From: Gemmobacter fulvus
Lineage (GTDB): Bacteria; Pseudomonadota; Alphaproteobacteria; Rhodobacterales; Rhodobacteraceae
Length of the DNA stretch: 64,000 nt
Reading direction: 5' to 3'
NCBI RefSeq assembly: GCF_018798885.1
Contig: NZ_CP076364.1
Span: 124,001-188,000, forward strand
Shown piece by piece: positions 1-64,000 of this stretch; within the stretch, counting starts at the first letter, position 1; every line of letters begins with the position of its first letter. The notes under the pieces are model-generated. The model made no database searches. It saw only the letters and a list, made by a program, of their open reading frames with translations, and was not told the DNA's origin. The translations under genes were made by a program, and so were the position numbers.

Positions 1-165
1 TCTGAGGCCGCCAAGGACCGGCTCAAGGCCGATGGCTTCTTCTCAGAAATCATCGCCTGGAAGCTGCGCCTTTTCTGTCCGACGGATCCCGGCGGTGTGA
101 AAGTGCTCGATCAGCTGCTTGCACGTTTTCCCATCCAGGGCCTAGATGCACGCAAAGGTTGTTAA
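1..165 (+). CDS. C-terminal fragment of an unrecognised protein
   Basis: Frame 1 is open from the window edge to a TAA at 163-165 and encodes the last 54 residues of a protein whose start lies outside the window. The tail is rich in Leu, Lys and Asp and has no motif that I can name. The TAA lies just upstream of the next gene (12 bp before its ATG), so it is probably the upstream member of the same plasmid operon. It is real by codon use and by this tight spacing; the function is unknown. Confidence 0.55.
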   Translation, partial: SEAAKDRLKADGFFSEIIAWKLRLFCPTDPGGVKVLDQLLARFPIQGLDARKGC

Positions 166-176
166 TCGTGTGCGCC

Positions 177-1208
177 ATGTCATTGGAAACAGAAGATCTG
201 TTGCGAGACCTTTCGCAAAATGCCGAAAGCGTCTGCCGCCACTATCTCCCCGCCGGGAGGCGGGAAGGCTCTTACTGGATGGTCGGCGATCTGCAGAACA
301 ATCCAGGGAGATCACTGTTTGTCCGGCTAACCGGACCGACATCAGGGGCGGGCGCTTCTGGGAAATGGACGGACAGCGCGACGGGCGAACACGGCGATCT
401 TCTCGACATCATTCGCGAACGCACGGGCATCACACGCTTTCCCGATCTTTTGGCCGAGGCCCGGGTGCATCTTGGCCGTCCGCACCCGGTTCTCCCGGAT
501 GCCAATTCCCCACGCAGCCGAAAATCCCCCTCGGGTACACCCGCAGCGGCATCGCGTTTGTTTGCGGCCTCGCTGCCTTTGGCGAGTTCACTGGCAGAAA
601 CCTACCTACGTTCCCGGGGCATCACCCAAACGGTGCCGAGCGCGGCCCTGCGCTTCCACCCAAAGTGCTGGCATCGGGATGAGGGTCAGACCAAGCCTGT
701 GCCCAGACCAGCACTGATCGCTGCGGTCACGGATGGGGCAGGGGCCTTGCAGGGCGTGCATCGCACTTGGTTGGCACCTGACGGACAGGACAAGGCGGCT
801 GTCGACACACCGCGCCGGGCTATGGGTCACCTTCTTGGCAATGCCGTCAGGATCGCTCCTGCAGATCAAACCCTCGTGCTAGGGGAAGGCATCGAGACCA
901 TGCTTTCTGTACGCGAGGCGGCACCTTCTTTGCCCGTCTGGTCGGCGCTCTCGTCGGGTCACCTCGGAGCAGTCCTGTTGCCGGATGGATTGCAGCGCCT
1001 CTACATTGCCATCGACCGCGATCCGGCGGGGCAGCGCGCGGCGGAAAGATTGACCGCCAGAGCAACTGAGGCCGGGATTGTGGTGCGGGTGCTGGAGCCA
1101 CGTCTCGGGGATTTCAACGATGATCTGCGTGCCCACGGCGCTGAGGCGCTGCGCCAGCATCTGGCAAAGCAGATCGACCTCAAGGATCAGCATCGGCTGA
1201 CGATCTGA
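177..1208 (+). CDS. Toprim-domain (DUF7146-like) plasmid primase-type protein
   Basis: A 343-residue protein related to the Toprim/primase-like proteins of alphaproteobacterial plasmids and conjugative elements, probably acting on DNA during plasmid replication or transfer. The N-terminal third has the zinc-finger-less primase-like fold signature (GRSLFVRL, then SGKWTDSATGEHGDLLDI). The C-terminal third carries the Toprim core: VLGEGIETMLSV supplies the conserved Glu and YIAIDRDPAGQRAAERL supplies the Asp-x-Asp metal site. I chose ATG 177; an in-frame TTG at 159 would overlap the upstream stop and add six residues. The DUF2493 gene follows about 360 bp downstream, the usual order on such plasmids. 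The family assignment is good; the biochemical role is inferred. Confidence 0.8.
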   Translation: MSLETEDLLRDLSQNAESVCRHYLPAGRREGSYWMVGDLQNNPGRSLFVRLTGPTSGAGASGKWTDSATGEHGDLLDIIRERTGITRFPDLLAEARVHLGRPHPVLPDANSPRSRKSPSGTPAAASRLFAASLPLASSLAETYLRSRGITQTVPSAALRFHPKCWHRDEGQTKPVPRPALIAAVTDGAGALQGVHRTWLAPDGQDKAAVDTPRRAMGHLLGNAVRIAPADQTLVLGEGIETMLSVREAAPSLPVWSALSSGHLGAVLLPDGLQRLYIAIDRDPAGQRAAERLTARATEAGIVVRVLEPRLGDFNDDLRAHGAEALRQHLAKQIDLKDQHRLTI

Positions 1209-1337
1209 ACTCTAAAAGCGCAAAAGCAGTCAGGGAACGGGGCAGGGGTCAAGCATCGCTTGAGGAACTGGGTCGCGTCTCTCTCCTGTTCCCGGCTGTC
1301 AAACCCACCCGACACCCGCACGTCCTTCAAGAGATGG

Positions 1338-1445
1338 GCAGGCGGCCGTCAAAGGGGCCGCCCCTTCAAGGACGGGGGCAACTGATTTCCGCCGCGCACG
1401 CTGGCGTGCGCTTTGCATCGCGAGGCAAATCAGCCGCCCCCCGTC
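1338..1445 (+). other. Strongly structured leader (two inverted repeats) upstream of DUF2493 gene
   Basis: The 360 bp between the Toprim gene and the DUF2493 gene contains nested inverted repeats. GGCGGCC near 1341 pairs with GGCCGCC near 1356. GACGGGGGC at 1371 with ACTGATTT pairs with AAATCAG and GCCCCCCGTC ending at 1445; inside that arm sits a second hairpin GCGCACGC/GCGTGCGC. No T-tract follows, so this is not a simple terminator. It may be a structured 5' leader or a single-strand initiation-like site; the role is inferred only. Confidence 0.45.
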
Positions 1446-1567
1446 CTCCTCCACATGCGTTCCGGCCCCAAAGAGGGGGTGAAGGGGCGTCCCCAGTGAC
1501 AGCTTCCGCAGCCCATGAAGGCCGCGCGGGATGTCGCGCGGGCCCGAGCAGCCGGAGGCAAAAGACC

Positions 1568-2503
1568 ATGACGACCCAATTCCAGAGCGAAGGTTTCGAC
1601 CGCAGCCCCGCCCTTTCCCAGACTGCCTGGGCGCTTCAGGAGCTTCAGCTCTACGGCACCCGTGCCTTCCAGGACGAGGTCGATCTGCGCCCAATGCCGG
1701 AACCGGAGTGCCTCAACGACGCGGTCAGCGATATCTTCGATGCCCTCGTCGCAACACTTGGCGACACCCGTATGGAACCCGACCTTGAAGAATTGCTCTG
1801 GGGCCAGGTCAACCTTTTCCACCGCGCCGCCGCCCGGACCGAGCGCCTACTCGATGACAACGAAGTGGCGCAACACCGCCTTCAGCGCGAACAGGACGGC
1901 TCCGAGGTGAAATCGACGGAGCTTGAGCGCCTGACGGCCGAAGGCACCAGCCTTGTCGAACGGCGGCATTGCCTGGAAGCCTTCCGCGACCGCAGCGCCG
2001 AGGCGTTTGAGCTGCACACGGGCTCCACCTGGCGGCCCCGCTCTGGCTCGATGGTGAACCACCGCCACCTGACGGCGGCCCTGATCGACAGCCGCGATTT
2101 CCTCTCCGCCAAGCGCCGCGCCGAAAACGAAGTGCTTCTGCCCGCAGGACCCAAGGTTGCCCTCACCGGCGGGACCGACTTCAACGATCACCGACTGATC
2201 TGGGCCAAGCTTGATCTGGTCCAGACCAAGTATCCCGACATGGTCCTTCTGCACGGTGGCAGCACCAAGGGGGCCGAACTCATCGCCGCCAAATGGGCTG
2301 ATGCCCGCAAGGTCACGCAGGTCGCCTTCAAGCCCGACTGGACCAAGCATGCCAAGGCAGCACCCTTCAAGCGCAACGACGCCATGCTGGACGTGCTGCC
2401 CGTGGGTGTCCTCGTCTTCCCGGGCAATGGTATCCAGGAAAACCTTGCCGACAAGGCCAAAAAGCTCGGCATCCCGGTCCTGAAGTTCGAGAAGGGGGCA
2501 TGA
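1568..2503 (+). CDS. DUF2493 (SLOG-like) domain protein
   Basis: A 311-residue protein. The N-terminal ~170 residues are acidic, helical and probably coiled-coil. The C-terminal ~110 residues match the DUF2493 domain: VALTGGTDFNDHRLIW opens the Rossmann-like nucleotide-binding core, followed by LLHGGSTKGAELIAAKWA and a final VLVFPGNGIQENLADKA strand. DUF2493 belongs to the SLOG superfamily, thought to bind nucleotides or related ligands, and is very common on alphaproteobacterial plasmids beside Toprim primases. The start at ATG 1568 follows GGAGG at 1554-1558; a longer reading frame from 1334 runs through the structured leader and is unlikely. The precise role is not known. Confidence 0.8.
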   Translation: MTTQFQSEGFDRSPALSQTAWALQELQLYGTRAFQDEVDLRPMPEPECLNDAVSDIFDALVATLGDTRMEPDLEELLWGQVNLFHRAAARTERLLDDNEVAQHRLQREQDGSEVKSTELERLTAEGTSLVERRHCLEAFRDRSAEAFELHTGSTWRPRSGSMVNHRHLTAALIDSRDFLSAKRRAENEVLLPAGPKVALTGGTDFNDHRLIWAKLDLVQTKYPDMVLLHGGSTKGAELIAAKWADARKVTQVAFKPDWTKHAKAAPFKRNDAMLDVLPVGVLVFPGNGIQENLADKAKKLGIPVLKFEKGA

Positions 2504-2558
2504 GCCCCTTTTAACTTCACTTTCGGGAGATCGAGCCATGACTGCGACACATATCTAA

Positions 2559-2810
2559 CGACCGCTACGAGATGGCAGCCTGGGCACCGAGGCGGGCTTC
2601 CGTGTCGCCGCCGTTGTTGCGTTGCAGCATGCAGCAGCCCTGTCGCTGAATATGGTGGGGCCGCTGCGCATGTTGATTGTCTGCAGCCTGGCCGGAGCCC
2701 CTGGGCGTGAGCGTGAAACCTGGCGGACTATGCTGCCTTTCGCCCTTGCGGTTGTGGTCATTCTGCTGGCAACTTCCCTGTTGATCGACAGCGGTATGAT
2801 CTGGCCCTGA
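2559..2810 (+). pseudogene. C-terminal remnant of an L-lactate permease (LctP) family transporter
   Basis: An open stretch with no plausible start (a TAA lies at 2556-2558) encodes about 83 residues ending at 2810. It reads like the last two membrane segments of LctP-type permeases: a VALQHAAALSLNMVGPLR stretch, then the GxPGRERETWR loop characteristic of the family, then one hydrophobic helix. Most of the ~550-residue transporter is absent, so this is a deletion scar left beside the MFS gene. The family call rests on pattern similarity and is moderate. Confidence 0.5.
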
Positions 2811-2841
2811 TTGCTTCAATCCTCACAACATCAAAGACACC

Positions 2842-4050
2842 ATGACAGTTGCATCCCCGACAGGAACCCCGACCAGAACCTATCTCGCGGTTTTGGTCAT
2901 GCTTGGCACCACCCATCTGCTGAATGATCTGATGCAATCGCTGATCCCGGCAGCTTATCCGATCCTGAAAGAGGCCTATCAGCTGGATTTCGTGCAAATT
3001 GGCATGATCACCATGACTTTCCAGATCGCGGGATCGCTGCTGCAACCGGTGATCGGCATGGTGACGGACCGGCACCCTGCGCCCTATTCGCCGGTGGTGG
3101 GGATGATGTTCACCCTCTCGGGCCTGGTCAGCCTGGCCTTCGCCCAGAGCTACGCGACTATTCTGGTCTCGGTCGCGCTGATCGGGATCGGCTCTTCGAT
3201 CTTCCACCCCGAGGCAACGCGCATGGCCCGCTATGCCGCCGGTGGTCGGCAGGGGCTGGCACAGGGGATCTTCCAGGTAGGCGGTCAGGCCGGAGGCGCG
3301 CTCGGCCCGGTTTTTGCCGCCGTGATCATCGTGCCTTTTGGTCAGAACAGCCTGTCATGGTTCGCGGTGGCCGCGCTTCTCTCCATAGCGCTTTTGATAT
3401 GGATTGGCAGCAAACAGCGGCAGATCAGCGCGGAATTCGTGAGCGCACGCAAAGCCGCGAAAACCGGCACCACCGGGCCACTGCTGTCACCCAGTACCAT
3501 CGCGCTTGGCCTGTTCGTGCTGACTTTCCTGATGTTTACCAAGAACGTATATGGCGAGAGCTTCCGGTCGTTCTACACCTTTTACCTGATGGAGCGGTTC
3601 GGCCTGTCGATCCCTTCGGCTCAGATGATGTTGTTCATCTTCTTGCTGGCATCGGCGGTCGGGGCGCTGATCGGGGGTATCGTGGGTGACCGGATTGGCC
3701 GCTATCGGATCATCTGTATCTCCGTTCTCGGGCCTTTGCCGCTGACGCTCATACTGCCTTATGTGGACCTCTTCTGGACCGGAGTGCTGACGGTCATGAT
3801 TAACCTGATTATGGCCAGCGCCTTCGCCTCGATCCTGATCTATGCGATGGAGATTCTGCCAAACCGCATCGGCCTGATTGGCGGATTGTTCTACGGGCTG
3901 AACTTCGGGCTTGGCGGCATCGCGGCGGCGCTGCTTGGTGTGCTGGCCGAAAGCTACGGGGTGGAAACGGTCTATCATATCTGCTCGTTCCTGCCCTTGG
4001 CAGGATTGCTGGCCTGGTTCCTGCCGAGAATAGAGGAGACAAAGGGCTGA
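2842..4050 (+). CDS. fsr: MFS exporter of the fosmidomycin-resistance (Fsr) type
   Basis: A 402-residue inner-membrane protein with about 12 hydrophobic segments. It resembles Fsr-family transporters throughout: N-terminal LGTTHLLNDLMQSLIPAAYP, the TDRHPAPYSPVVGM loop after helix 2, and GIGSSIFHPEATRMAR in helix 4, a hallmark of the family. The second MFS A-like motif GGIVGDRIGRYR is in the central loop. Fsr proteins export fosmidomycin and perhaps other small molecules by proton antiport; the natural substrate here is unknown. The ATG at 2842 follows the lactate-permease scar by 31 bp. It stands alone; downstream is an intergenic repeat and a convergent ABC-F gene. Confidence 0.82.
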   Translation: MTVASPTGTPTRTYLAVLVMLGTTHLLNDLMQSLIPAAYPILKEAYQLDFVQIGMITMTFQIAGSLLQPVIGMVTDRHPAPYSPVVGMMFTLSGLVSLAFAQSYATILVSVALIGIGSSIFHPEATRMARYAAGGRQGLAQGIFQVGGQAGGALGPVFAAVIIVPFGQNSLSWFAVAALLSIALLIWIGSKQRQISAEFVSARKAAKTGTTGPLLSPSTIALGLFVLTFLMFTKNVYGESFRSFYTFYLMERFGLSIPSAQMMLFIFLLASAVGALIGGIVGDRIGRYRIICISVLGPLPLTLILPYVDLFWTGVLTVMINLIMASAFASILIYAMEILPNRIGLIGGLFYGLNFGLGGIAAALLGVLAESYGVETVYHICSFLPLAGLLAWFLPRIEETKG

Positions 4051-4194
4051 TAGGCAGTAGCTTCTGGTCCTCTCAGGATTTGCTGCGACGCCCGTCGAAG
4101 GGTCGGGTGTGTCCTGGTCGGCGGGTAATATACAGCCGCACAGCAGCCGAAAAGTTCTGCGGCCTCTCCAGGTGGACATCCTTGCAGTCATGGT

Positions 4195-4280
4195 CGGCCC
4201 TTAGCCGCCGGTCGAGCCTCGCCGATGCTGCGCTGCGGCATTCTCCGAAGCGGCCGTTCAGACAAAATGCAGCAAAATCA
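4195..4280. repeat. Dispersed intergenic repeat, copy A
   Basis: About 86 bp beginning CGGCCCTTAGCCGCCGGTC, then a GATGCTGC / GCGGCATTCTCCGAAGCGGCC core and a GCAGCAAAA end. The same order of blocks recurs at 28235-28330, and more degenerately at 6281, 20550 and 39304. It has no coding potential and sits at the edge of a gene block. Confidence 0.6.
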
Positions 4281-4313
4281 TCCCAATCATTGCATCGATG
4301 CGGGACGAAGTCG

Positions 4314-5897
4314 TCATTCCGCAAGATGAACGATTCTGTCCGGCGCGAGAGTTTCAAGGAATGCCGTGTCGTGGCTGATCACGATCACCGCACCATCATA
4401 AGCAGCCAGCGCGGCTTCCAGTGCGGCTATCCCGTCCAGATCGAGGTGATTGGTCGGCTCATCCAGAATCAGCAACAACGGCAGCGGCATGGACCCGAGG
4501 GCGCAGGCCAGACCGGCGCGCAGGCGCTCGCCGCCGCTCAATTCACCCGCATAGCGCAAGGCATCCGCCGCGCGGAACCCGAACCGGGCCAGTGCGGCAT
4601 GGGCCGCGTGTATATCTGCCACGGGATTCAGGTGCAGGAAGTTATCGCGAAGGCTGCGAGCGGGGTCGAGCAATCCGACATGTTGGTCCAGAAGCGCGAA
4701 CGGCACCTTCAACTCCACCCGTCCGGATTGTGGCACAATCTGCCCGGTGATGATCTTCAGAAGCGTGGACTTGCCGCTGCCGTTCGACCCGGCAATGACG
4801 ACACGTTCGGGTCCGGTGACTGTCAGCGACAGATCGCGGATGACGGGGTGGGCGGGATCATATCCGCCCGTCACCCAATCCAGCCGCAGCACCGTCCTGC
4901 CTGGGGCGAGGTCGGTTGGGGGAATGTCCATACGAAGCGGCTGCAGGACTTCTATCTTCTCGCGTGCAGCGGATAGTGCCTCGTCTGCCGCCTCGCGCCG
5001 GGCCTCCCGCAAACGCACCCCCGCCCCGCCCGAGGCTTCCGCCCGACCTTTGGCGAAGTCCATCAGTATCTTCGGCTGATCACCCTTCGCCCGCGCCCGA
5101 TGCCCGGCACTGTCCTTGCGTGCCTTGCGCTCGCTTGCCTGCTGCGCGCGGCGCGCACTATCTGAAACGGCTTTTTCGGCGTGGGCGAGATCGTGGGCCG
5201 CGGCCTCCAGTTCTACATCCTTGCGCTGGCGGAAGGCGCTGTAGTTCCCGCCATAACGGACCGCCCCGAGCGACGTCAGTTCGACGATGGCATCCATTTC
5301 TTCTAGAAGTTCGCGATCATGGCTGACGACGATTGCCCCGCCTGACCAACCCCGAAGGAGATCGATCACCGCCCTGCGCCCCTCTCGATCGAGATTGTTC
5401 GTCGGTTCGTCCAAAAGCAGGAAATCAGGTTCCGCCAGGACCAACGCGGCTAGGGCGGCACGACTGCGCTGTCCGCCAGAGAGTGTCGCCAGCGGCGTAT
5501 TCGGCGCGCCGGACAGGCCGCAACGTAAAAGCGCGGCCTCTATCCGGGCGGGCAAGGTCCAGTCGGCATCGGCCAGTTCATCGACTTGCGCCAGCCCTGC
5601 CTCGGCCCGGCCCAGCACATCGACCGCAGCCCGGACACCGAAAAGGTCGGCGATGGTGTCGTCAGGATGCGCGATCACATCCTGTCGCATCATGGCAATG
5701 CTGCCGGAAACCTTTACCTGACCCGACGCAGGATGCAGATCACCGCGAAGCAGGCGAATAAGCGTGCTCTTGCCGGAGCCATTGCGCCCGACAATGCCGG
5801 TCCGTTCAGGGCCGAAGGACAGGTTGAGCTCGGTGAAAAGCGGCGTGCCGTCAGGCGTGGACCAGTACAGACTGGACAGGGTAATGGATGCAGGCAT
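4314..5897 (-). CDS. ABC-F family ATPase (tandem ABC protein without membrane domains)
   Basis: A 527-residue soluble protein with two ABC cassettes joined by a charged, helical linker, the layout of ABC-F translation or resistance factors. Cassette 1 has GIVGRNGSGKSTLIRLL, signature LSGGQRSRAALA and Walker B FLLLDEPTNNLDREG. The linker is Ala/Arg/Glu rich. Cassette 2 has VIAGSNGSGKSTLLKII, LSGGERLRAGLA and LLILDEPTNHLDLDG. ABC-F proteins bind the ribosomal E site and either rescue stalled ribosomes or protect against antibiotics. The organisation is closest to the Uup/YheS-like housekeeping types rather than to proven resistance members, but that cannot be settled by eye. Convergent with the MFS gene. 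Confidence 0.85.
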   Translation of the reverse strand: MPASITLSSLYWSTPDGTPLFTELNLSFGPERTGIVGRNGSGKSTLIRLLRGDLHPASGQVKVSGSIAMMRQDVIAHPDDTIADLFGVRAAVDVLGRAEAGLAQVDELADADWTLPARIEAALLRCGLSGAPNTPLATLSGGQRSRAALAALVLAEPDFLLLDEPTNNLDREGRRAVIDLLRGWSGGAIVVSHDRELLEEMDAIVELTSLGAVRYGGNYSAFRQRKDVELEAAAHDLAHAEKAVSDSARRAQQASERKARKDSAGHRARAKGDQPKILMDFAKGRAEASGGAGVRLREARREAADEALSAAREKIEVLQPLRMDIPPTDLAPGRTVLRLDWVTGGYDPAHPVIRDLSLTVTGPERVVIAGSNGSGKSTLLKIITGQIVPQSGRVELKVPFALLDQHVGLLDPARSLRDNFLHLNPVADIHAAHAALARFGFRAADALRYAGELSGGERLRAGLACALGSMPLPLLLILDEPTNHLDLDGIAALEAALAAYDGAVIVISHDTAFLETLAPDRIVHLAE

Positions 5898-6117
5898 GGG
5901 GCAGAATTTCTCGCAACGAAACCGAAGGGGTGAAGGCGGCGAGGTTCAGGTCCATGTCTATGGCATCTCCGGTGGCAAGATATCGAGGAGGTAGTGGTCG
6001 CTCGGCAGCTTTGCAAGCCGAAGCCAACGGCAGGAATGGGCTCGAGCAGCATGCTGCGCCACAGCAACGGGCGGGTTCGGCGGCCTCAGTCGTTCCCCGC
6101 CCACGTCAGGCTAGCGC

Positions 6118-6285
6118 GGCCGAGGCTGTGTGAAAACTCAAAATCAGCTCAGGCGACAAGAACAATTTTCCGGATAGCAGGCGCATCTTGATAGTAACGG
6201 AGACCATCAGCCTGCCCTATCTGCGTCATTAGAACATTGTTCTGGATTATGCGGGCAATGGGTGAGTTTTCACACAGGCTCGGCC
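6118..6285. mobile_element. MITE-like element with 23-bp terminal inverted repeats
   Basis: A 168-bp segment bounded by near-perfect inverted repeats: the left end (6118-6140) and the right end (6263-6285) match at 22 of 23 positions and share the core CTGTGTGAAAACTCA. The 120-bp interior has no convincing gene. The ends resemble those of full-length transposase-carrying IS elements, so this is probably a non-autonomous deletion derivative mobilised in trans. No clear target duplication is visible. Confidence 0.6.
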
Positions 6286-6375
6286 CTGAGCCGCCGGTTG
6301 CCCCACGTGGATGGTGCGCGGCTGCGTTCCCCAAAGCAGCCTTTCACCGGATCGGCTATCGCTGCGATGCAGCTT
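6281..6375. repeat. Dispersed intergenic repeat, copy D (degenerate)
   Basis: Begins CGGCCCTGAGCCGCCGGTT, continues with a GCGGCTGCGTTCCCCAAAGCAGCC core and a GATGCAGC end. The block order is that of copies A and B with more substitutions. It adjoins the right end of the MITE-like element. Confidence 0.4.
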
Positions 6376-6519
6376 CCCCAAAACGGTCATCCATCGCATC
6401 GTGCAACATGGCTTGGCAGCCCAAGGTCGGCAGTGCTGACGGAGCGACCGCCGGCGATCTTGTAGCCAAGGTCTGGTTGTTGATTTGATGACGGTTGCGC
6501 GGCAGTCGAGGCAGTTACC

Positions 6520-7197
6520 ATGTATGCAAAAAATCTATCGCTTCTTCTTCATCGTGAGCTTTCTGAACAGCTATCATACGACGAAACGCTCAAGCGATTT
6601 GAGAGCTTGCGCGGATGTGGACAGCTCCCGCGTGGGAGAAACAGGGCAGCACAACGTCTTTTCAACGACGAGATTGCAAGCGCGATTTTGGGCTACGTGC
6701 CCACGGGGAGCGAATTGGCAGGGCACGTCGCCTTGATAATGGGTGATTTGCGGGCCGTTGGTGGGGAATCCGCATCATTTAAGGGCGCGGCTTCTCTCCG
6801 CGCGGCGATGGCGGCACTTTTCGCCAATGACGACGACTGCAATTCCCTCATGTCGCTCACGCTTTCTATAGCTCGAATTCCTGGAAACGATGAGTATCAG
6901 GCAAAGCTGATTTTCGAGGAAGACGGCCAACGGAGGACTATCTCCTACGTTTCGAAATACGCTTTGTCTCTGGCAGCGGTAGGAGCGGAAAAAGAATTCG
7001 ATCATGACCGACCCTTGTCAACCAACACCCGTCAACTCGTCCTCAACCGAGAGTTTTTTCGCCAATTAAAGCGCGACGTCGACCTTTCGCGTCATTTGGA
7101 TCGGCCATTGGAAACGGATTGGCGTGAATATGAAACAGAGGAAGAGCGCAACGCCTTCCATGAGCGCCTTGGTGCGCGCAAAGGGTCATTGTTTTGA
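6520..7197 (+). CDS. Unknown protein, first gene of an overlapping pair
   Basis: A 225-residue soluble protein with no signal peptide or membrane segment and no family I recognise. ATG 6520 is preceded by purine-poor sequence, so the start is provisional. The stop TGA overlaps the TTG start of the next gene by 4 bp (7194-7197), implying translational coupling and a joint function. The base composition is poorer in GC than the flanking transposon and plasmid genes, a sign of transfer. Charged C-terminal residues (ETDWREYETEEERNAF) look helical. Together with its partner it could be a two-gene defence or toxin module, but this is position-based guesswork. Confidence 0.65.
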   Translation: MYAKNLSLLLHRELSEQLSYDETLKRFESLRGCGQLPRGRNRAAQRLFNDEIASAILGYVPTGSELAGHVALIMGDLRAVGGESASFKGAASLRAAMAALFANDDDCNSLMSLTLSIARIPGNDEYQAKLIFEEDGQRRTISYVSKYALSLAAVGAEKEFDHDRPLSTNTRQLVLNREFFRQLKRDVDLSRHLDRPLETDWREYETEEERNAFHERLGARKGSLF

Positions 7198-7934
7198 ACC
7201 TTGGCGTGGATACCACCGTCACTTGGCCAAAGAAACCAACGCGAGTTGAGTTCGGCGGCCATAATTTCGTGCTTTTCCCAAAAACCAAGGAAACTTCGCA
7301 TTCGATCAGCATAGACCTACAGGGCGAGCGCATTAGCGCAGAAGACGCCAGGACTCTTCTCAACCGGTTTTTGAGTGTTCTTTCTTGGTGTGATGATCGT
7401 CACGCCATCCTGCGGCAGGGGTGGTCGGGAAACCCCGTGCCCGTGCCCGTGCCAAGGCGTGACATGGTATTCTCGACAATGATGACTTGGATGTTCTATC
7501 GCTCACTGCCAGATGATAAACAATTGCTAAACTGCCTTTCCTACTATCGAGAAGGATTGAATGCTGCTGAGGCCGAAATTGTATCGCAGGAAGTGCTGAG
7601 CTTCTTCAAAGTCTTCGAGATGAGGCGCGAAGGCCCCCAAGTCAGGCGTTGGATAGCGGAGGAATTCGACGCGGCTTGCAAGAATGTCCCGCCGGAGTTT
7701 TTGAAGCGTTTCAAAGAAGACAGACAAGAAAAGTCAGTTGAAAAGTATGTGTATGAGAATTGTCGCGTCGCAGCTGCACACGCCTCCATGAAATTCACGT
7801 CCGATGCAGACATGTCTTCCGAAACGCGTAGGTTATCTGTCGCTGCTGAGATTGTGCGGGCTCTGGCGCGGCATTACATAAGAACGACATTCAGTTTTTC
7901 AGATTCATACTTTAGCGACGAAATAAATCAATAG
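7194..7934 (+). CDS. Unknown protein, possible HEPN-type partner of the upstream gene
   Basis: A 246-residue soluble protein beginning with TTG at 7194 inside the stop of the preceding gene. The N-terminal half looks beta-rich (VEFGGHNFVLFPKTKETSHSI), then FLSVLSWCDDRHAIL and a Pro/Val run. The C-terminal half is helical and ends with EIVRALARHYIR, which contains an R-x4-H pattern (RALARH) as in HEPN ribonucleases. The pattern alone is short and can occur by chance. Proteins annotated as MauJ-like have a vaguely similar outline, but I cannot establish that. The tight overlap with the first gene is the best clue that the two work together. Confidence 0.6.
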   Translation: MNLGVDTTVTWPKKPTRVEFGGHNFVLFPKTKETSHSISIDLQGERISAEDARTLLNRFLSVLSWCDDRHAILRQGWSGNPVPVPVPRRDMVFSTMMTWMFYRSLPDDKQLLNCLSYYREGLNAAEAEIVSQEVLSFFKVFEMRREGPQVRRWIAEEFDAACKNVPPEFLKRFKEDRQEKSVEKYVYENCRVAAAHASMKFTSDADMSSETRRLSVAAEIVRALARHYIRTTFSFSDSYFSDEINQ

Positions 7935-8440
7935 CAGCCATAGGGTCGCTTCGTAGCATCGGTTAGAACGGGCTCCTCGCGTCTAGCTGCGTCGCAGCAT
8001 CGACCTCGCGGCTCTCGCGGACCGTGCCAGCGTCGTGCCCGGCCCAATGCTGCCACACGAAAAGAGGACAGGGCCCTTTGTGCGCCCTCTCAAAAGCCGC
8101 CTCTCTGTTCGTTTACGCGTCACTGATACAGTACGGACTATATCGCAGGTGACGCTCTCGATCGTCATCATGGCCACCACGCTTACAAGTCCATTTCGTG
8201 TCAGCCTAGATTGGGAGTAGAAAGTCAGGCTTGCGGCATTGCCAGAGGCCCAAAGCTACTTCCTACGGAAGCGTTCTATCCTGCCCTTGGGGCAAACAGA
8301 AAATAGGATGTTACGATTGTAATAAAGACCTGAAGCGCGCCTCGTTAAAAGTAATCCAGACCTCTAAAATACCAATCATTGCCGCGATATGGAAATGGTG
8401 GGGATATTGGCAATGTAACTAGCCGTTTTAGATCGAGAAT
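7935..8440. other. Intergenic region without recognisable gene
   Basis: About 500 bp between the convergent unknown genes. I see only short frames with poor codon use and no transposon end. It may contain the terminators of both flanking genes. Confidence 0.5.
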
Positions 8441-9628
8441 CTAGAGAAACTTTGCCGCGGCTCCGATTGCGGCAGCGATTAATCCCAGAATGCCGAGAAT
8501 GATCTTCTTGTCAGAGAAGTCTTTGCGCAACCAACTCCTATATGGGCGCGTAACGCGGCGAACTTCCGCCATATAATTTAAGCTGCCGTATACTTCAGGG
8601 GAAAGCTGAACGTAATATTTCTCTTGCGCTTGACTTTGCTCTAGATGCACCTTCTCAATCGCCTCAAGGGAACGCTGAAGTGCAAACTCCCTAGCAAGAA
8701 GCTTCCAAGTATTACTTCCCGTAACTGTCCTAGGAAGATTCGCATCCTCACGCAAAAATGGCGAGCTCAGATAAAGCAAGAACGCAGCCCGACATTGATC
8801 GGACTGATGTATTTCCTGATAGTTCTCCGAAAATTTTTGCAAGACGAGAGCGTACTCCAAGAACCTAAATCGTCTTCTGTGCTCTCGATTAATGTCCTCG
8901 GCCAAGTCAGTGCCGGTCTGTGGGTAGACAGTTAGAACACCCTGTTTGCTCGCCATCGAGAAAGCCGACTTTGCATACTTGATATCTAGGTCCTGATTCC
9001 GATCAAATATTTTTTGAGCTAGACTCTCATCTGCACTTTCAAAATGCCGATTATTGATCAATAGCCCAGCAAGCGCATTCGTATTTTCAAGCTTCCATAC
9101 CTCGAACTCTTTGACATCGATCGGCGCTGCATATACCATAGCCGGTTTAGCCGCATAAGAATTTGAGGTCGGATAGCCCTTCAACTGGTGGCTCGTGATG
9201 ATCCCAATAAGAGTGTCAACTGCGATTGAAGCCAAGCTGTGCGAGCTAAGATCTCTGGAAGCAAAGAAGTCATCAATTGACTCGCCTATCGAATCAGTCA
9301 TTGACACTTCAATACAAAGCGTGCCGGGCCTATAAAATCGAAGGGCAAAATTATATTGTCGCAATGAACTTGATTCTTTACCCTCGAAACGCAACTGCGC
9401 GCTTCGACCTATTGCTCTCCCTTTCCCACTCTTGTTTACCCTTCGGCATATCTCCTGCCAAACCTCAAGCTTGGGTTGAACCAGCCAGGGACGGTAGGAG
9501 CGGTCAGAGGTTATCCCAAGAGGCTTAAGAAACCCAGGATTCTCGCTTACTGTCCAAAGATCACTTCTTGTTAGGCCCTCCTCTAAGGATGGGCCTATCC
9601 AAGATGTTACGATCCAAGAGTGTATCAT
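8441..9628 (-). CDS. Unknown protein with a C-terminal membrane anchor
   Basis: A 395-residue protein with no family that I recognise. Most of the chain is soluble and mixed alpha/beta; the last ~20 residues (IILGILGLIAAAIGAAAKFL) form one hydrophobic segment preceded by a Lys/Arg-rich stretch, so it is probably held on the cytoplasmic face of the inner membrane by a C-terminal tail. The ATG at 9628 is preferred because the frame upstream of it runs through a tRNA-like structure; a longer frame reaches 9808. It stands alone, is AT-richer than its neighbours, and lies between an unknown gene pair and an IS3 element. A single-gene accessory, possibly defence, role is plausible but unproven. Confidence 0.6.
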   Translation of the reverse strand: MIHSWIVTSWIGPSLEEGLTRSDLWTVSENPGFLKPLGITSDRSYRPWLVQPKLEVWQEICRRVNKSGKGRAIGRSAQLRFEGKESSSLRQYNFALRFYRPGTLCIEVSMTDSIGESIDDFFASRDLSSHSLASIAVDTLIGIITSHQLKGYPTSNSYAAKPAMVYAAPIDVKEFEVWKLENTNALAGLLINNRHFESADESLAQKIFDRNQDLDIKYAKSAFSMASKQGVLTVYPQTGTDLAEDINREHRRRFRFLEYALVLQKFSENYQEIHQSDQCRAAFLLYLSSPFLREDANLPRTVTGSNTWKLLAREFALQRSLEAIEKVHLEQSQAQEKYYVQLSPEVYGSLNYMAEVRRVTRPYRSWLRKDFSDKKIILGILGLIAAAIGAAAKFL

Positions 9629-9644
9629 ATGACAACCTAAATAG

Positions 9645-9701
9645 CGTGGGCGGCGGGGGTCGAACCCGCTGCCGAAGCTCCAACCCATCTTGGCGCCCAC
9701 G
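9645..9701 (-). other. tRNA-like minihelix (acceptor stem plus T arm), possible attachment-site scar
   Basis: On the minus strand a perfect 8-bp outer stem (CGTGGGCG with CGCCCACG) closes a 57-nt segment that contains a canonical T arm, GCGGG-TTCGACC-CCCGC. A GGTTGGAGC stretch resembles a D-loop half. The anticodon arm is missing and no CCA follows, so it is not a working tRNA. It is either a decayed tRNA gene (the acceptor is closest to tRNA-His) or a tRNA/tmRNA-derived attachment site left by an integrating element. Confidence 0.4.
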
Positions 9702-9987
9702 GGTCGATTTTTAACAGGCTGATTACGGAAAGCCAAGGAGATCTTGCCCGAGTTGCCAGCTCTATTCAGCTTGCGCTGGCCGCAATGACCTCGCCGGATC
9801 ACCTGCAAGATTGCGCTCCAACTTGATCGATTGGCGAAGGCAGTCTGCGGTTCAGCGCATCCACGCGCCGATTGCCGACTTAGGGCTCATTTCGATTGCT
9901 GGCGGCGCACTATGCTAAGTGACCTGCCCCCCGGAAGTTCCCTCGCTGTGATGTAGAGTCTGCCCAACCTGAGAAGGAGCAGACGAC

Positions 9988-10251
9988 ATGAGAAAAAGCC
10001 GTTTCACCGAGGCGCAGATTATCGGGATGATCAAAGAACAGGAGGCGGGGCTGCCGACGGCCGAGGTGTGCCGCAAGCACGGGCTGAGCCCTGCGACGTT
10101 CTACAAGCTGAAGGCCAAGTATGGCGGGATGGACCTGTCCGATGCCAAGCGGCTGAAGCAACTCGAGGATGAGAACTCGAAGCTCAAGCGCCTACTGGCG
10201 GATGCTATGCTCGACAATGTGGTTCTCAAGGATTTGCTGGGAAAACCCTGA
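9988..10251 (+). CDS. IS3-family transposase OrfA (helix-turn-helix)
   Basis: An 87-residue protein typical of IS3 OrfA: the helix-turn-helix segment FTEAQIIGMIKEQEAGLP through CRKHGLSPATFYKLKAKYGG, followed by a leucine-zipper-like tail (LKQLEDENSKLKRLLADAMLD). In IS3 elements OrfA binds the terminal repeats and supplies the N-terminus of the OrfAB transposase made by ribosomal frameshifting. The reading frame is intact, with a GAGAAGGAG ribosome binding site 11 bp upstream of the ATG. Confidence 0.9.
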   Translation: MRKSRFTEAQIIGMIKEQEAGLPTAEVCRKHGLSPATFYKLKAKYGGMDLSDAKRLKQLEDENSKLKRLLADAMLDNVVLKDLLGKP

Positions 10252-10259
10252 CGACACCG

Positions 10260-11133
10260 GTGAAACGGCGGGACGCGGTGCTGCGGGCGCTGAGGGGCCA
10301 CCCGATCTCTCAGCGCCGGGCCTGCGTCCTGATCGGTGTCGATCCGAAGACGGTGCGGCGCGACAGGCCACCCGATAACCCGGAAATCCGTGAGGAGATG
10401 CACAAGATCGCTGAGAAGCGTCGGTTATCGGCGCGTGGGCATCATGCTGGAGCGCAAGGGCATGATTATGAGCGAAAAGAAGCTCTACCGGATTTACCGG
10501 GAGGAAGGGCTGTCGGTGCGCCGCCGTCGTGGCCGCAAACGGGCACGCGGCAGTCGGGCACCAATGCCGGTGCCGCTGCGCCCGAACCAGCGGTGGTCCC
10601 TCGACTTCCTGTCCGATACCTTCGGGGCCTGCCGCAAGTTCCGTATCCTGGCGGTCAACGACGATTGCTGCCGCGAGAACTTGGCCCTGATTGCCGACAC
10701 CAGCATATCAGGGGCCAGAGTGGCACGGGAACTGGATGCGCTGGTAAGGATCTATGGCAAACCGGGCTGCATCGTCTCGGACAACGGAACCGAGTTCACC
10801 AGCAAGGCCATCCTGAAGTGGGCCAACGAGAACGGCGTCGAATGGCACTACATCGACCCGGGCAAGCCGCAGCAGAATGGCTACATCGAGTCCTTCAACG
10901 GCAGCCTGCGCGACGAATGCCTGAACGAGGAGATCTTCGACAGTCTAGCCGATGCCCGCCGAAAGCTGGCCCTATGGCGCTACGACTACAACAACGTCAG
11001 GCCGCATTCCTCGCTGGGCAACAAGACCCCGACAGAAGCGCGCCGGGCGCTTGAGCAATCTGAGGGCTTCGCGCCCGGCGCGCTTGCCCAACCCGAAACC
11101 GATCACTATCAACCCCAAGGGCTCTCGTTATGA
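10260..11133 (+). pseudogene. IS3-family transposase OrfB, frameshifted
   Basis: The rve-type integrase domain is present but in two frames. The N-terminal helical part (MKRRDAVLRALRGHPISQRR to IAEKRR) is in the frame of 10260; everything from [13 protein letters not shown] onward, including the DDE residues ([27 protein letters not shown] with the catalytic Glu), is in another frame. The break is near 10427 and looks like a short deletion between KRR and GYRR. It is downstream of the normal programmed OrfA/OrfB shift, so an active transposase is unlikely from this copy. Confidence 0.8.
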
Positions 11134-11414
11134 ACGAGGGATGACCGGGGGGCAGGTCACCGCCGTTCGATCCTAGCCGACGCTGCTCCGCAGCGTTCCC
11201 GGAAACGGCCATTCGACGCATTGTGCAGAATTTCACAAGCCAAAAGTCCAGCGTTTGGCATGGAGTTGGCCTGTGCGCTCGGCCACGCAACCGGTGAGCG
11301 TAAGCCCTAAGCCGTCTGCCGCCTATGGGCATCGCGCTGCCTCGGGGCGATCTGAAGCCGCATCCTGGCGGCTTCGGGATCGTATGTAAGCGGTGCGTGA
11401 TCCCCGTCAGGCTT

Positions 11415-12983
11415 TCAGCTTGACGGCTTTTGGAAGGCCCAGGGCATGAGGTCGTCGATGCGCGCTGCGGGGTGGCCGTTGGCGATGGCGGTCAGGGTTT
11501 CGCGCAAGTAGGCGTAGGGATCGATGGCGTTCAGCTTGCAGGTCTCAATAAGCGAGGCCAGGCGCGCCCAGGTTCGGCCGCCCTCGTCATGACCGGCGAA
11601 CAGCGCGTTTTTACGATTGAGGGTTAGGGGTCTGATGGTATTTTCGACCGGGTTTGTATCCATCTCGACGCGGCCATCGGACAGGAAGATCTGCAGGCCA
11701 TCCCAGTGCCGGTGGATATAGCCGAGCTTCTCGCCCAAGCGGGATTTGGCGGAGATCCGGCTGCGCTGGTGGGTCAGCCAAAGGCGGAAGTCGGCAATCA
11801 GCGGGGCCGATCGCGCTTGGCGGGCCGCTAGGCGCTCCTCGGGTGAGCGTCCCCGGACGCTGGCTTCGATCTTGTAGATCTGGGCGATGCGGCGCAGGCC
11901 TTCGGCGGCGATCTCGGAGCCGTCCTTTTGATAGATGTCATGCAGTTTGCGCCGGGAATGGGCCCAGCAGTAGGCCAGCGTCAGGGGCATGCCGCCCACG
12001 CGCTTTGGTTCGGCCAAGGCGTCATAGCCGGTATATCCATCGACCTGAAGAATGCCCTCGAAGCCTGTCAGGATGTCCATCGCATGGCGGCCATGGCGCC
12101 CGGGCGCATAGGTGAAGACGACCGCGGGCGGATCGCCTCCACCCCAGCCGCGATCATCGCGGGTCACCGCCCAAAGGTAGCCGGTTTTGGTTTTGCCCGC
12201 CTTGGGATCGAGGACCGGTGCCCGGGTCTCGTCCATGAACAGGCGGCCGGATCGCTTGAGGTGGACCAACATCCGGTCAACGACCGGGGCCAGATGATAG
12301 GCTGCTACGCCACACCACTTTGCCAGGGTTGACCGGTCCAGATCCACGCCGCCCCGGCCATAGATCTGGCATTGGCGATAAAGCGGCAAGTGATCCGCAT
12401 ATTTGGAGACGGCGACATGGGCGAGCGTGCCCTCGGTCGGCAAACCGCCTTCGATCAGCCAGTTGGGCGTGTCGGCCTGTATGATGCCTGCGTCGCAACG
12501 ACGACAGGCATAGCGGGGGCGAATGGTGACGATGACCTGGAAGCGGGCAGGAACGATGTCGAGACGTTCGGCGCGGTCTTCGCCGATCGTCACCATGTCG
12601 GTGCAGCCGCAGGGACATATCTTCTGCGCGGGTTCGATCACCTGCTCGATGCGCGGTAGGTGATCTGGCAGATGGCCAAGGTTGCGTTTGGCTGCCGGAC
12701 GCCTGGGCCTGCCATCGGCATTGCGCTCCGCCAGCGCTGCCCGCGCGGCCTCGGCTTCGGCGACCGCCGTTTCCAGATCCTCGAAAGCCAGCTGGCGCTC
12801 GTCGGGTGCCAACTGCTCGGACCGCTTGCCGTAAAGCGCATGGCGCAGCTCGGCGATCAGGTAATCCTGACGTTCGGTCTGCGCCTCCAGCCCGGTGACC
12901 TTGGCCTGCATGGTCGCAAACGCCTCACGCACGGCGGGCGGAAGGCTGTCCATATCAAAGGGGAGATCGGCGGGCGCAGGCAT
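11415..12983 (-). CDS. tnpC: IS66-family transposase TnpC (DDE), copy 1
   Basis: A 522-residue full-length IS66 transposase. Residues 1-100 include the coiled-coil and leader (ETERQDYLIAELRHALYGKRSEQ). The zinc-finger IS66 domain follows with CPCGC and a later CRRCD pair. The catalytic domain has FMDETRAPVLDP (first Asp), ILQVDGYTGYDALAEP and, near the end, VEMDTNPVENTIRPL with the last acidic residue. In IS66 elements TnpC is the catalytic subunit and acts with TnpA and TnpB. The reading frame is intact and it ends 29 bp inside the element's end. Confidence 0.93.
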   Translation of the reverse strand: MPAPADLPFDMDSLPPAVREAFATMQAKVTGLEAQTERQDYLIAELRHALYGKRSEQLAPDERQLAFEDLETAVAEAEAARAALAERNADGRPRRPAAKRNLGHLPDHLPRIEQVIEPAQKICPCGCTDMVTIGEDRAERLDIVPARFQVIVTIRPRYACRRCDAGIIQADTPNWLIEGGLPTEGTLAHVAVSKYADHLPLYRQCQIYGRGGVDLDRSTLAKWCGVAAYHLAPVVDRMLVHLKRSGRLFMDETRAPVLDPKAGKTKTGYLWAVTRDDRGWGGGDPPAVVFTYAPGRHGRHAMDILTGFEGILQVDGYTGYDALAEPKRVGGMPLTLAYCWAHSRRKLHDIYQKDGSEIAAEGLRRIAQIYKIEASVRGRSPEERLAARQARSAPLIADFRLWLTHQRSRISAKSRLGEKLGYIHRHWDGLQIFLSDGRVEMDTNPVENTIRPLTLNRKNALFAGHDEGGRTWARLASLIETCKLNAIDPYAYLRETLTAIANGHPAARIDDLMPWAFQKPSS

Positions 12984-13270
12984 GGCTGTTTATACCGCGT
13001 GCCCCCAGGATTGCCCATATTTACAAGGCGATCCGAGTCACTCTGTCGCGGGGGGATGCGTCGGCCTGGGCGCATGGATGCGGCGCCAGTCAAGCCCTGC
13101 AAACAGCGCCTCGAACTGCACCCGCGACAGCCGCATGACCCCGTCGCCAACCTTTGGCCAGGCAAAGCCGCCCTGTTCCAGTCGCTTGTAGATCATCACG
13201 ATCCCACTGCCGTCCCAAAACAGAACCTTGATCCTGTCGCCCGATCACGTTTCATAATGCATCTCCTCCT

Positions 13271-15364
13271 TCAGAATCCGGGTAGGGTCATGGACCTGTC
13301 TGCAATCTTATCAAGCGCTTGCCTTGGCCTGCGCGCGGCTATTTCCTGCAAGCCTATCCGAACCGCCTCGGTTTCGAGCGCGGCCAGCGGTATTTTCCAT
13401 GGGGCGGAATACAGGATCTGTGTCGCGGGGAGGATCTGCGCGCGGATCAGTTTGTGGACAGATGCCACGCAGACGCCGAGCCGCTTGGCGGCAGCATCGA
13501 CGCTCACGGTCTTCTCCTCCTCGGCCTCGGGATCATAGGGTGGGATCGCGAGCCTGTCGCGCAATTCAGCCACGCGGACGGTCGTCCATGTCTCGTCATC
13601 CTCAGTGCGGCAGCGCATCCGGTTGAGGGTCACGGCAAGTTCCCTGTCTGGCCAGTGCCCGCCAAGTTTGCGCAAGATGTCGGCAGCAGTGCGCTTTGGC
13701 CCCGGTGGGAAGCGACCGGTTCGGCGCCGGGCCAGCCTGACCTCGGTGTGGCGCCCGCCGATCCAGTGAATGAGCAGAACGAAGGCGTTCTCCGCCTGAT
13801 CGATGTCGATCACCACTTCCTCGATCAGCAGGCGCACCAGTCGCTGCCGCGCGCGGGCATCGGTCCCGGCGGCATTCCATGCCGAGGGCAGGTCGGTGGC
13901 GAGCCGCAAGAGGACATCAGGATCGACCCCGGGCCTCGCGATGAGTTCTGCGCCCAAAGCGGCAAGTTTTTGCTCGACCGAGGCCACCCGCTCCAGGGCT
14001 GCGTTCCACCGCGCCTCCAGCGTGCGCGCAACATGCCGTTTGGCGGGATCGACATGCTCATATCGCCGCTCGGCCAGTTCCGCGGCGTATCGTGCCTCAT
14101 CAAGCTCCTTCTCGACAGCAAGCCGCACCACCTCCTGTGCCCGGGTGGCCTGCTGTCCCGCCAATAGGGCAGCCTGCACGGCGCGGCCGGAGACCGCTTC
14201 GAGCAGTTGGCCGGTCACGGCCGCATCGATGCCGCCCCCGCCCGCACCGATGCAGAGCCCAGCCCCGACATGGCTGTCATCGCCCCGACATTGGTAACGA
14301 TGGGACAGGTCGGTCCCGGTCTTGTAAAAGACCCGCATCATCCGGCCGCACCTTGCGCAACGCGCCATGCCGCTCAGCAGCGCCTGTCCGCCGCGCCCGG
14401 ATTTGCGGGCCGTTCGCTTTTGCATATGCGCGTTCTCCCCCAGCAGGACGCGGTTCTCCTCATAGGCCTGCCAGTCGATGTATCCTTCGTGATTGCTCTT
14501 GATCAGCACGCCCCACTCCTCGATCGCCCGGTGATGGCCGCTGGTCTTGCGCGCCTCGCCCTCGACCACCGCCATCCGATTACCGGTCCGGCCGAAGGCA
14601 TAGGCACCAGCGTAGACCGGATTATGCAGCACCTGCATCACGCTGTGATAGGCAGGCTTGCGCCAAGCGATCTTGCGCAGGGCACCGTTGCGCAGGACCA
14701 CTGGCAGATGGACATCGGCCGCGCGCAGCCACAGGAACACCTGGCGACCGCTGCCAAGCTCGCGGAACTTGGCGAAGATCAGGTGGATGGCCTGCCGGAC
14801 CCGCTCATCAGGATCCATCTCAATCCTGTCGTCCTCGCTCCAGCAGAACCCAGGCGGCAAGGTAAAGCGGAGTTCTCCCCGCTTCGCCTTCGCATCGCGG
14901 GCCGCCAGCCCACGTTGCCGCAGAAGACTGAGTTCGTATTCCGACATGGTGCCCTTCAGCCCCAGCAGCAGTCGATCATTCATTTGACGCGGATCGTAGA
15001 CCCCCTCCGGGTCAACGACCAAGGCCCCCGTCAAGGCGCAGAGGTCAATCAGATGATGCCAGTCCCGGCCATTACGGGAAAGCCGCGAGGCTTCGATGCA
15101 ATAGACCGCCCCCACCGTCCCGGCACAGACTTCCGCGACCAGACGCTGGAAGCCCGGGCGGGCAATCAGACCAGAGCCGGAGCGTCCCAGATCCTCATCG
15201 ATGACCCGGACCTCGGCGAAGCCGGTGTCGCGGGCGGCTTCGGCCAGCTGGTATTGCCGCTTCTGGCTTTCGAGATTCCCGAGCACCTGAGCCATCGTCG
15301 ACTGGCGAACGTAGACGAGTGCGCTGCGGGCAAGGTGCTCAGCGGTGATCTTTGCGTGCATCAT
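13271..15364 (-). CDS. Large serine recombinase with zinc-ribbon domain, copy 1
   Basis: About 697 residues. The N-terminal resolvase domain has the catalytic serine in ALVYVRQSTMAQ and the downstream IEASRLSRNGRDWHHL arginines, followed by the KGTMSEYELSLLRQR helix. The recombinase domain follows (PVYAGAYAFGRTGNRM), then a zinc ribbon with MARCARCGRMM and a later YQC, a long coiled-coil-like stretch, and a C-terminal segment resembling a helix-turn-helix (VDAAAKRLGVCVASVHKLI). Large serine recombinases integrate and excise DNA at short sites with a 2-bp core and need no host factors. ATG 15364 or 15361 is preferred to the longer frame. This is the likely enzyme for excision of the insert in which it lies. 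Confidence 0.92.
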   Translation of the reverse strand: MMHAKITAEHLARSALVYVRQSTMAQVLGNLESQKRQYQLAEAARDTGFAEVRVIDEDLGRSGSGLIARPGFQRLVAEVCAGTVGAVYCIEASRLSRNGRDWHHLIDLCALTGALVVDPEGVYDPRQMNDRLLLGLKGTMSEYELSLLRQRGLAARDAKAKRGELRFTLPPGFCWSEDDRIEMDPDERVRQAIHLIFAKFRELGSGRQVFLWLRAADVHLPVVLRNGALRKIAWRKPAYHSVMQVLHNPVYAGAYAFGRTGNRMAVVEGEARKTSGHHRAIEEWGVLIKSNHEGYIDWQAYEENRVLLGENAHMQKRTARKSGRGGQALLSGMARCARCGRMMRVFYKTGTDLSHRYQCRGDDSHVGAGLCIGAGGGGIDAAVTGQLLEAVSGRAVQAALLAGQQATRAQEVVRLAVEKELDEARYAAELAERRYEHVDPAKRHVARTLEARWNAALERVASVEQKLAALGAELIARPGVDPDVLLRLATDLPSAWNAAGTDARARQRLVRLLIEEVVIDIDQAENAFVLLIHWIGGRHTEVRLARRRTGRFPPGPKRTAADILRKLGGHWPDRELAVTLNRMRCRTEDDETWTTVRVAELRDRLAIPPYDPEAEEEKTVSVDAAAKRLGVCVASVHKLIRAQILPATQILYSAPWKIPLAALETEAVRIGLQEIAARRPRQALDKIADRSMTLPGF

Positions 15365-15542
15365 GACCTGCGCCCTCCGCAATCTTGCCCGCCGCCATCA
15401 GCAGCAGGTCTGCCAATGCCTCCAGGATCGCCGGTGTCGCGGGCGCGGCCGGGGGGCGGTTCGGGCTGTCGTTCAGGTCCAGGCAGAGCTGACTCGGCGT
15501 CGCTTGCTTTTGTTGCGAGAGGGGTCGGGGTCGGCAGGGCAT
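15339..15542 (-). CDS. Small protein of the nested recombinase element, copy 1
   Basis: A 67-residue protein with an excellent ribosome binding site (GAGGAGG, six bases before ATG 15542). The N-terminal half is Pro/Gln/Arg rich; the C-terminal half is a predicted amphipathic helix (ILEALADLLLMAAGKIAEG). It overlaps the start of the recombinase gene by 26 bp and the end of the DUF5372-like gene, so all three are translationally linked. Small proteins of this type often precede such recombinases and might control directionality of recombination, but that is inferred from position alone. Confidence 0.65.
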   Translation of the reverse strand: MPCRPRPLSQQKQATPSQLCLDLNDSPNRPPAAPATPAILEALADLLLMAAGKIAEGAGHDARKDHR

Positions 15543-15864
15543 GCGTATCCTCCTCGGGAATCGATCCCCCACAGGATGACGCAAGCTGACCGTGACGCAT
15601 TAGATCGAGTGTCTGTGCAAGCGACCGCAAGGCTTCGAGAGCAACAACCGGCGGGCCGCTTTCCATGCGTGCGCAATAGGCGGCATCGCACATCCAGGGG
15701 GGCAAAGTCCGGAAGAACCCCTGCCGTTCCTCGACCAGCACAGAGTCCGATCCGTGCCTGCGTCCCCCATCGCGCGCGCGTAGAACCCGCCCGTAAAGAG
15801 GGTGCCAAGGATATTCGATCCGCAAATCACGCAGTTGGTATGTGGAATGAAAGCCGATCACCAC
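15361..15864 (-). CDS. DUF5372-like protein of the nested recombinase element, copy 1
   Basis: About 167 residues; the start is uncertain because the frame opens inside tnpB sequence, and a GTG near 15864 is provisional. The first ~115 residues match the DUF5372 outline: PWHPLYGRVLRAR, then SDSVLVEERQGFFRTLPPWMCD, then EALRSLAQTLDLM. The tail is Pro/Ala/Gly rich and overlaps the 67-residue gene, so it may be less meaningful. DUF5372 proteins have no known activity but are repeatedly seen beside serine recombinases in IS66-type contexts. I infer an accessory role in recombination. Confidence 0.6.
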   Translation of the reverse strand: MVIGFHSTYQLRDLRIEYPWHPLYGRVLRARDGGRRHGSDSVLVEERQGFFRTLPPWMCDAAYCARMESGPPVVALEALRSLAQTLDLMRHGQLASSCGGSIPEEDTHALPTPTPLATKASDAESALPGPERQPEPPPGRARDTGDPGGIGRPAADGGGQDCGGRRS

Positions 15865-16008
15865 GTTTGGACCTGAAGACAACCATCACCCCCGCCTTGG
15901 GCGCAAAGCCCAACGCGGCATGCGCCATGGCCGCCAGCCCGTCATGTCCCTTGCGGAAGTCCACAGGCTTGGTCGCAATCACGATCCGGACGGCCTGATC
16001 CGGAAAGA

Positions 16009-16419
16009 TCACAGCACCTTCCTCAACGCCGCCGCCAAGGCCGCCGCGCGGTCTGGACTGCAATCCGGCATCACATGCAGAACGACCCCACAGATCTCGA
16101 CCCTGATCACGCCCGTGTCGGCCGACGCATCAGCCAATGGCTCGATCACCAGCGGCACGAAGGTCGGGGCCGTAGCGACCGGCACCACCAGTTCCCCTTT
16201 GCGCGCCTGACCACGCCATCCCGAAAGGTGCCGCGCAATCAACCCATACTTCGCCGCAACATCGCAGACCCGCGCGCCAGGCTGAAAACTCTCAGCCACA
16301 ATCCGCGCCTTGAGATCATCCGGCCATCGCCGCCGCCCGGTCGGGCCATCAAGGATCTCGATCCGGGATACTTCCTTCGACCCACGCACCTCCATCCGGT
16401 GCTCGTTTTGGTGCTCCAC
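16009..16419 (-). CDS. tnpA: IS66 accessory protein TnpA (helix-turn-helix), copy 1
   Basis: A 136-residue protein with the DNA-binding region of IS66 TnpA: RRRWPDDLKARIVAESFQPG, then VCDVAAKYGLIARHLSGWRGQA. The second half is a small beta-rich tail (IRVEICGVVLHVMPDCSPD) common in this subgroup. Its stop overlaps the GTG start of tnpB by 3 bp, the usual translational coupling. Intact. Confidence 0.9.
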   Translation of the reverse strand: MEHQNEHRMEVRGSKEVSRIEILDGPTGRRRWPDDLKARIVAESFQPGARVCDVAAKYGLIARHLSGWRGQARKGELVVPVATAPTFVPLVIEPLADASADTGVIRVEICGVVLHVMPDCSPDRAAALAAALRKVL

Positions 16420-16691
16420 GGCCAGCCTCCCGCAAACTCAGTTGCAGAACGGCATGCCCCAAGTCACATCAAGCCGAAACCACGGGGCCGGCGCACCGCT
16501 TACGATCGTATCGAGCCAAAGTATGGTGTTCCGTCCACCGGTGAAGCTCTGGGGCAGCGATGCGCGGGTTGTAGAGAATTACTGCAAACATGAACGCTAT
16601 CTCAGCGCGGCCCTTAAGAGACCGGGGAATGCGCCCTCAATACCTACAGCATCGGAGCAAGAGTCGGCATCATCCGTGCCATCCTTTCTCC

Positions 16692-19301
16692 CTACGCTGC
16701 CAATTGGACAAGATTCAATTTCTTAAGTTCCTCGACGATCACTGGGCTCAACCCCAGGTCACGGACGTCGACCTTGGCCAGCCAAGAGCGGGCATCCTGG
16801 ACCGATAGATTCGAATCTGGAAAATTCGGCTCAAGCGCGGAAGCAGCTATTCTAGACAGACCAAGCTCCATGAACGACCATCCGGATTTGGTCGCGACCC
16901 CCAGTTCTAGGGCGAGAGGGAAGTCGAAGATTTCGGCAATGCGGGCAGCGTTTCCCGTCTCCTGAAGCGCCAAACTCAATATGTCCACGTACGCTTTGCC
17001 GAGTTGAACGTACTGAAATCGTAGCACGTCCTCAATCATTTCGAATTCACGTCGGATGACTCCATTGACGTCGACATCACGCGGAGTCCGGACTCTGGCG
17101 TTGGGATTGGCAGCCTTTTCGGCCTCGTTTTCTGCAATCTTCTTAGCTCGCCTCTCCTCAGCCTTCTTCACCGCGATCGCAAGTAGCGCGGGATAGGGCA
17201 ATCCCTTCATCCACTCCACCGCAGTACCCGCAGCGACCGCACCATACGCGTGCTGAACGTTGAAGACACAACGCTGGATTCTGAGAAAAATAGAGGCGTA
17301 TCTCTTCTTTGAACCCGTGTCGTGCGGATTGACCGGAAACAACTCGTCGAACTCGCGCCCGGCAATCTTCGCCAACATGTTATCGTAGAGGCGACGGAGC
17401 CCGAAAGGATCGACGGTCCAGTTCGTCGCGAGCAATGAGAACGGCAGACTGATCGTCGTGTAAGCAGCGTTTGAAATCGCTACGAGCGAGTTTCGATCAT
17501 CTGCCGAAAGTCCGCCAAGCGTCCGCTCAACAAATGGAGCGAGGTCGCCCTTCGCCGCCCTGGCAATTAATAGCCCTGCCGCCGATCGTACCCTGAGGCC
17601 CTCCTCGTCCCGCCGCCCGACAGTCGGCATATCGCCTGCCAACGCGCTTTGGACCCGACCGGATGCCTCAGTGACGGTTCTCCGGAAGGCGGGTTCGATG
17701 CTGTAGCCGACGAATCGATCCATCGGTTTTTCGGGCCAGTCCTGATAGTCGACGAGGAATACGTTACCGACGATATCCTTCCTCATCCTTCCAGCGCGAC
17801 CGGCAAAATTCCACATCGCTGCAGGATCGAGCGCGTCGCCCGATCCTCGTTCCGGAGTGTCGATGAAGACGTTTCGGGCTGGCAGGTTGACGCCTTGAAA
17901 CAGTGTCGTGGTGCAGGCCAAAAACTTAATAGCGCCCTGCTTGAAAGCGGCCTCCAGCGACTCTCGAAGGAGAGTGGGCATCCTGCCGTAGTGAAAAGCG
18001 ACGCCCTTGCGGACCAGGTCGGCGAGGCTATAGCGCTCGTGGATATGTTTCTCGATGAATACGGCCAAATTCTCGAGTGACTTGTCCTCAACAACTTTGC
18101 ATCCACGTGCGATTAGCGTAGCGACCGTTTCCGAGTCCTTCGGACCGGTCGAATAGACTAGGGAGCCGTCCTGCTGGCCCAGCTCGAGAACAACCGCGGC
18201 GAGACGGGTAGTTGGCAGATCGAAGCCGCGAGAACCTGTGAGGCGGCCGAGACTGTGCGTGCCCGTTTCGGTTAAGAGACTTAGCTCAAGTGTGTTCGGT
18301 ACAGTGCTCTTGGTTACGACAATCCTGTTTTGGATAACCGAAGGCATCGATGAAGCGGCAATCTTCATTGCCTGCCTACCGATTGCTGCCCCAACTTCCC
18401 TGAAACCATCAGCTCCAGGGGCTAGCAATACAAGTCGCGTGCCGCCATTGCGGTCGAGTGCCTGCTCTAGGCACTCCTGAAGGATCATGCCACGAGAGCC
18501 GTCTGACATGTTCTGCGCCTCGTCGGCGACGATCAGATCGAAAACCAAGTCCGAGATTGCTAGCAGGACCTGGAACCGCTCCTGCGTCAAAATGAACACC
18601 TGCTTGGGTAGGTCCTCGGAATCGCGGCTGGGAACAGTAGATATCCGGATTCCAGGTTTTCCGTCGAGCCTGCGTTTTACGCTCTCGAAAACCTCCGACA
18701 GTAGGGCGCGAGTGGGTGCGACGTAGACCGCACAAAATTTGGACGCTGCCTCGACAGAGCGGCACATGTGTTCGATGACCAAGAACGACTTCCCGGCCGA
18801 CGTCGGTGCGGTTATCGCTATCGCGTTTGCGTCGGGGAGGCTGTCCCACGCCTCCTTCTGAAAATCCGTTAGCGCGATCGGTTCGGCACCGACCTGTACG
18901 GTGTTCAAGGCTTTGGAGATCGATGTCCGCAGAAATTCTGTGAGGAAGTTTCCACCCGGCTCGGCCTTCCCGTGGTTGGCCGCATAGGTGACGGCCGGAA
19001 AGTTGCCGAGATCACTGAGTAGCCGAAGACTCCGGCTTCGGACATCCTCCCCGTGGTCCAAGAGCAGCATGTTCAACGCAATTGATTGCGCGAGATATCG
19101 GTATTTCGCGCTCTCTGTCTGAGAGAAGACGCCCGCGCAATAGAGCATCTTGAAGATCTCATCCTCGTCCAACGTCGGATCGAAATCCGTCATCGGCTGC
19201 GACAAAGTCTTTACAGCGGCGGCGCGCTGCAGCGAATTGTAGATTTCGTGGAATGCCTGATGGCTAGTCAGACGATTGGAAAGATCAAGTGCGAAACTCA
19301 A
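16692..19301 (-). CDS. hamB: Hachiman defence helicase HamB
   Basis: An 869-residue superfamily 2 helicase. The P-loop is APTSAGKS (residues 165-172), the Walker B box is VADEAQ (about 258-263), and motifs from the second RecA domain follow (ACTTTLFQGVNLPARNVFID, then MWNFAGRAGRMRKD). Long N- and C-terminal regions flank the motor. It begins within the last codons of the HamA gene (19301 against 19298), so the two are co-translated. Hachiman consists of a DUF1837 nuclease and a helicase that senses damaged or phage DNA and then releases the nuclease to degrade DNA. The call rests on the pairing with a convincing HamA. The operon lies between two IS66 copies but was not carried by them as a composite transposon. 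Confidence 0.8.
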   Translation of the reverse strand: MSFALDLSNRLTSHQAFHEIYNSLQRAAAVKTLSQPMTDFDPTLDEDEIFKMLYCAGVFSQTESAKYRYLAQSIALNMLLLDHGEDVRSRSLRLLSDLGNFPAVTYAANHGKAEPGGNFLTEFLRTSISKALNTVQVGAEPIALTDFQKEAWDSLPDANAIAITAPTSAGKSFLVIEHMCRSVEAASKFCAVYVAPTRALLSEVFESVKRRLDGKPGIRISTVPSRDSEDLPKQVFILTQERFQVLLAISDLVFDLIVADEAQNMSDGSRGMILQECLEQALDRNGGTRLVLLAPGADGFREVGAAIGRQAMKIAASSMPSVIQNRIVVTKSTVPNTLELSLLTETGTHSLGRLTGSRGFDLPTTRLAAVVLELGQQDGSLVYSTGPKDSETVATLIARGCKVVEDKSLENLAVFIEKHIHERYSLADLVRKGVAFHYGRMPTLLRESLEAAFKQGAIKFLACTTTLFQGVNLPARNVFIDTPERGSGDALDPAAMWNFAGRAGRMRKDIVGNVFLVDYQDWPEKPMDRFVGYSIEPAFRRTVTEASGRVQSALAGDMPTVGRRDEEGLRVRSAAGLLIARAAKGDLAPFVERTLGGLSADDRNSLVAISNAAYTTISLPFSLLATNWTVDPFGLRRLYDNMLAKIAGREFDELFPVNPHDTGSKKRYASIFLRIQRCVFNVQHAYGAVAAGTAVEWMKGLPYPALLAIAVKKAEERRAKKIAENEAEKAANPNARVRTPRDVDVNGVIRREFEMIEDVLRFQYVQLGKAYVDILSLALQETGNAARIAEIFDFPLALELGVATKSGWSFMELGLSRIAASALEPNFPDSNLSVQDARSWLAKVDVRDLGLSPVIVEELKKLNLVQLAA

Positions 19302-20371
19302 ATCAAATCCCCCTCAAACTTCCCTGACAAGACCGCTTCAACTTGGTCGGCCGCCGCGGGCTCGTCCCCGTCGGGGCCGTCAATGACTTCCATTCCAGCG
19401 GGCAAGGGCACACCCATTTCTTGGTAGAAGCTCTTCCGCAGCACGTTCACATCCGGGACAGCTATATAGAACACCATGCATTTTCGCGGTGTGGCTCCGT
19501 TATTCTTCAGATGCTTCAATGCGACATCACGGTGATGACTATGTTCGGCTGCATAAATTGCGGTGAAATGCTTTTCGTGGACGTCGATCGAGCCGTCCGT
19601 CACGGACAACTTGTCCGCATACCTTTTCTCAGAATAGCAGATGACGCCGATATATCGCTCGCGACGATGAAGCTTCGGCTTTCCTAGGATGTCAAAATGA
19701 TCGAGCGCCAGTTGGCGTTCCGGTTCGTTCAGAGCGTCGAGATTTCCGAGCTCCGAGACGATCTGGTACTCCCGCAAATACTGCGAGCGGTTAGAGAGAA
19801 AATTGGACGCCGACTCAGCGTAGTCCTTGGCTCCGCCGTTCGCAGTCTTGGCGAGCTTGGCCTCGAGGAAGTATATCGTGAGCGCACCGTTCTCATACTT
19901 TGCGTGCACGCCGTCCAGGCCGTGGACGGGCATGTTGGACGAAGTCTTCAAACCCATCTTGGCCACGACTTGGGAGGCGTCAAGGTAATGTTGGACAACG
20001 CAATAGGCGAGAACCTCAGCGACTTCGCTGGCTCTGCTAGGATTCTTCTCACTGAAGGCGATAAATGCATCGCGCGCAGCCTTGCCCACTCTCAGCATCG
20101 CCGATGGATCCTTTTCGGCTTCTTTCTTAAGCGCTAGTTGCCTGCGTCGAGGGAGGGCATAGTAGAAGCACTGTTCCCAGAGGAACCGGGCGAGGTCTTC
20201 GATTTTCGGGAGGTCCTCGTTGAACCTAACATGCAGCATAAAGGTCCGAGGACCGTCGCCCAAGGTGTCGATTGCATCAACCCCTGCGCAGACGAGATGC
20301 TCGTCAACCTTCGACGGATTCAACAGCGCATGAAGTGCCGCTATCAGAGAGCTATTTTCGGGGTCGCTCAA
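19298..20371 (-). CDS. hamA: Hachiman defence nuclease HamA (DUF1837)
   Basis: A 357-residue protein with the DUF1837 layout: an N-terminal beta/alpha segment (TFMLHVRFNEDLPKIEDLA), a central EVAEVLAYCVVQHYL helix, and the PD-(D/E)xK-type nuclease core with Asp153 in GLDGVHAKY and Glu170-x-Lys172 in IYFLEAKLAK. These acidic residues plus lysine form the metal-dependent DNase site of HamA. First gene of a two-gene operon; the helicase gene overlaps its end by 4 bp. No regulator is adjacent. Start ATG 20371 is provisional but gives the expected length. Confidence 0.8.
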   Translation of the reverse strand: MSDPENSSLIAALHALLNPSKVDEHLVCAGVDAIDTLGDGPRTFMLHVRFNEDLPKIEDLARFLWEQCFYYALPRRRQLALKKEAEKDPSAMLRVGKAARDAFIAFSEKNPSRASEVAEVLAYCVVQHYLDASQVVAKMGLKTSSNMPVHGLDGVHAKYENGALTIYFLEAKLAKTANGGAKDYAESASNFLSNRSQYLREYQIVSELGNLDALNEPERQLALDHFDILGKPKLHRRERYIGVICYSEKRYADKLSVTDGSIDVHEKHFTAIYAAEHSHHRDVALKHLKNNGATPRKCMVFYIAVPDVNVLRKSFYQEMGVPLPAGMEVIDGPDGDEPAAADQVEAVLSGKFEGDLI

Positions 20372-20836
20372 ATGCCGGGTTCCGCAGTGATTCTCTTATC
20401 GAATACAAGACTTCGCGCTTAGCTTGAGAACTTATCTCAAAGGTTATACACGGTATCCACTTGTTTTGATGGTTTTCTCATTCAACCACGTTCGAGAACG
20501 TCAGATCGCCGCGACGTGACGCTCCTACAGGGAGTAGTTAGACCTTGGGCGGCCCATAGCCGCCGGTGGACCTCAACACATGCTGCGTGACCGTGCCCCC
20601 GGAAGCTGACGTTCGACCGGCCCTGCCGCAAAGTTTCGGCCACGAAAGTGACGATGCGGGACGAGGCCGCCGCTTGCAGCTGCCGCGCGACGACGCGCGA
20701 CATCGCCCCCCGACCGATCTGCGGGCGGAGAGCCGCCCGACGGCAGAGCGAACGGCCGCTTCCCGCCCGGTCGACTTGCTCGGGATGGGCGGATCGAGGA
20801 CGTCAAAGCTAACTCGGACTGAAGTAGATCAGACAC
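20372..20836. other. Intergenic region upstream of hamA, holding repeat copy E
   Basis: About 465 bp with no credible gene. It must hold the hamAB promoter. From 20550 it contains a degenerate copy of the dispersed repeat (CGGCCCATAGCCGCCGGTGG) and then CG-rich remnants. Confidence 0.5.
20550..20635. repeat. Dispersed intergenic repeat, copy E (degenerate)
   Basis: Starts CGGCCCATAGCCGCCGGTGG and continues with ACATGCTGC and GCCGCAAAG blocks in the order seen in copies A and B. It separates hamAB from the toxin-antitoxin pair. Confidence 0.4.
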
Positions 20837-21322
20837 TCATGCAGCAGGCGGCGGTGCATCCTCCTCATCGGCGGCTTGCGGGTTTGCGGCATCGAACAGG
20901 GCATGGTTCGCCGGAAAATCATAGCGTTCAACCTCGAGAAAGTCTTGCACCTCGACAAGCCAGACCTCCAAGATTTGATTTGTAAGATCGCCATCCTCTC
21001 CCAAGTCATCGAGTGCCGCACGGAAGAAGTCGATGTGATCCCCTCGCAAGGCACCGTTCGGGAGGTTCAAGCAAACAAGTCCAGCATGAAGCTCGATTCC
21101 GAGGTAGCAAGGCGCGTTTGAGTTGCTCCCCTCAGGCGGTCGAAAATCGTCCGAGTTGCGCGTGACTAAGGTCCAGTCCTCAGCAAGGATTCGCTCCATA
21201 AGCATATGATCCTTCCAACCGGTCATCCCGCGATGCGTCAGGTGAGCACTTTCGAGGTGTCCCGCCTCTACCGCCACCTGCGCCAGGTCGAGGGCAAGAC
21301 ACTCATCTATTAGAAACTTCAC
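20837..21322 (-). CDS. DUF5615-family PIN-like toxin
   Basis: A 161-residue protein beginning MKFLIDECL, the hallmark of DUF5615 PIN-like proteins, with the downstream acidic set in EDWTLVTRNSDDF (the second and third PIN acidic positions). Members are putative RNases acting as toxins beside DUF433 antitoxins. The C-terminal ~60 residues extend beyond the core domain and end in an acidic, Ala/Pro-rich tail. It starts 9 bp after the DUF433 gene on the same strand, so the two form an operon. Confidence 0.75.
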   Translation of the reverse strand: MKFLIDECLALDLAQVAVEAGHLESAHLTHRGMTGWKDHMLMERILAEDWTLVTRNSDDFRPPEGSNSNAPCYLGIELHAGLVCLNLPNGALRGDHIDFFRAALDDLGEDGDLTNQILEVWLVEVQDFLEVERYDFPANHALFDAANPQAADEEDAPPPAA

Positions 21323-21331
21323 CGATGGCCC

Positions 21332-22015
21332 CTAGCTAACCTTACGGGTGTGCTTGCGTACGGATTTCAGTCGAAGTCTGTCAGACCGGTACGTGCTCCC
21401 GCTGATCGGTCGCCCCGTCCGCGGGTTGGCCTGCGCGTAGAGGACCGCCGCGTCCACCTTTTCTCGATCAATAGACGGGTAAATCTCAAGAGCCTCTTCC
21501 ACACTCGCCCTGTCGACCACGTCGGCAACTTCATAAGCGCCGATCCGTGTTCCGGCGATTACGGGAATGCCTCCTCGGATATTCGGATCGCTCGCGATGT
21601 CCGCGCGGGACCGGCGGAGCGTGTTCCAACTGCTATTGACGTGCAGGCAATGAGACGTCATGTCCACCGAAAGTGCGCTGTCTAGAACGAAGAAGAACGC
21701 GTTGGGGCCTGCGCTGCATGGTGCATGGACCAACGGCGTCCTCGAAGAGTTGACCTTCTCAACGAACATATTCCAGACTTTGTACCGAGCTTTCGGTGCC
21801 AGAAGCTTGCCAGTGTCTTCATGGAACTTCACAAATACGCAGAGGTCCAAGTCCAGCATGCGCCGCCCTGAGACCCGGTCTACGGCCCAAAGCGAGTCGA
21901 AGTGGCCATCATCAAGCAGGCGGTTGATGTGAGTCTTTTTGACGCCGGTAACCGCCTCGGCTTCACTGATCGTAAGCCTATCGAGGCGAGGTGGGGCGCC
22001 GCTGAGCGTTTCCAT
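21332..22015 (-). CDS. DUF433-family antitoxin with an extra N-terminal HTH region
   Basis: A 227-residue protein whose last ~75 residues are a DUF433 domain (DPNIRGGIPVIAGTRIGAYE, then EEALEIYPSIDREKVDAAV). DUF433 is an antitoxin domain paired with DUF5615. The first ~130 residues are extra: an excisionase-like helix-turn-helix (LTISEAEAVTGVKKTHINR) and a second region of unknown nature. Most DUF433 antitoxins have only ~80 residues. ATG 22015 follows a GGAAGGG site; a longer frame to 22363 runs into low-complexity intergenic sequence and is rejected. It probably represses its own operon. Confidence 0.7.
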   Translation of the reverse strand: METLSGAPPRLDRLTISEAEAVTGVKKTHINRLLDDGHFDSLWAVDRVSGRRMLDLDLCVFVKFHEDTGKLLAPKARYKVWNMFVEKVNSSRTPLVHAPCSAGPNAFFFVLDSALSVDMTSHCLHVNSSWNTLRRSRADIASDPNIRGGIPVIAGTRIGAYEVADVVDRASVEEALEIYPSIDREKVDAAVLYAQANPRTGRPISGSTYRSDRLRLKSVRKHTRKVS

Positions 22016-22378
22016 GACAAACCCTTCCGAATTTCCGGATGCGTTTAAGATGCGCCTCGGCCGCTCTAAATTCAAGATGAAGTATAGCGGGTGATCAGGA
22101 AGTGGCCCTAGCACTTGGTCACCGTTGACATCGAGCGGACTCACGACCTGAGGGGCAGGAGCAACTGAGCTTCGCATGAATGGCCGCCTTCTCCAGGTTT
22201 GCTGAAACTGCCATCCTGCAGTGCCGCCAGTCGGCTCGCCGCCCGTCAAGGGACCCGGGTTGGGTGATCGCTGCGTCTCGCGCAATTGGCCGCTTTCCCA
22301 GGCATGCTGCGGCCGCCATGCTGCGACGCCATCAGGCCGCTTCCCGCCCGCGAGATAGAACAAAACGACTCAACGCTC
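22016..22378. other. Intergenic region between the DUF433 gene and IS66 copy 2
   Basis: About 360 bp without a credible gene. It contains GC-rich segments resembling the dispersed intergenic repeats (for example GGCCGCTTTCCCAGGCATGCTGCGG read in pieces) and presumably the antitoxin operon's promoter. Confidence 0.4.
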
Positions 22379-22415
22379 CATGTTACGTAAGCGGTGCGTG
22401 ATCCCCGTCAGGCTT

Positions 22416-23984
22416 TCAGCTTGACGGCTTTTGGAAGGCCCAGGGCATGAGGTCGTCGATGCGCGCTGCGGGGTGGCCGTTGGCGATGGCGGTCAGGGTT
22501 TCGCGCAAGTAGGCGTAGGGATCGATGGCGTTCAGCTTGCAGGTCTCAATAAGCGAGGCCAGGCGCGCCCAGGTTCGGCCGCCCTCGTCATGACCGGCGA
22601 ACAGCGCGTTTTTACGATTGAGGGTTAGGGGTCTGATGGTATTTTCGACCGGGTTTGTATCCATCTCGACGCGGCCATCGGACAGGAAGATCTGCAGGCC
22701 ATCCCAGTGCCGGTGGATATAGCCGAGCTTCTCGCCCAAGCGGGATTTGGCGGAGATCCGGCTGCGCTGGTGGGTCAGCCAAAGGCGGAAGTCGGCAATC
22801 AGCGGGGCCGATCGCGCTTGGCGGGCCGCTAGGCGCTCCTCGGGTGAGCGTCCCCGGACGCTGGCTTCGATCTTGTAGATCTGGGCGATGCGGCGCAGGC
22901 CTTCGGCGGCGATCTCGGAGCCGTCCTTTTGATAGATGTCATGCAGTTTGCGCCGGGAATGGGCCCAGCAGTAGGCCAGCGTCAGGGGCATGCCGCCCAC
23001 GCGCTTTGGTTCGGCCAAGGCGTCATAGCCGGTATATCCATCGACCTGAAGAATGCCCTCGAAGCCTGTCAGGATGTCCATCGCATGGCGGCCATGGCGC
23101 CCGGGCGCATAGGTGAAGACGACCGCGGGCGGATCGCCTCCACCCCAGCCGCGATCATCGCGGGTCACCGCCCAAAGGTAGCCGGTTTTGGTTTTGCCCG
23201 CCTTGGGATCGAGGACCGGTGCCCGGGTCTCGTCCATGAACAGGCGGCCGGATCGCTTGAGGTGGACCAACATCCGGTCAACGACCGGGGCCAGATGATA
23301 GGCTGCTACGCCACACCACTTTGCCAGGGTTGACCGGTCCAGATCCACGCCGCCCCGGCCATAGATCTGGCATTGGCGATAAAGCGGCAAGTGATCCGCA
23401 TATTTGGAGACGGCGACATGGGCGAGCGTGCCCTCGGTCGGCAAACCGCCTTCGATCAGCCAGTTGGGCGTGTCGGCCTGTATGATGCCTGCGTCGCAAC
23501 GACGACAGGCATAGCGGGGGCGAATGGTGACGATGACCTGGAAGCGGGCAGGAACGATGTCGAGACGTTCGGCGCGGTCTTCGCCGATCGTCACCATGTC
23601 GGTGCAGCCGCAGGGACATATCTTCTGCGCGGGTTCGATCACCTGCTCGATGCGCGGTAGGTGATCTGGCAGATGGCCAAGGTTGCGTTTGGCTGCCGGA
23701 CGCCTGGGCCTGCCATCGGCATTGCGCTCCGCCAGCGCTGCCCGCGCGGCCTCGGCTTCGGCGACCGCCGTTTCCAGATCCTCGAAAGCCAGCTGGCGCT
23801 CGTCGGGTGCCAACTGCTCGGACCGCTTGCCGTAAAGCGCATGGCGCAGCTCGGCGATCAGGTAATCCTGACGTTCGGTCTGCGCCTCCAGCCCGGTGAC
23901 CTTGGCCTGCATGGTCGCAAACGCCTCACGCACGGCGGGCGGAAGGCTGTCCATATCAAAGGGGAGATCGGCGGGCGCAGGCAT
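22416..23984 (-). CDS. tnpC: IS66-family transposase TnpC (DDE), copy 2
   Basis: Identical in translation to the 522-residue TnpC of copy 1, with intact zinc-finger cysteines and the acidic residues of the catalytic domain. Either copy could supply transposase for both elements. Confidence 0.93.
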   Translation of the reverse strand: MPAPADLPFDMDSLPPAVREAFATMQAKVTGLEAQTERQDYLIAELRHALYGKRSEQLAPDERQLAFEDLETAVAEAEAARAALAERNADGRPRRPAAKRNLGHLPDHLPRIEQVIEPAQKICPCGCTDMVTIGEDRAERLDIVPARFQVIVTIRPRYACRRCDAGIIQADTPNWLIEGGLPTEGTLAHVAVSKYADHLPLYRQCQIYGRGGVDLDRSTLAKWCGVAAYHLAPVVDRMLVHLKRSGRLFMDETRAPVLDPKAGKTKTGYLWAVTRDDRGWGGGDPPAVVFTYAPGRHGRHAMDILTGFEGILQVDGYTGYDALAEPKRVGGMPLTLAYCWAHSRRKLHDIYQKDGSEIAAEGLRRIAQIYKIEASVRGRSPEERLAARQARSAPLIADFRLWLTHQRSRISAKSRLGEKLGYIHRHWDGLQIFLSDGRVEMDTNPVENTIRPLTLNRKNALFAGHDEGGRTWARLASLIETCKLNAIDPYAYLRETLTAIANGHPAARIDDLMPWAFQKPSS

Positions 23985-24271
23985 GGCTGTTTATACCGCG
24001 TGCCCCCAGGATTGCCCATATTTACAAGGCGATCCGAGTCACTCTGTCGCGGGGGGATGCGTCGGCCTGGGCGCATGGATGCGGCGCCAGTCAAGCCCTG
24101 CAAACAGCGCCTCGAACTGCACCCGCGACAGCCGCATGACCCCGTCGCCAACCTTTGGCCAGGCAAAGCCGCCCTGTTCCAGTCGCTTGTAGATCATCAC
24201 GATCCCACTGCCGTCCCAAAACAGAACCTTGATCCTGTCGCCCGATCACGTTTCATAATGCATCTCCTCCT

Positions 24272-26365
24272 TCAGAATCCGGGTAGGGTCATGGACCTGT
24301 CTGCAATCTTATCAAGCGCTTGCCTTGGCCTGCGCGCGGCTATTTCCTGCAAGCCTATCCGAACCGCCTCGGTTTCGAGCGCGGCCAGCGGTATTTTCCA
24401 TGGGGCGGAATACAGGATCTGTGTCGCGGGGAGGATCTGCGCGCGGATCAGTTTGTGGACAGATGCCACGCAGACGCCGAGCCGCTTGGCGGCAGCATCG
24501 ACGCTCACGGTCTTCTCCTCCTCGGCCTCGGGATCATAGGGTGGGATCGCGAGCCTGTCGCGCAATTCAGCCACGCGGACGGTCGTCCATGTCTCGTCAT
24601 CCTCAGTGCGGCAGCGCATCCGGTTGAGGGTCACGGCAAGTTCCCTGTCTGGCCAGTGCCCGCCAAGTTTGCGCAAGATGTCGGCAGCAGTGCGCTTTGG
24701 CCCCGGTGGGAAGCGACCGGTTCGGCGCCGGGCCAGCCTGACCTCGGTGTGGCGCCCGCCGATCCAGTGAATGAGCAGAACGAAGGCGTTCTCCGCCTGA
24801 TCGATGTCGATCACCACTTCCTCGATCAGCAGGCGCACCAGTCGCTGCCGCGCGCGGGCATCGGTCCCGGCGGCATTCCATGCCGAGGGCAGGTCGGTGG
24901 CGAGCCGCAAGAGGACATCAGGATCGACCCCGGGCCTCGCGATGAGTTCTGCGCCCAAAGCGGCAAGTTTTTGCTCGACCGAGGCCACCCGCTCCAGGGC
25001 TGCGTTCCACCGCGCCTCCAGCGTGCGCGCAACATGCCGTTTGGCGGGATCGACATGCTCATATCGCCGCTCGGCCAGTTCCGCGGCGTATCGTGCCTCA
25101 TCAAGCTCCTTCTCGACAGCAAGCCGCACCACCTCCTGTGCCCGGGTGGCCTGCTGTCCCGCCAATAGGGCAGCCTGCACGGCGCGGCCGGAGACCGCTT
25201 CGAGCAGTTGGCCGGTCACGGCCGCATCGATGCCGCCCCCGCCCGCACCGATGCAGAGCCCAGCCCCGACATGGCTGTCATCGCCCCGACATTGGTAACG
25301 ATGGGACAGGTCGGTCCCGGTCTTGTAAAAGACCCGCATCATCCGGCCGCACCTTGCGCAACGCGCCATGCCGCTCAGCAGCGCCTGTCCGCCGCGCCCG
25401 GATTTGCGGGCCGTTCGCTTTTGCATATGCGCGTTCTCCCCCAGCAGGACGCGGTTCTCCTCATAGGCCTGCCAGTCGATGTATCCTTCGTGATTGCTCT
25501 TGATCAGCACGCCCCACTCCTCGATCGCCCGGTGATGGCCGCTGGTCTTGCGCGCCTCGCCCTCGACCACCGCCATCCGATTACCGGTCCGGCCGAAGGC
25601 ATAGGCACCAGCGTAGACCGGATTATGCAGCACCTGCATCACGCTGTGATAGGCAGGCTTGCGCCAAGCGATCTTGCGCAGGGCACCGTTGCGCAGGACC
25701 ACTGGCAGATGGACATCGGCCGCGCGCAGCCACAGGAACACCTGGCGACCGCTGCCAAGCTCGCGGAACTTGGCGAAGATCAGGTGGATGGCCTGCCGGA
25801 CCCGCTCATCAGGATCCATCTCAATCCTGTCGTCCTCGCTCCAGCAGAACCCAGGCGGCAAGGTAAAGCGGAGTTCTCCCCGCTTCGCCTTCGCATCGCG
25901 GGCCGCCAGCCCACGTTGCCGCAGAAGACTGAGTTCGTATTCCGACATGGTGCCCTTCAGCCCCAGCAGCAGTCGATCATTCATTTGACGCGGATCGTAG
26001 ACCCCCTCCGGGTCAACGACCAAGGCCCCCGTCAAGGCGCAGAGGTCAATCAGATGATGCCAGTCCCGGCCATTACGGGAAAGCCGCGAGGCTTCGATGC
26101 AATAGACCGCCCCCACCGTCCCGGCACAGACTTCCGCGACCAGACGCTGGAAGCCCGGGCGGGCAATCAGACCAGAGCCGGAGCGTCCCAGATCCTCATC
26201 GATGACCCGGACCTCGGCGAAGCCGGTGTCGCGGGCGGCTTCGGCCAGCTGGTATTGCCGCTTCTGGCTTTCGAGATTCCCGAGCACCTGAGCCATCGTC
26301 GACTGGCGAACGTAGACGAGTGCGCTGCGGGCAAGGTGCTCAGCGGTGATCTTTGCGTGCATCAT
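24272..26365 (-). CDS. Large serine recombinase with zinc-ribbon domain, copy 2
   Basis: Identical in translation to the recombinase of copy 1: catalytic serine in YVRQST, zinc ribbon cysteines, C-terminal helix-turn-helix-like segment. With two identical copies in direct orientation, recombination between their sites could delete the 11 kb in between, including hamAB. Confidence 0.92.
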   Translation of the reverse strand: MMHAKITAEHLARSALVYVRQSTMAQVLGNLESQKRQYQLAEAARDTGFAEVRVIDEDLGRSGSGLIARPGFQRLVAEVCAGTVGAVYCIEASRLSRNGRDWHHLIDLCALTGALVVDPEGVYDPRQMNDRLLLGLKGTMSEYELSLLRQRGLAARDAKAKRGELRFTLPPGFCWSEDDRIEMDPDERVRQAIHLIFAKFRELGSGRQVFLWLRAADVHLPVVLRNGALRKIAWRKPAYHSVMQVLHNPVYAGAYAFGRTGNRMAVVEGEARKTSGHHRAIEEWGVLIKSNHEGYIDWQAYEENRVLLGENAHMQKRTARKSGRGGQALLSGMARCARCGRMMRVFYKTGTDLSHRYQCRGDDSHVGAGLCIGAGGGGIDAAVTGQLLEAVSGRAVQAALLAGQQATRAQEVVRLAVEKELDEARYAAELAERRYEHVDPAKRHVARTLEARWNAALERVASVEQKLAALGAELIARPGVDPDVLLRLATDLPSAWNAAGTDARARQRLVRLLIEEVVIDIDQAENAFVLLIHWIGGRHTEVRLARRRTGRFPPGPKRTAADILRKLGGHWPDRELAVTLNRMRCRTEDDETWTTVRVAELRDRLAIPPYDPEAEEEKTVSVDAAAKRLGVCVASVHKLIRAQILPATQILYSAPWKIPLAALETEAVRIGLQEIAARRPRQALDKIADRSMTLPGF

Positions 26366-26543
26366 GACCTGCGCCCTCCGCAATCTTGCCCGCCGCCATC
26401 AGCAGCAGGTCTGCCAATGCCTCCAGGATCGCCGGTGTCGCGGGCGCGGCCGGGGGGCGGTTCGGGCTGTCGTTCAGGTCCAGGCAGAGCTGACTCGGCG
26501 TCGCTTGCTTTTGTTGCGAGAGGGGTCGGGGTCGGCAGGGCAT
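26340..26543 (-). CDS. Small protein of the nested recombinase element, copy 2
   Basis: Identical to the 67-residue protein of copy 1, with the same GAGGAGG ribosome binding site and the same overlap with the recombinase start. Confidence 0.65.
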   Translation of the reverse strand: MPCRPRPLSQQKQATPSQLCLDLNDSPNRPPAAPATPAILEALADLLLMAAGKIAEGAGHDARKDHR

Positions 26544-26865
26544 GCGTATCCTCCTCGGGAATCGATCCCCCACAGGATGACGCAAGCTGACCGTGACGCA
26601 TTAGATCGAGTGTCTGTGCAAGCGACCGCAAGGCTTCGAGAGCAACAACCGGCGGGCCGCTTTCCATGCGTGCGCAATAGGCGGCATCGCACATCCAGGG
26701 GGGCAAAGTCCGGAAGAACCCCTGCCGTTCCTCGACCAGCACAGAGTCCGATCCGTGCCTGCGTCCCCCATCGCGCGCGCGTAGAACCCGCCCGTAAAGA
26801 GGGTGCCAAGGATATTCGATCCGCAAATCACGCAGTTGGTATGTGGAATGAAAGCCGATCACCAC
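26362..26865 (-). CDS. DUF5372-like protein of the nested recombinase element, copy 2
   Basis: Identical to the protein of copy 1 (PWHPLYGRVLRAR and SDSVLVEERQGFFRTLPPW blocks). The start is equally uncertain. Confidence 0.6.
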   Translation of the reverse strand: MVIGFHSTYQLRDLRIEYPWHPLYGRVLRARDGGRRHGSDSVLVEERQGFFRTLPPWMCDAAYCARMESGPPVVALEALRSLAQTLDLMRHGQLASSCGGSIPEEDTHALPTPTPLATKASDAESALPGPERQPEPPPGRARDTGDPGGIGRPAADGGGQDCGGRRS

Positions 26866-27009
26866 GTTTGGACCTGAAGACAACCATCACCCCCGCCTTG
26901 GGCGCAAAGCCCAACGCGGCATGCGCCATGGCCGCCAGCCCGTCATGTCCCTTGCGGAAGTCCACAGGCTTGGTCGCAATCACGATCCGGACGGCCTGAT
27001 CCGGAAAGA

Positions 27010-27420
27010 TCACAGCACCTTCCTCAACGCCGCCGCCAAGGCCGCCGCGCGGTCTGGACTGCAATCCGGCATCACATGCAGAACGACCCCACAGATCTCG
27101 ACCCTGATCACGCCCGTGTCGGCCGACGCATCAGCCAATGGCTCGATCACCAGCGGCACGAAGGTCGGGGCCGTAGCGACCGGCACCACCAGTTCCCCTT
27201 TGCGCGCCTGACCACGCCATCCCGAAAGGTGCCGCGCAATCAACCCATACTTCGCCGCAACATCGCAGACCCGCGCGCCAGGCTGAAAACTCTCAGCCAC
27301 AATCCGCGCCTTGAGATCATCCGGCCATCGCCGCCGCCCGGTCGGGCCATCAAGGATCTCGATCCGGGATACTTCCTTCGACCCACGCACCTCCATCCGG
27401 TGCTCGTTTTGGTGCTCCAC
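27010..27420 (-). CDS. tnpA: IS66 accessory protein TnpA (helix-turn-helix), copy 2
   Basis: Identical in translation to the 136-residue TnpA of copy 1, intact, overlapping the start of the split tnpB. Confidence 0.9.
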   Translation of the reverse strand: MEHQNEHRMEVRGSKEVSRIEILDGPTGRRRWPDDLKARIVAESFQPGARVCDVAAKYGLIARHLSGWRGQARKGELVVPVATAPTFVPLVIEPLADASADTGVIRVEICGVVLHVMPDCSPDRAAALAAALRKVL

Positions 27421-27523
27421 GGCCAGCCTCCCGCAAACTCAGTTGCAGAACGGCATGCCCCAAGTCACATCAAGCCGAAACCACGGGGCCGGCGCACCGC
27501 TTACCATGTTACTATAGCGCCTG

Positions 27524-27543
27524 TCGGATCATCCGAAGTCAGG
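27524..27543. other. Palindromic site in front of the tyrosine recombinase
   Basis: TCGGATCATCCGAAGTCAGG. The first 13 bases form a perfect palindrome (TCGGAT-C-ATCCGA). The identical 20 bases recur at 35213-35232, again about 28 bp before a copy of the recombinase gene, although the coding sequences have diverged. It is a candidate recombination core or autoregulatory operator. Confidence 0.6.
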
Positions 27544-27570
27544 GTGGGCTTGGGGGCAGGAGGTATCGCC

Positions 27571-28203
27571 ATGTCCATCGATTTTCTGCCCGCCCTGCGG
27601 CCTGACCACCCAGCCTGGAACAAAGGGCGCATCATCGGCCAAAAGCGTCCCCTGCAGCCAAAGCATGTCTGGTCTATCCGTGTGCGCCTTGAGATGGCGG
27701 ACAACCTGCGCGATCTTGCGCTGTTCAATATGGCTATCGACAGCAAACTTCGCGGCTGCGACCTCGTCTGCCTGAAAGTCCGCGACGTCTTTGCTGCAGG
27801 GAGAGTGAAGGAGCGCACCTCGGTCACCCAGAGCAAGACGGGTAAGCCTGTTCGTTTCGAGATCACTGAAACCACAAGACAATCCCTCGAGCGTTGGATC
27901 GCTGATCCCGAGATGCTCGGGCTGGAGTATCTTTGGCCCAGTCGCTTGCACCACAGCGCGCATCTGTCGACGCGGCAGTACGCCCGCATCTTGCGTGACT
28001 GGGTGACATCGATTGGACTTGAGCCGAGCGCTTACGGGACACACTCGATGCGCCGGACGAAGGTTGCGCAGATCTACAAGAAGACCGGCAATCTGCGGGC
28101 CGTGCAGCTATTGCTCGGTCACACGAAAATGGACAGCACTGTCCGATATCTCGGCGTAGACCTAGACGACGCGCTGACGCTGTCTGAGGGGATAGACTTG
28201 TAG
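27571..28203 (+). CDS. Short tyrosine recombinase/integrase
   Basis: A 210-residue protein with the catalytic half of a tyrosine recombinase. The first Arg lies in the SKLRGCDLVCLKVRDV helix, followed by KTGKPVRFEI (the beta-hairpin Lys), HSMRRTKVAQIYKKTG (H-x-x-R), LLLGHTKMDSTVRYLGVD with the second His and the nucleophile Tyr near residue 192. It lacks a full N-terminal core-binding domain, having only a ~60-residue leader (PAWNKGRIIGQKRPLQPKHVW). ATG 27571 follows AGGAGG. It is next to two large STAND-type defence genes, so it may have served to bring them in. A second, truncated copy is at 35261. Confidence 0.85.
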   Translation: MSIDFLPALRPDHPAWNKGRIIGQKRPLQPKHVWSIRVRLEMADNLRDLALFNMAIDSKLRGCDLVCLKVRDVFAAGRVKERTSVTQSKTGKPVRFEITETTRQSLERWIADPEMLGLEYLWPSRLHHSAHLSTRQYARILRDWVTSIGLEPSAYGTHSMRRTKVAQIYKKTGNLRAVQLLLGHTKMDSTVRYLGVDLDDALTLSEGIDL

Positions 28204-28234
28204 CGATAAGCCGGTCGGCGGGTTCTCTGCCGGC

Positions 28235-28330
28235 CGGCCCTTAGCCGCCGGTCAGCGCCGAAGGATGCTGGGATGCTGCTTTGCCGCATTCTCCAAAGCG
28301 GCCCTTCGAGGAGTGACGCAGCAAAACACT
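28235..28330. repeat. Dispersed intergenic repeat, copy B
   Basis: Starts CGGCCCTTAGCCGCCGGTC exactly like copy A, with the core GCCGCATTCTCCAAAGCGGCC and end GCAGCAAAAC. It follows the tyrosine recombinase and precedes the HEPN gene. Confidence 0.6.
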
Positions 28331-28447
28331 CGGGGCATGGTAGTGATGCGCCCCATCCCGGCCGTGAGGCGGCGCGGTAGAGCTCCCTAGAAATTGCCGT
28401 TCGCTGGGGATCCAGATACCTCAAGTTGATGAAGGCAGGCGGCACCA

Positions 28448-30031
28448 CTACCAGCCAGGGTCGCGCCGCTTTCGTCTTTCCTCAAGCCCAATTAGAGGCA
28501 TCGAACCAATCAAAAGTTTAGTGCCGCCGTCGTTTTTCTTGCGCTCCTCGACGCCAATAGCAAGCGCCAGTTGAATCAGTGCTGCCCTTGCGATTTTCAT
28601 AACTCGAAGCGCTTTAGCTTCGAGCAGATCACTGTCGATCGACAGGCAAAAGCAGTTGGATGCAGGCGAATCAAGCATCAGATTCCATGCCCATCCCTCA
28701 TGAACCTGCAGATATTTATGCTCGAGGGCGTTGCGGATATCGTGCAACTCACGAGCGTCCGCCGCGGTCGTACGCTTGAGCTCGTCGTCGAACAGTTCCT
28801 TAGACAACCAGTAAAGGCCGCGCAGCGGCCAGTTAGGATATTTCTTGAAGCCATCCAGCAGACGCGGCTTGCCCTCTACCATCCAGACATTCTTGAAGTT
28901 TATGCGGTCTGCGATCTTACCAAGCTTCCAGACATGGTCAACGAGGAACGCCACCTTGTCGAGCAACGAGTAAGAGATGCGATAAGCCGTGCGGACGCGC
29001 TCAATCGCTAACGAATGTGCAGGATAGTCGAGCGTATCGAACAAACGCACTCCGCGATCAGAGAAATGAATCTTAGTGCTGTTCAAACCCTCGTAAAGCA
29101 TAAACCGTGCCGAGGCGTATTCTTGTTTCATCTGGTTGAAGAAGCCAATCACCGGCGGCGGAGTAAAGGCGCCGGACCGATCATCAAACGCCTCCATGAT
29201 TGTCGGCAGCACGAGATCGTCTATTGCCGCCACCGAGAAAGCGCCGAGATCGTTCAGTGGGTTGAGGAAGAGCCTGCGGTCCAAGCACCAACGCCGATAG
29301 GCTCGCTCGGCCTTGCTGCGCCCAAGATCCGTGCCATCAAGATCCTGTAAGGCGCGTATGCGATCCAGATCGGCCGCGGCGGCATACTCGGCCGCGGTCG
29401 CTGCAAACTGCCGTCGCAGGACGGTCTGATTCTCGCCTTCGTAAATCGCGTCTGGTGCGAGCGCCGCCGCGAAACCGTCATGAGCGTGCAGCAGCAGGAT
29501 CGCCCGTTCACGATCTTGCTCCAATAGCCCGGCGTAGTGTTTGAGGCCGAATCCGCGGTTTGCCAACGCCATCGCAAAATTTGGGAGGATCGACAGCGCC
29601 TTGTCCCAGCCCTCGATCGCGTCAACAAAGCGCCCCCTGGTGTTTAGCTGATTTGCCCGATTGGTCAGGATCTGGCAGCGGCGGACGATGTCCAGCTCGG
29701 CGAAGCCGGGGTGTGCGCTGGCGCGGGAGAGTGCCAAGATCTGTTGTTCTCTCTCGGGATGCTCCCAATCCCAAGAACCACGTTCACCTGCCGACACTTC
29801 TTTGGCGCTCCAGGCGTTTGCGCGAAAATACTCGATAAGAGCGCCTTGCCTGGGGGCCAGCTCCCGCCTCTCCAATTCGTCTAGCAGATAGAGCGCACGT
29901 TCGACACCGCGCGGGAACTTCGCATCTAGTGAAGTGTCGATTAAGATCGCGATATGATCGAGCGCGGCGTCGGTATTCAGCTTGGCGATCGAGCGCTGGC
30001 GTAGATTTTCCAGTTCCGCCGATGTCGGCAT
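28448..30031 (-). CDS. LA2681-like HEPN-domain protein
   Basis: A 527-residue soluble protein. The N-terminal ~200 residues are helical and tetratricopeptide-like (ILTNRANQLNTRGRFVDAIE then ILPNFAMALANRGFGLKHYA). The C-terminal half matches the LA2681-type HEPN domain: helices around RTAYRISYSLLDKVAFLVDH, then the catalytic R-x4-H motif RNALEH at 433-438. HEPN domains with this motif are metal-independent RNases used in defence and abortive infection. ATG 30031 has an AAGGGA site; the longer frame to 30205 would overlap the upstream gene. It is 122 bp downstream of the giant STAND gene on the same strand, suggesting one operon in which an NTPase sensor is paired with an RNase. Confidence 0.75.
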   Translation of the reverse strand: MPTSAELENLRQRSIAKLNTDAALDHIAILIDTSLDAKFPRGVERALYLLDELERRELAPRQGALIEYFRANAWSAKEVSAGERGSWDWEHPEREQQILALSRASAHPGFAELDIVRRCQILTNRANQLNTRGRFVDAIEGWDKALSILPNFAMALANRGFGLKHYAGLLEQDRERAILLLHAHDGFAAALAPDAIYEGENQTVLRRQFAATAAEYAAAADLDRIRALQDLDGTDLGRSKAERAYRRWCLDRRLFLNPLNDLGAFSVAAIDDLVLPTIMEAFDDRSGAFTPPPVIGFFNQMKQEYASARFMLYEGLNSTKIHFSDRGVRLFDTLDYPAHSLAIERVRTAYRISYSLLDKVAFLVDHVWKLGKIADRINFKNVWMVEGKPRLLDGFKKYPNWPLRGLYWLSKELFDDELKRTTAADARELHDIRNALEHKYLQVHEGWAWNLMLDSPASNCFCLSIDSDLLEAKALRVMKIARAALIQLALAIGVEERKKNDGGTKLLIGSMPLIGLEERRKRRDPGW

Positions 30032-30153
30032 ATGTTGTCCCTTGTTTAGCCTGATCGGTGTGTGAAAAGGCCTTCGAAAGCGACCGTTCACTTCATTTCT
30101 CGCAAGTCCAGCAGGCTGATTAGATCTTTCGCAATCCCGTAGGCAGGGCATTG

Positions 30154-33100
30154 TCAGCGAAGCAGGTCCGGGAGTTCGTAGAGCAGCTTCAACGCGTCCG
30201 ACCAACCGACGTCGGAGAATAGGCGTAAGACCTCGACGAGCGCGGAGCGGCGCGTGTCATCCTCGAAGATTGAGCGGTGATCGGCAATGTAGCGGGTGAT
30301 CATCCGCACGATGACCGGCGCGGCAAGGCTCTCGTGATGATAGCCCTCCCGCGCAGCCGGGCCTGTCAGCAGCGCATGGAGCGAGTCGAACACGCTTGAT
30401 GGATCACCGGGGATCAGAAACTCATAAAGTTCGACGAGATGATGGTGCGTCGAAGGTTCGTGCGACGCCGCAAGCAGTGCGAGCATCGGGCGATAATCGA
30501 CAAGGAACCGGCGCATCGTGTCGGGGGACATGAGCCCGACGGGCGCTTCGCGACTGTCGGCATGCGCGCCCGAGCCGAAATAAAGCTGATTCATGAGGTG
30601 GCCGATCACCGTCTCTGCCGCTTTGTAGGTGGCGATGGCGGCCTCGCGCTCGGCGCCCTCGACGGTCCCGCCCGTCACCGCGGTATGGCTGGCTTCTACC
30701 GCCGCCGAGCACGCCTCCAGGATGACCATCGCCGCATGTTGCGAGCGATTGGAAAACCCGACGTCGCGCTCCTCGCCATCCGCATAGCGGGCGAAGAACG
30801 CGCCACGCAGCGTCGACAGGAAAGAGGTGAGGAACTCGCGGTGCGCAGCGGGGTCACCGACCCAAGCCCTGAGCCATTCGAGCGCGATGGCCTCTTGCTG
30901 CCCGCACCAGAGCTGCGCGGTCAGGCCGCCGAGTTGTTCGGCGACGTTGTCGCGACCGGGCTTGTCGTCGCGCTCGATGACATCGCGGCGGGCACGGACG
31001 ATCTCGATGATCGCCTTGCACTTCTCGGCATCGTTCCAGGTGAAGCGCGGGATCACATAGTGAAGGAAGGCGCTGAGCACGCCGGGGTGCGGCTCGTCAC
31101 GCGCAACGCGTTCGGCCAGCGCCCACATCTTGTCGGGCGCGGTGCGGCTCAGAACCTGCAGGCTCTGCGCCGCCTGCAGGCGGACCTGCGGTACCGGGTC
31201 TGCGAGGATCGCGTCGAACATGTCGACGATCTCGCTGTGATCCTCACCGAACTGGTCAGCGAGCGAAACATAGGCGTCGGCCGCATAGACGCGGACGTCC
31301 CAATTGCTCCAGCTTAGACTGGAATCTTCGTCTTTCTCCCGGGTCTCCGGGAAGCGGCTCGCCCAAAGCCGCCGCAACACGGCGAGCAGTTCCTCGACCG
31401 GCGGCATGCCATCGACGCCGGGCACATAGGCTGCGGCACCTGCGATGCGCTGGAGCGCGTTGCTTATATTCCCCCAGACCGGCTGTTCGACCTTCGCATG
31501 CAGCGTATCAGTATGGGCGTCATAGAAAGTGATCATGGCCAACACTTCCGCCCAAAGCTCGGCGAGCTCCACACTGTCGCAGGCCAAGGGCGTGGTCCCC
31601 ACTTTCTCGTAGAGCGCCTCAGATTGCGACAGCATCTGCGCATCGATACCTTCCTCGACATCGACGCCTTCACTGGCGAGCAGGCTGCGCGCAGCCCCAC
31701 GCGACGACCCCGATCTGATCGACATCGAGTATGTTGGGGGATTGCCGGCCAGTTCCTTCGCCGCTGCCAGTTCCTCGCGCAGCGCTCGCATTGGGTCGGT
31801 TGCAATCGCGTTTACGTCGACCAGCGACAGGAAGCGGCTGAGGACGCTACGCCACCAACGCTGTTCGGCTTCACCTGTAAATAAGCCGGCCTGCAACGCC
31901 TCGGCCTCGAACGAGGCCCGCTCGGAAATTGACCGGGATGAATAGGCTGCGGCCAGAAAGCGCACTGAATAACGGACGATGTCGCCATGCGCTAGCATCG
32001 TGATGTTGCAAGCGAACGGCCACAAGACGTCAGAAGTCTCGCTGACGCGCTCGGAGCCGACGCCTAGGATCCGGGTCCACACCGCCGGACTGGCATAGTT
32101 AATAGCGGCCGCATCGACAGTTTCTGAAAAGTTGAAAGGCGAGCAGCCGCGCAGATGCGCCACTAGCTGCACGAGCACTTCGTCATCCCGGTGGCCGTCG
32201 ATATTCTCGGCATCGTCCCAGGGCTCATACCCATATTTGTATCCAAGCAGATCAAATGCTGCATGGCCGGCGACTGCAACCGGCCTGCGCCCCAGACCCA
32301 AGGGCTGTGCGCGATCGGTGTCGCCGAGTGATGCCTCGACAATCGCACGCGTGCCGAGCGGAACCGAAAGCTCAAGAAGAGCTGTGATCCGCCGGGCCAG
32401 GTGGTAGCGGCAGTGGCGATAGTCTTGTCGACGGTTGGAGGAGAGCGGCATGATCCGGCTCGCCTGCCCTCCCATCAACGAGGTGCTGTCGTCGGTGATG
32501 TCACGAGAATAGAATACGCGGTAGATTTCGATCGCAAAATCACCGTCGGCCCGCGCGATTGGCATGATTTGCTCGGCTACCCAGGTCGCCTCCTTGTCTG
32601 CATGGGCCGAGAAATGCGGGTCGCGGAGTATCCGATCGAGCAACGCACGCGACGCGGCGGGATCGGCGGCGAAGCTCTTGCCGACGAAACGGATCGCGCT
32701 GGTCGCCGTCTGCTGCATTGGTGGATCGGTAGCCCAGGCGAAGTCGAGAAGCGCACGCGCGGTGCGGTTGAACACTTCAAGTAACACAGGCTCGGCGAGA
32801 TCGCGCTTATCGAATAATGTATGGAGCAGGAAGCGTGTCGCATCGGAAAGATCGCGCGAGCCCGCCTTGATCGCGGCGTCGGCGACCATCGCCCAAGCAA
32901 GCGCTTCGTCCGATCCGATACTGCCGGCCGCATCGACTGCCAGCCCAACAAATCGGGCAAGTCGCGAAAGCATAGTTGCCAGCGCGTTATCACTCGAGCG
33001 AGCCGCGATCAGCTCGACCAGCCCCGCGATATCGGTCTGCGTCGCCACGCGCTCAATCGCGGTACGAAGCGCAACATTGGCAAGCACCGGATCGACCGCC

Positions 33101-35052
33101 GGATCGGCGTAGATGCCGGCGACTAGGCGCCAGATATGCACCTTGCCTTCGGCATCCTGGCGCCAGAGCCGCTCGATCGCGAATCGCAGCGCCGGCGCAA
33201 GCATAAGCGCGATTGAGCTGTCGCCGCCGAGTTGGGAAATCAACCGAGCGGGATCGTCCCACTCTAGAAAGAAGCGGCCCGCGACATGGTCGAACAGCAC
33301 ATGATGGGCGAAGCTGACGAGATCGCCGGACTCGGCGAGCACGCCGGTCCGAATGACCGCATCCAGCTGATCGTGCCCTACGATTACCTTGCGCACGGCG
33401 AGCCGGCGCCGCTCGACCATCTCGCTGACCGTCGCGGCCGCAGCCCGACGCGCGGGTGTGTCGACAAGCCGGCGATCCTCATAAGCGTCGATCAGGTCGG
33501 ACTGAGTGGCGACCGTGCGGATACTGTCGGGGCTTGCCCCATCGGCGAGCAGTTGCGCGGCGAGCGAGAGGTTGAAGAGATTGCGCAGCAGGTCGCGTAG
33601 TTTGTCGGGCGCAGCAGCAATCAACACGCCAAGATCTTCGGCAGCGATGCCTACAGCGTCAAGATCATCGTCCACGAGCCGTGGCACTTGGAAATGCCGG
33701 ACGTTGACCAAGCCCGTCTCCGTATAGGCCGGATCAGGTGGCGTACCAGGCATGGCATCCCGGAACCGACGACCATTGCGCAGATCGAACGTGCGGATCG
33801 AGGCGATGACGGTCCAGTCCGGCGCCGATACTCCCAGAACCTCGATCAACTGAGCGAACACGCCTTCTGCCGGACCGCCGCGCGCGGCATCCAGTGCATC
33901 GATGATGAGCAGCTTGCGTCCCGAGCCGGGCGCGGCGGCGAGCACCTCGGTCAGCGGGTGCGCCAACCCCAACTCGGACTGGAGATTGGCAGCAATGGCA
34001 ACGCCCGGGAAGCGATCAACCGAAAGGAATACTACCGTATCGCTCGCTGCGCGGCGCGCCTGCGCCAACGCAACCAGCGCGCCGGTCTTGCCAGCCCCGG
34101 GCTCACCGGTGACGATCAGCGAGCCTGTATCGGCCGCCGCGGCAAGTGGCCCGTCGCTGACCCTCGTGATCGGAATGCCACCGGCGATCGGCAGGTGCGT
34201 ATGTCCAGCTAGGCGCGCAAGCTCGGTCTCGCACGCGGTCGACAGACGCTCAAGATCGGCGGTGTAGTCGGCGGCCCCAACGTCATTGTGGCCAAGCCGA
34301 CGAAGCTCGCGCAGGAGTCCAGCGCGATGAGCGGGCGCACCATTACCAATCATACCTCGGATGATACCCTTCAACTCCCGCAAGGGCGCATCGCCAACGG
34401 CTTCGGAGCCATAGAGACGTGTGCCCAGCAGTCGTGATGCTTCGCGCCAGTTGTCATCGCCCTCGTTCATCGAGAAACGTACGATGCGGAACAGCCTAGC
34501 CATCATCACCAGTTCGTCGTCGGTCGGCGGGACAGCTGAATGCGTTGCCCATGCCGTCCGCGCATGCATCGCGAACAGATCGAGCGCGTCGCGCTCTGCC
34601 GAAGACCGCCCGGCCTTGGTGGTTGCCCAGCTACCGCCAAGATCGAACGCGCGGCAACCTTGCTCCAGCGAGTCAAGCGTGCGCGGAGCATTGGCGGCAA
34701 CCGCTAGGACGGCACGAACCTTCTTCGGATCGACCGGAACGCCCGTGGCGCGGGCATCGACCATGACACGAACGAGTTGGCTGATGGTCTTGCCTAAAGG
34801 GCTCTTGGGACTAGCAGCCAGCCCGGCACTGGTCTTGCTCTGCAGGTCGATGCGGCTGGTGTCGTCCTGCTCCAAGCGGATGTCGTCGAGCCCATCGCCG
34901 GTTTCGAGTTGGATCGAGACCGGCAAGGTGGCAATTCCGAGGCCGAAACGTCCGCCGATCGGCATCCGCGCCAGCAGATGGGCGGCAAGCCAAGTGCCGA
35001 CCTCGGCTTGGAAGTCCATTCCGGCTTCGGTTGCACGCCCCCCTGCGTGCAT
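30154..35052 (-). CDS. Giant STAND-type NTPase with N-terminal nuclease-like domain
   Basis: About 1,632 residues. Residues 10-90 resemble the PD-(D/E)xK-like nuclease found in Cap4/DUF4297-type proteins: GMDFQAEVGTWLAAHLLA, then GLDDIRLEQDD and RIDLQSKTSAG, with the acidic pair and the Q-x-K core. Residues 316-323 are the P-loop GEPGAGKT, 381-390 the Walker B LLIIDALDAA, followed by a sensor-like SIRTFDLR. The remaining ~1,150 residues are helical-repeat-like, a probable sensor (VRLQAAQSLQVLS is HEAT-like). This nuclease-STAND-repeat layout fits Avs-like antiphage sensors. ATG 35052 is tentative; 35019 and a TTG at 35082 are alternatives. Exact family not identified. Confidence 0.72.
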   Translation of the reverse strand: MHAGGRATEAGMDFQAEVGTWLAAHLLARMPIGGRFGLGIATLPVSIQLETGDGLDDIRLEQDDTSRIDLQSKTSAGLAASPKSPLGKTISQLVRVMVDARATGVPVDPKKVRAVLAVAANAPRTLDSLEQGCRAFDLGGSWATTKAGRSSAERDALDLFAMHARTAWATHSAVPPTDDELVMMARLFRIVRFSMNEGDDNWREASRLLGTRLYGSEAVGDAPLRELKGIIRGMIGNGAPAHRAGLLRELRRLGHNDVGAADYTADLERLSTACETELARLAGHTHLPIAGGIPITRVSDGPLAAAADTGSLIVTGEPGAGKTGALVALAQARRAASDTVVFLSVDRFPGVAIAANLQSELGLAHPLTEVLAAAPGSGRKLLIIDALDAARGGPAEGVFAQLIEVLGVSAPDWTVIASIRTFDLRNGRRFRDAMPGTPPDPAYTETGLVNVRHFQVPRLVDDDLDAVGIAAEDLGVLIAAAPDKLRDLLRNLFNLSLAAQLLADGASPDSIRTVATQSDLIDAYEDRRLVDTPARRAAAATVSEMVERRRLAVRKVIVGHDQLDAVIRTGVLAESGDLVSFAHHVLFDHVAGRFFLEWDDPARLISQLGGDSSIALMLAPALRFAIERLWRQDAEGKVHIWRLVAGIYADPAVDPVLANVALRTAIERVATQTDIAGLVELIAARSSDNALATMLSRLARFVGLAVDAAGSIGSDEALAWAMVADAAIKAGSRDLSDATRFLLHTLFDKRDLAEPVLLEVFNRTARALLDFAWATDPPMQQTATSAIRFVGKSFAADPAASRALLDRILRDPHFSAHADKEATWVAEQIMPIARADGDFAIEIYRVFYSRDITDDSTSLMGGQASRIMPLSSNRRQDYRHCRYHLARRITALLELSVPLGTRAIVEASLGDTDRAQPLGLGRRPVAVAGHAAFDLLGYKYGYEPWDDAENIDGHRDDEVLVQLVAHLRGCSPFNFSETVDAAAINYASPAVWTRILGVGSERVSETSDVLWPFACNITMLAHGDIVRYSVRFLAAAYSSRSISERASFEAEALQAGLFTGEAEQRWWRSVLSRFLSLVDVNAIATDPMRALREELAAAKELAGNPPTYSMSIRSGSSRGAARSLLASEGVDVEEGIDAQMLSQSEALYEKVGTTPLACDSVELAELWAEVLAMITFYDAHTDTLHAKVEQPVWGNISNALQRIAGAAAYVPGVDGMPPVEELLAVLRRLWASRFPETREKDEDSSLSWSNWDVRVYAADAYVSLADQFGEDHSEIVDMFDAILADPVPQVRLQAAQSLQVLSRTAPDKMWALAERVARDEPHPGVLSAFLHYVIPRFTWNDAEKCKAIIEIVRARRDVIERDDKPGRDNVAEQLGGLTAQLWCGQQEAIALEWLRAWVGDPAAHREFLTSFLSTLRGAFFARYADGEERDVGFSNRSQHAAMVILEACSAAVEASHTAVTGGTVEGAEREAAIATYKAAETVIGHLMNQLYFGSGAHADSREAPVGLMSPDTMRRFLVDYRPMLALLAASHEPSTHHHLVELYEFLIPGDPSSVFDSLHALLTGPAAREGYHHESLAAPVIVRMITRYIADHRSIFEDDTRRSALVEVLRLFSDVGWSDALKLLYELPDLLR

Positions 35053-35212
35053 TCTGGATGTCGGTGCAGTTCCGCTAGCCAATTGCCGTCCACTCTCGAG
35101 AAATAGCGTTGCTCAAAGTATTGTTGGAACAGGTAAAATCTGCAACGTAGCAATCTACAGAAAATTAGGCCGCGTAGGGCAGCTCGGACATCTTGTGAAA
35201 TCATCGAGCTTA

Positions 35213-35232
35213 TCGGATCATCCGAAGTCAGG
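35213..35232. other. Second copy of the palindromic site
   Basis: Identical over all 20 bases to 27524-27543, including the TCGGAT/ATCCGA palindrome. It lies between the divergent STAND genes, in front of the truncated recombinase copy. Confidence 0.6.
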
Positions 35233-35260
35233 GACGGGCTGGAGGACATAAGGTAACACG

Positions 35261-35461
35261 ATGCCCGCCGGCCATTTTCCTGCGATGCGGTCTGAACGTC
35301 CCGCTTGGAGCAAGGAGCAAATCATTGGCCAGAAACGCACGCTACTGCCGAAAGTCGTAGACCTGCAGTTTAAAGGCCAGTCAGAGGGGTTCCTAGCAGT
35401 CGGCCCAAAAAATCTACCGTTCGACTTGCCGAAACTGCAGCGTGTGGCTTCTCGAAAGTAA
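35261..35461 (+). pseudogene. Truncated second tyrosine recombinase
   Basis: The first ~31 codons (MPAGHFPAMRSERPAWSKEQ, IIGQKRTLLPK) are homologous to the leader of the recombinase at 27571 and follow the same palindromic site at the same distance. Homology then breaks near 35353 and the rest of the 66-codon frame is unrelated. All catalytic residues are missing. The DNA differs at many positions from the full copy, so this is an older or separate insertion rather than a fresh duplicate. Confidence 0.7.
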
Positions 35462-35625
35462 CCGCTCGCTGGCCGCAGCATAACACTAAACCCAATATCT
35501 CAAGTGCGGACCGTATGACTACCGGAGCCAGTTGCTCCAGCCCCAATGCGTTAACTCGCAGCTTAATGTTTGCCGTTTGTTCTAACCCTGATATCATGGG
35601 CAGGCGGGAACATGAAAGGACGTAT

Positions 35626-38600
35626 GTGACGGAGACCGGCGGTTCGGCCACACAGGCCGGTATATTCTATCAGAACACAGTCGCCGCACTCGCGCTGGCC
35701 GATCTTCTTGATCTCGACCAACTGAGCGCTCGCGAACGCCTTCTCGAAGTGCGCGTCGAATCCACCGAGCATGTCGATGACATCGTGCTGTGCTTCGCCG
35801 ACGGCCATCGAGATTTTCAGTCGGTCAAGCTCAGCCTGCGCGTTCAGAATGGCGCTTGGACCGCACTGTGGCAGAGCCTCCATGCCCAGCTTCAGTCCGG
35901 CTTTGGGCCCGTCGACCAGCTGACCATCGTGGTCGCCGAGCGCAATGCCGCAAGTGATGCAGTAGCTCAGCTATGCGAGCGCGCCGCAACGGCCGTCGAT
36001 CAGGCCGGATTCGTTGGACGTCTGGCCGACGCGCAAAGTCGTGCATTGGCCAGCATTGAGAAGATCACGGGCGGGGCGCAGTCCGCTTTCGAACTGCTGC
36101 GCCGGATGCGCTTGCTCCACTTCGCCCAAGACTCCATCGAGAGCGAGCTCGGGCGCCGGCGGCTGACGGGCGCATCGCCATCGCTCCCCTCGTTGCTGCC
36201 GATCTTGCGCGATATCGTCGGCGGTGCTGCCCGCCGGCGCGGCCTCTTCCGCCCCGCATCGCTTCGTCGTCGCCTGAAACTCGAACACGACCTGCTCCTC
36301 GGCGAGCCGCCGGAATGGGGCCTAGCCGCCTTTCGGACGGCCACCAGGCAGATAGCGCGGCTCACGATACCGGGAACCTCAGTTTCGGGGACTGCCGAGG
36401 ATATGTTCGTCTGGCCTCGCGCCCGCACCTTAGACACCTCAAAACGAACCGACTTCGAGAGCGAGAATCCGGAACAGTCCGGAACCAGCGAAGAGGTCGG
36501 GATCGATCTCCGAACCTTCCCGACCGATCAGTTCGACCGCGTCGTCGTCGTAGCTGGACCCGGCCATGGCAAGTCGGCACTTCTGACGACGATTGCGGGT
36601 CGGCTCGCCGCCGGTCCGCTTGTGCCCGTCGCCGTTCCGCTGGCGTCGCTGGCGGCCGCTGCTACCGGCGTCATCCAGTTCCTGCGCACCACCATGAGCA
36701 CCGAACTGGAAATCAGTGCCGACTGGGAGCGACTCGCCGAACAGGGCCTGCTGGTCCTGCTCCTCGACGGTCTCGACGAAGTGCCCGCGACGAGCCGACC
36801 ACAGCTGATGCGGCGGATTACGAACTTCTCGGCGCGTTATCCGCAATCGCCCTGGATTCTAACCGTTCGCGACGCGGCCGTGCTCGGCGACCTGCCGCAA
36901 TCGGCGATCGTCGAGCTGCTTCCGCTCAGCGACGGCGACATCGAACGCTTTGCCGCGACGATGCGTGACCGGCTCGGCAGTTTGCAGCCGTGGCAGGTGG
37001 TACGTAGGCTGAAGCTTTACCCCGACCTCGATCGACTGGCTCGCATTCCGCTGTTTCTGATGATGCTGCTTGCGACCACGGACATCAATGATCCTAGGCC
37101 GTTGACTCGCTCTGACTTGATCGAGAGCTATCTGGCGATCTTATTTTCGCCGGGGCGCTCAAAGGCGACCGGCGCGTCCGACGACCGCAGCGTCATCCTT
37201 CGAGCGATCGCCGAAACTCTCGCATTCGAGCGGCTCGAGAAGCAGGAGATTGGCGCGACCGAGCGCGAGGTGCGCGCGGTAATCAACCGCTTTGTGTCAG
37301 ACGTCGCCGAAGCCGACGTGCTATTCGAGCAGCTGCGTACCAACGGTATCCTCCGCCCGCAAAGTGCCATTCGCCTGCAATTCCCTTATCCGATCGTGCA
37401 GGAATATCTGGCGGCACGGCATCTCATCGACAAATATCTCGACAGCCTCCACCAGCGGATCGAGGATGCCGTCCAGCGGCCTTGGGCGCAGGTGATCCAG
37501 TTCGCACTCGAACTTGCGCCAGATCCCGAGCCGGTGATCGAAGCCATACTTCTACGTGACGACGATGCCTTTGCCACGGGCCTGCGTCTAGTTGGCCGGT
37601 GCATCGCCAACGGCGCAATCGTGAGCGAGACGCTCCGCCTCGACGTCGCCGAGCGTCTTGCTGCATTCTGGGTCCAAGCTCCATCGGACGCCCGCGAACG
37701 CGTGGGCCGAGTTCTTGCCGATGGCTTCTGGCACGTCGCGTCGCCAAAGCTGGAAGCAGCACTTCACCACCGCTGGCTGCTTGACCAAGGTGCCGGGGAT
37801 ATCCTGAGCAAGCGTAGTGATCGGAAGCTGACGCTCAGCGTATTGCAAGGGCTCATCGCAAAAGCTCGCAACAGCACGGGTATTCACCACAGCTTCAAAT
37901 ACGCATTGCGGGCAGCGGGTGACGACGCGCTTCAGGCAATCATCAATGCGATGAATCCCGACACTGCGGATGCCGACGTCGTCAGCGATATCTCAGGACT
38001 GTTCTGGAACTTCGATACTGCCTCTATATCGCCTGCGCTCGCGCTGAAAGTGGCACGCGATGAGCGTTTGCCGTGGCAAGCGCGATTTCGCGCTTATCTT
38101 CTGGCCGGTGCACCTCTTGAGAACGCCGGCGTAGAATTGGCGATCAAGGGGATCGAGCAGGCGGACTGGGACCGCAATTACGCGGCACGCGATCTCATTG
38201 GCGTTCATGCCGACCCGTCGGCATTTTTCGAACAGCTGCTCCGCTCGCCCACCATTCCGCTCGACCGTCGGGTCGAGCTTGCCGCCAGCATCGGGCACCA
38301 CATCGAAGATCATAGTGAACGTAGAAGGCTTGCACGAATCTTGGTCAAGGATAACTCAATAGACCTTGAGGTTCGTATCGCGCTGCGGTTGATGGAAGCG
38401 CGGTACAGCGATGCCGAACAGTTCCGCTCCTTGGTTGATGACATTCCATCATTACCTGCGCAACACGTTGCTACAACAATCGCGCTGTTCGGCCACTATC
38501 CCGACCCAGCTCTAGCTGAACATGCCGCGGTACTGACGCGCGCGCGCGCTCAAAGCAACGCGGATATCGTAAGGATCGCAAATTCCGTGACGACCGGGAT

Positions 38601-39141
38601 GCGCAGCATCTTCGAAATGGACTGGGGCTTTGGTGGTCTTATTCGGGCCGCGCCGCCGCACCCTGGCATTTTGCCGTGGATCGAATTGCTCGAAGATTGG
38701 TGTGATAGGGCGGATCTTACCCCTGCGGAAAGGATGCAAGTCCGTACCGCTGCGGTCGGCCTTGGCTCTGAACCGATGGCCGCAGCGCTCGAACGTGACC
38801 TACTTGTGATCGATGATTTTGACGCCGAAGTCTGGACCACGGATGATGAATATGGGCACACAATCAGCCATGTGCTTCACCAACTTAAGCGGCGTCTTCG
38901 CGAACTGCCCGACGATTTGGTCGAACGGCTGCTTCGCTCTAAGCGCTACAACATAGCCAGGTACGCCGTCCAGGCGCTTGGCGATCGGGGTGACAATCAA
39001 GCGCTCCGGAGGCTTATCGAAGCGCACCGCGTCATTCCCGAATGGAGCTTGCGTGATGTGGCCGCCAACCAGATCGAACAGTTGGCGGCCCGCCTCCAGA
39101 TCGTTGTGCGAAAAGACGGATCTAGCTATCGGATCGACTGA
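35626..39141 (+). CDS. Nuclease-NACHT STAND defence protein (Cap4/DUF4297-like N-terminus)
   Basis: An 1,171-residue protein from GTG 35626, which follows AAAGGA by 5 bases; ATG 35596 is an alternative. Residues 1-110 are a DUF4297/Cap4-like nuclease domain: GGSATQAGIFYQNTVAALAL, Glu45 and Asp51/52 in ESTEHVDDIVL, and QSVK at 65-68. The NACHT NTPase has the P-loop GPGHGKS at 311-317, Walker B LLLDGLDE at 378-385 with the small residue/acidic pattern typical of NACHT, and a TVRDAAV sensor. The C-terminal ~600 residues are alpha-helical repeats, the likely phage-recognition part. On ligand binding such proteins oligomerise and activate their nuclease. Transcribed away from the giant STAND gene. 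Confidence 0.82.
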   Translation: MTETGGSATQAGIFYQNTVAALALADLLDLDQLSARERLLEVRVESTEHVDDIVLCFADGHRDFQSVKLSLRVQNGAWTALWQSLHAQLQSGFGPVDQLTIVVAERNAASDAVAQLCERAATAVDQAGFVGRLADAQSRALASIEKITGGAQSAFELLRRMRLLHFAQDSIESELGRRRLTGASPSLPSLLPILRDIVGGAARRRGLFRPASLRRRLKLEHDLLLGEPPEWGLAAFRTATRQIARLTIPGTSVSGTAEDMFVWPRARTLDTSKRTDFESENPEQSGTSEEVGIDLRTFPTDQFDRVVVVAGPGHGKSALLTTIAGRLAAGPLVPVAVPLASLAAAATGVIQFLRTTMSTELEISADWERLAEQGLLVLLLDGLDEVPATSRPQLMRRITNFSARYPQSPWILTVRDAAVLGDLPQSAIVELLPLSDGDIERFAATMRDRLGSLQPWQVVRRLKLYPDLDRLARIPLFLMMLLATTDINDPRPLTRSDLIESYLAILFSPGRSKATGASDDRSVILRAIAETLAFERLEKQEIGATEREVRAVINRFVSDVAEADVLFEQLRTNGILRPQSAIRLQFPYPIVQEYLAARHLIDKYLDSLHQRIEDAVQRPWAQVIQFALELAPDPEPVIEAILLRDDDAFATGLRLVGRCIANGAIVSETLRLDVAERLAAFWVQAPSDARERVGRVLADGFWHVASPKLEAALHHRWLLDQGAGDILSKRSDRKLTLSVLQGLIAKARNSTGIHHSFKYALRAAGDDALQAIINAMNPDTADADVVSDISGLFWNFDTASISPALALKVARDERLPWQARFRAYLLAGAPLENAGVELAIKGIEQADWDRNYAARDLIGVHADPSAFFEQLLRSPTIPLDRRVELAASIGHHIEDHSERRRLARILVKDNSIDLEVRIALRLMEARYSDAEQFRSLVDDIPSLPAQHVATTIALFGHYPDPALAEHAAVLTRARAQSNADIVRIANSVTTGMRSIFEMDWGFGGLIRAAPPHPGILPWIELLEDWCDRADLTPAERMQVRTAAVGLGSEPMAAALERDLLVIDDFDAEVWTTDDEYGHTISHVLHQLKRRLRELPDDLVERLLRSKRYNIARYAVQALGDRGDNQALRRLIEAHRVIPEWSLRDVAANQIEQLAARLQIVVRKDGSSYRID

Positions 39142-39511
39142 GGTCACCCGGACGGCAAGTTCCCTGACGACCCGCCCGTCACGGGTCGCGGGGAAGGATG
39201 ATCGCTGCACCATGAACGAACGACCGCTTTCCCAGGCTCGCTGCGGTAGCGATGCCGCGCCGCCGTCAGACCGCTCTCCGCCCTTCGCGTTGATGTCGTC
39301 GCGACCGGCCCTTTGCCGCCGCTTGTTGAGCGCCGCTGCTAGCGACGCAGCATTCTCAAGATCGGTCGCTCAGACTTGCCGCAGCGAGGTAGTTAACTCA
39401 GCAACGGCCTTACGGCACACGAAACACCAGATGTCGAACCACTCTGCGACGGTAAGCCCGGTACGCCCAGAATCGCATGACCAAGACGGCCACCCTACCG
39501 AAAACCTGACC
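39142..39511. other. Intergenic region between the NACHT gene and the TetR gene
   Basis: About 370 bp separating the defence island from the catabolic operon. It holds a degenerate dispersed-repeat copy at 39304-39385 and no gene. Confidence 0.5.
39304..39385. repeat. Dispersed intergenic repeat, copy C (degenerate)
   Basis: CGGCCCTTTGCCGCCGCTTG start, GCTGCTAGCGACGCAGCATTC middle and GCCGCAGC end, in the same order as copies A and B. Confidence 0.45.
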
Positions 39512-40174
39512 CTAGCGCTGCGCACGTTTCACATTGGCGAACCGGCCATCGGAATCGAACTCCACCACCATTGTCTTCGGAACAGGGTCCAGCAATCCAT
39601 TCAAGAGCGCCGGAAAGCTTGCCGCGACCCGTTGCGAAGCCCTTTGAGGGTCGTCAGAATTGGCGACCCAGATCGAGGCACCCAGAGCTGCCGAACTGAT
39701 GATGTTTGCAGTCGATTCCGGGTCAAAGTTGTTCGTTGACAGTACTCCCTCGTCAGCCAAGGCCTCCAGTTGCTTTAAAGTGTTTCGAATGCACGATCGG
39801 TGAATTCTCCACTGTGATGGGTCTCCCAGGACCGCGGGCCCGTCCAGAAGGACTATGCGCTGGACCTCGGGCTCGGCGGCCATCATGACGTAGGTCACAA
39901 TCGAGGAAACGAAGGCATCCCAACTGCTTTCGGCGTGTTGCGACATCTCACTTCGGCGCGTGTCCATTTCTTCGTCGATCTGTTCGATGACCGCTTCTAG
40001 CAAGCCCGGCTTCCCTCCGAACTGGTGATAGAGGGCGCCCCGCGTAACACCTGCTGCCGCAACAATTTCTTCCATCGGCGACTCCGAATAACCGCGCGAC
40101 GAAAACATGGCTCGGGCCGCATGCATCAACTTGGCTCGTGTTTCCGCCATCGACTCCGCTCTTGTCAGTCCCAT
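39512..40174 (-). CDS. TetR-family repressor of the adjacent catabolic operon
   Basis: A 220-residue regulator. Residues 10-55 form the TetR DNA-binding domain (TRAKLMHAARAMFSSRGY, MEEIVAAAGVTRGALYHQFG with the HTH). The C-terminal part is the ligand-binding bundle (AEPEVQRIVLLDGPAVLG is typical of the AcrR-like group). ATG 40174 has a GAGGAG site 6 bases upstream. It is divergent from the AcoX-like gene, and a near-palindrome at 40196-40214 lies between the two starts, so it probably represses both itself and the operon until the substrate or a CoA intermediate appears. Confidence 0.85.
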   Translation of the reverse strand: MGLTRAESMAETRAKLMHAARAMFSSRGYSESPMEEIVAAAGVTRGALYHQFGGKPGLLEAVIEQIDEEMDTRRSEMSQHAESSWDAFVSSIVTYVMMAAEPEVQRIVLLDGPAVLGDPSQWRIHRSCIRNTLKQLEALADEGVLSTNNFDPESTANIISSAALGASIWVANSDDPQRASQRVAASFPALLNGLLDPVPKTMVVEFDSDGRFANVKRAQR

Positions 40175-40195
40175 GAGTTCTCCTCTTCGCGATTT

Positions 40196-40214
40196 CACAT
40201 ACATAATGAATGTG
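40196..40214. promoter_or_regulatory. Candidate TetR operator
   Basis: CACATACATAATGAATGTG: two 9-base arms about a single central base, differing from perfect symmetry at one position. It sits 22 bp upstream of the tetR start and directly before the -35 of the divergent promoter. Confidence 0.55.
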
Positions 40215-40216
40215 AG

Positions 40217-40245
40217 TTGACATACGAAATGTTTTTCAGTTATGA
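40217..40245 (+). promoter_or_regulatory. Candidate sigma70 promoter of the catabolic operon
   Basis: TTGACA at 40217-40222, a 17-base spacer and TTATGA at 40240-40245. The half-palindrome ACAT-N5-ATGT overlaps the -35/spacer, so the repressor could block polymerase directly. Confidence 0.5.
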
Positions 40246-40308
40246 CCATAACCACGATCGGTCCAGCGGAGCAAGGCCGCGCCGTGGTCTTGGGGAAGGA
40301 AGAAGGCG

Positions 40309-41454
40309 ATGGACATTCAGCGTCAGCAGAGCTCACACGGGATCGTCGGTCCGACGCTCGGACTCATTGTGAACCCCTTCTCGGGACTTGGGGGATCGGT
40401 TGGGCTCAAAGGTTCGGATGGGTTCGAGACGGTGCAAGAGGCTCTGCGACGCGGGGCGGTGCCACAGGCTAACCGCAAGGCGGGGCAAGCGCTGCAGGCG
40501 ATCAGGAACGACTTGCCACAGCTTAGGATCGTTACCGCCGACGGCGCCATGGGGGAGTGGGTCGCACAGGGTGCAGAGGTCATTCACCGCCCGGATGCCA
40601 CTCATACAACCGGCAACGATACGACCGCCGCCGCGCAGGCCATGTCTAATCACGCCGTGGATCTGATCCTCTTCGTCGGCGGGGACGGAACCGCGCGCGA
40701 CGTCGCCGCCGGGACAGCCTCGAGCATTCCGATCCTGGGAGTGCCGGCTGGGGTGAAGATGCATTCCTCCGTTTTCGCGAAAACTGCGAAGAACGCGGGC
40801 CGACTTGCAGCGCTGTTCTTGGCTGGAAGCCGGGATGTGACCCTTCGCGAGGCCGAAATCATGGATCTCGATGAAGAACTGATACGTCAGGACAGGGTGT
40901 CCGCGCGCCTCTACGGTCACGTCCGCAGCCCCTACCTTGAGCGCCTGTCTCAGAATGCCAAGGCCGGTGCGCGCCCGGGCGAAGAGGCGACAGCCGATGC
41001 GATCGCGCGCAAGGTCGTTTCGGACATGCGTCCCGGCTGCCTGTATATTCTGGGGCCCGGTACAACAACGCGTCGCGTCGCCATGGTGCTCGGCCTGGGG
41101 GCCACTCTGCTGGGAGTGGATGCTGTGGTGGACGGCAAACTCGTCGGCCAGGATCTGGATGAGCGCGGGATTCTCGATCTGATGCAGGGCCGCGAAACCT
41201 GGCTGGTCGTCGGCGTCCTCGGCGGTCAGGGCAGCCTGTTCGGCAGGGGCAACCAGCAGATCAGTGCCGAGGTCATCCGCCGGGTCGGGCGTCAGCGCAT
41301 CATCGTCATGGCGTCGGTCCAGAAGCTGATCGCGCTCGGCAACCAGCCGCTGAGCGTCGATACGGGCGACGACGCGGTCGATACGATGCTGACCGGCCAT
41401 CTGCGCATTCAGACCGGACCAGATCAGCAAACGATATTCGCGGTCCAGTCGTGA
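40309..41454 (+). CDS. AcoX-like/ATP-NAD kinase family protein
   Basis: A 381-residue soluble protein of the NAD-kinase fold. VGPTLGLIVNPFSGLGGSV opens the nucleotide-binding domain, GGDGT at 124-128 is the NAD-kinase core, and VPAGVKMHSSVFAKTA is the conserved loop that follows in AcoX-type members. The C-terminal half (GVLGGQGSLFGRGNQQIS, then VMASVQKLIAL) is also AcoX-like. AcoX was first seen in acetoin-catabolic operons; its substrate is not established. First gene of the operon, 32 bp before the first P-protein-like gene. Whether it phosphorylates NAD or a pathway metabolite cannot be told from sequence. Confidence 0.82.
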   Translation: MDIQRQQSSHGIVGPTLGLIVNPFSGLGGSVGLKGSDGFETVQEALRRGAVPQANRKAGQALQAIRNDLPQLRIVTADGAMGEWVAQGAEVIHRPDATHTTGNDTTAAAQAMSNHAVDLILFVGGDGTARDVAAGTASSIPILGVPAGVKMHSSVFAKTAKNAGRLAALFLAGSRDVTLREAEIMDLDEELIRQDRVSARLYGHVRSPYLERLSQNAKAGARPGEEATADAIARKVVSDMRPGCLYILGPGTTTRRVAMVLGLGATLLGVDAVVDGKLVGQDLDERGILDLMQGRETWLVVGVLGGQGSLFGRGNQQISAEVIRRVGRQRIIVMASVQKLIALGNQPLSVDTGDDAVDTMLTGHLRIQTGPDQQTIFAVQS

Positions 41455-41485
41455 CCGCCGAGAGACACGTCAAAGGGAGAGAATA

Positions 41486-42889
41486 ATGCGCGATGGATCA
41501 GCACATCCATATATGGCCAACTCGGTAGCGGACATACAAAGCGAGATGCTCAGGGCGATCGGAGCCGACAACATCGAGTCCCTTTTTGCCCAGATCCCTG
41601 AAAACCATCGTTTGAAAACGCCGCTGAATCTCCCGCCGCGGCTGAGCGAGATGGCACTTCGCCGCGAGCTGACCCGGACGCTTGCTAAGAACGAGACTGT
41701 CGAGAGGAACCTGAGCTTCCTGGGGGCGGGGCTCTGGCAGCACCATGTGCCCGCCGCCGTGGACGAGATCGTCCGCAGAAACGAGTGGCTGACCTCTATC
41801 TTCGGCGAGCCGAGCTCCGACCACGGAAGAAATCAGGCCTGGTTCGAATTCTGCAGCCAGATCGGTGAATTGCTGCAGATGGATCTGGTCGGGATGCCAG
41901 TTCGCAGCTGGGGCACCGCCGCCGGTCACGCAATTCGCATGGCGGCCCGGATCACCAGCCGAAACGAGGTCGTCGTTGTTCGCGCCATCGATCCCGAGCG
42001 TCTGTCGGTCATTCGCAATTATTGCGAGCCGGCGGAGATGGAAAATCACATCGCGATCCGCATGGTCGGCTACGATTCGGCGACCGGCATGGTCGATATG
42101 GACGAGCTGAAAGCCAAGATCGACGAGAAGGTCGCCGCCGTCTATTTCGAGGTGCCGTCCTACCTGGGTGTGATCGAAAGCCACGGCAAGGAAATCGCCG
42201 CCATCGCCCGCGCAGCCGGGGCGGAAACCATTGTGGGCGTCGATCCGATTTCCCTGGGCGTTCTGACTGCGCCAGTCGACTACGGCGCCGATATCGTCGT
42301 CGGGACGATCCAGACCCTGGGCGTGCATCTGCATGCCGGCGGCGGGACGGGCGGTTTCATCGCCTCGCGGGACGAAGACCGCTATTCCTCGGAATATCCC
42401 ACGCTGTTCATCAGCATCTCCGAGACCCTGCAGCCGGGCGAATACGGGTTTGGTCTGAGCCTGTTCCATCAATCGTCCTATGGCATGCGCGAGAAGGGCA
42501 AAGACTGGACAGGTCACTCGGTCTACATGTGGGCGATTGCCGCGACGACCTATATGGCCCTCATGGGCCCGCGCGGGTTCGAGGAAGTGGGCTCCCTGAT
42601 CCTCCAGCGTGCTCACCACGCCGCAGAAATGCTTTCCGAAATCCCCGGTGTCGACGTTCGCTTCCGCAACGGCGTCTTCAAAGAGATCGTGGTCAATTTC
42701 GACGGCACGGGATCCTCAGTCCAGGCCATCAACAAGGCTCTGCGCGCGGAGGGCATCTTTGGCGGCAAGGATCTGTCGGTCGATTTCCCCGAGCTCGGGC
42801 AGAGCGCGCTCTACAGTATCACCGAAATTCACCGGCTCGACGATATCCAGCGCCTTGCACGCGCTCTGAAGAAGGCGATTGCGAAATGA
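41486..42889 (+). CDS. P-protein (GcvPA)-like PLP-fold subunit
   Basis: A 467-residue homologue of the N-terminal half of glycine decarboxylase (GcvPA). FLGAGLWQHHVPAAVDEIVRR corresponds to the FLGaG.YdHyiP motif of GcvPA, and WGTAAGHAIRMAARIT to the G.tA..EA block. GcvPA subunits lack the PLP lysine and pair with GcvPB. Overlap of its stop with the next gene's start (ATGA at 42886-42889) guarantees co-translation with the B subunit. Divergent from housekeeping GcvPA at many positions, and no gcvH or gcvT is present, so the substrate is probably not simply glycine fed to the cleavage system. Confidence 0.8.
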   Translation: MRDGSAHPYMANSVADIQSEMLRAIGADNIESLFAQIPENHRLKTPLNLPPRLSEMALRRELTRTLAKNETVERNLSFLGAGLWQHHVPAAVDEIVRRNEWLTSIFGEPSSDHGRNQAWFEFCSQIGELLQMDLVGMPVRSWGTAAGHAIRMAARITSRNEVVVVRAIDPERLSVIRNYCEPAEMENHIAIRMVGYDSATGMVDMDELKAKIDEKVAAVYFEVPSYLGVIESHGKEIAAIARAAGAETIVGVDPISLGVLTAPVDYGADIVVGTIQTLGVHLHAGGGTGGFIASRDEDRYSSEYPTLFISISETLQPGEYGFGLSLFHQSSYGMREKGKDWTGHSVYMWAIAATTYMALMGPRGFEEVGSLILQRAHHAAEMLSEIPGVDVRFRNGVFKEIVVNFDGTGSSVQAINKALRAEGIFGGKDLSVDFPELGQSALYSITEIHRLDDIQRLARALKKAIAK

Positions 42890-44430
42890 CCACTGCTCCG
42901 AAGGAATATCACGCGCCTGTCTGGAACGAGCCCGTCATCATGGAAATGGGCCATCCGGGTCGTCGCGGCGTGCTGTTCGAGGCCCCCGAAGCGGCCGTGG
43001 CGCGCTCTGTCCCCGACCCTATCGCGATGATCCCGGAAGGTCTGCGGCGCCGCAACCCGCCGGCCCTGCCCGAAATGTCCGAACCCGAAGTCCTCTACCA
43101 TTACCTGCGGCTTTCGCAGCAGACGCTGGGCATGATGGGGATGAGCATCTTCGGCACCTGCACGATGAAATACAACGCGCAGATAAACGAAGCGCTGGCC
43201 TGGAGGCCGGAGGTGACGCATGTGCACCCGCTTCAGCATGAAGACACATTGCAGGGTGCGCTGGAGATCGTGCACGAGATGGACCTCGCCCTGCGCGAAC
43301 TGTCCGGCATGGATCAGTTTGTCTTCCAGGCCGGCGGGGGGGCGGAGGCCGCCTATATCAATGCGGTCGTGACCCGGGCCTATCACGCCTCGCGTGGCGA
43401 GCTCAAACAGCGCGACGAGATCATCACGACAATCCAGACCCACCCCAGCAGCGCCGCGACGGCTGCCGCGGCCGGCTTCAAGGTCATCACCCTGATGCTG
43501 GGCGAAAACGGCTATCCCACGCTCGACTCGCTCAAGGCCGCCCTATCTGAGCGCACCGCCGGGCTCATGGTGAACAACCCCGACGACATGGGGGTCTACA
43601 ACCCCGAGATCAAGGAATGGACGCGGCTGGTGCACGAGGCCGGCGGGCTCTGCTTCTACGATCATGCGAATTTCAACGGCGTGATGTCCAAGCTGCGCGC
43701 GAGCGAACTGGGGTTCGACGCCTGCATGTTCATGCTGCACAAGACCTTCGGCGCGCCAAAAAGCGGCGTCGGCGGGCCGGCGGTTGGCGCTTACGGCTGT
43801 TCCGCAAAGCTCGCGCCCTTCCTGCCGACGCCCATCGTTGCGAAGATGGATGAGCGCTACTTCCTCGATTTCGACAGGCCGCAGAGCGTCGGCAAGATCC
43901 GGGAATTCTGGGGCAATTTCCAGGTCATCCTGAAGGCCTATGCCTGGGTCCGCGCCATGGGGGCCGACGGGATTGCCCAAGCGGCCGACATCTCGGTCCT
44001 CGGCAACAATTACATGGAAAAGGGCCTGCTGGCGATCCGGGGGGTCACCCGCTCCCACCCGGATGCGACGAGCCCGCGTCTGGAGATGACGCGATACTCG
44101 CTCGAGAAACTCCACGAGGACACGGGCGTCGACGTGCATGATGTCCTGAACCGGATGACCGATTTCGGCATCGATGCCATGTGGACCAGCCACGAACCCT
44201 GGCTGGTCCCCGAACCCTTCACCCCCGAAGCCGGAGAGATGTACGGCAAGGAGGATCTCGACCGCTGGATCTCGGTGATTTCCAGGATTTCGGATGAGGC
44301 GTACAGCGACCCGGAAAAGGTGAAGACCTCACCGCACAACCAGTCGATCCACCGGCTGAAACCCGGCGATACGGATGACCCGAAGCTCCGCGCAATGACC
44401 TGGCGCGCCTACAAGAAGAAGCGCGGGTAA
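42886..44430 (+). CDS. P-protein (GcvPB)-like PLP-dependent subunit
   Basis: A 514-residue homologue of GcvPB. The PLP lysine is Lys286 in MLHKTFGAPKSG, followed by the Gly-rich GVGGPAVGAYG loop; the cofactor-stacking His/Asp region is in LCFYDHANFNGV. Together with the preceding subunit it should form a two-subunit PLP decarboxylase of the glycine dehydrogenase class. Housekeeping GcvPB has NLHKTFCIPHGGGGPG; the altered AP-K loop here hints at another amino-acid substrate. Start ATG 42886 overlaps the preceding stop; a much longer frame from 42022 is a shadow. Confidence 0.82.
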   Translation: MTTAPKEYHAPVWNEPVIMEMGHPGRRGVLFEAPEAAVARSVPDPIAMIPEGLRRRNPPALPEMSEPEVLYHYLRLSQQTLGMMGMSIFGTCTMKYNAQINEALAWRPEVTHVHPLQHEDTLQGALEIVHEMDLALRELSGMDQFVFQAGGGAEAAYINAVVTRAYHASRGELKQRDEIITTIQTHPSSAATAAAAGFKVITLMLGENGYPTLDSLKAALSERTAGLMVNNPDDMGVYNPEIKEWTRLVHEAGGLCFYDHANFNGVMSKLRASELGFDACMFMLHKTFGAPKSGVGGPAVGAYGCSAKLAPFLPTPIVAKMDERYFLDFDRPQSVGKIREFWGNFQVILKAYAWVRAMGADGIAQAADISVLGNNYMEKGLLAIRGVTRSHPDATSPRLEMTRYSLEKLHEDTGVDVHDVLNRMTDFGIDAMWTSHEPWLVPEPFTPEAGEMYGKEDLDRWISVISRISDEAYSDPEKVKTSPHNQSIHRLKPGDTDDPKLRAMTWRAYKKKRG

Positions 44431-44447
44431 ACCGCCCCCGACAGCGT

Positions 44448-44471
44448 GGGCGGCAGGAAATCCTGTCGCCC
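44448..44471. terminator. Possible intra-operon hairpin
   Basis: GGGCGGCAGG-AAAT-CCTGTCGCCC forms a 10-bp stem with one G-U pair, 18 bp after the P-protein-like stop. No T-tract follows, so it may be a partial attenuator or an mRNA-stabilising structure rather than a true terminator. Confidence 0.35.
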
Positions 44472-44586
44472 CTTCAAGTCCAAAAAAATGCGTATGCGCG
44501 ATCTTGCTTCGGCATCCTGTTGAGGATGCCGAGCCCAAACGGACGCGTGGACCGTTGAAGAAAAAGCGATCAACAGGGAGTCAGAA

Positions 44587-46056
44587 ATGGAAAGTCCACA
44601 TGGTGCAATGTCGTATGATGGATCACTCGCAGAGGGACCGGTCGGCAACAAGCTGACCGGGAAACTCGGTGTTGGCGAAATCGTGCTCATGGTGGTCGCG
44701 ACCGCCTCGCCCTTGGCCGTGATGGTGGCGAACCTTCCGCTCATCGTCTTGCTGGGGAACGGACCGGCGGCGCCGGTCGATGCGCTCATCGCCATGATCA
44801 TCATGCTGCTCTTCACGGTCGGGTTCATTTCGATGTCGCGCTACATCAAGAACTCCGGGGCCTTCTACGCCTATATCCAAAAGGGTCTGGGGCGGATTAC
44901 CGGGCTTGGGTCGGCGACCCTGGCCTTGTGCTCCTACTCCTTGATCCTGATCGCGATCGAGGGGTTCTTCGGCTATGCGCTGGCGGACACGCTGAAGACT
45001 TTCCTCGGGATCGAGATTCCCTGGCAGGTCCTGTCGCTCGCCATCGTCGCGGTCGTCGGCTATTTCGGATACCGCCATATCGAACTGAGCGCCAAGGTGC
45101 TGGGCATCGCGCTTATCCTCGAGATCCTGATCGTGATCGCCGTCGATTTCGCTGTGATCTCGCAACAGGGCCTTGCCGCCCTTGATACGCGGGTTTTCGC
45201 GCTCGAGACGATCACCTCGGGCTCTCCCGGCTTCGGGATCATGTTCGCGATCTTCTGCTTCATCGGTTTCGAGGCCACGGTGGTCTTCCGGGAAGAGGCC
45301 CGCGACCCCGAGCGGACCATTCCCATCGCCACCTATGCCGCCGCCATCGGCGTCGGGATCTTCTATTTCGTCTCGATGTGGTGCTTCGTGGGCGGTGTCG
45401 GCTTCGACCGCGTCCTGCCCTTCGCCGAAGAACACCCGGGGGATGTCTATCTGTTGGTCAGCGAGCAGTTCCTCGGCACTGCGGCCAAGGACGCGATGCA
45501 GCTTCTGCTGATCACCAGCCTCTTCGCGGTCGTTCTGTCGCTGCACAATGTCGTCGTCCGCTACACGTACATCCTGGGCAGCTACGGCGCCTTCCCGCGG
45601 TTCCTCTCCGACATCCACCCCCGGAACGGCTCGCCGCACAAGGCTTCGCTGGTGCAGACGCTGTGTTCCCTTGCCGTTCTGGCCGTCGTCATGGCAATCG
45701 GGCTGGACCCCGTCACCCAAGTATACGCCTGGGGGGCAACCGCCGGAACCATCGGCTACATGTTCCTCCTCGCGCTGACCTGCGTAGGCGTTCTGGTGTT
45801 CTTCGCCAGTACGGATGGCGGCACCTCACGCTGGGTCTCCGTTGTCGCCCCCCTCGGTGCCCTGGCCGGTATCCTGTTCTGCATCTGGATTGCGATCGAC
45901 AACCTTCCCACGCTCGTCGGTGGTGAAAATCCCTATCCAATCGCATTCGGGATCGCGCTCACCATTGCCGCGAGCTTCTTGGTTGGGGTGATCATGGCGG
46001 CATTCATCCGCGCCCGTAGGCCGGAGCGCTATCTGGAACTCAAGGCGCTGACCTAG
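44587..46056 (+). CDS. APC-superfamily amino acid/amine permease
   Basis: A 489-residue inner-membrane protein with about 12 hydrophobic segments. The N-terminus has the APC consensus in KLGVGEIVLMVVATASPLAVM; FSMSRY-like ISMSRYIKNSGAFYAYIQKGLG marks helix 3; IMFAIFCFIGFEATVVFREEARDPERTIP is the characteristic helix 6 to loop motif with the acidic pair. These transporters import amino acids or amines with H+ or by exchange. It follows the P-protein genes by 157 bp and is preceded by GGGAG near ATG 44587. Its position implies that it brings in the operon's substrate. Confidence 0.88.
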   Translation: MESPHGAMSYDGSLAEGPVGNKLTGKLGVGEIVLMVVATASPLAVMVANLPLIVLLGNGPAAPVDALIAMIIMLLFTVGFISMSRYIKNSGAFYAYIQKGLGRITGLGSATLALCSYSLILIAIEGFFGYALADTLKTFLGIEIPWQVLSLAIVAVVGYFGYRHIELSAKVLGIALILEILIVIAVDFAVISQQGLAALDTRVFALETITSGSPGFGIMFAIFCFIGFEATVVFREEARDPERTIPIATYAAAIGVGIFYFVSMWCFVGGVGFDRVLPFAEEHPGDVYLLVSEQFLGTAAKDAMQLLLITSLFAVVLSLHNVVVRYTYILGSYGAFPRFLSDIHPRNGSPHKASLVQTLCSLAVLAVVMAIGLDPVTQVYAWGATAGTIGYMFLLALTCVGVLVFFASTDGGTSRWVSVVAPLGALAGILFCIWIAIDNLPTLVGGENPYPIAFGIALTIAASFLVGVIMAAFIRARRPERYLELKALT

Positions 46057-46148
46057 TGCCGGGGCTGTCAGGGGGCCCGCCTCGTATCCCTTGTCAATTG
46101 CGGGGCAGGTCCCGGTTCTCACCAACAGATGAATACCTGAGGTATCCT

Positions 46149-46928
46149 ATGATTTTTGAAGGAAAAACCGTCGCCATCACCGGTGCGGCAGGAGGCATTG
46201 GTACCGGCCTGTGCCGACAGTTCGGCCGGGCTGGCGCAAGCGTCGCCTTGATGGATCTCGATCGGATAGCGCTCGACAAGACCTGTGACGCGTTGAAGGC
46301 CGAGGGAATTGCGGCCGAGGCATTCATAACCGACGTGTCGGACCTCGATTCAGTCCGGCGAGCCGTGGCTGGCACGGTCGAAGCCTTTGGAAGCCTAGAC
46401 GTGATGTGCTGCAACGCCGCGATCTTCCCGATCTCGACCATCGAGGACACGCTCCCGGAAACCTGGGACAGGTGCATGGCGGTCAACACCAGGGGGGCCT
46501 TTTTCTGCGTGCAGGCCGCTCTGCCCCACCTGCGCAAGAGCGGTGCGGGGCGCGTGGTTCTGACCTCCTCGATCACCGGCGCCGTCACGGGTATCCCGTC
46601 GTTCGCCCATTATGCCGCGAGCAAGGCGGCTTTGCTTGGGTTCATGCGCGGTGCGGTCATCGAGCTTGCGCGGGACGGGATCACGGTGAACGCGGTTCTG
46701 CCCGGCGTGGTCGAGACCGAAGCGCTCAAGCTGCTGGGCGAGGAATTTGCGACCAACGCCCGCGCCATTATCCCGGTGCACAGGCTCGGGCAGCCGGAAG
46801 ACATCGCCAATGCCGCGATGTTCTTTGCCAGCCCTGCTTCCGGCTTCGTGACCGGACAATCCCTGATCGTCGACGGCGGCCAGGTTCTTCCTGAAACACC
46901 GGACGGCGTCTTGCCGCCCCGGCAATAG
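46149..46928 (+). CDS. Short-chain dehydrogenase/reductase
   Basis: A 259-residue classical SDR. TGAAGGIG near residue 11 is the NAD(P)-binding motif; an Asp ending beta-2 (ALMDLD) favours NAD(H); CNAA is the NNAG-type block; catalytic Ser lies in LTSSITG and the Tyr-x3-Lys in YAASK; the C-terminus has the usual VDGGQ. ATG 46149 follows GAGG; the longer frame from 46056 is not supported. In this operon it could oxidise an alcohol or hydroxy-acid intermediate, or the aldehyde's reduced form; the exact step is inferred. Confidence 0.88.
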   Translation: MIFEGKTVAITGAAGGIGTGLCRQFGRAGASVALMDLDRIALDKTCDALKAEGIAAEAFITDVSDLDSVRRAVAGTVEAFGSLDVMCCNAAIFPISTIEDTLPETWDRCMAVNTRGAFFCVQAALPHLRKSGAGRVVLTSSITGAVTGIPSFAHYAASKAALLGFMRGAVIELARDGITVNAVLPGVVETEALKLLGEEFATNARAIIPVHRLGQPEDIANAAMFFASPASGFVTGQSLIVDGGQVLPETPDGVLPPRQ

Positions 46929-46946
46929 ACGCAGGCGACGATGCGA

Positions 46947-46978
46947 GGGTGGCGCCCCCCTGGAGGGGGCGGCCACCC
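46947..46978. other. Perfect GC hairpin between the SDR and ligase genes
   Basis: GGGTGGCGCCCCC and its reverse complement-like partner GGGGGCGGCCACCC enclose a short TGGA loop. There is no T-run, so it is more likely an mRNA-processing or stability element than a terminator. Confidence 0.4.
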
Positions 46979-47006
46979 ACAGCGGCAAAGTCATGGAGGA
47001 GCACAA

Positions 47007-48650
47007 ATGCCCGAAGCAGGAAGAATGCCCAACATCTATAAGAGCGGCCTTGAGGCCAACGCCGCGAACTACGTGCCTCTGACGCCTGTGAACTTCATGG
47101 AACGGGCCTCGTTTGTACACCCGGATGCGCTTGCCGTTATCCATGGAAACGTGCGGCGCACCTGGTCCGAAACGTATCAGCGGACGCGGCGACTTGCATC
47201 TGCGCTACAGCGACATGGGGTTGCGACGGGCGAAACCGTTTCGATTATCGCGACGAACATTCCCGAAATGTTCGAAGTTCATTTCGGTGTGCCGATGGCC
47301 GGGGCTGTGCTGAACGCGATCAATACGCGCCTTGATGCGGCGGCCATTGCCTTCATCCTCGATCACGCGGAAACTAGGGTTCTGTTCGTCGATCCCGAGT
47401 TCTCCGGCCTTGCGCAGGAGGCGATTGCCCTGGCCTCCCGCACCGACCTGCTGGTGATCGACATCGAAGACCCCTGTTTCGGTGAAGGCACCAGAATGGG
47501 AGCGATGACCTACGCGGCCCTGCTGGACAGCGGCGACCCCGATTTCGTCTGGGAGGGACCGGCCTCCGAATGGGACGCCATCGCGCTCAACTACACCTCG
47601 GGCACGACGGGCGATCCCAAAGGAGTCGTCTACAGCCATCGAGGCGCCTATCTGAATGCCATTTCGCATATCGTCGACTGGGGGATGGCGCAGCACAGCG
47701 TCTATCTGTGGACGCTTCCCATGTTCCATTGCAACGGCTGGTGTTTCCCCTGGACCATTGCGGCAAATGCCGGGGTCAATGTCTGCCTGCGCGCCGTGCG
47801 CGACTCGTCGATCTTTCACTTGATCAGGGATGAGGGTGTCACCCATTTCTGCGGCGCGCCCATCGTGCTGAACATGCTCGCGAATGCTTCGGGTGACCTT
47901 GCAAGACCCAGCCATGGCGTCAAGGTCATGACGGCCGGTGCCCCGCCGCCGCCCGCAGTGATCCAGAAGGTCGAGGAGATGGGGTTCGAGGTCACGCATG
48001 TCTACGGTCTGACCGAAGTCTATGGTCCGGCGGTCATCAGCGTGTGGAAGACCCGATGGGACCGTCTTGGTGCCGCAGAACGGGCGCGGCTCAAGGCTAG
48101 GCAGGGTGTCGGGAACACCGCGCTGAGCGGGATAATGGTCGCCGATCCCGACACGCTGGAACGCCTGCCATCGGACGGTCAAAGCCTGGGCGAGATTTTC
48201 CTTCGCGGAAACAACGTCATGTGCGGGTATCTGAAGAATGCCTCAGCAACGCGGAAAAGCTTCAGGGGGGGCTGGTTCGCCTCGGGTGACCTTGGGGTCA
48301 TGCACCCGGACGGCTATCTTGAGCTGAAGGATCGTTCGAAAGACATTATCATATCCGGCGGCGAAAACATCTCCTCCGTCGAGATCGAGAACGTCCTGTA
48401 CCAGCATCCCGATGTCCTGGAGGCCGCAGTGGTTGCGCGGCCCGACGACAAATGGGGAGAAACGCCTTGCGCTTTCGTCACGCTGAAAGCCGGTAGGGAC
48501 GTCAGCCCTGACGATATCATCCGTTTTTGCCGCGCAAATATGGCGGGATTCAAGATACCCAAAACCGTGATTTTCGGGCCGCTCCCCAAGACATCGACCG
48601 GGAAGATCCAGAAATTCGTTCTGCGCGAAACCGCGCGCGCGGTTCCCTGA
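47007..48650 (+). CDS. Acyl-CoA ligase (AMP-forming, AlkK/medium-chain-like)
   Basis: A 547-residue member of the ANL superfamily that activates a carboxylic acid with ATP to the acyl-AMP and then CoA ester. Motifs: A3 YTSGTTGDPKGVVYSHRG, A5 YGLTEVYGP, A7 FASGDLGVMHPDGY, A8 RSKDIIISGGENISSVEIE and A10 with the catalytic lysine in KTSTGKIQK. PMFHCNGWCFPW is the medium-chain/AlkK-type substrate-pocket segment. ATG 47007 lies six bases after GGAGGA. It probably converts the acid released by oxidation of the amine-derived aldehyde into a CoA thioester for further breakdown. Confidence 0.87.
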   Translation: MPEAGRMPNIYKSGLEANAANYVPLTPVNFMERASFVHPDALAVIHGNVRRTWSETYQRTRRLASALQRHGVATGETVSIIATNIPEMFEVHFGVPMAGAVLNAINTRLDAAAIAFILDHAETRVLFVDPEFSGLAQEAIALASRTDLLVIDIEDPCFGEGTRMGAMTYAALLDSGDPDFVWEGPASEWDAIALNYTSGTTGDPKGVVYSHRGAYLNAISHIVDWGMAQHSVYLWTLPMFHCNGWCFPWTIAANAGVNVCLRAVRDSSIFHLIRDEGVTHFCGAPIVLNMLANASGDLARPSHGVKVMTAGAPPPPAVIQKVEEMGFEVTHVYGLTEVYGPAVISVWKTRWDRLGAAERARLKARQGVGNTALSGIMVADPDTLERLPSDGQSLGEIFLRGNNVMCGYLKNASATRKSFRGGWFASGDLGVMHPDGYLELKDRSKDIIISGGENISSVEIENVLYQHPDVLEAAVVARPDDKWGETPCAFVTLKAGRDVSPDDIIRFCRANMAGFKIPKTVIFGPLPKTSTGKIQKFVLRETARAVP

Positions 48651-48782
48651 GCCGGAGGGACCGATCAAAGCCTGAAACACAAGTAGACCAGACGGGCGGC
48701 GGACTTCTCGCGGCGTCGCGGCCCGCCAGTCCTCAATTGTCATCCGCCGCCGCAAGGGCGGCGAGCCAGGAGACTTGACCCC

Positions 48783-50777
48783 ATGAATGACATGACAAAG
48801 ACCTGCGGCGACACCAAGCCCGCGCTCCATCCGCTTGATCCCTTGACACTGGAGGAGCTGTGCCGGGCCGGTGACATCCTGCGCCGTGACAAGCGGCTGG
48901 GCGAAACCGCCCGCTTCCCCTACCTCATGCTGAACGAGCCGGCGAAAGCGGAAGTTCTGGCGCATCGACCGGGCCAGACGTTCCGACGTGAAGCCTATGC
49001 CCTTGTCCTCGACCGGGCAAGCGAAGAGACCCACGAGGCGATTGTCGATCTCGGGACGAACACCATCCTTTCCTGGACGCGGCTTGACATAGAGGCGCGG
49101 GGCCAGGCCCCCATCATGATCGAGGAATTCGACAGCTGCGTGGACATCGTGCGCGCAGATCCGGACTGGCGCGCCGCGGTGGCACGTCGGGGCCTGAGCG
49201 ACGCGGATATCGACCGGATCCAGATCGACCCCTGGTCCTTCGGGCATTTCGGCGACGAGGAGAAGTTCCGGGGCAAGCGGCTAATGCGCGGTGTGGCTTT
49301 CCATCGCGGGAAGATGACCGACAACGGTTATGCCCACCCGATCGAGGGGCTGGTGGCGATCATCGATCTGAATGCGGGCAAGGTGGTCGAATTGCTGGAC
49401 GACGGAGCAGATGTGCCGGTGCCGCAGGTGCTGCACAACTACGATACCCCTTCGCTCGGCGCCCCGCGGGAGGGCCTGAAGCCGCTGCACATTGTGCAGC
49501 CCGAAGGCGTCAGTTTCGAGATTGAGGGCTGGAACGTGCGCTGGCAGAACTGGAATTTCCGGGTCGGCTTCACCCCGCGCGAGGGGCTGGTCCTGCATCA
49601 ACTCGGCTACGAAGACAAGGGTCGGCTCCGCCCCATCCTGTATCGCGCCAGCGTGACGGATATGGGCGTGCCCTATTCCGACAATGCCCTGAACCATTTC
49701 TGGAAATGCGCCTTTGACGGAGGCGAGTACGGGCTGGGCCGCCTCGCCAATCAGCTCGAACTTGGCTGCGATTGCCTCGGTGCGATCCGCTACTTCGACT
49801 TTCCGACGGTCGATGACTGCGGCCAGCCGTTCACGCTGAAAAATGCCGTCTGCATGCACGAGGAAGATTACGGAACACTCTGGAAACACTACGAGTTCCG
49901 TACGGGTGTCTATGAGCTGCGCCGGTCGCGCCGCCTGGTGATCAGCTTCTTCTGCACCGTCGCGAATTATGATTACGGCTTCTACTGGTACCTGTACCAG
50001 GACGGCACGATCCAGCTTGAGGCGAAGCTGACGGGTATTATCCAGACCGCTGCCGTCACACCGGGCAAGGCTCCCGCCGGCGGATTGGTCACGCCCGAAA
50101 TCTATGGCCCGACCCACCAGCACTTCTTCTCAGCACGCCTCGACATGATGGTGGACGGGCTGCGGAACTCCGTCGTCGAGACCGAGTTCTCACCCAAGCC
50201 GCAGGGCGAAGACAACGTCTGGGGCAATGTCTTCAACGTCTCCAGCCGCACCCTGGCGACCGAATCCGAAGCTGCGCGCGAGGCGGACGGCGCCAGGGGG
50301 CGCTACTGGAAAATCATCAATCCCAACGTCACCAATTCTGTCGGCGGACACCCCGGCTACAAACTGGTCGCCGAACACAACCCGGTCATTCTGGCGCAGC
50401 CCGAAAGTCCCATGGGCCGCCGCGCCGGCTTTGCCCAGAAGCATCTCTGGGTGACGCCCTACGACCCCCAGGAGCGCTATGGCTCCGGTGAATTCCCCAA
50501 CCAGAACCCCGGCGACGGCCTGCCGGTCTGGACGCAGAAGGATCGGGCGATCGAGGACGAGGATATCGTGGTCTGGCACACCTTCGGCCATACTCATGTC
50601 TGCAAGCCTGAGGATTTTCCGGTCATGCCTGTGATGTATGTAGGCTTCAAGCTGATGCCGAACGGCTTCTTTGACGGAAATCCGGCCATGGACCTGCCTG
50701 GTGCGCGGGATGCGCGAAGCGTGATTGCGGACGACGGCCGTACGGCTGGCGGCTGCTGCATGGCTGACGGCAAGTGA
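48783..50777 (+). CDS. Copper/topaquinone primary-amine oxidase
   Basis: A 664-residue copper amine oxidase without a signal peptide, hence probably cytoplasmic. Tyr396 in NYDYG is the residue that becomes topaquinone; Asp312 in FDGGEYGLG is the catalytic base; His445 and His447 in HQHFF are copper ligands and the third lies in FGHTHVCKPEDFPVMP near the end. It oxidises RCH2NH2 with O2 and water to the aldehyde, ammonia and H2O2. N2 and N3 domains precede the catalytic beta-sandwich, as in the standard family. Its place after the P-protein-like genes suggests oxidation of an amine produced or taken up by this cluster. Confidence 0.92.
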   Translation: MNDMTKTCGDTKPALHPLDPLTLEELCRAGDILRRDKRLGETARFPYLMLNEPAKAEVLAHRPGQTFRREAYALVLDRASEETHEAIVDLGTNTILSWTRLDIEARGQAPIMIEEFDSCVDIVRADPDWRAAVARRGLSDADIDRIQIDPWSFGHFGDEEKFRGKRLMRGVAFHRGKMTDNGYAHPIEGLVAIIDLNAGKVVELLDDGADVPVPQVLHNYDTPSLGAPREGLKPLHIVQPEGVSFEIEGWNVRWQNWNFRVGFTPREGLVLHQLGYEDKGRLRPILYRASVTDMGVPYSDNALNHFWKCAFDGGEYGLGRLANQLELGCDCLGAIRYFDFPTVDDCGQPFTLKNAVCMHEEDYGTLWKHYEFRTGVYELRRSRRLVISFFCTVANYDYGFYWYLYQDGTIQLEAKLTGIIQTAAVTPGKAPAGGLVTPEIYGPTHQHFFSARLDMMVDGLRNSVVETEFSPKPQGEDNVWGNVFNVSSRTLATESEAAREADGARGRYWKIINPNVTNSVGGHPGYKLVAEHNPVILAQPESPMGRRAGFAQKHLWVTPYDPQERYGSGEFPNQNPGDGLPVWTQKDRAIEDEDIVVWHTFGHTHVCKPEDFPVMPVMYVGFKLMPNGFFDGNPAMDLPGARDARSVIADDGRTAGGCCMADGK

Positions 50778-50836
50778 GGTCATTCCGGGCGCAGGGCCCT
50801 TCAGGCTCTTCGCCCGGATCTAGCTGGAGATGGCTC

Positions 50837-51553
50837 ATGGTCTTGTTCCTTCCGATCGCCGCCGAATGGGCCGGTCTTCTGGTACTGCTTTTCTGGGTCC
50901 TGCGCTCGGCCCCCGCGGGCGCGTTGCGGATCGGCCCGACCCTTGGCGCGGCTCTGTTGCTCGTAATCGGGATGGCACCCCAGCTTGACGACTATGCGCG
51001 CCATTCGGTGCTGCTGCACGCACTGCAGAGCGGTGTGATCCACCAGATAGTCCCCGTGATCCTTGCGGTCCTGGGCTTTCGTCCCGGAGCGCGCGTCTTT
51101 GCCCGCTTGGGCTCGGAAGCGGCCGACCGGGTCGTTGTTGCGCTCGGGCTTGGCCATATTGTCATGGCTTTCCTGTGGGTCTGGCCGCCGCTGCATCTGC
51201 CGCTGATGCAGAGTGCCGTTCTCTATTCCGCAATGAAATGGGCGATGGCGCTCACCGGGCTTCTTTTCTGGTGCGCCATCCCGGCCCGTGTCGGTCGCAG
51301 GATTCCTGTTCTCCTCACAGCCTTACCCCAGGCAGCGGTGGGGTTGCTTCTCGTGGTCTTGCCTCCGCTCTACCCGATGATCTGTATAACAATGCCGAAC
51401 TCTATCCTGCCCCTGGACTGGATGCTCGCCCTCGACGCAACCGCCGATCAGTCAGCCGGCGGAGCAGTGTTGTTGTTGGTCGCCCTCGTCTGCCCTCGGG
51501 GCAGCCGAAACGTGGCGGGCGCGACGAATGCCGACCTGGCGGTACGGCGCTGA
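50837..51553 (+). CDS. CtaG-like (caa3 assembly factor type) membrane protein
   Basis: A 238-residue membrane protein with six or seven hydrophobic segments. The pattern of paired His near ARHSVLLHALQSGVIHQIVP resembles the Caa3_CtaG family, linked to copper delivery and oxidase assembly. ATG 50837 follows GGAG by seven bases; a GTG at 50774 overlapping the amine oxidase stop is the alternative and would imply translational coupling. I infer that it may help supply copper to the amine oxidase, but the family call is moderate. Confidence 0.55.
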   Translation: MVLFLPIAAEWAGLLVLLFWVLRSAPAGALRIGPTLGAALLLVIGMAPQLDDYARHSVLLHALQSGVIHQIVPVILAVLGFRPGARVFARLGSEAADRVVVALGLGHIVMAFLWVWPPLHLPLMQSAVLYSAMKWAMALTGLLFWCAIPARVGRRIPVLLTALPQAAVGLLLVVLPPLYPMICITMPNSILPLDWMLALDATADQSAGGAVLLLVALVCPRGSRNVAGATNADLAVRR

Positions 51554-52113
51554 GCGTCTCGACCTTCCAGCGGGTGCTCGGTCAACGGAAGGGGCCGCAG
51601 CGAACAACCGCCATGGCGAACGTTCGATCTCTGTTCCGCCTTAACTAACTCCACCGGCGTCGAAGTATTGCGGTCGACACCTGGCTCTATTGATGGCGTG
51701 GATGGCATAAGTACACTGCGCTTTCCATTCTGTCCCGGCGCGTCGGGAGTGTGAGGAGTTCAATGAACAGTAAGGGCAAAGGATCGACAATATCCGGGTC
51801 AGAGAAAGCAGTATTTGTGCTGGAGCCAACGAGCTCGGTGTGTTGATCTGCTTCTGATCCGCGCAACGCCATACCTGCCCGCGGCTGTATCAATCGCCAC
51901 AACGAGAGGGCTGATACATGACCGCATCCACTACACCAAGTGGGCCGATGCCTTCGGGGTCGACCGCTACGGCTCCGAGATCATCGTGGAGAGGGTCGGC
52001 TTCCTGAGCCGCTCGAAGTCTGGTGAAGGCGAAGACCCTGAACTGCTCGACCACGAGGATCGATTTTCGGGCTGAGACCCCACAGATGAGACCCGGCCTT
52101 GGCACAAAGACTC
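51554..52113. other. Intergenic region between the catabolic operon and the toxin-antitoxin pair
   Basis: About 560 bp. A ~70-codon frame ending near 52075 (RIHYTKWADAFGVDRYGSEI) has fair codon use and may be a fragment of a broken gene, but it has no good start and no recognisable family. Nothing else is evident. Confidence 0.4.
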
Positions 52114-52413
52114 TCAGCCGTTTGGAAACAGGATCGCTTCGACGTCCATCGCGCCGTTCAGCACGTGCAGGATCACAATCCGGTCCTCTGCAATGCAATA
52201 GAAAATCAGATACCGGCCATGAACCCGGCGACGCACACCGTGGTGCTCATAGCGTGGGATGATTGGCCAGGCCTCCGGCGTGTCCGCCAGTTCCAAGCAG
52301 CTGCGGGAAAGCTCTCGCACGAAACTCAGTGCCCGGGCCGGATTGTCTTGAGCGATGTAGTCGCCAATCGCTTCGAGATCAGCTTCTGCCGCAGCGGTAA
52401 GTTCGACGATCAT
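52114..52413 (-). CDS. parE: RelE/ParE-family toxin
   Basis: A 99-residue protein: VELTAAAEADLEAIGDYIA (N-terminal helix), RELSRSCLELADTPEAWP, then the conserved GVRRRVHGRYLIFYCIAED strand pair and IVILHVLNG. ParE-type toxins poison DNA gyrase; others of this fold cut ribosome-bound mRNA. The gene overlaps the antitoxin gene by 4 bp (52410-52413), the standard arrangement, antitoxin first. A plasmid-stabilisation function is likely. Confidence 0.85.
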   Translation of the reverse strand: MIVELTAAAEADLEAIGDYIAQDNPARALSFVRELSRSCLELADTPEAWPIIPRYEHHGVRRRVHGRYLIFYCIAEDRIVILHVLNGAMDVEAILFPNG

Positions 52414-52667
52414 TCCGCTGGGCGACCCATGGCATGATACTTGGCCTCCAGCCGCGCAAAAATCTCTTTTGCCGGTTTGGTGCGCCCAGCTTCGGCATCC
52501 GCGATGCCCTTGGCAAGGGCCTGATCCAATACGGCGAGTCTAGCCTCGCGTTCCTGAATCAGGCGAATGCCTTCACGCAGGACTTCACTCTTGGAGTTGT
52601 AGCGTCCGGTCTCAACCAGCTTCGTGACGAAGCTTTCAAGCTGCGATCCAAGGTCTGCGCTGATCAT
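52410..52667 (-). CDS. parD: ParD-type ribbon-helix-helix antitoxin
   Basis: An 85-residue antitoxin: MISADLGSQLESFVTKLVETGRYNSKSEVLREGIRLI is split by a turn into the beta strand and two helices of the RHH dimer, followed by a C-terminal toxin-binding tail (ADAEAGRTKPAKEIFARLEA). ATG 52667 or 52670 follows GGAGG closely. As a ParD protein it should neutralise the toxin and repress the operon. The frame extends to 52694 without better support. Confidence 0.85.
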   Translation of the reverse strand: MISADLGSQLESFVTKLVETGRYNSKSEVLREGIRLIQEREARLAVLDQALAKGIADAEAGRTKPAKEIFARLEAKYHAMGRPAE

Positions 52668-52749
52668 CATGGCCTCCAGAGTGTCCTTCGTCATAGATGG
52701 CAGGCCTGATAATAGTTATCAAGTCTGCTGAACCCAGGGGGAAACATGT

Positions 52750-52995
52750 TCATCCGCCAAGGCGCGACCGCGACTGCAAAAATGGCAATTCAATCACGAC
52801 CAAGGCGTTCTTCGCCCGCCGCTTGTTGGGCGTGTACCAGACGGTCTTGCGCTCGCCTGTCTGGCTGAACTCATAGGTCACCCCGAGGATCGTCTCGCGA
52901 CGATCCGGATCGAGCATCCATTCGACGGGCGTGCCGATGTCGAATTCAGACGGCAGGGTGGCGCGCGCGAGGGCGGGGGTTTCTGTGCTGGTCAT
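52750..52995 (-). CDS. Small unknown protein, third gene of the virC-like cluster
   Basis: An 81-residue protein with a central beta-rich portion (PVEWMLDPDRRETILGVTYE, RKTVWYTPNKRRAKNALVVIELP). No family recognised. Its start overlaps the stop of the VirC2-like gene by 4 bp (52992-52995), so it is coupled to virC1/virC2 and may assist transfer or partition. It is probably the last gene of this operon. Confidence 0.65.
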   Translation of the reverse strand: MTSTETPALARATLPSEFDIGTPVEWMLDPDRRETILGVTYEFSQTGERKTVWYTPNKRRAKNALVVIELPFLQSRSRLGG

Positions 52996-53705
52996 TGTTC
53001 GTCTCCCTCATTTGTTGTCTGAATATTCGCCTTGATGAGCGCCACGTCGAACGCCTCCTGGAACCGCGCGCGGTAGGCGGGGCCCATGGCACGCGCCAAT
53101 CCAAGGATGCCAAGTGGGTCATGAATTTTCGCAAGGTCAGCTGCGAACTGCGGCCGCAAGGTCAAGGTCACGCTAGTCGGATGCTTGCCGCGTGCGCCAC
53201 GGGACTCCTCGACATCCGGCATCCCATCACGTTCCCAATCGTCGAAGACCTGATCGCGCAGACCTTGGGCAACGCGGCGGATCAGGAATTGTACTGAGCA
53301 CCGTGCAGCCGTCGCCCAAGCTTCCGCCAGCCGCGCCTGCCGGGTGGTCAGCGACAATGCGACATGGACTACATGCCCGCGCGCTGGTGATCCAGTTGCA
53401 ATACCAGCCACCTTCGTATCCGAAGCCCTCTGGCCAATGAAAACCTTCTTCTCGTCCCGGAACTCTTCCTTGGGCCCAAAGGGTCTGACGCTGACTTCGC
53501 CTGCGTTGCCATTTGGCGTGGCCGTAGCCGTAATCGCAGCTGACAAAGGCACCGGCTCTGACTGAGCGTCAATCGAAGCCTTCGGCACTGGGATTGCCCG
53601 ACCAGCGTTATCGCTCGCGCCAGAGCTCCCGCCAAACCCCAACTTTGCCGAAAACCCTGCGTCCTGCCGGATGATCCGCATCATGTCCTTGCGCTGCGCC
53701 ATCAT
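52992..53705 (-). CDS. virC2: VirC2-like conjugal-transfer protein
   Basis: A 237-residue protein resembling VirC2. After a low-complexity ~100 residue leader, the C-terminal half contains the double ribbon-helix-helix-like region HVALSLTTRQARLAEAWATA, CSVQFLIRRVAQGLRDQ and SVTLTLRPQFAADLAKI. VirC2 binds overdrive-type DNA next to the transfer origin and with VirC1 raises transfer frequency. It overlaps virC1 by 4 bp. Call based on the pairing and pattern. Confidence 0.65.
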   Translation of the reverse strand: MMAQRKDMMRIIRQDAGFSAKLGFGGSSGASDNAGRAIPVPKASIDAQSEPVPLSAAITATATPNGNAGEVSVRPFGPKEEFRDEKKVFIGQRASDTKVAGIATGSPARGHVVHVALSLTTRQARLAEAWATAARCSVQFLIRRVAQGLRDQVFDDWERDGMPDVEESRGARGKHPTSVTLTLRPQFAADLAKIHDPLGILGLARAMGPAYRARFQEAFDVALIKANIQTTNEGDEQ

Positions 53706-54427
53706 GCGATCTCCGACGGATTGAGGATCAGCTGGTCGATTTCCTCCAGAAGGTCTCCTGCCTCCTTCACGGCACTCTGGACATGTGCCGCAAGCGCCCG
53801 GTTCGGCGTCTGGTCCGCGATCACCCCGAGAAGCCCTTCTCTGTCCATTCGAACATAAGCGGCGCGGCTACCAAGATAGGTCTCCAGGGCAGGCAAGGAC
53901 TGGAACAATTCTTCCGCCACCGCCCGCTCGGTCTCTGATACCCGCACAGGCACCCGATTGAGCATCACGGAAAATCCCGCAAGCTCATCCGGCTTTTCCA
54001 CCCGACCCCGCAGCTTCAGGTACCAATTGGCGGTTTCCATCGTCTCACTCAGATCGCCCCGCGACAGCATCATCGGGCAAATGATCCGATGGGCGGCGAC
54101 GGCCAGAACATCCTGTGCCTCTGACCCTCCACCGAAGGTGTCGATCAGGATCAGATGCTCTTGATCTTGCTGCTCATAGATTTGCCCGATGGCTTCTGCC
54201 ACCCGGTGCGCATCCAGCGTGTGGATCACTTCGACCAAGGGAGACCAGTTGCCTGCCTCCTTTCCCGCCTGCAACCATTTCAGACAGGATTTTGAAGCAT
54301 CGGTGTCAAAGATCGTGACTGCCTCACCCCGAGCCGCAGCAGCTGAAGCCAGGGCGCGGCAGAGGGTGCTCTTGCCGGATCCCCCCTTGCGGTTCATCAC
54401 CAGCACAACACGTATCCCGTAACCCAT
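53702..54427 (-). CDS. virC1: VirC1-like ParA-family ATPase
   Basis: A 241-residue ParA/MinD-type ATPase. Deviant Walker A KGGSGKSTL at residues 14-22, the TIFDTDASKSCLKW block (Walker A' Asp), and LILIDTFGGGSEAQD as Walker B. The IDTFGGG and LSRGDLSETMETANWYLKL segments are VirC1-like rather than chromosomal ParA-like. VirC1 polarises transfer intermediates at the cell pole and boosts relaxosome assembly. First gene of a three-gene operon transcribed away from the mob genes. Confidence 0.78.
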   Translation of the reverse strand: MGYGIRVVLVMNRKGGSGKSTLCRALASAAAARGEAVTIFDTDASKSCLKWLQAGKEAGNWSPLVEVIHTLDAHRVAEAIGQIYEQQDQEHLILIDTFGGGSEAQDVLAVAAHRIICPMMLSRGDLSETMETANWYLKLRGRVEKPDELAGFSVMLNRVPVRVSETERAVAEELFQSLPALETYLGSRAAYVRMDREGLLGVIADQTPNRALAAHVQSAVKEAGDLLEEIDQLILNPSEIA

Positions 54428-54807
54428 ATCACCTTCCTCACTTCACTGATTACATTTCTCACGATGCGGATCGCATAATTCGTTTATCTTAACTCGCATC
54501 ACTTTGATCTGAACGCTAACTGCGGATATCAGAAAATGGCTCGCGCAAATCTTATTGCGAAAAGCGTATCTCTTTAATCTTTTGCCTGATTACTGGATGC
54601 GTATGTCTTTTATCTGATCGCGCAATGTGTGTGTCGTAAGTCGCAAGCACGAACACACATCCCTGATGCCATAAGCCGCATCGCACATATCCTTTCTTCG
54701 GAGCCTTAACACTGAGGCGTCGGCTCCATACAGTAAATAAAACAAGGCTTTAAGCCCGTATTCTTGAGGAAACTCACCTTTGGCCACTTGGCTGGGGTGC
54801 ACAATCC
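54428..54807. other. Divergent intergenic region, candidate oriT
   Basis: 380 bp, much richer in A+T than its neighbours, between virC1 and mobC, the usual position of the origin of transfer. It holds an imperfect inverted repeat at 54625-54660 (ATGTGTGTGTCGT and ACGAACACACAT around an 11-base loop), plus several TCTTTTATCTGATC-like direct repeats. The nick site cannot be assigned from this alone. Confidence 0.5.
54625..54660. repeat. Imperfect inverted repeat in the candidate oriT
   Basis: Arms ATGTGTG(T)GTCGT and ACGAACACACAT match at 12 positions with one inserted base. Such hairpins flank nick sites in many MOB-type oriTs. Confidence 0.5.
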
Positions 54808-55521
54808 GTGTCTTGCCTTGTGTGTTCAGCGATCAGCGAAACGCATTGGGTGGCAGGGGAGTTACCCAAGGTCATCACAATCTGCAAGGGCATAAATGTC
54901 GCAAAGGTTGTGCTTGAAAGAGAGGTGAGGGAAGGGGTAAGGAAGAGTGGCAGGAAATGCGATGTGTCTACAAATAATCGGTGGCAGAAGTTGGCGGTAA
55001 AATCAGATCCTCGCGAAACAAGACTTAAGTCGCGGTCCAGGGTTTTGGCGAAGACTGACAATGAAGTTTCTGATTCTGCGGTGCAGCAATTTGGTGGACG
55101 CGGACGGCCTCGGTCGGTGGACAAGGGCCAGGTCGTAAGCTGCCGCCTGCCTGCTGAAGAACTCCATGCCTTCGATGTGCTCTGCACCCAGCTTGGCGCG
55201 AAATCCCGCTCGGACGGGGTGCGGTCGGTGGTGCGGATGGCCTCAGGTTTCCTCGAGTTCAGCCGAGAGGACAGCGCCAAGCTGGAGGAAATCCGCTATG
55301 AGTTGGGCAAGATCGGCACCAACGTGAACCAGATTGCTTTGGCTGCGAACCGGGGCAGGGCGCCGATGGTCAAGGCGCAGTGGGCATCGGTGGATGAGTT
55401 GCGGCGGTCATTGCCGATGGTGGCCAAGGCGCTGAGCCAGATCATCGCGGAGCGCCGGCGGCAGGGAGTGGCGCTATTCCGGAAGTTTGTCGAGGCTCAG
55501 GAGGGCGCGCGCCATGGTTAA
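54808..55521 (+). CDS. mobC: MobC-like mobilisation accessory protein
   Basis: Up to 237 residues; the true start may lie downstream, since the first ~80 residues are poorly structured. The C-terminal half is clearly MobC-like: VVSCRLPAEELHAFDVLCTQ (strand and first helix), then the signature ELGKIGTNVNQIALAANRG. MobC assists the relaxase by extending strand separation at oriT. It overlaps the relaxase start by 8 bp (55514-55521), a common coupling. Transcribed away from virC1. Confidence 0.75.
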   Translation: MSCLVCSAISETHWVAGELPKVITICKGINVAKVVLEREVREGVRKSGRKCDVSTNNRWQKLAVKSDPRETRLKSRSRVLAKTDNEVSDSAVQQFGGRGRPRSVDKGQVVSCRLPAEELHAFDVLCTQLGAKSRSDGVRSVVRMASGFLEFSREDSAKLEEIRYELGKIGTNVNQIALAANRGRAPMVKAQWASVDELRRSLPMVAKALSQIIAERRRQGVALFRKFVEAQEGARHG

Positions 55522-57337
55522 GCTTGGGTCGCGGCCCATCGGGCTGGCAGAAGCCGTTTTTGGCGAGATCAACGTCCTGCGTCCGCAGCAGGGCAGGGTG
55601 AAGGCAGGCGGTTCGTCTTCTCCCAAACACGGGTTCAGTTTCTCGACCCGGGCCAGCCAGCTGTGGCGGTTTTCGCTGGGCTCAAGCGCGGCGGTGCTCA
55701 AGAAGATCGGCAAGGGCGGGACGGCCAACGGCAAGGAGTTGGCGGCGCAGATGGACTATCTGTTTTCGAAGTCGGCCTCGATCTTCGGCAACGGGGTCGT
55801 GCTGGATGCCGATGCCAAGGGGCTGACCAAGGACGAGCGCAACGAGATCGTCGGCGACTGGGTCGAGGATTGGCGCGGATCACCGAAGAACGGCCACACC
55901 ACCCATCTGCTGATGAGCTTCCCGTCGCATGTGCGACCGGAGAAGGCAAAGCTGATCGCCGAGGCCTGGGCCTTCGAGATGTTCCAGTCGGGCGCGCATC
56001 AGGATGATGTCTGGGCCTATGTCGCAGCCCTGCACACCGACAAGGCGCATCCGCATGTCCACATAGTCGTCAACAACCGGGGCACGGTGAAGGACAGCTG
56101 GTTCTACATGGCCAAAGAGCATGCCTTCAATCTGGAGGTCATGAAGGCGCGCATGGTGGTGATCGCCGCCGAGGAGGGTGTGTTCCTCGATGCCACCTCG
56201 CGCGCCGAGCGTGGCTTGCTGACCTATGGGCCGTCGCGGGCAGAAATCGAACGGGCGCGGGCTGAGGGCCGGGCGCCCGGGGAACGGTCGCGCGAGGGCA
56301 AGGCTCTGGAGGATGCCTTGGTCACAATGGCGCGCACGGCGGATGCGATGCGCAGTCTGCAACATGTGGCGGCCCTGACGGGTCTGCCGGAGATTGGCGA
56401 GAAGATCGCCAGGGCGGAAGAGGCCCTGCGGCGGGGTGGGGTGTTGCAGCCGTTTCCGGGTGATGTGGTGACAGCGGAGCGGGCCGATCTGGACCGACAT
56501 TTCAGCGGCTGGATGGCAGATGCCGAGGGCAAGATCCGGAAGATGCCGGTCCCCGAGCGCAAGGACATGCGGGATGAGCTTTATGGCTATGCCATCGACA
56601 TCGCCAAGGGCCTGGGCGATGCTCGTGGGGCGCAGCTGTTGCAGATGCTGCCGCAGACCAAGCTTTACGCGACGGCTCTTGAGGGGGACCGGCTGACGCA
56701 GGGCAAGGCGGTTGTTGACCTGGAGCCTGGGGCCACGGATCGGCTGAAATCGGACATTGTCGGCAAAGCGGTGGGCTTGGGTCTCAGCGGTGACCGGGTG
56801 GCCGAGCGGCTGGAAACCGGTGCCGCCAATGCCTGGGAAGAACGCGATTGGGTGCGCAGTGACTTGGCAACCCTGTCCGGGCGGCGGCGTGCCGACCTTC
56901 GCACCCCGGATCAAAGCCGGACGGTCGTCGATGATCTCGACGGTTTCTACGAAGCGGTGGCCAAGTTGATTGAGCATGCCCGCGCGCATGAGGTGGTGCC
57001 GGACAATGCGCGGTTGCTGCGCGCCCTCGGGTCGATGGGCCGTATCATGCAAGCGGATGGCAAGGTGGAGTTCCGGGGAGATGCCCATGCGCAGCGCTTC
57101 GCCGATGAGCTGCGGCAACGGTATGGCAAAGGGATTGTGGCGGAACTCGCCTCTGGGCGGACGGGTGCGCTGGCAGGGGATTTCGAGGATACGGGGCAGC
57201 GGAAGTGGATAGCGCGGGCGGTTGTTTCTGCGGCAAAGTCGCATTTGGCGCTCGGGCTGACGCTGAAAGAGGCACAGCACGCTGAACGGCTGCTCGCGTC
57301 AACTCCTGCTCGGGGCGAGCATGATTGGGAGCTGTGA
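55514..57337 (+). CDS. Mobilisation relaxase (VirD2/MobA-like)
   Basis: A 607-residue relaxase. TTHLLMSFPSHVRPEKAKLI leads into the three-histidine motif HPHVH (about residues 179-183) in a TDKAHPHVHIVVNNRG context, typical of MOBP/VirD2-like enzymes. The candidate nucleophile tyrosine is in MDYLFSKSAS. The C-terminal ~350 residues are Ala/Arg/Asp rich and may carry the transfer signal. It nicks at oriT and pilots the strand to a type IV secretion channel, which is not in this window; the element is thus at least mobilisable. ATG 55514 is preferred to the longer frame from 55487. Confidence 0.85.
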   Translation: MVKLGSRPIGLAEAVFGEINVLRPQQGRVKAGGSSSPKHGFSFSTRASQLWRFSLGSSAAVLKKIGKGGTANGKELAAQMDYLFSKSASIFGNGVVLDADAKGLTKDERNEIVGDWVEDWRGSPKNGHTTHLLMSFPSHVRPEKAKLIAEAWAFEMFQSGAHQDDVWAYVAALHTDKAHPHVHIVVNNRGTVKDSWFYMAKEHAFNLEVMKARMVVIAAEEGVFLDATSRAERGLLTYGPSRAEIERARAEGRAPGERSREGKALEDALVTMARTADAMRSLQHVAALTGLPEIGEKIARAEEALRRGGVLQPFPGDVVTAERADLDRHFSGWMADAEGKIRKMPVPERKDMRDELYGYAIDIAKGLGDARGAQLLQMLPQTKLYATALEGDRLTQGKAVVDLEPGATDRLKSDIVGKAVGLGLSGDRVAERLETGAANAWEERDWVRSDLATLSGRRRADLRTPDQSRTVVDDLDGFYEAVAKLIEHARAHEVVPDNARLLRALGSMGRIMQADGKVEFRGDAHAQRFADELRQRYGKGIVAELASGRTGALAGDFEDTGQRKWIARAVVSAAKSHLALGLTLKEAQHAERLLASTPARGEHDWEL

Positions 57338-57351
57338 TTGCGCTCAGGAGT

Positions 57352-57792
57352 TCAGCACGTGCCGTAGTAGCCGCCGGAATATCGGCAGTACTCTGTGGCA
57401 GTGCCGGAACGGATCATCTCTGCCGCAATGTCTCGGCCGTTGGGCAGAAGACATTGGGCAACGAGGCGTCCATATCGATCGGCGTCCAGAACTGCGCAAT
57501 GCAGGTGCTTGCCGGAAATCAAATTGCGCAGGGCCGATGTGGCGGTTGAGCCGCCCTGATGGTTCCATTCGGGCGCATCGAGGCCCCAGACACGAATTCG
57601 ACGCGACTCGCCGCTCAGCGTGAAGGTGTCTCCGTCCAGAACCTTGCTGACACGAGCTTCCAGGATGGGCGCTTCCTCGGCGCGCGCCATCCCGCCCTCA
57701 AGGAAAAGTAAACTAATCCCGATTGCCACCAAAAGGGGAATGCCAGTGAGATCAGTGCGACGAAGTCTGAAACGGCTCAAGTGTCTATACAT
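57352..57792 (-). CDS. Exported SNase-like thermonuclease
   Basis: A 146-residue protein. Residues 1-40 form a signal sequence (RRTDLTGIPLLVAIGISLLF then an AxA-like cleavage near ARAEEA). The mature part has the SNase fold: VLDGDTFTL (Asp), RRIRVWGLDAPEWNHQG (Arg and Asp), then DRYGRLVAQCLL (second Arg). It cuts DNA or RNA in the periplasm. SNase-like genes are common next to relaxases and type IV systems on plasmids. Convergent with the relaxase gene, 14 bp away. Confidence 0.82.
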   Translation of the reverse strand: MYRHLSRFRLRRTDLTGIPLLVAIGISLLFLEGGMARAEEAPILEARVSKVLDGDTFTLSGESRRIRVWGLDAPEWNHQGGSTATSALRNLISGKHLHCAVLDADRYGRLVAQCLLPNGRDIAAEMIRSGTATEYCRYSGGYYGTC

Positions 57793-58057
57793 GCGACCAT
57801 TATCGCTCGGCTCGTCATATCACTGCAAGTTGCTTCCTCGATCAAAACCATGACGAAACAGGTGTGGCTGCCGAAGGCGGGCTGACGGCGGCTTACATCA
57901 GGCACTTTCCAGCGCCGCCAAGGTTTGGGCCCGAGGGCATGCTGTTTGGCTGAACTGCTGAAGTTTTTAGGGCTGCAATCATGCCGTGACTTCCTGACAA
58001 GTCAGAATGGCATTGGTAGGCTGGTCTCAGAAATCGCGCAGTCTGGGACGGTGACCA

Positions 58058-60151
58058 ATGGCAAAGAGTCGCATCGATGAGGTATTGGCCGCCCTGAAAG
58101 CCGCAGGCAATGACGGTTTCGGGGCGCGCCGGGAGGTTCTCGAACGTCTGGGCATGGATCTGCTGCATCGACCGGCTCTGGGCGGTCAGATCGTTGCACG
58201 AATTTGCGCGATCGCAGAGCCAAGTCCGCGCGACGAGGGTCTGCTCGACCTGCTTGGAGCAGGACTTGATACTGCCCGCATCGCCCGTGAAAACGGCAAA
58301 GTACGTGGCCAGACGCTTATCGATGCAGTCGAAGCAGCACTTGAGCTGGCGCGCGGACAGGGCCGAATGACATCCGCTCACAGTTTGCTCTTTGCGCAGC
58401 TTTGGACCCGAAACGGCTTGCCCGCGCCCGCTGCTCTCGCACTGCAAGTCGAAGATGTCGTCCCTGCGACCAGTCGACGTGCGGCCAATCCTGCCGAAGG
58501 CGACGCCCTCTTAGAAGGGCTTTTTGCTGAACTCACCTTGCAGGCAGACGGCGAACCGCTTGCTCTGCATCACGCGCTGACGGAGAGCTTCCCAGCCATG
58601 CCGCCTGAAATGCGTGATCATGTCGTGGCCTATTCGGTGAGTCGCAGTGATCCCCTCCATGCCGATCTGGCCTGTTACTGGTTGCTCGATGCGTCACCGC
58701 GCATTCGTCTCACGGCAGCACAAGGCCTCGCCGATCGACTGGCAAGTGGTGAGCTGCCAGGGCTCATTCTGGCGTCACTTGTCGTCTTGCGCAGTTGGAT
58801 GCCCGAAGATGTTGCGCGGGCGAAGGTCAACGCCATTCTCAAAGACGCGATGCGCAAGAGCATCACCTCCTCAGCAGAGCAGGTGCCGTGGACGCTCCAC
58901 TGCATTCGAGCGTCTTTGCCCGATGGGGGCGGAGCGCAGAGCATCGGCATTGCGTTGCAATCCGGATCGCAGCGCAAGATGGCGATGCTGCTCCTGAAAC
59001 AAGGGCAGGGCGTGAAGGACGCCTATACCATCACGTGTCGAACAGCGCGGGACCAGAAATCGATCATCGAGCGCATGTCCGACGAAGTCGGCGCTCTGAC
59101 GGTAACAGCAGATTATGTGCGCCGTGCCCTTTCCGTTGCGCTGGCGGATGGTCTTGCCCACGGGCAGCCGCCGGTTCCGGGGCTGATCGAGGTGGTCCGG
59201 CTTTGCGGGTTTACCGGGTTGCGGCCGGAGGTGAAATCGACCTCGGACCTCATTGCTGATCTTGCCTCAACGCAAGCCGTGCACGCGCTTCCGCCGCGGC
59301 AACACGGGGATCTGATTACCACCAGCGAGGAATGGTGGGATCGCCACGAGACCATCGAAAGCTGGTTTGAAGACAGCGATGCAGCCCACGCCGTTCTCGA
59401 CAAGGCGCGCAGCGCGAAATCTGCAGAGACGGCACTTTGGAAATGGTTGGAGACCCGACGCGATTGGTGGGCACGCATTCTGGCCCGATCCGCGGATGTC
59501 TTGGAGGCGGCTCACCACCCGGATGCGGCAGGCTTTGCCGCCTGTGCCATTGCCCTGCTGGAAGGTCGCAGTTTGAAGACGATCCCGGTCATGCTTGATG
59601 TGCACGAACAGACGATTGAAGCTTGGGTCCGAGATGATCCAGACTTCGACCCAGGCCTGACGTTTGAAGAACTGGCGCAGGAGACACCCACCCCTGAAAA
59701 GAAGGGTGAAGTCGCAGCCCTGCTGCGGGGCACCAAACTTTCGGTGGACTGGCTTGACGGTTATATGACCGGCGTTGTGATCGCGCCGCAGATGATCATG
59801 CCAAACCAATGGCTGCCTGCAGTTCTGGAGCCGGTCTTGCCACGGATCAACCCGTCGCAATTCCAGCGTTTCATGGACCTTCTCATGACCCGCGCTCAGA
59901 CGGTTTCAGACGTTGCCTCTGTCCCTGACCAACTCGTTGCCGCGATATCTTGCCGCTCGAAGAAGGGTCAGGCGGAATGGTGGGGCGGGTTTTCGGATGC
60001 AATGGGGAAGTTTCGAACGGCTTGGCCCAAGAAGGGCATGACCAAGGAGGACCGGCGGCTCTTCGAGGTTGTGAGCGCTGGCTTGGCAGGCTCGGATTTG
60101 GCTGATTTTGCGGCGCTGGTCGCACTCCGACAGGAGCGCAATCTAGGCTAG
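58058..60151 (+). CDS. Large unknown protein with UPF0149/YecA-like C-terminal domain
   Basis: A 697-residue soluble protein. The N-terminal ~450 residues are Ala/Leu-rich and helical, HEAT-like in places (DASPRIRLTAAQGLADRLAS). A short HTH-like patch occurs around VMLDVHEQTIEAWVRDDPDF. Near residues 560-600 the UPF0149 signature appears: WLDGYMTGVVIAPQMIMPNQWLPAV. UPF0149/YgfB-type domains are short all-alpha modules with few known roles. The combination with a long N-terminal region is unusual. Start ATG 58058 follows GGTGACC; the reading frame is clean and codon use is normal for this genome. Confidence 0.7.
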   Translation: MAKSRIDEVLAALKAAGNDGFGARREVLERLGMDLLHRPALGGQIVARICAIAEPSPRDEGLLDLLGAGLDTARIARENGKVRGQTLIDAVEAALELARGQGRMTSAHSLLFAQLWTRNGLPAPAALALQVEDVVPATSRRAANPAEGDALLEGLFAELTLQADGEPLALHHALTESFPAMPPEMRDHVVAYSVSRSDPLHADLACYWLLDASPRIRLTAAQGLADRLASGELPGLILASLVVLRSWMPEDVARAKVNAILKDAMRKSITSSAEQVPWTLHCIRASLPDGGGAQSIGIALQSGSQRKMAMLLLKQGQGVKDAYTITCRTARDQKSIIERMSDEVGALTVTADYVRRALSVALADGLAHGQPPVPGLIEVVRLCGFTGLRPEVKSTSDLIADLASTQAVHALPPRQHGDLITTSEEWWDRHETIESWFEDSDAAHAVLDKARSAKSAETALWKWLETRRDWWARILARSADVLEAAHHPDAAGFAACAIALLEGRSLKTIPVMLDVHEQTIEAWVRDDPDFDPGLTFEELAQETPTPEKKGEVAALLRGTKLSVDWLDGYMTGVVIAPQMIMPNQWLPAVLEPVLPRINPSQFQRFMDLLMTRAQTVSDVASVPDQLVAAISCRSKKGQAEWWGGFSDAMGKFRTAWPKKGMTKEDRRLFEVVSAGLAGSDLADFAALVALRQERNLG

Positions 60152-60429
60152 TGGGAAGACTTCGAGCGTCGAAAAGGGCGGGTACCGGTCATACGCCGCG
60201 CTTCGAACGAATGGCAGCTTTGGGCCGGGTTCGACGCCGCGCCTGCAGCGCGCAGGGCCCTTCTACGAAATGTCTGGGTGACGGCGATGGGCTTGCCGCG
60301 TTGGTCCCGACGGCCTGCTCCCACCAGGGAGGGTGGACCGTGGTGGCGGTGTTGGATATCGGAACGAAGCGGTCACTTGCCGCGCGATATGCAGCCCACG
60401 ACAGACTATGAAAGCCGAGCGGGTCCAAC
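60152..60429. other. Intergenic region downstream of the UPF0149-like gene
   Basis: About 280 bp with no credible gene. A segment around 60170-60260 has the CG-rich character of the dispersed intergenic repeats (AATGGCAGCTTTGGGCCGGGTTCGACGCC) but does not align well. Confidence 0.4.
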
Positions 60430-60800
60430 ATGATAATTGCAAAGCGATGCCAACGACTTGAGGGCGGAATCATTTTTCTGAGCGGGATGCTCATCTACTG
60501 GCAATCCGCATAACTGATACCTTGGTGGATGGCGTTGCTTGCATTTATCGCGCCTGATCTGAGCTCCTCCGGCTATTTTTTCGGCGGACGCGTCGGGGCG
60601 TTGGTTTACAATTCTGTGGATGTTTACGCCCTTGGAGCGGCAGTGATAGCCTGGGGCTGCTCTATGCGCTCCCGCTTGTGACCGGCCTTGGCGCGCTCTG
60701 GCTTGCGCATTCCGGGTTCGATCGCCTGCTCGGCTATGGCCTGAAGTCTTCAGAGGCCTTCTCTGTCACGCATCTGGGACGGATCGGAAAAGCAAGATAG
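60430..60800 (+). pseudogene. DUF4260 family protein, broken
   Basis: ATG 60430 opens a clear DUF4260 protein: an RLEGGIIFLSGMLIYW first helix, then an in-frame TAA at about 60511, then WWMALLAFIAPDLSSSGYFF, GGRVGALVYNSV and a further hydrophobic stretch. A frameshift near 60665 moves the rest (ALWLAHSGFDRLLGYGLKS, then VTHLGRIGKAR) to another frame ending at 60800. All family landmarks are present in order, so the gene was complete until recently. DUF4260 proteins are small four-helix membrane proteins of unknown role. Confidence 0.75.
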
Positions 60801-60801
60801 C

Positions 60802-61989
60802 TTACCTGCGCCGGGGCCCGCACACCGACAAGCTCCCCCAGGCGATCAGTCCGATCACCAGACCCCAGAAAGCCCCGCCAATCCCGAAGAGCTGGATGTT
60901 CGCGGCCGAGGCAAGGAAGGTGATCAGCGCCGGCTCGCGGGTGGTGGGGTCAGACATCGCCGTGGCGAGACTGTGCCCGATCGTGCCCAGCAAGGCGAGC
61001 CCCGCCAGAGCGGCGATAAACCCAGCCGGAAGGGCCATGAACACCGCCGCCAGCGTCACGCCGAAGATCCCGATCAGCGTGTAGAACAGTCCGGCGGCGA
61101 TCCCGCCCATCCAGCGTTTTGCGGGGTCCTCATGCGCCTCGGGGCCAGTCACGATCGCTGCTGTGATTGCGGCGACATTGAACGCATGCGCGCCGAACGG
61201 GGCCATCAGCAGCGAGCCGAAGCCCGTCACCGTCACGACGGGATCGGCACTGACCGCGTAGCCGTCATTGCGCAATACCAGCATGCCCGGCATGTATTGG
61301 CCAGTGAGCGTGATCAGGAACAGCGGCAATGCGAGACTGAGCGCCGCATTCAGCGTGAACACCGGTGGGGTAAGGACCGGTACCGCCAGTTCCAGCCCCA
61401 CCCCCGACAGATCGACCTCGCCCCGCGCCAGCAGCCAGACCAGCCCGACCGCCAGAATGCCGATGATCGCATAGCGCGCAGTGAAGCGTTTCAGGACAAG
61501 GTAGCTGCCGACCAGTAATGTCACGAGGGCAGGGTTGGCACTGGCAGCGCCAAAGGCACCGATCCCGAATTGCAGTAAAATTCCGGCCAGAAGTGCTGCG
61601 GCAACGGCGGGCGGGATCAGCCGGATCAGCCGCTCGAAAAAGCCCGAAAGCCCTAGCGCGACGAAGGCCAGCGCCGAGAGGATATAGGCCCCGATGGCCT
61701 CGGGGTAGCTGACCGTGCCGAGCGCCGTGACCAGAAAGGCGGCCCCCGGCGTTGACCATGCGGTGATGACCGGCATCCGATAACGCCAGCTGAGGAACAA
61801 TCCGGTCACGCCAACCCCGACAGAGACAGCCCAGACCCAGGATGCGGTCTGCCTGGGATCAAGGCCGGCCAGCTGCGCGGCCTGAAAGACCAGAATGAAC
61901 GTGCCGCCATAGTTGACAATAACCGAGACCAGTCCGGCCATCACCGGCGGCAAAAGGTCTTTAGGGCGGGGCGGGGCAAGCGTGGTCAT
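60802..61989 (-). CDS. BenE-family (benzoate/H+ symporter-like) permease
   Basis: A 395-residue membrane protein with 11-12 hydrophobic segments throughout. The BenE signature is seen in SVIVNYGGTFILVFQAAQLAG, SWRYRMPVITAWSTPGAAFL, and FGSLLMAPFGAHAFNVAAITAA; the last block with the His and Asn is diagnostic. BenE of Acinetobacter imports benzoate, but most members have untested substrates. Divergent from a MocR/PdxR-type regulator with a YggS gene beyond it, so a vitamin B6-related or amino-acid substrate is possible as well. Confidence 0.85.
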   Translation of the reverse strand: MTTLAPPRPKDLLPPVMAGLVSVIVNYGGTFILVFQAAQLAGLDPRQTASWVWAVSVGVGVTGLFLSWRYRMPVITAWSTPGAAFLVTALGTVSYPEAIGAYILSALAFVALGLSGFFERLIRLIPPAVAAALLAGILLQFGIGAFGAASANPALVTLLVGSYLVLKRFTARYAIIGILAVGLVWLLARGEVDLSGVGLELAVPVLTPPVFTLNAALSLALPLFLITLTGQYMPGMLVLRNDGYAVSADPVVTVTGFGSLLMAPFGAHAFNVAAITAAIVTGPEAHEDPAKRWMGGIAAGLFYTLIGIFGVTLAAVFMALPAGFIAALAGLALLGTIGHSLATAMSDPTTREPALITFLASAANIQLFGIGGAFWGLVIGLIAWGSLSVCGPRRR

Positions 61990-62071
61990 AATATGGGCTG
62001 TCCTTCGGAGCGTGTTTGTCCGGATCTAGCCGCAGACCGGACGATTTGTTCCCGCCAATTCTGGCCCAAAC

Positions 62072-62190
62072 GGCAGACCAATGGCCGACTGCTTCGCAGC
62101 GCTCGTGCCAATCCGCTGTAACGGGGCTGTGGTTGTGCGCAAGAATCGGTATGGAAGGACTACATCCTTAGGAATCCGAGGCAGACCAAT
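62072..62190. promoter_or_regulatory. Candidate MocR-type direct-repeat sites between benE and the regulator
   Basis: GGCAGACCAAT occurs at 62072-62082 and again at 62180-62190 in direct orientation; the second copy covers the regulator's start. A short dyad AAGGA-CTACA-TCCTT lies near 62155. MocR proteins generally bind direct repeats, so these are candidates only. Confidence 0.35.
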
Positions 62191-63695
62191 TGTTTCGCCA
62201 TACCCAACTCGAAACCGTCAAGGCCTGGCTGATCCACCCCGATTATGCCGGCCTGCCGCTGCACAGTCGCATACAGCGCGCCATCCGGCAGCTGATCCTC
62301 GACGGGGCGCTGGCGGCGGGCAAGCCCCTGCCTGCCACCCGCGGCCTTGCGGCCTCGCTCAGCGTGTCGCGCGATACCGTCGAGAATGCCTATGGCCAGC
62401 TTCACGCCGAGGGCTTTGTCATTCGCCGGGTCGGCAGCGGCAGCTTTGTCGCCCCGATCAACGATCTGTTGCCTGTAGCCCCCAGGACCCGCCCCCCTTC
62501 CCGGGAAACCGACGCGATCAGAGCGGGTCTGAGCGCACGCGGGGCGGCGATGGTCGTCCATGGCGGAACCCATTCGGGCGGCCCGGTCCGGCTGTTTCAG
62601 CAAGGCCTGCCCGAGACCCGCAACTTCCCGATCCGGATCTGGGAGCGGCTGGAGCGTCAGGTGCTGAAGGAACACGGCACCGCCGCGCTGGTAATGACCG
62701 ATCCGCAAGGCGCGCGCCCTTTGCGGCAGGCGATTGCCGATTACGTCAATCTCGAACGCGGCGCGCGGGCCACGGCGGATCGTGTGCTGATCCTGACCAG
62801 CTCGCAACAGGCGATGGCGCTGACGGCAAATCTGCTGCTGGACCCTGGCGAGCGGATCTTTGTCGAAGACCCCGGCTATCACGGCGCGAGGCAGGCCTTT
62901 GCGGCGGCGGGTGCAGTGCCGGTGCCTGTCCCCCTTGACCGCGAGGGGCTGATCGTCCGCCAGATGTTTGACCGGGCGGACAAGGCGCGGGTGGTCTCCC
63001 TGACGCCCTCGCACCAGTTCCCGACCGGAGCAACCCTGTCGCTGGAGCGGCGGCTTGCGCTGATCGACTGGGCCGCGCGGCGCGGCGGCTGGATCATCGA
63101 GGATGATTATGACAGCGAGTTCCATTATGCGGGACGCCCCACGGCCTGCGTCCAGGGGCTCGATCCGCATGACCGCACGATCTACATCGGGACCTTTACC
63201 AAATCGCTCTTTCCGGGCCTGAGGATCGGCTATCTGATCCTGCCGCCGGACCTCGTAGCCCCCTTCACCATCGCGCGCACTCAGCAAGACGGCCATCCGG
63301 CCTCGATCGCGCAGCTGGTGCTGGCGCGCTTCATCCAGGGCGGGCATTTCGGGGCGCATATCAGGCTGATGCGCAACATCTATGCCGAAAGGATGCGGAT
63401 TCTCGCCCGGCTGATTGAAAAGGATCTGGCGGGCCTCGTTGAGGCGCGCGTTCCTTCCGGAGGGCTGCAGATGCCCTGCCTTCTGACTTGCGATCTGGCC
63501 GAGGCCCGGGTGGTCAACGCCGCCGCCCGGGCGGGGCTTGGCCTGACCGGGCTAACAGCGCTGCACGCAACCGCGCGACCTCAGCCTGGCTTCCTGATGG
63601 GCTTTGCCGCCTTCACGCCAACAGAGCTGGAAAGCGGCGTTCATATTCTTGCGCGTGTGCTGCACGATCTGAAAACTGCGGCGCATCCCGACTGA
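62190..63695 (+). CDS. MocR/PdxR-type regulator (GntR HTH plus aminotransferase-like domain)
   Basis: A 501-residue protein. Residues 20-85 are a GntR winged helix (SRIQRAIRQLILDGALAAGK, LAASLSVSRDTVENAYGQLH, GSGSFVAP). From about residue 120 it is a fold-type I aminotransferase-like domain with the PLP lysine at about 338 in FTKSLFPGLRIGY, the ASDDF-type DDYDSEF region, and a complete active-site set. MocR regulators sense PLP or amino acid-PLP adducts. The TTG start at 62190 is the only reasonable one, as a stop precedes it. It is divergent from benE and followed by a YggS gene. Confidence 0.88.
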   Translation: MFRHTQLETVKAWLIHPDYAGLPLHSRIQRAIRQLILDGALAAGKPLPATRGLAASLSVSRDTVENAYGQLHAEGFVIRRVGSGSFVAPINDLLPVAPRTRPPSRETDAIRAGLSARGAAMVVHGGTHSGGPVRLFQQGLPETRNFPIRIWERLERQVLKEHGTAALVMTDPQGARPLRQAIADYVNLERGARATADRVLILTSSQQAMALTANLLLDPGERIFVEDPGYHGARQAFAAAGAVPVPVPLDREGLIVRQMFDRADKARVVSLTPSHQFPTGATLSLERRLALIDWAARRGGWIIEDDYDSEFHYAGRPTACVQGLDPHDRTIYIGTFTKSLFPGLRIGYLILPPDLVAPFTIARTQQDGHPASIAQLVLARFIQGGHFGAHIRLMRNIYAERMRILARLIEKDLAGLVEARVPSGGLQMPCLLTCDLAEARVVNAAARAGLGLTGLTALHATARPQPGFLMGFAAFTPTELESGVHILARVLHDLKTAAHPD

Positions 63696-63768
63696 ATGGT
63701 CTGGTCACAGATGCGGAAGTGGCGGGATCAATCGGGTCGATCCGGGACTACTCTTGCGCATCACAACC

Positions 63769-64000
63769 ATGAAGAATTCCGCCATGTCCCTTGCTTACTC
63801 TCCGTCAGAGCTTCACCCGGATGCAGACATCAACCGCTTCGGCAATAACCCGGCGCAGCGCTTCGCACAGAATCTGGCGCTGGTTCAGACCCGGATCGCC
63901 GAAGCCTGTGCCCGCGCTGGCCGTGCCCCGGGCGAGGTGCAGCTGTTGCCGGTGACCAAGACCGTGCCCGCCGCCGTTCTGCGTCACGCCTTTGCCGCCG
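63769..64000 (+). CDS. YggS/PLPBP family PLP-homeostasis protein, cut by the window end
   Basis: The first 77 residues: after a ~30-residue leader comes QNLALVQTRIAEACARAG, then VQLLPVTKTVPAAVLRH, matching the N-terminus of YggS with the PLP lysine in the VTKTVP context. YggS proteins bind PLP and balance the vitamin B6 and amino-acid pools. Start ATG 63769, or ATG 63784 with a closer purine-rich site. Presence directly after a MocR/PdxR regulator fits B6-related control. Confidence 0.82.
   Translation, partial: MKNSAMSLAYSPSELHPDADINRFGNNPAQRFAQNLALVQTRIAEACARAGRAPGEVQLLPVTKTVPAAVLRHAFAA

Follow-up and report, generated by a model that had tools for sequence, protein, structure and literature searches.

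The locus described here raises the question of whether a giant nuclease-STAND protein and the HEPN protein encoded directly behind it work as one two-gene defence system, or whether two defence genes merely share an island. Both lie in a 64,000-nucleotide stretch of the Gemmobacter fulvus genome, the whole of which we refer to as the window. The giant gene (30154..35052, minus strand) runs from an ATG at 35052 to a stop at 30154 and encodes the 1,632 residues originally assigned to it; the closest homologues have an ATG at the same place, and the longest frame returned by the ORF finder (1,642 aa) begins at an upstream TTG. The HEPN gene (28448..30031, minus strand) encodes 527 aa from an ATG at 30031 that is backed by homologues, the mechanical ORF being 585 aa from a TTG. 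The two genes are co-directional and the distance from the giant stop to the HEPN ATG is 122 bp (spacer 30032..30153, minus strand), again as first described. The sequence AAGGGA precedes the HEPN ATG both in the window and in the one other genome found with the pair side by side, that of Acetobacteraceae bacterium KSS12; the shared stretch reads AAGGGAC(A/G)AC(A/G)T. In a crude scan of that strand, promoter- and terminator-like consensus sites occurred at chance level across 28200-35620 and none fell in the spacer, so a single transcript carrying both genes is plausible.

To place the giant, we compared its sequence with profile collections. The PADLOC profile PDC-M54A (PDLC04702) matches residues 2-1632 with an E-value of 0 and 1,219 bits. 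The protein can be divided into an N-terminal nuclease domain of the PD-(D/E)xK type (approximately residues 1-257; 34282..35052), a STAND/NACHT-like NTPase (about residues 261-591; 33280..34272) and a long C-terminal region (30154..33279), all on the minus strand. All of the motifs quoted for the nuclease, P-loop and Walker B were found in the sequence. In an alignment of 16 rows, with the window included and identity reaching down to 27%, the nuclease residues D56, D57, Q71 and K73 (in a Q71-x-K73 arrangement), the P-loop at 316-322 (G316-E-P-G-A-G-K322) and the Walker B motif at 385-388 (D385-A-L-D388) are invariant or nearly so. On the giant, no Pfam model of any kind exceeded its cut-off, nor did any NCBIfam model for a nuclease or NTPase; sub-threshold Pfam matches were of AAA type at about 309-388 and of HEAT type at about 1277-1303 (best E 0.0024). 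The original prediction had described a very long repeat region: the part is indeed long, and the repeats amount to this sub-threshold HEAT match. We presume that the region is an alpha-solenoid and would act as the sensor.

A sequence search of the PDB with the giant gave no useful match, and the fold was assigned from an AlphaFold2 model of residues 1-700, built with 16 aligned sequences (mean pLDDT 78.6, pTM 0.56; below 50 at residues 531-593). Foldseek ranked Avs3 (E 7.6e-10, TMq 0.24) and Avs4 (E 5.9e-9, TMq 0.30) at the top. With VIA-align, model residues 8-521 aligned to Avs4 with Z 15.9 and an rmsd of 11.5 (351 aligned), and residues 5-524 to Avs3 with Z 14.2 and an rmsd of 13.8 (403 aligned). 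Single domains, as compared with LmuA and NLRC4, fitted more tightly than did the whole model with Avs3 or Avs4, the high rmsd of the latter probably reflecting a different arrangement of domains. The same program gave, for the nuclease part, Z 13.8 and an rmsd of 4.8 with LmuA (9hr5; residues 1-257, 205 aligned), Z 12.8 and 4.0 with HerA-DUF (9c1m; 6-254, 191 aligned) and Z 12.5 and 4.8 with Cap4 (6wan; 1-263, 197 aligned). The NTPase (261-591) aligned to NLRC4 (4kxf) with Z 13.4 and an rmsd of 4.0 (242 aligned) and also matched NOD2 (5irl) and NLRP3 (8ri2). The N-terminus has both the fold and the D...QxK active-site pattern of a Cap4/LmuA-type nuclease; its description as Cap4-like is upheld by the fold, but not by any Pfam or NCBIfam model above cut-off.

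The HEPN protein was identified by sequence. The Pfam family HEPN_LA2681 (PF18733) matches residues 289-495 with an E-value of 6.6e-68 and 228.5 bits, against a cut-off of 27, and a sub-threshold TPR_1 match lies at 121-152. The RNALEH motif occupies residues 433-438. Across an alignment of 10 rows, which includes the window and reaches down to 22% identity, its R433 and H438 never vary, so that the protein has both the domain above its curated cut-off and the Rx4-6H motif. From its sequence it is a putative RNase. A structure model had a pLDDT of 46.6, too poor for use; a PDB sequence search gave just TPR-type matches and one other weak match; and there was no match to a PADLOC family at E<=1. 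In the table of PMC3710099, LA2681 proteins are listed in bacteria and, through a proposed transfer, in archaea as having a conserved Rx4-6H, being fused to TPRs and lying in operons with TPR genes.

To determine how often the two genes occur together, we collected, besides the window, 29 loci with a giant (16 from GTDB, 2 from IMG/VR and 11 from plasmids; two of the 13 plasmid giant matches, H4, a near copy of H3, and H12, which covers 7% of the query, are outside this set). Only in one of the 29 (L012, Acetobacteraceae bacterium KSS12) does a HEPN gene adjoin the giant. There, HEPN is directly downstream, as in the window, and the proteins are 88% (HEPN) and 79% (giant) identical to ours. 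When 15 giant genomes were searched for PF18733 (the 16 GTDB loci minus L008, an apparent copy of L007), any LA2681 HEPN was found in just two: KSS12 and Rhizobium rhizogenes GBBC3284, where it is unlinked, on a contig other than that of the giant. The assemblies of the related giants L001 (84% identical), L010, L003 and L004 had no HEPN_LA2681 match anywhere. Starting from HEPN gave the same picture. Six genomes were identified through their HEPN only (G236, G382, G505, G758, G837 and G868; G236 and G758 are 85-88% complete, and G505 is of the window's class), and none of them had a giant at E<=1e-5. A further 13 HEPN loci, taken with their flanks (L051-L054, L058, L061, L062, L064-L066 and L085-L087; some are cut short by contig ends), likewise gave no giant match. 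In plasmid records, 13 with a giant match and 14 with a HEPN match (five of the latter opened: H14-H17 and H22) shared no accession. The original prediction named conservation of the two proteins as neighbours as a check, and homologues that usually lack the partner as the refuting outcome. The latter is largely what these loci and genomes show.

Both genes are scarce. HEPN_LA2681 occurred in 2/248 family-, 3/385 class- and 4/398 phylum-sample genomes, the window's genome being one in each, and in 0/14 control genomes. The window genome itself has a single HEPN_LA2681 match and, at E<=1e-20, a single giant match. With the PDC-M54A profile, 50/385 genomes of the class sample matched at E<=0.001. 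The window holds a full-length copy, G323 a broken C-terminal remnant (130 bits), and the other 48 gave <=47 bits, mostly to the NTPase. These weak matches mean little, because 3/14 control genomes also matched at the same threshold. In the family sample, a giant match reached E<=1e-20 in 3/248 genomes: the window's own, and C-terminal remnants in G247 and G094. In the class sample, close giants are no commoner than HEPN_LA2681. Remnants of the giant C-terminus in two genomes of the window's family lie at L080:9234-10196 (46% identical) and L081:9216-9518 (64% identical). INPHARED phages contained no giant match and one HEPN record (MT836114.1, 28% identity over 77% of the query). In viral_contigs, HEPN gave two loci whether a single query or an alignment was used, and the giant gave no match with the single query and two loci with the alignment.

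If HEPN is not the usual neighbour of the giant, it may be asked what is. Among the 29 loci, seven have the Shedu protein SduA, five have PDC-M54B, one has HEPN and 16 have none of the three. The absence of SduA and M54B was judged with one query each (tblastn, E<=1e-3), so distant forms may be missed, and the 16 include cut or broken giants (L015 and L016) and some loci with short flanks. Among the 29 loci as a whole, little flank is available for L001 (320 nt before the giant, about 2 kb after it) and, on the downstream side, for L002 (728 nt), L006 (about 500 nt) and L015 (none). In Rhizobiaceae, the gene immediately upstream of the giant is SduA (L005, L006, L007, L008, L013, L055 and L072; for L005, PADLOC PDLC00384 at E 1.6e-144). 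L007, L008 and L013 look like copies of one locus: the giants of L007 and L013 are identical, and the frames flanking the giant are alike in all three over the first 8 kb. In L005-L007, the SduA and giant frames either abut or share 1-4 nt; in L055 and L072, taking the annotated start, some 60 nt separate them. Abutting or overlapping frames in several loci suggest a Shedu protein coupled to a STAND giant.

PDC-M54B is found at the 3' end of the giant in L069, L070, L071, L089 and L090, a 4-nt overlap being annotated in three. Four homologues (L070, L071, L089 and L090) share an invariant D100...E116-A-K118 and a cysteine cluster, and we read M54B, by these residues, as a candidate PD-(D/E)xK-type nuclease. 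Its C-terminal cysteines (C437, C450, C460, C461, C464 and C470 in L070 numbering) form a possible metal site. There was no Pfam or PDB match for M54B, the PDB search returning only thioredoxins (E 0.86 and 1.6). The distant PDC-M54A/M54B pairs of L070 (5764-12113) and L069 come from IMG/VR contigs on which phage-like tail, lysis and integrase ORFs could be recognized by eye, and because of these ORFs such pairs may be prophage-borne. Another L070 gene (2793-3908) matches PDC-M18A, and a megablast comparison of the L070 pair with E. coli genomes gave no match.

On a 24-row giant tree (omitting L015, L016, L008, L013, L075 and L076), one change suffices for SduA and one for M54B, whereas HEPN takes two; the four labels as a set take 4, where shuffled labels gave a mean of 11.0; the tree was built by a quick method with several long-branched rows, and its deep forks are unsure. 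The giant family bears different nuclease-family neighbours by clade.

We then considered how the window and KSS12 came to have the same arrangement. By blastn, the two share one block, window positions 35086-28434, which begins 34 bp ahead of the giant and ends 14 bp past HEPN; no homology was found beyond it. Within the block, the two genes have diverged to a similar degree at synonymous sites (dS 0.70 for HEPN and 0.87 for the giant), and dN is 0.062 and 0.133, respectively. The AU test rejected the window and KSS12 giants as a clade with p 1.0e-4 for the full gene, 5.8e-5 for the last 750 nt and 0.039 for the first 2400 nt, and on this ground we reject one simple origin of the pair; it should be said that the giants look mosaic by sliding identity and that recombination can distort tests of this type. 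The spacer resembles the trailer of a giant without HEPN, that of L010 (Gluconacetobacter tumulisoli), with 86/121 columns identical (71%) and the match stopping about 20 nt short of the HEPN ATG. These results fit a double gain of HEPN at the same place, repeated loss, or recombinational transfer within the giant. That the order of the pair was kept in two diverged lines lends weak support to a functional link between giant and HEPN.

The pair sits in a defence island with other genes that have to be taken into account. A Hachiman system is encoded on the minus strand by HamB (16692-19301; PADLOC PDLC00187, E 1.6e-289) and HamA (19298-20371; PADLOC PDLC00172, E 1.2e-110, and Pfam HamA), and a tyrosine integrase lies at 27076-28203. 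Identical direct repeats of 5,118 bp (11386-16503 and 22387-27504) carry an IS66 transposase and a 703-aa serine recombinase; they flank the Hachiman genes, possibly as a composite mobile unit or as an effect of assembly. On the other side of the giant is a divergent neighbour (35515-39141, plus strand) encoding a NACHT protein of 1,208 aa (Pfam NACHT, E 1.1e-8). Its N-terminus gave weak matches to PDC-M54A (residues 38-97, E 8.7e-5) and LmuA (E 1.2e-4); it is another candidate nuclease-STAND protein and fits no PADLOC family clearly. Because the PDC-M54A profile matches residues 38-97, the nuclease domains of the two proteins may be distant kin; direct comparison by blastp gave E 0.25, which is chance level. 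We rejected the NACHT protein as a part of the same unit, as it had no tblastn match (E<=1e-4) in 16 giant loci.

How, then, should the pair be read? An obligate two-gene system, in which the giant would set off its own DNase together with the HEPN RNase, would account for the co-directional genes, the 122-bp gap, the spacer free of promoter-like consensus sites and the finding of the pair in two genomes. It is nonetheless very improbable, given that 16 of the 29 other giant loci have none of the three partners and 12 carry one other than HEPN, and that close relatives, such as the giant of L001, come from assemblies without HEPN. We reject it, as most of the examined homologues of each gene lack the other. 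The original two-gene reading is supported by the parts, the defence island, the shared strand and the pair in KSS12, but the partner is usually missing. The same tallies speak for two independent single-gene defence genes lying side by side by chance, HEPN acting independently of the giant. HEPN is mostly without a giant (0/6 genomes and none of the 13 other HEPN loci) and the giant mostly without HEPN (2/15 genomes), the island also holds Hachiman and the NACHT gene, and elsewhere HEPN lies beside ResIII helicases (L052 and L054) or an Eco57I-type enzyme (L064). Since its co-occurrence with the giant is rare, HEPN could be an unrelated defence gene of the island. However, KSS12, whose giant is of a different sub-lineage, has the two genes in the same order and orientation and again closely spaced, and the homology between window and KSS12 is limited to the two genes; we consider chance adjacency unlikely, whilst taking it seriously. 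As an observation on its own, in L064 (4348-10020) an LA2681 HEPN gene comes right after an R-M-like gene of Eco57I type and shares its orientation; here, too, the neighbour is one that targets DNA.

A regulatory or back-up role, with HEPN as a toxin that fires when a phage inhibits the giant rather than as a co-effector, has a precedent in PMC12839542, which proposes that HEPN RNases act as a suicidal back-up near BREX and BREX-related DNA-targeting loci; the TPR-like part of HEPN could also sense another protein. We think it scarcely probable here. The reading that we favour, and hold to be probable, is that the giant is a self-contained Avs-like PDC-M54A sensor and that HEPN is an optional accessory. 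The STAND NTPase would hold the Cap4/LmuA-type nuclease at the N-terminus; binding of a phage component by the C-terminal region would lead to oligomerisation; and the oligomerised giant would cleave DNA. In a few genomes, the TPR-bearing HEPN RNase behind the sensor could cooperate with it and add a second, RNA-directed response, in which case the pair would cleave both DNA and RNA. In favour of this reading are the full-length PDC-M54A match, the fold matches, the conserved catalytic-type residues, the partner survey, the block shared with KSS12 and the defence neighbours; the loose agreement of the whole model with Avs3 and Avs4 and the rarity of HEPN beside the giant speak against it. From the partner and genome counts, giant plus HEPN is best regarded as a rare accessory variant, the association being uncommon and non-obligate in the loci examined.

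The giant is already a PADLOC candidate and HEPN a known family, and the most interesting part is the variety of nuclease neighbours. A broader idea, which we put forward tentatively and judge rather improbable, is that PDC-M54A giants are a modular Avs-like platform into which SduA, M54B and LA2681 HEPN are swapped as co-effectors of one trigger. If true, the window version would couple a DNA-cutting STAND receptor with an RNA-cutting HEPN partner. Should the neighbours truly act as co-effectors, this single receptor family would illustrate how STAND sensors gain and swap effectors in trans; nuclease-protease pairs are a reported case of an accessory module repeatedly acquired by unrelated immune systems (PMC12799240). 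Should they not, what remains is an ordinary defence island that includes a less-studied Avs-like gene.

The literature searched held no published functional test of the giant or the HEPN protein and nothing on PDC-M54. The nearest relative by sequence is the PADLOC candidate PDC-M54, which is implied to be a two-gene system by the model names PDC-M54A and PDC-M54B alone. The original prediction knew of no described system made of the pair; the giant is already listed as PDC-M54A, and a second gene, PDC-M54B, is implied. The giant is a full-length PDC-M54A match with the same N-terminal motifs; it is 26-29% identical to the M54B-bearing M54A proteins of L069, L070, L089 and L090, while that of L071 matched over the last 128 columns only, at 39%. 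M54B, however, was not found in the window (a single query, from L070; tblastn E<=0.01), where HEPN lies downstream instead. HEPN was ruled out as PDC-M54B, having no PADLOC match.

By fold, the best whole-model matches are Avs3 and Avs4 (PDB 8dgc and 8dgf), in which a nuclease is followed by a STAND NTPase as in the giant. Avs3 and Avs4 carry a long C-terminal part, as the giant does. The AVAST feature of an N-terminal effector fused to a STAND NTPase is present in the giant as modelled, but no Avs sequence profile matched significantly (best Avs2, E 0.015, 11.1 bits), and because of this we describe the giant as working like Avs rather than filing it as a member. The HEPN protein joins a TPR-like N-terminal part to a HEPN domain that bears RNALEH, as in the LA2681 family of PMC3710099; the LA2681 table there gives TPR fusion and a TPR operon, and adjacency to a STAND giant is absent from that listing. 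The SduA that accompanies the giant in Rhizobiaceae, which belongs to a PD-(D/E)xK DNase family, offers a parallel to the arrangement in the window: it too is a nuclease-family neighbour on the same strand, but it lies upstream of the giant, whereas HEPN lies downstream.
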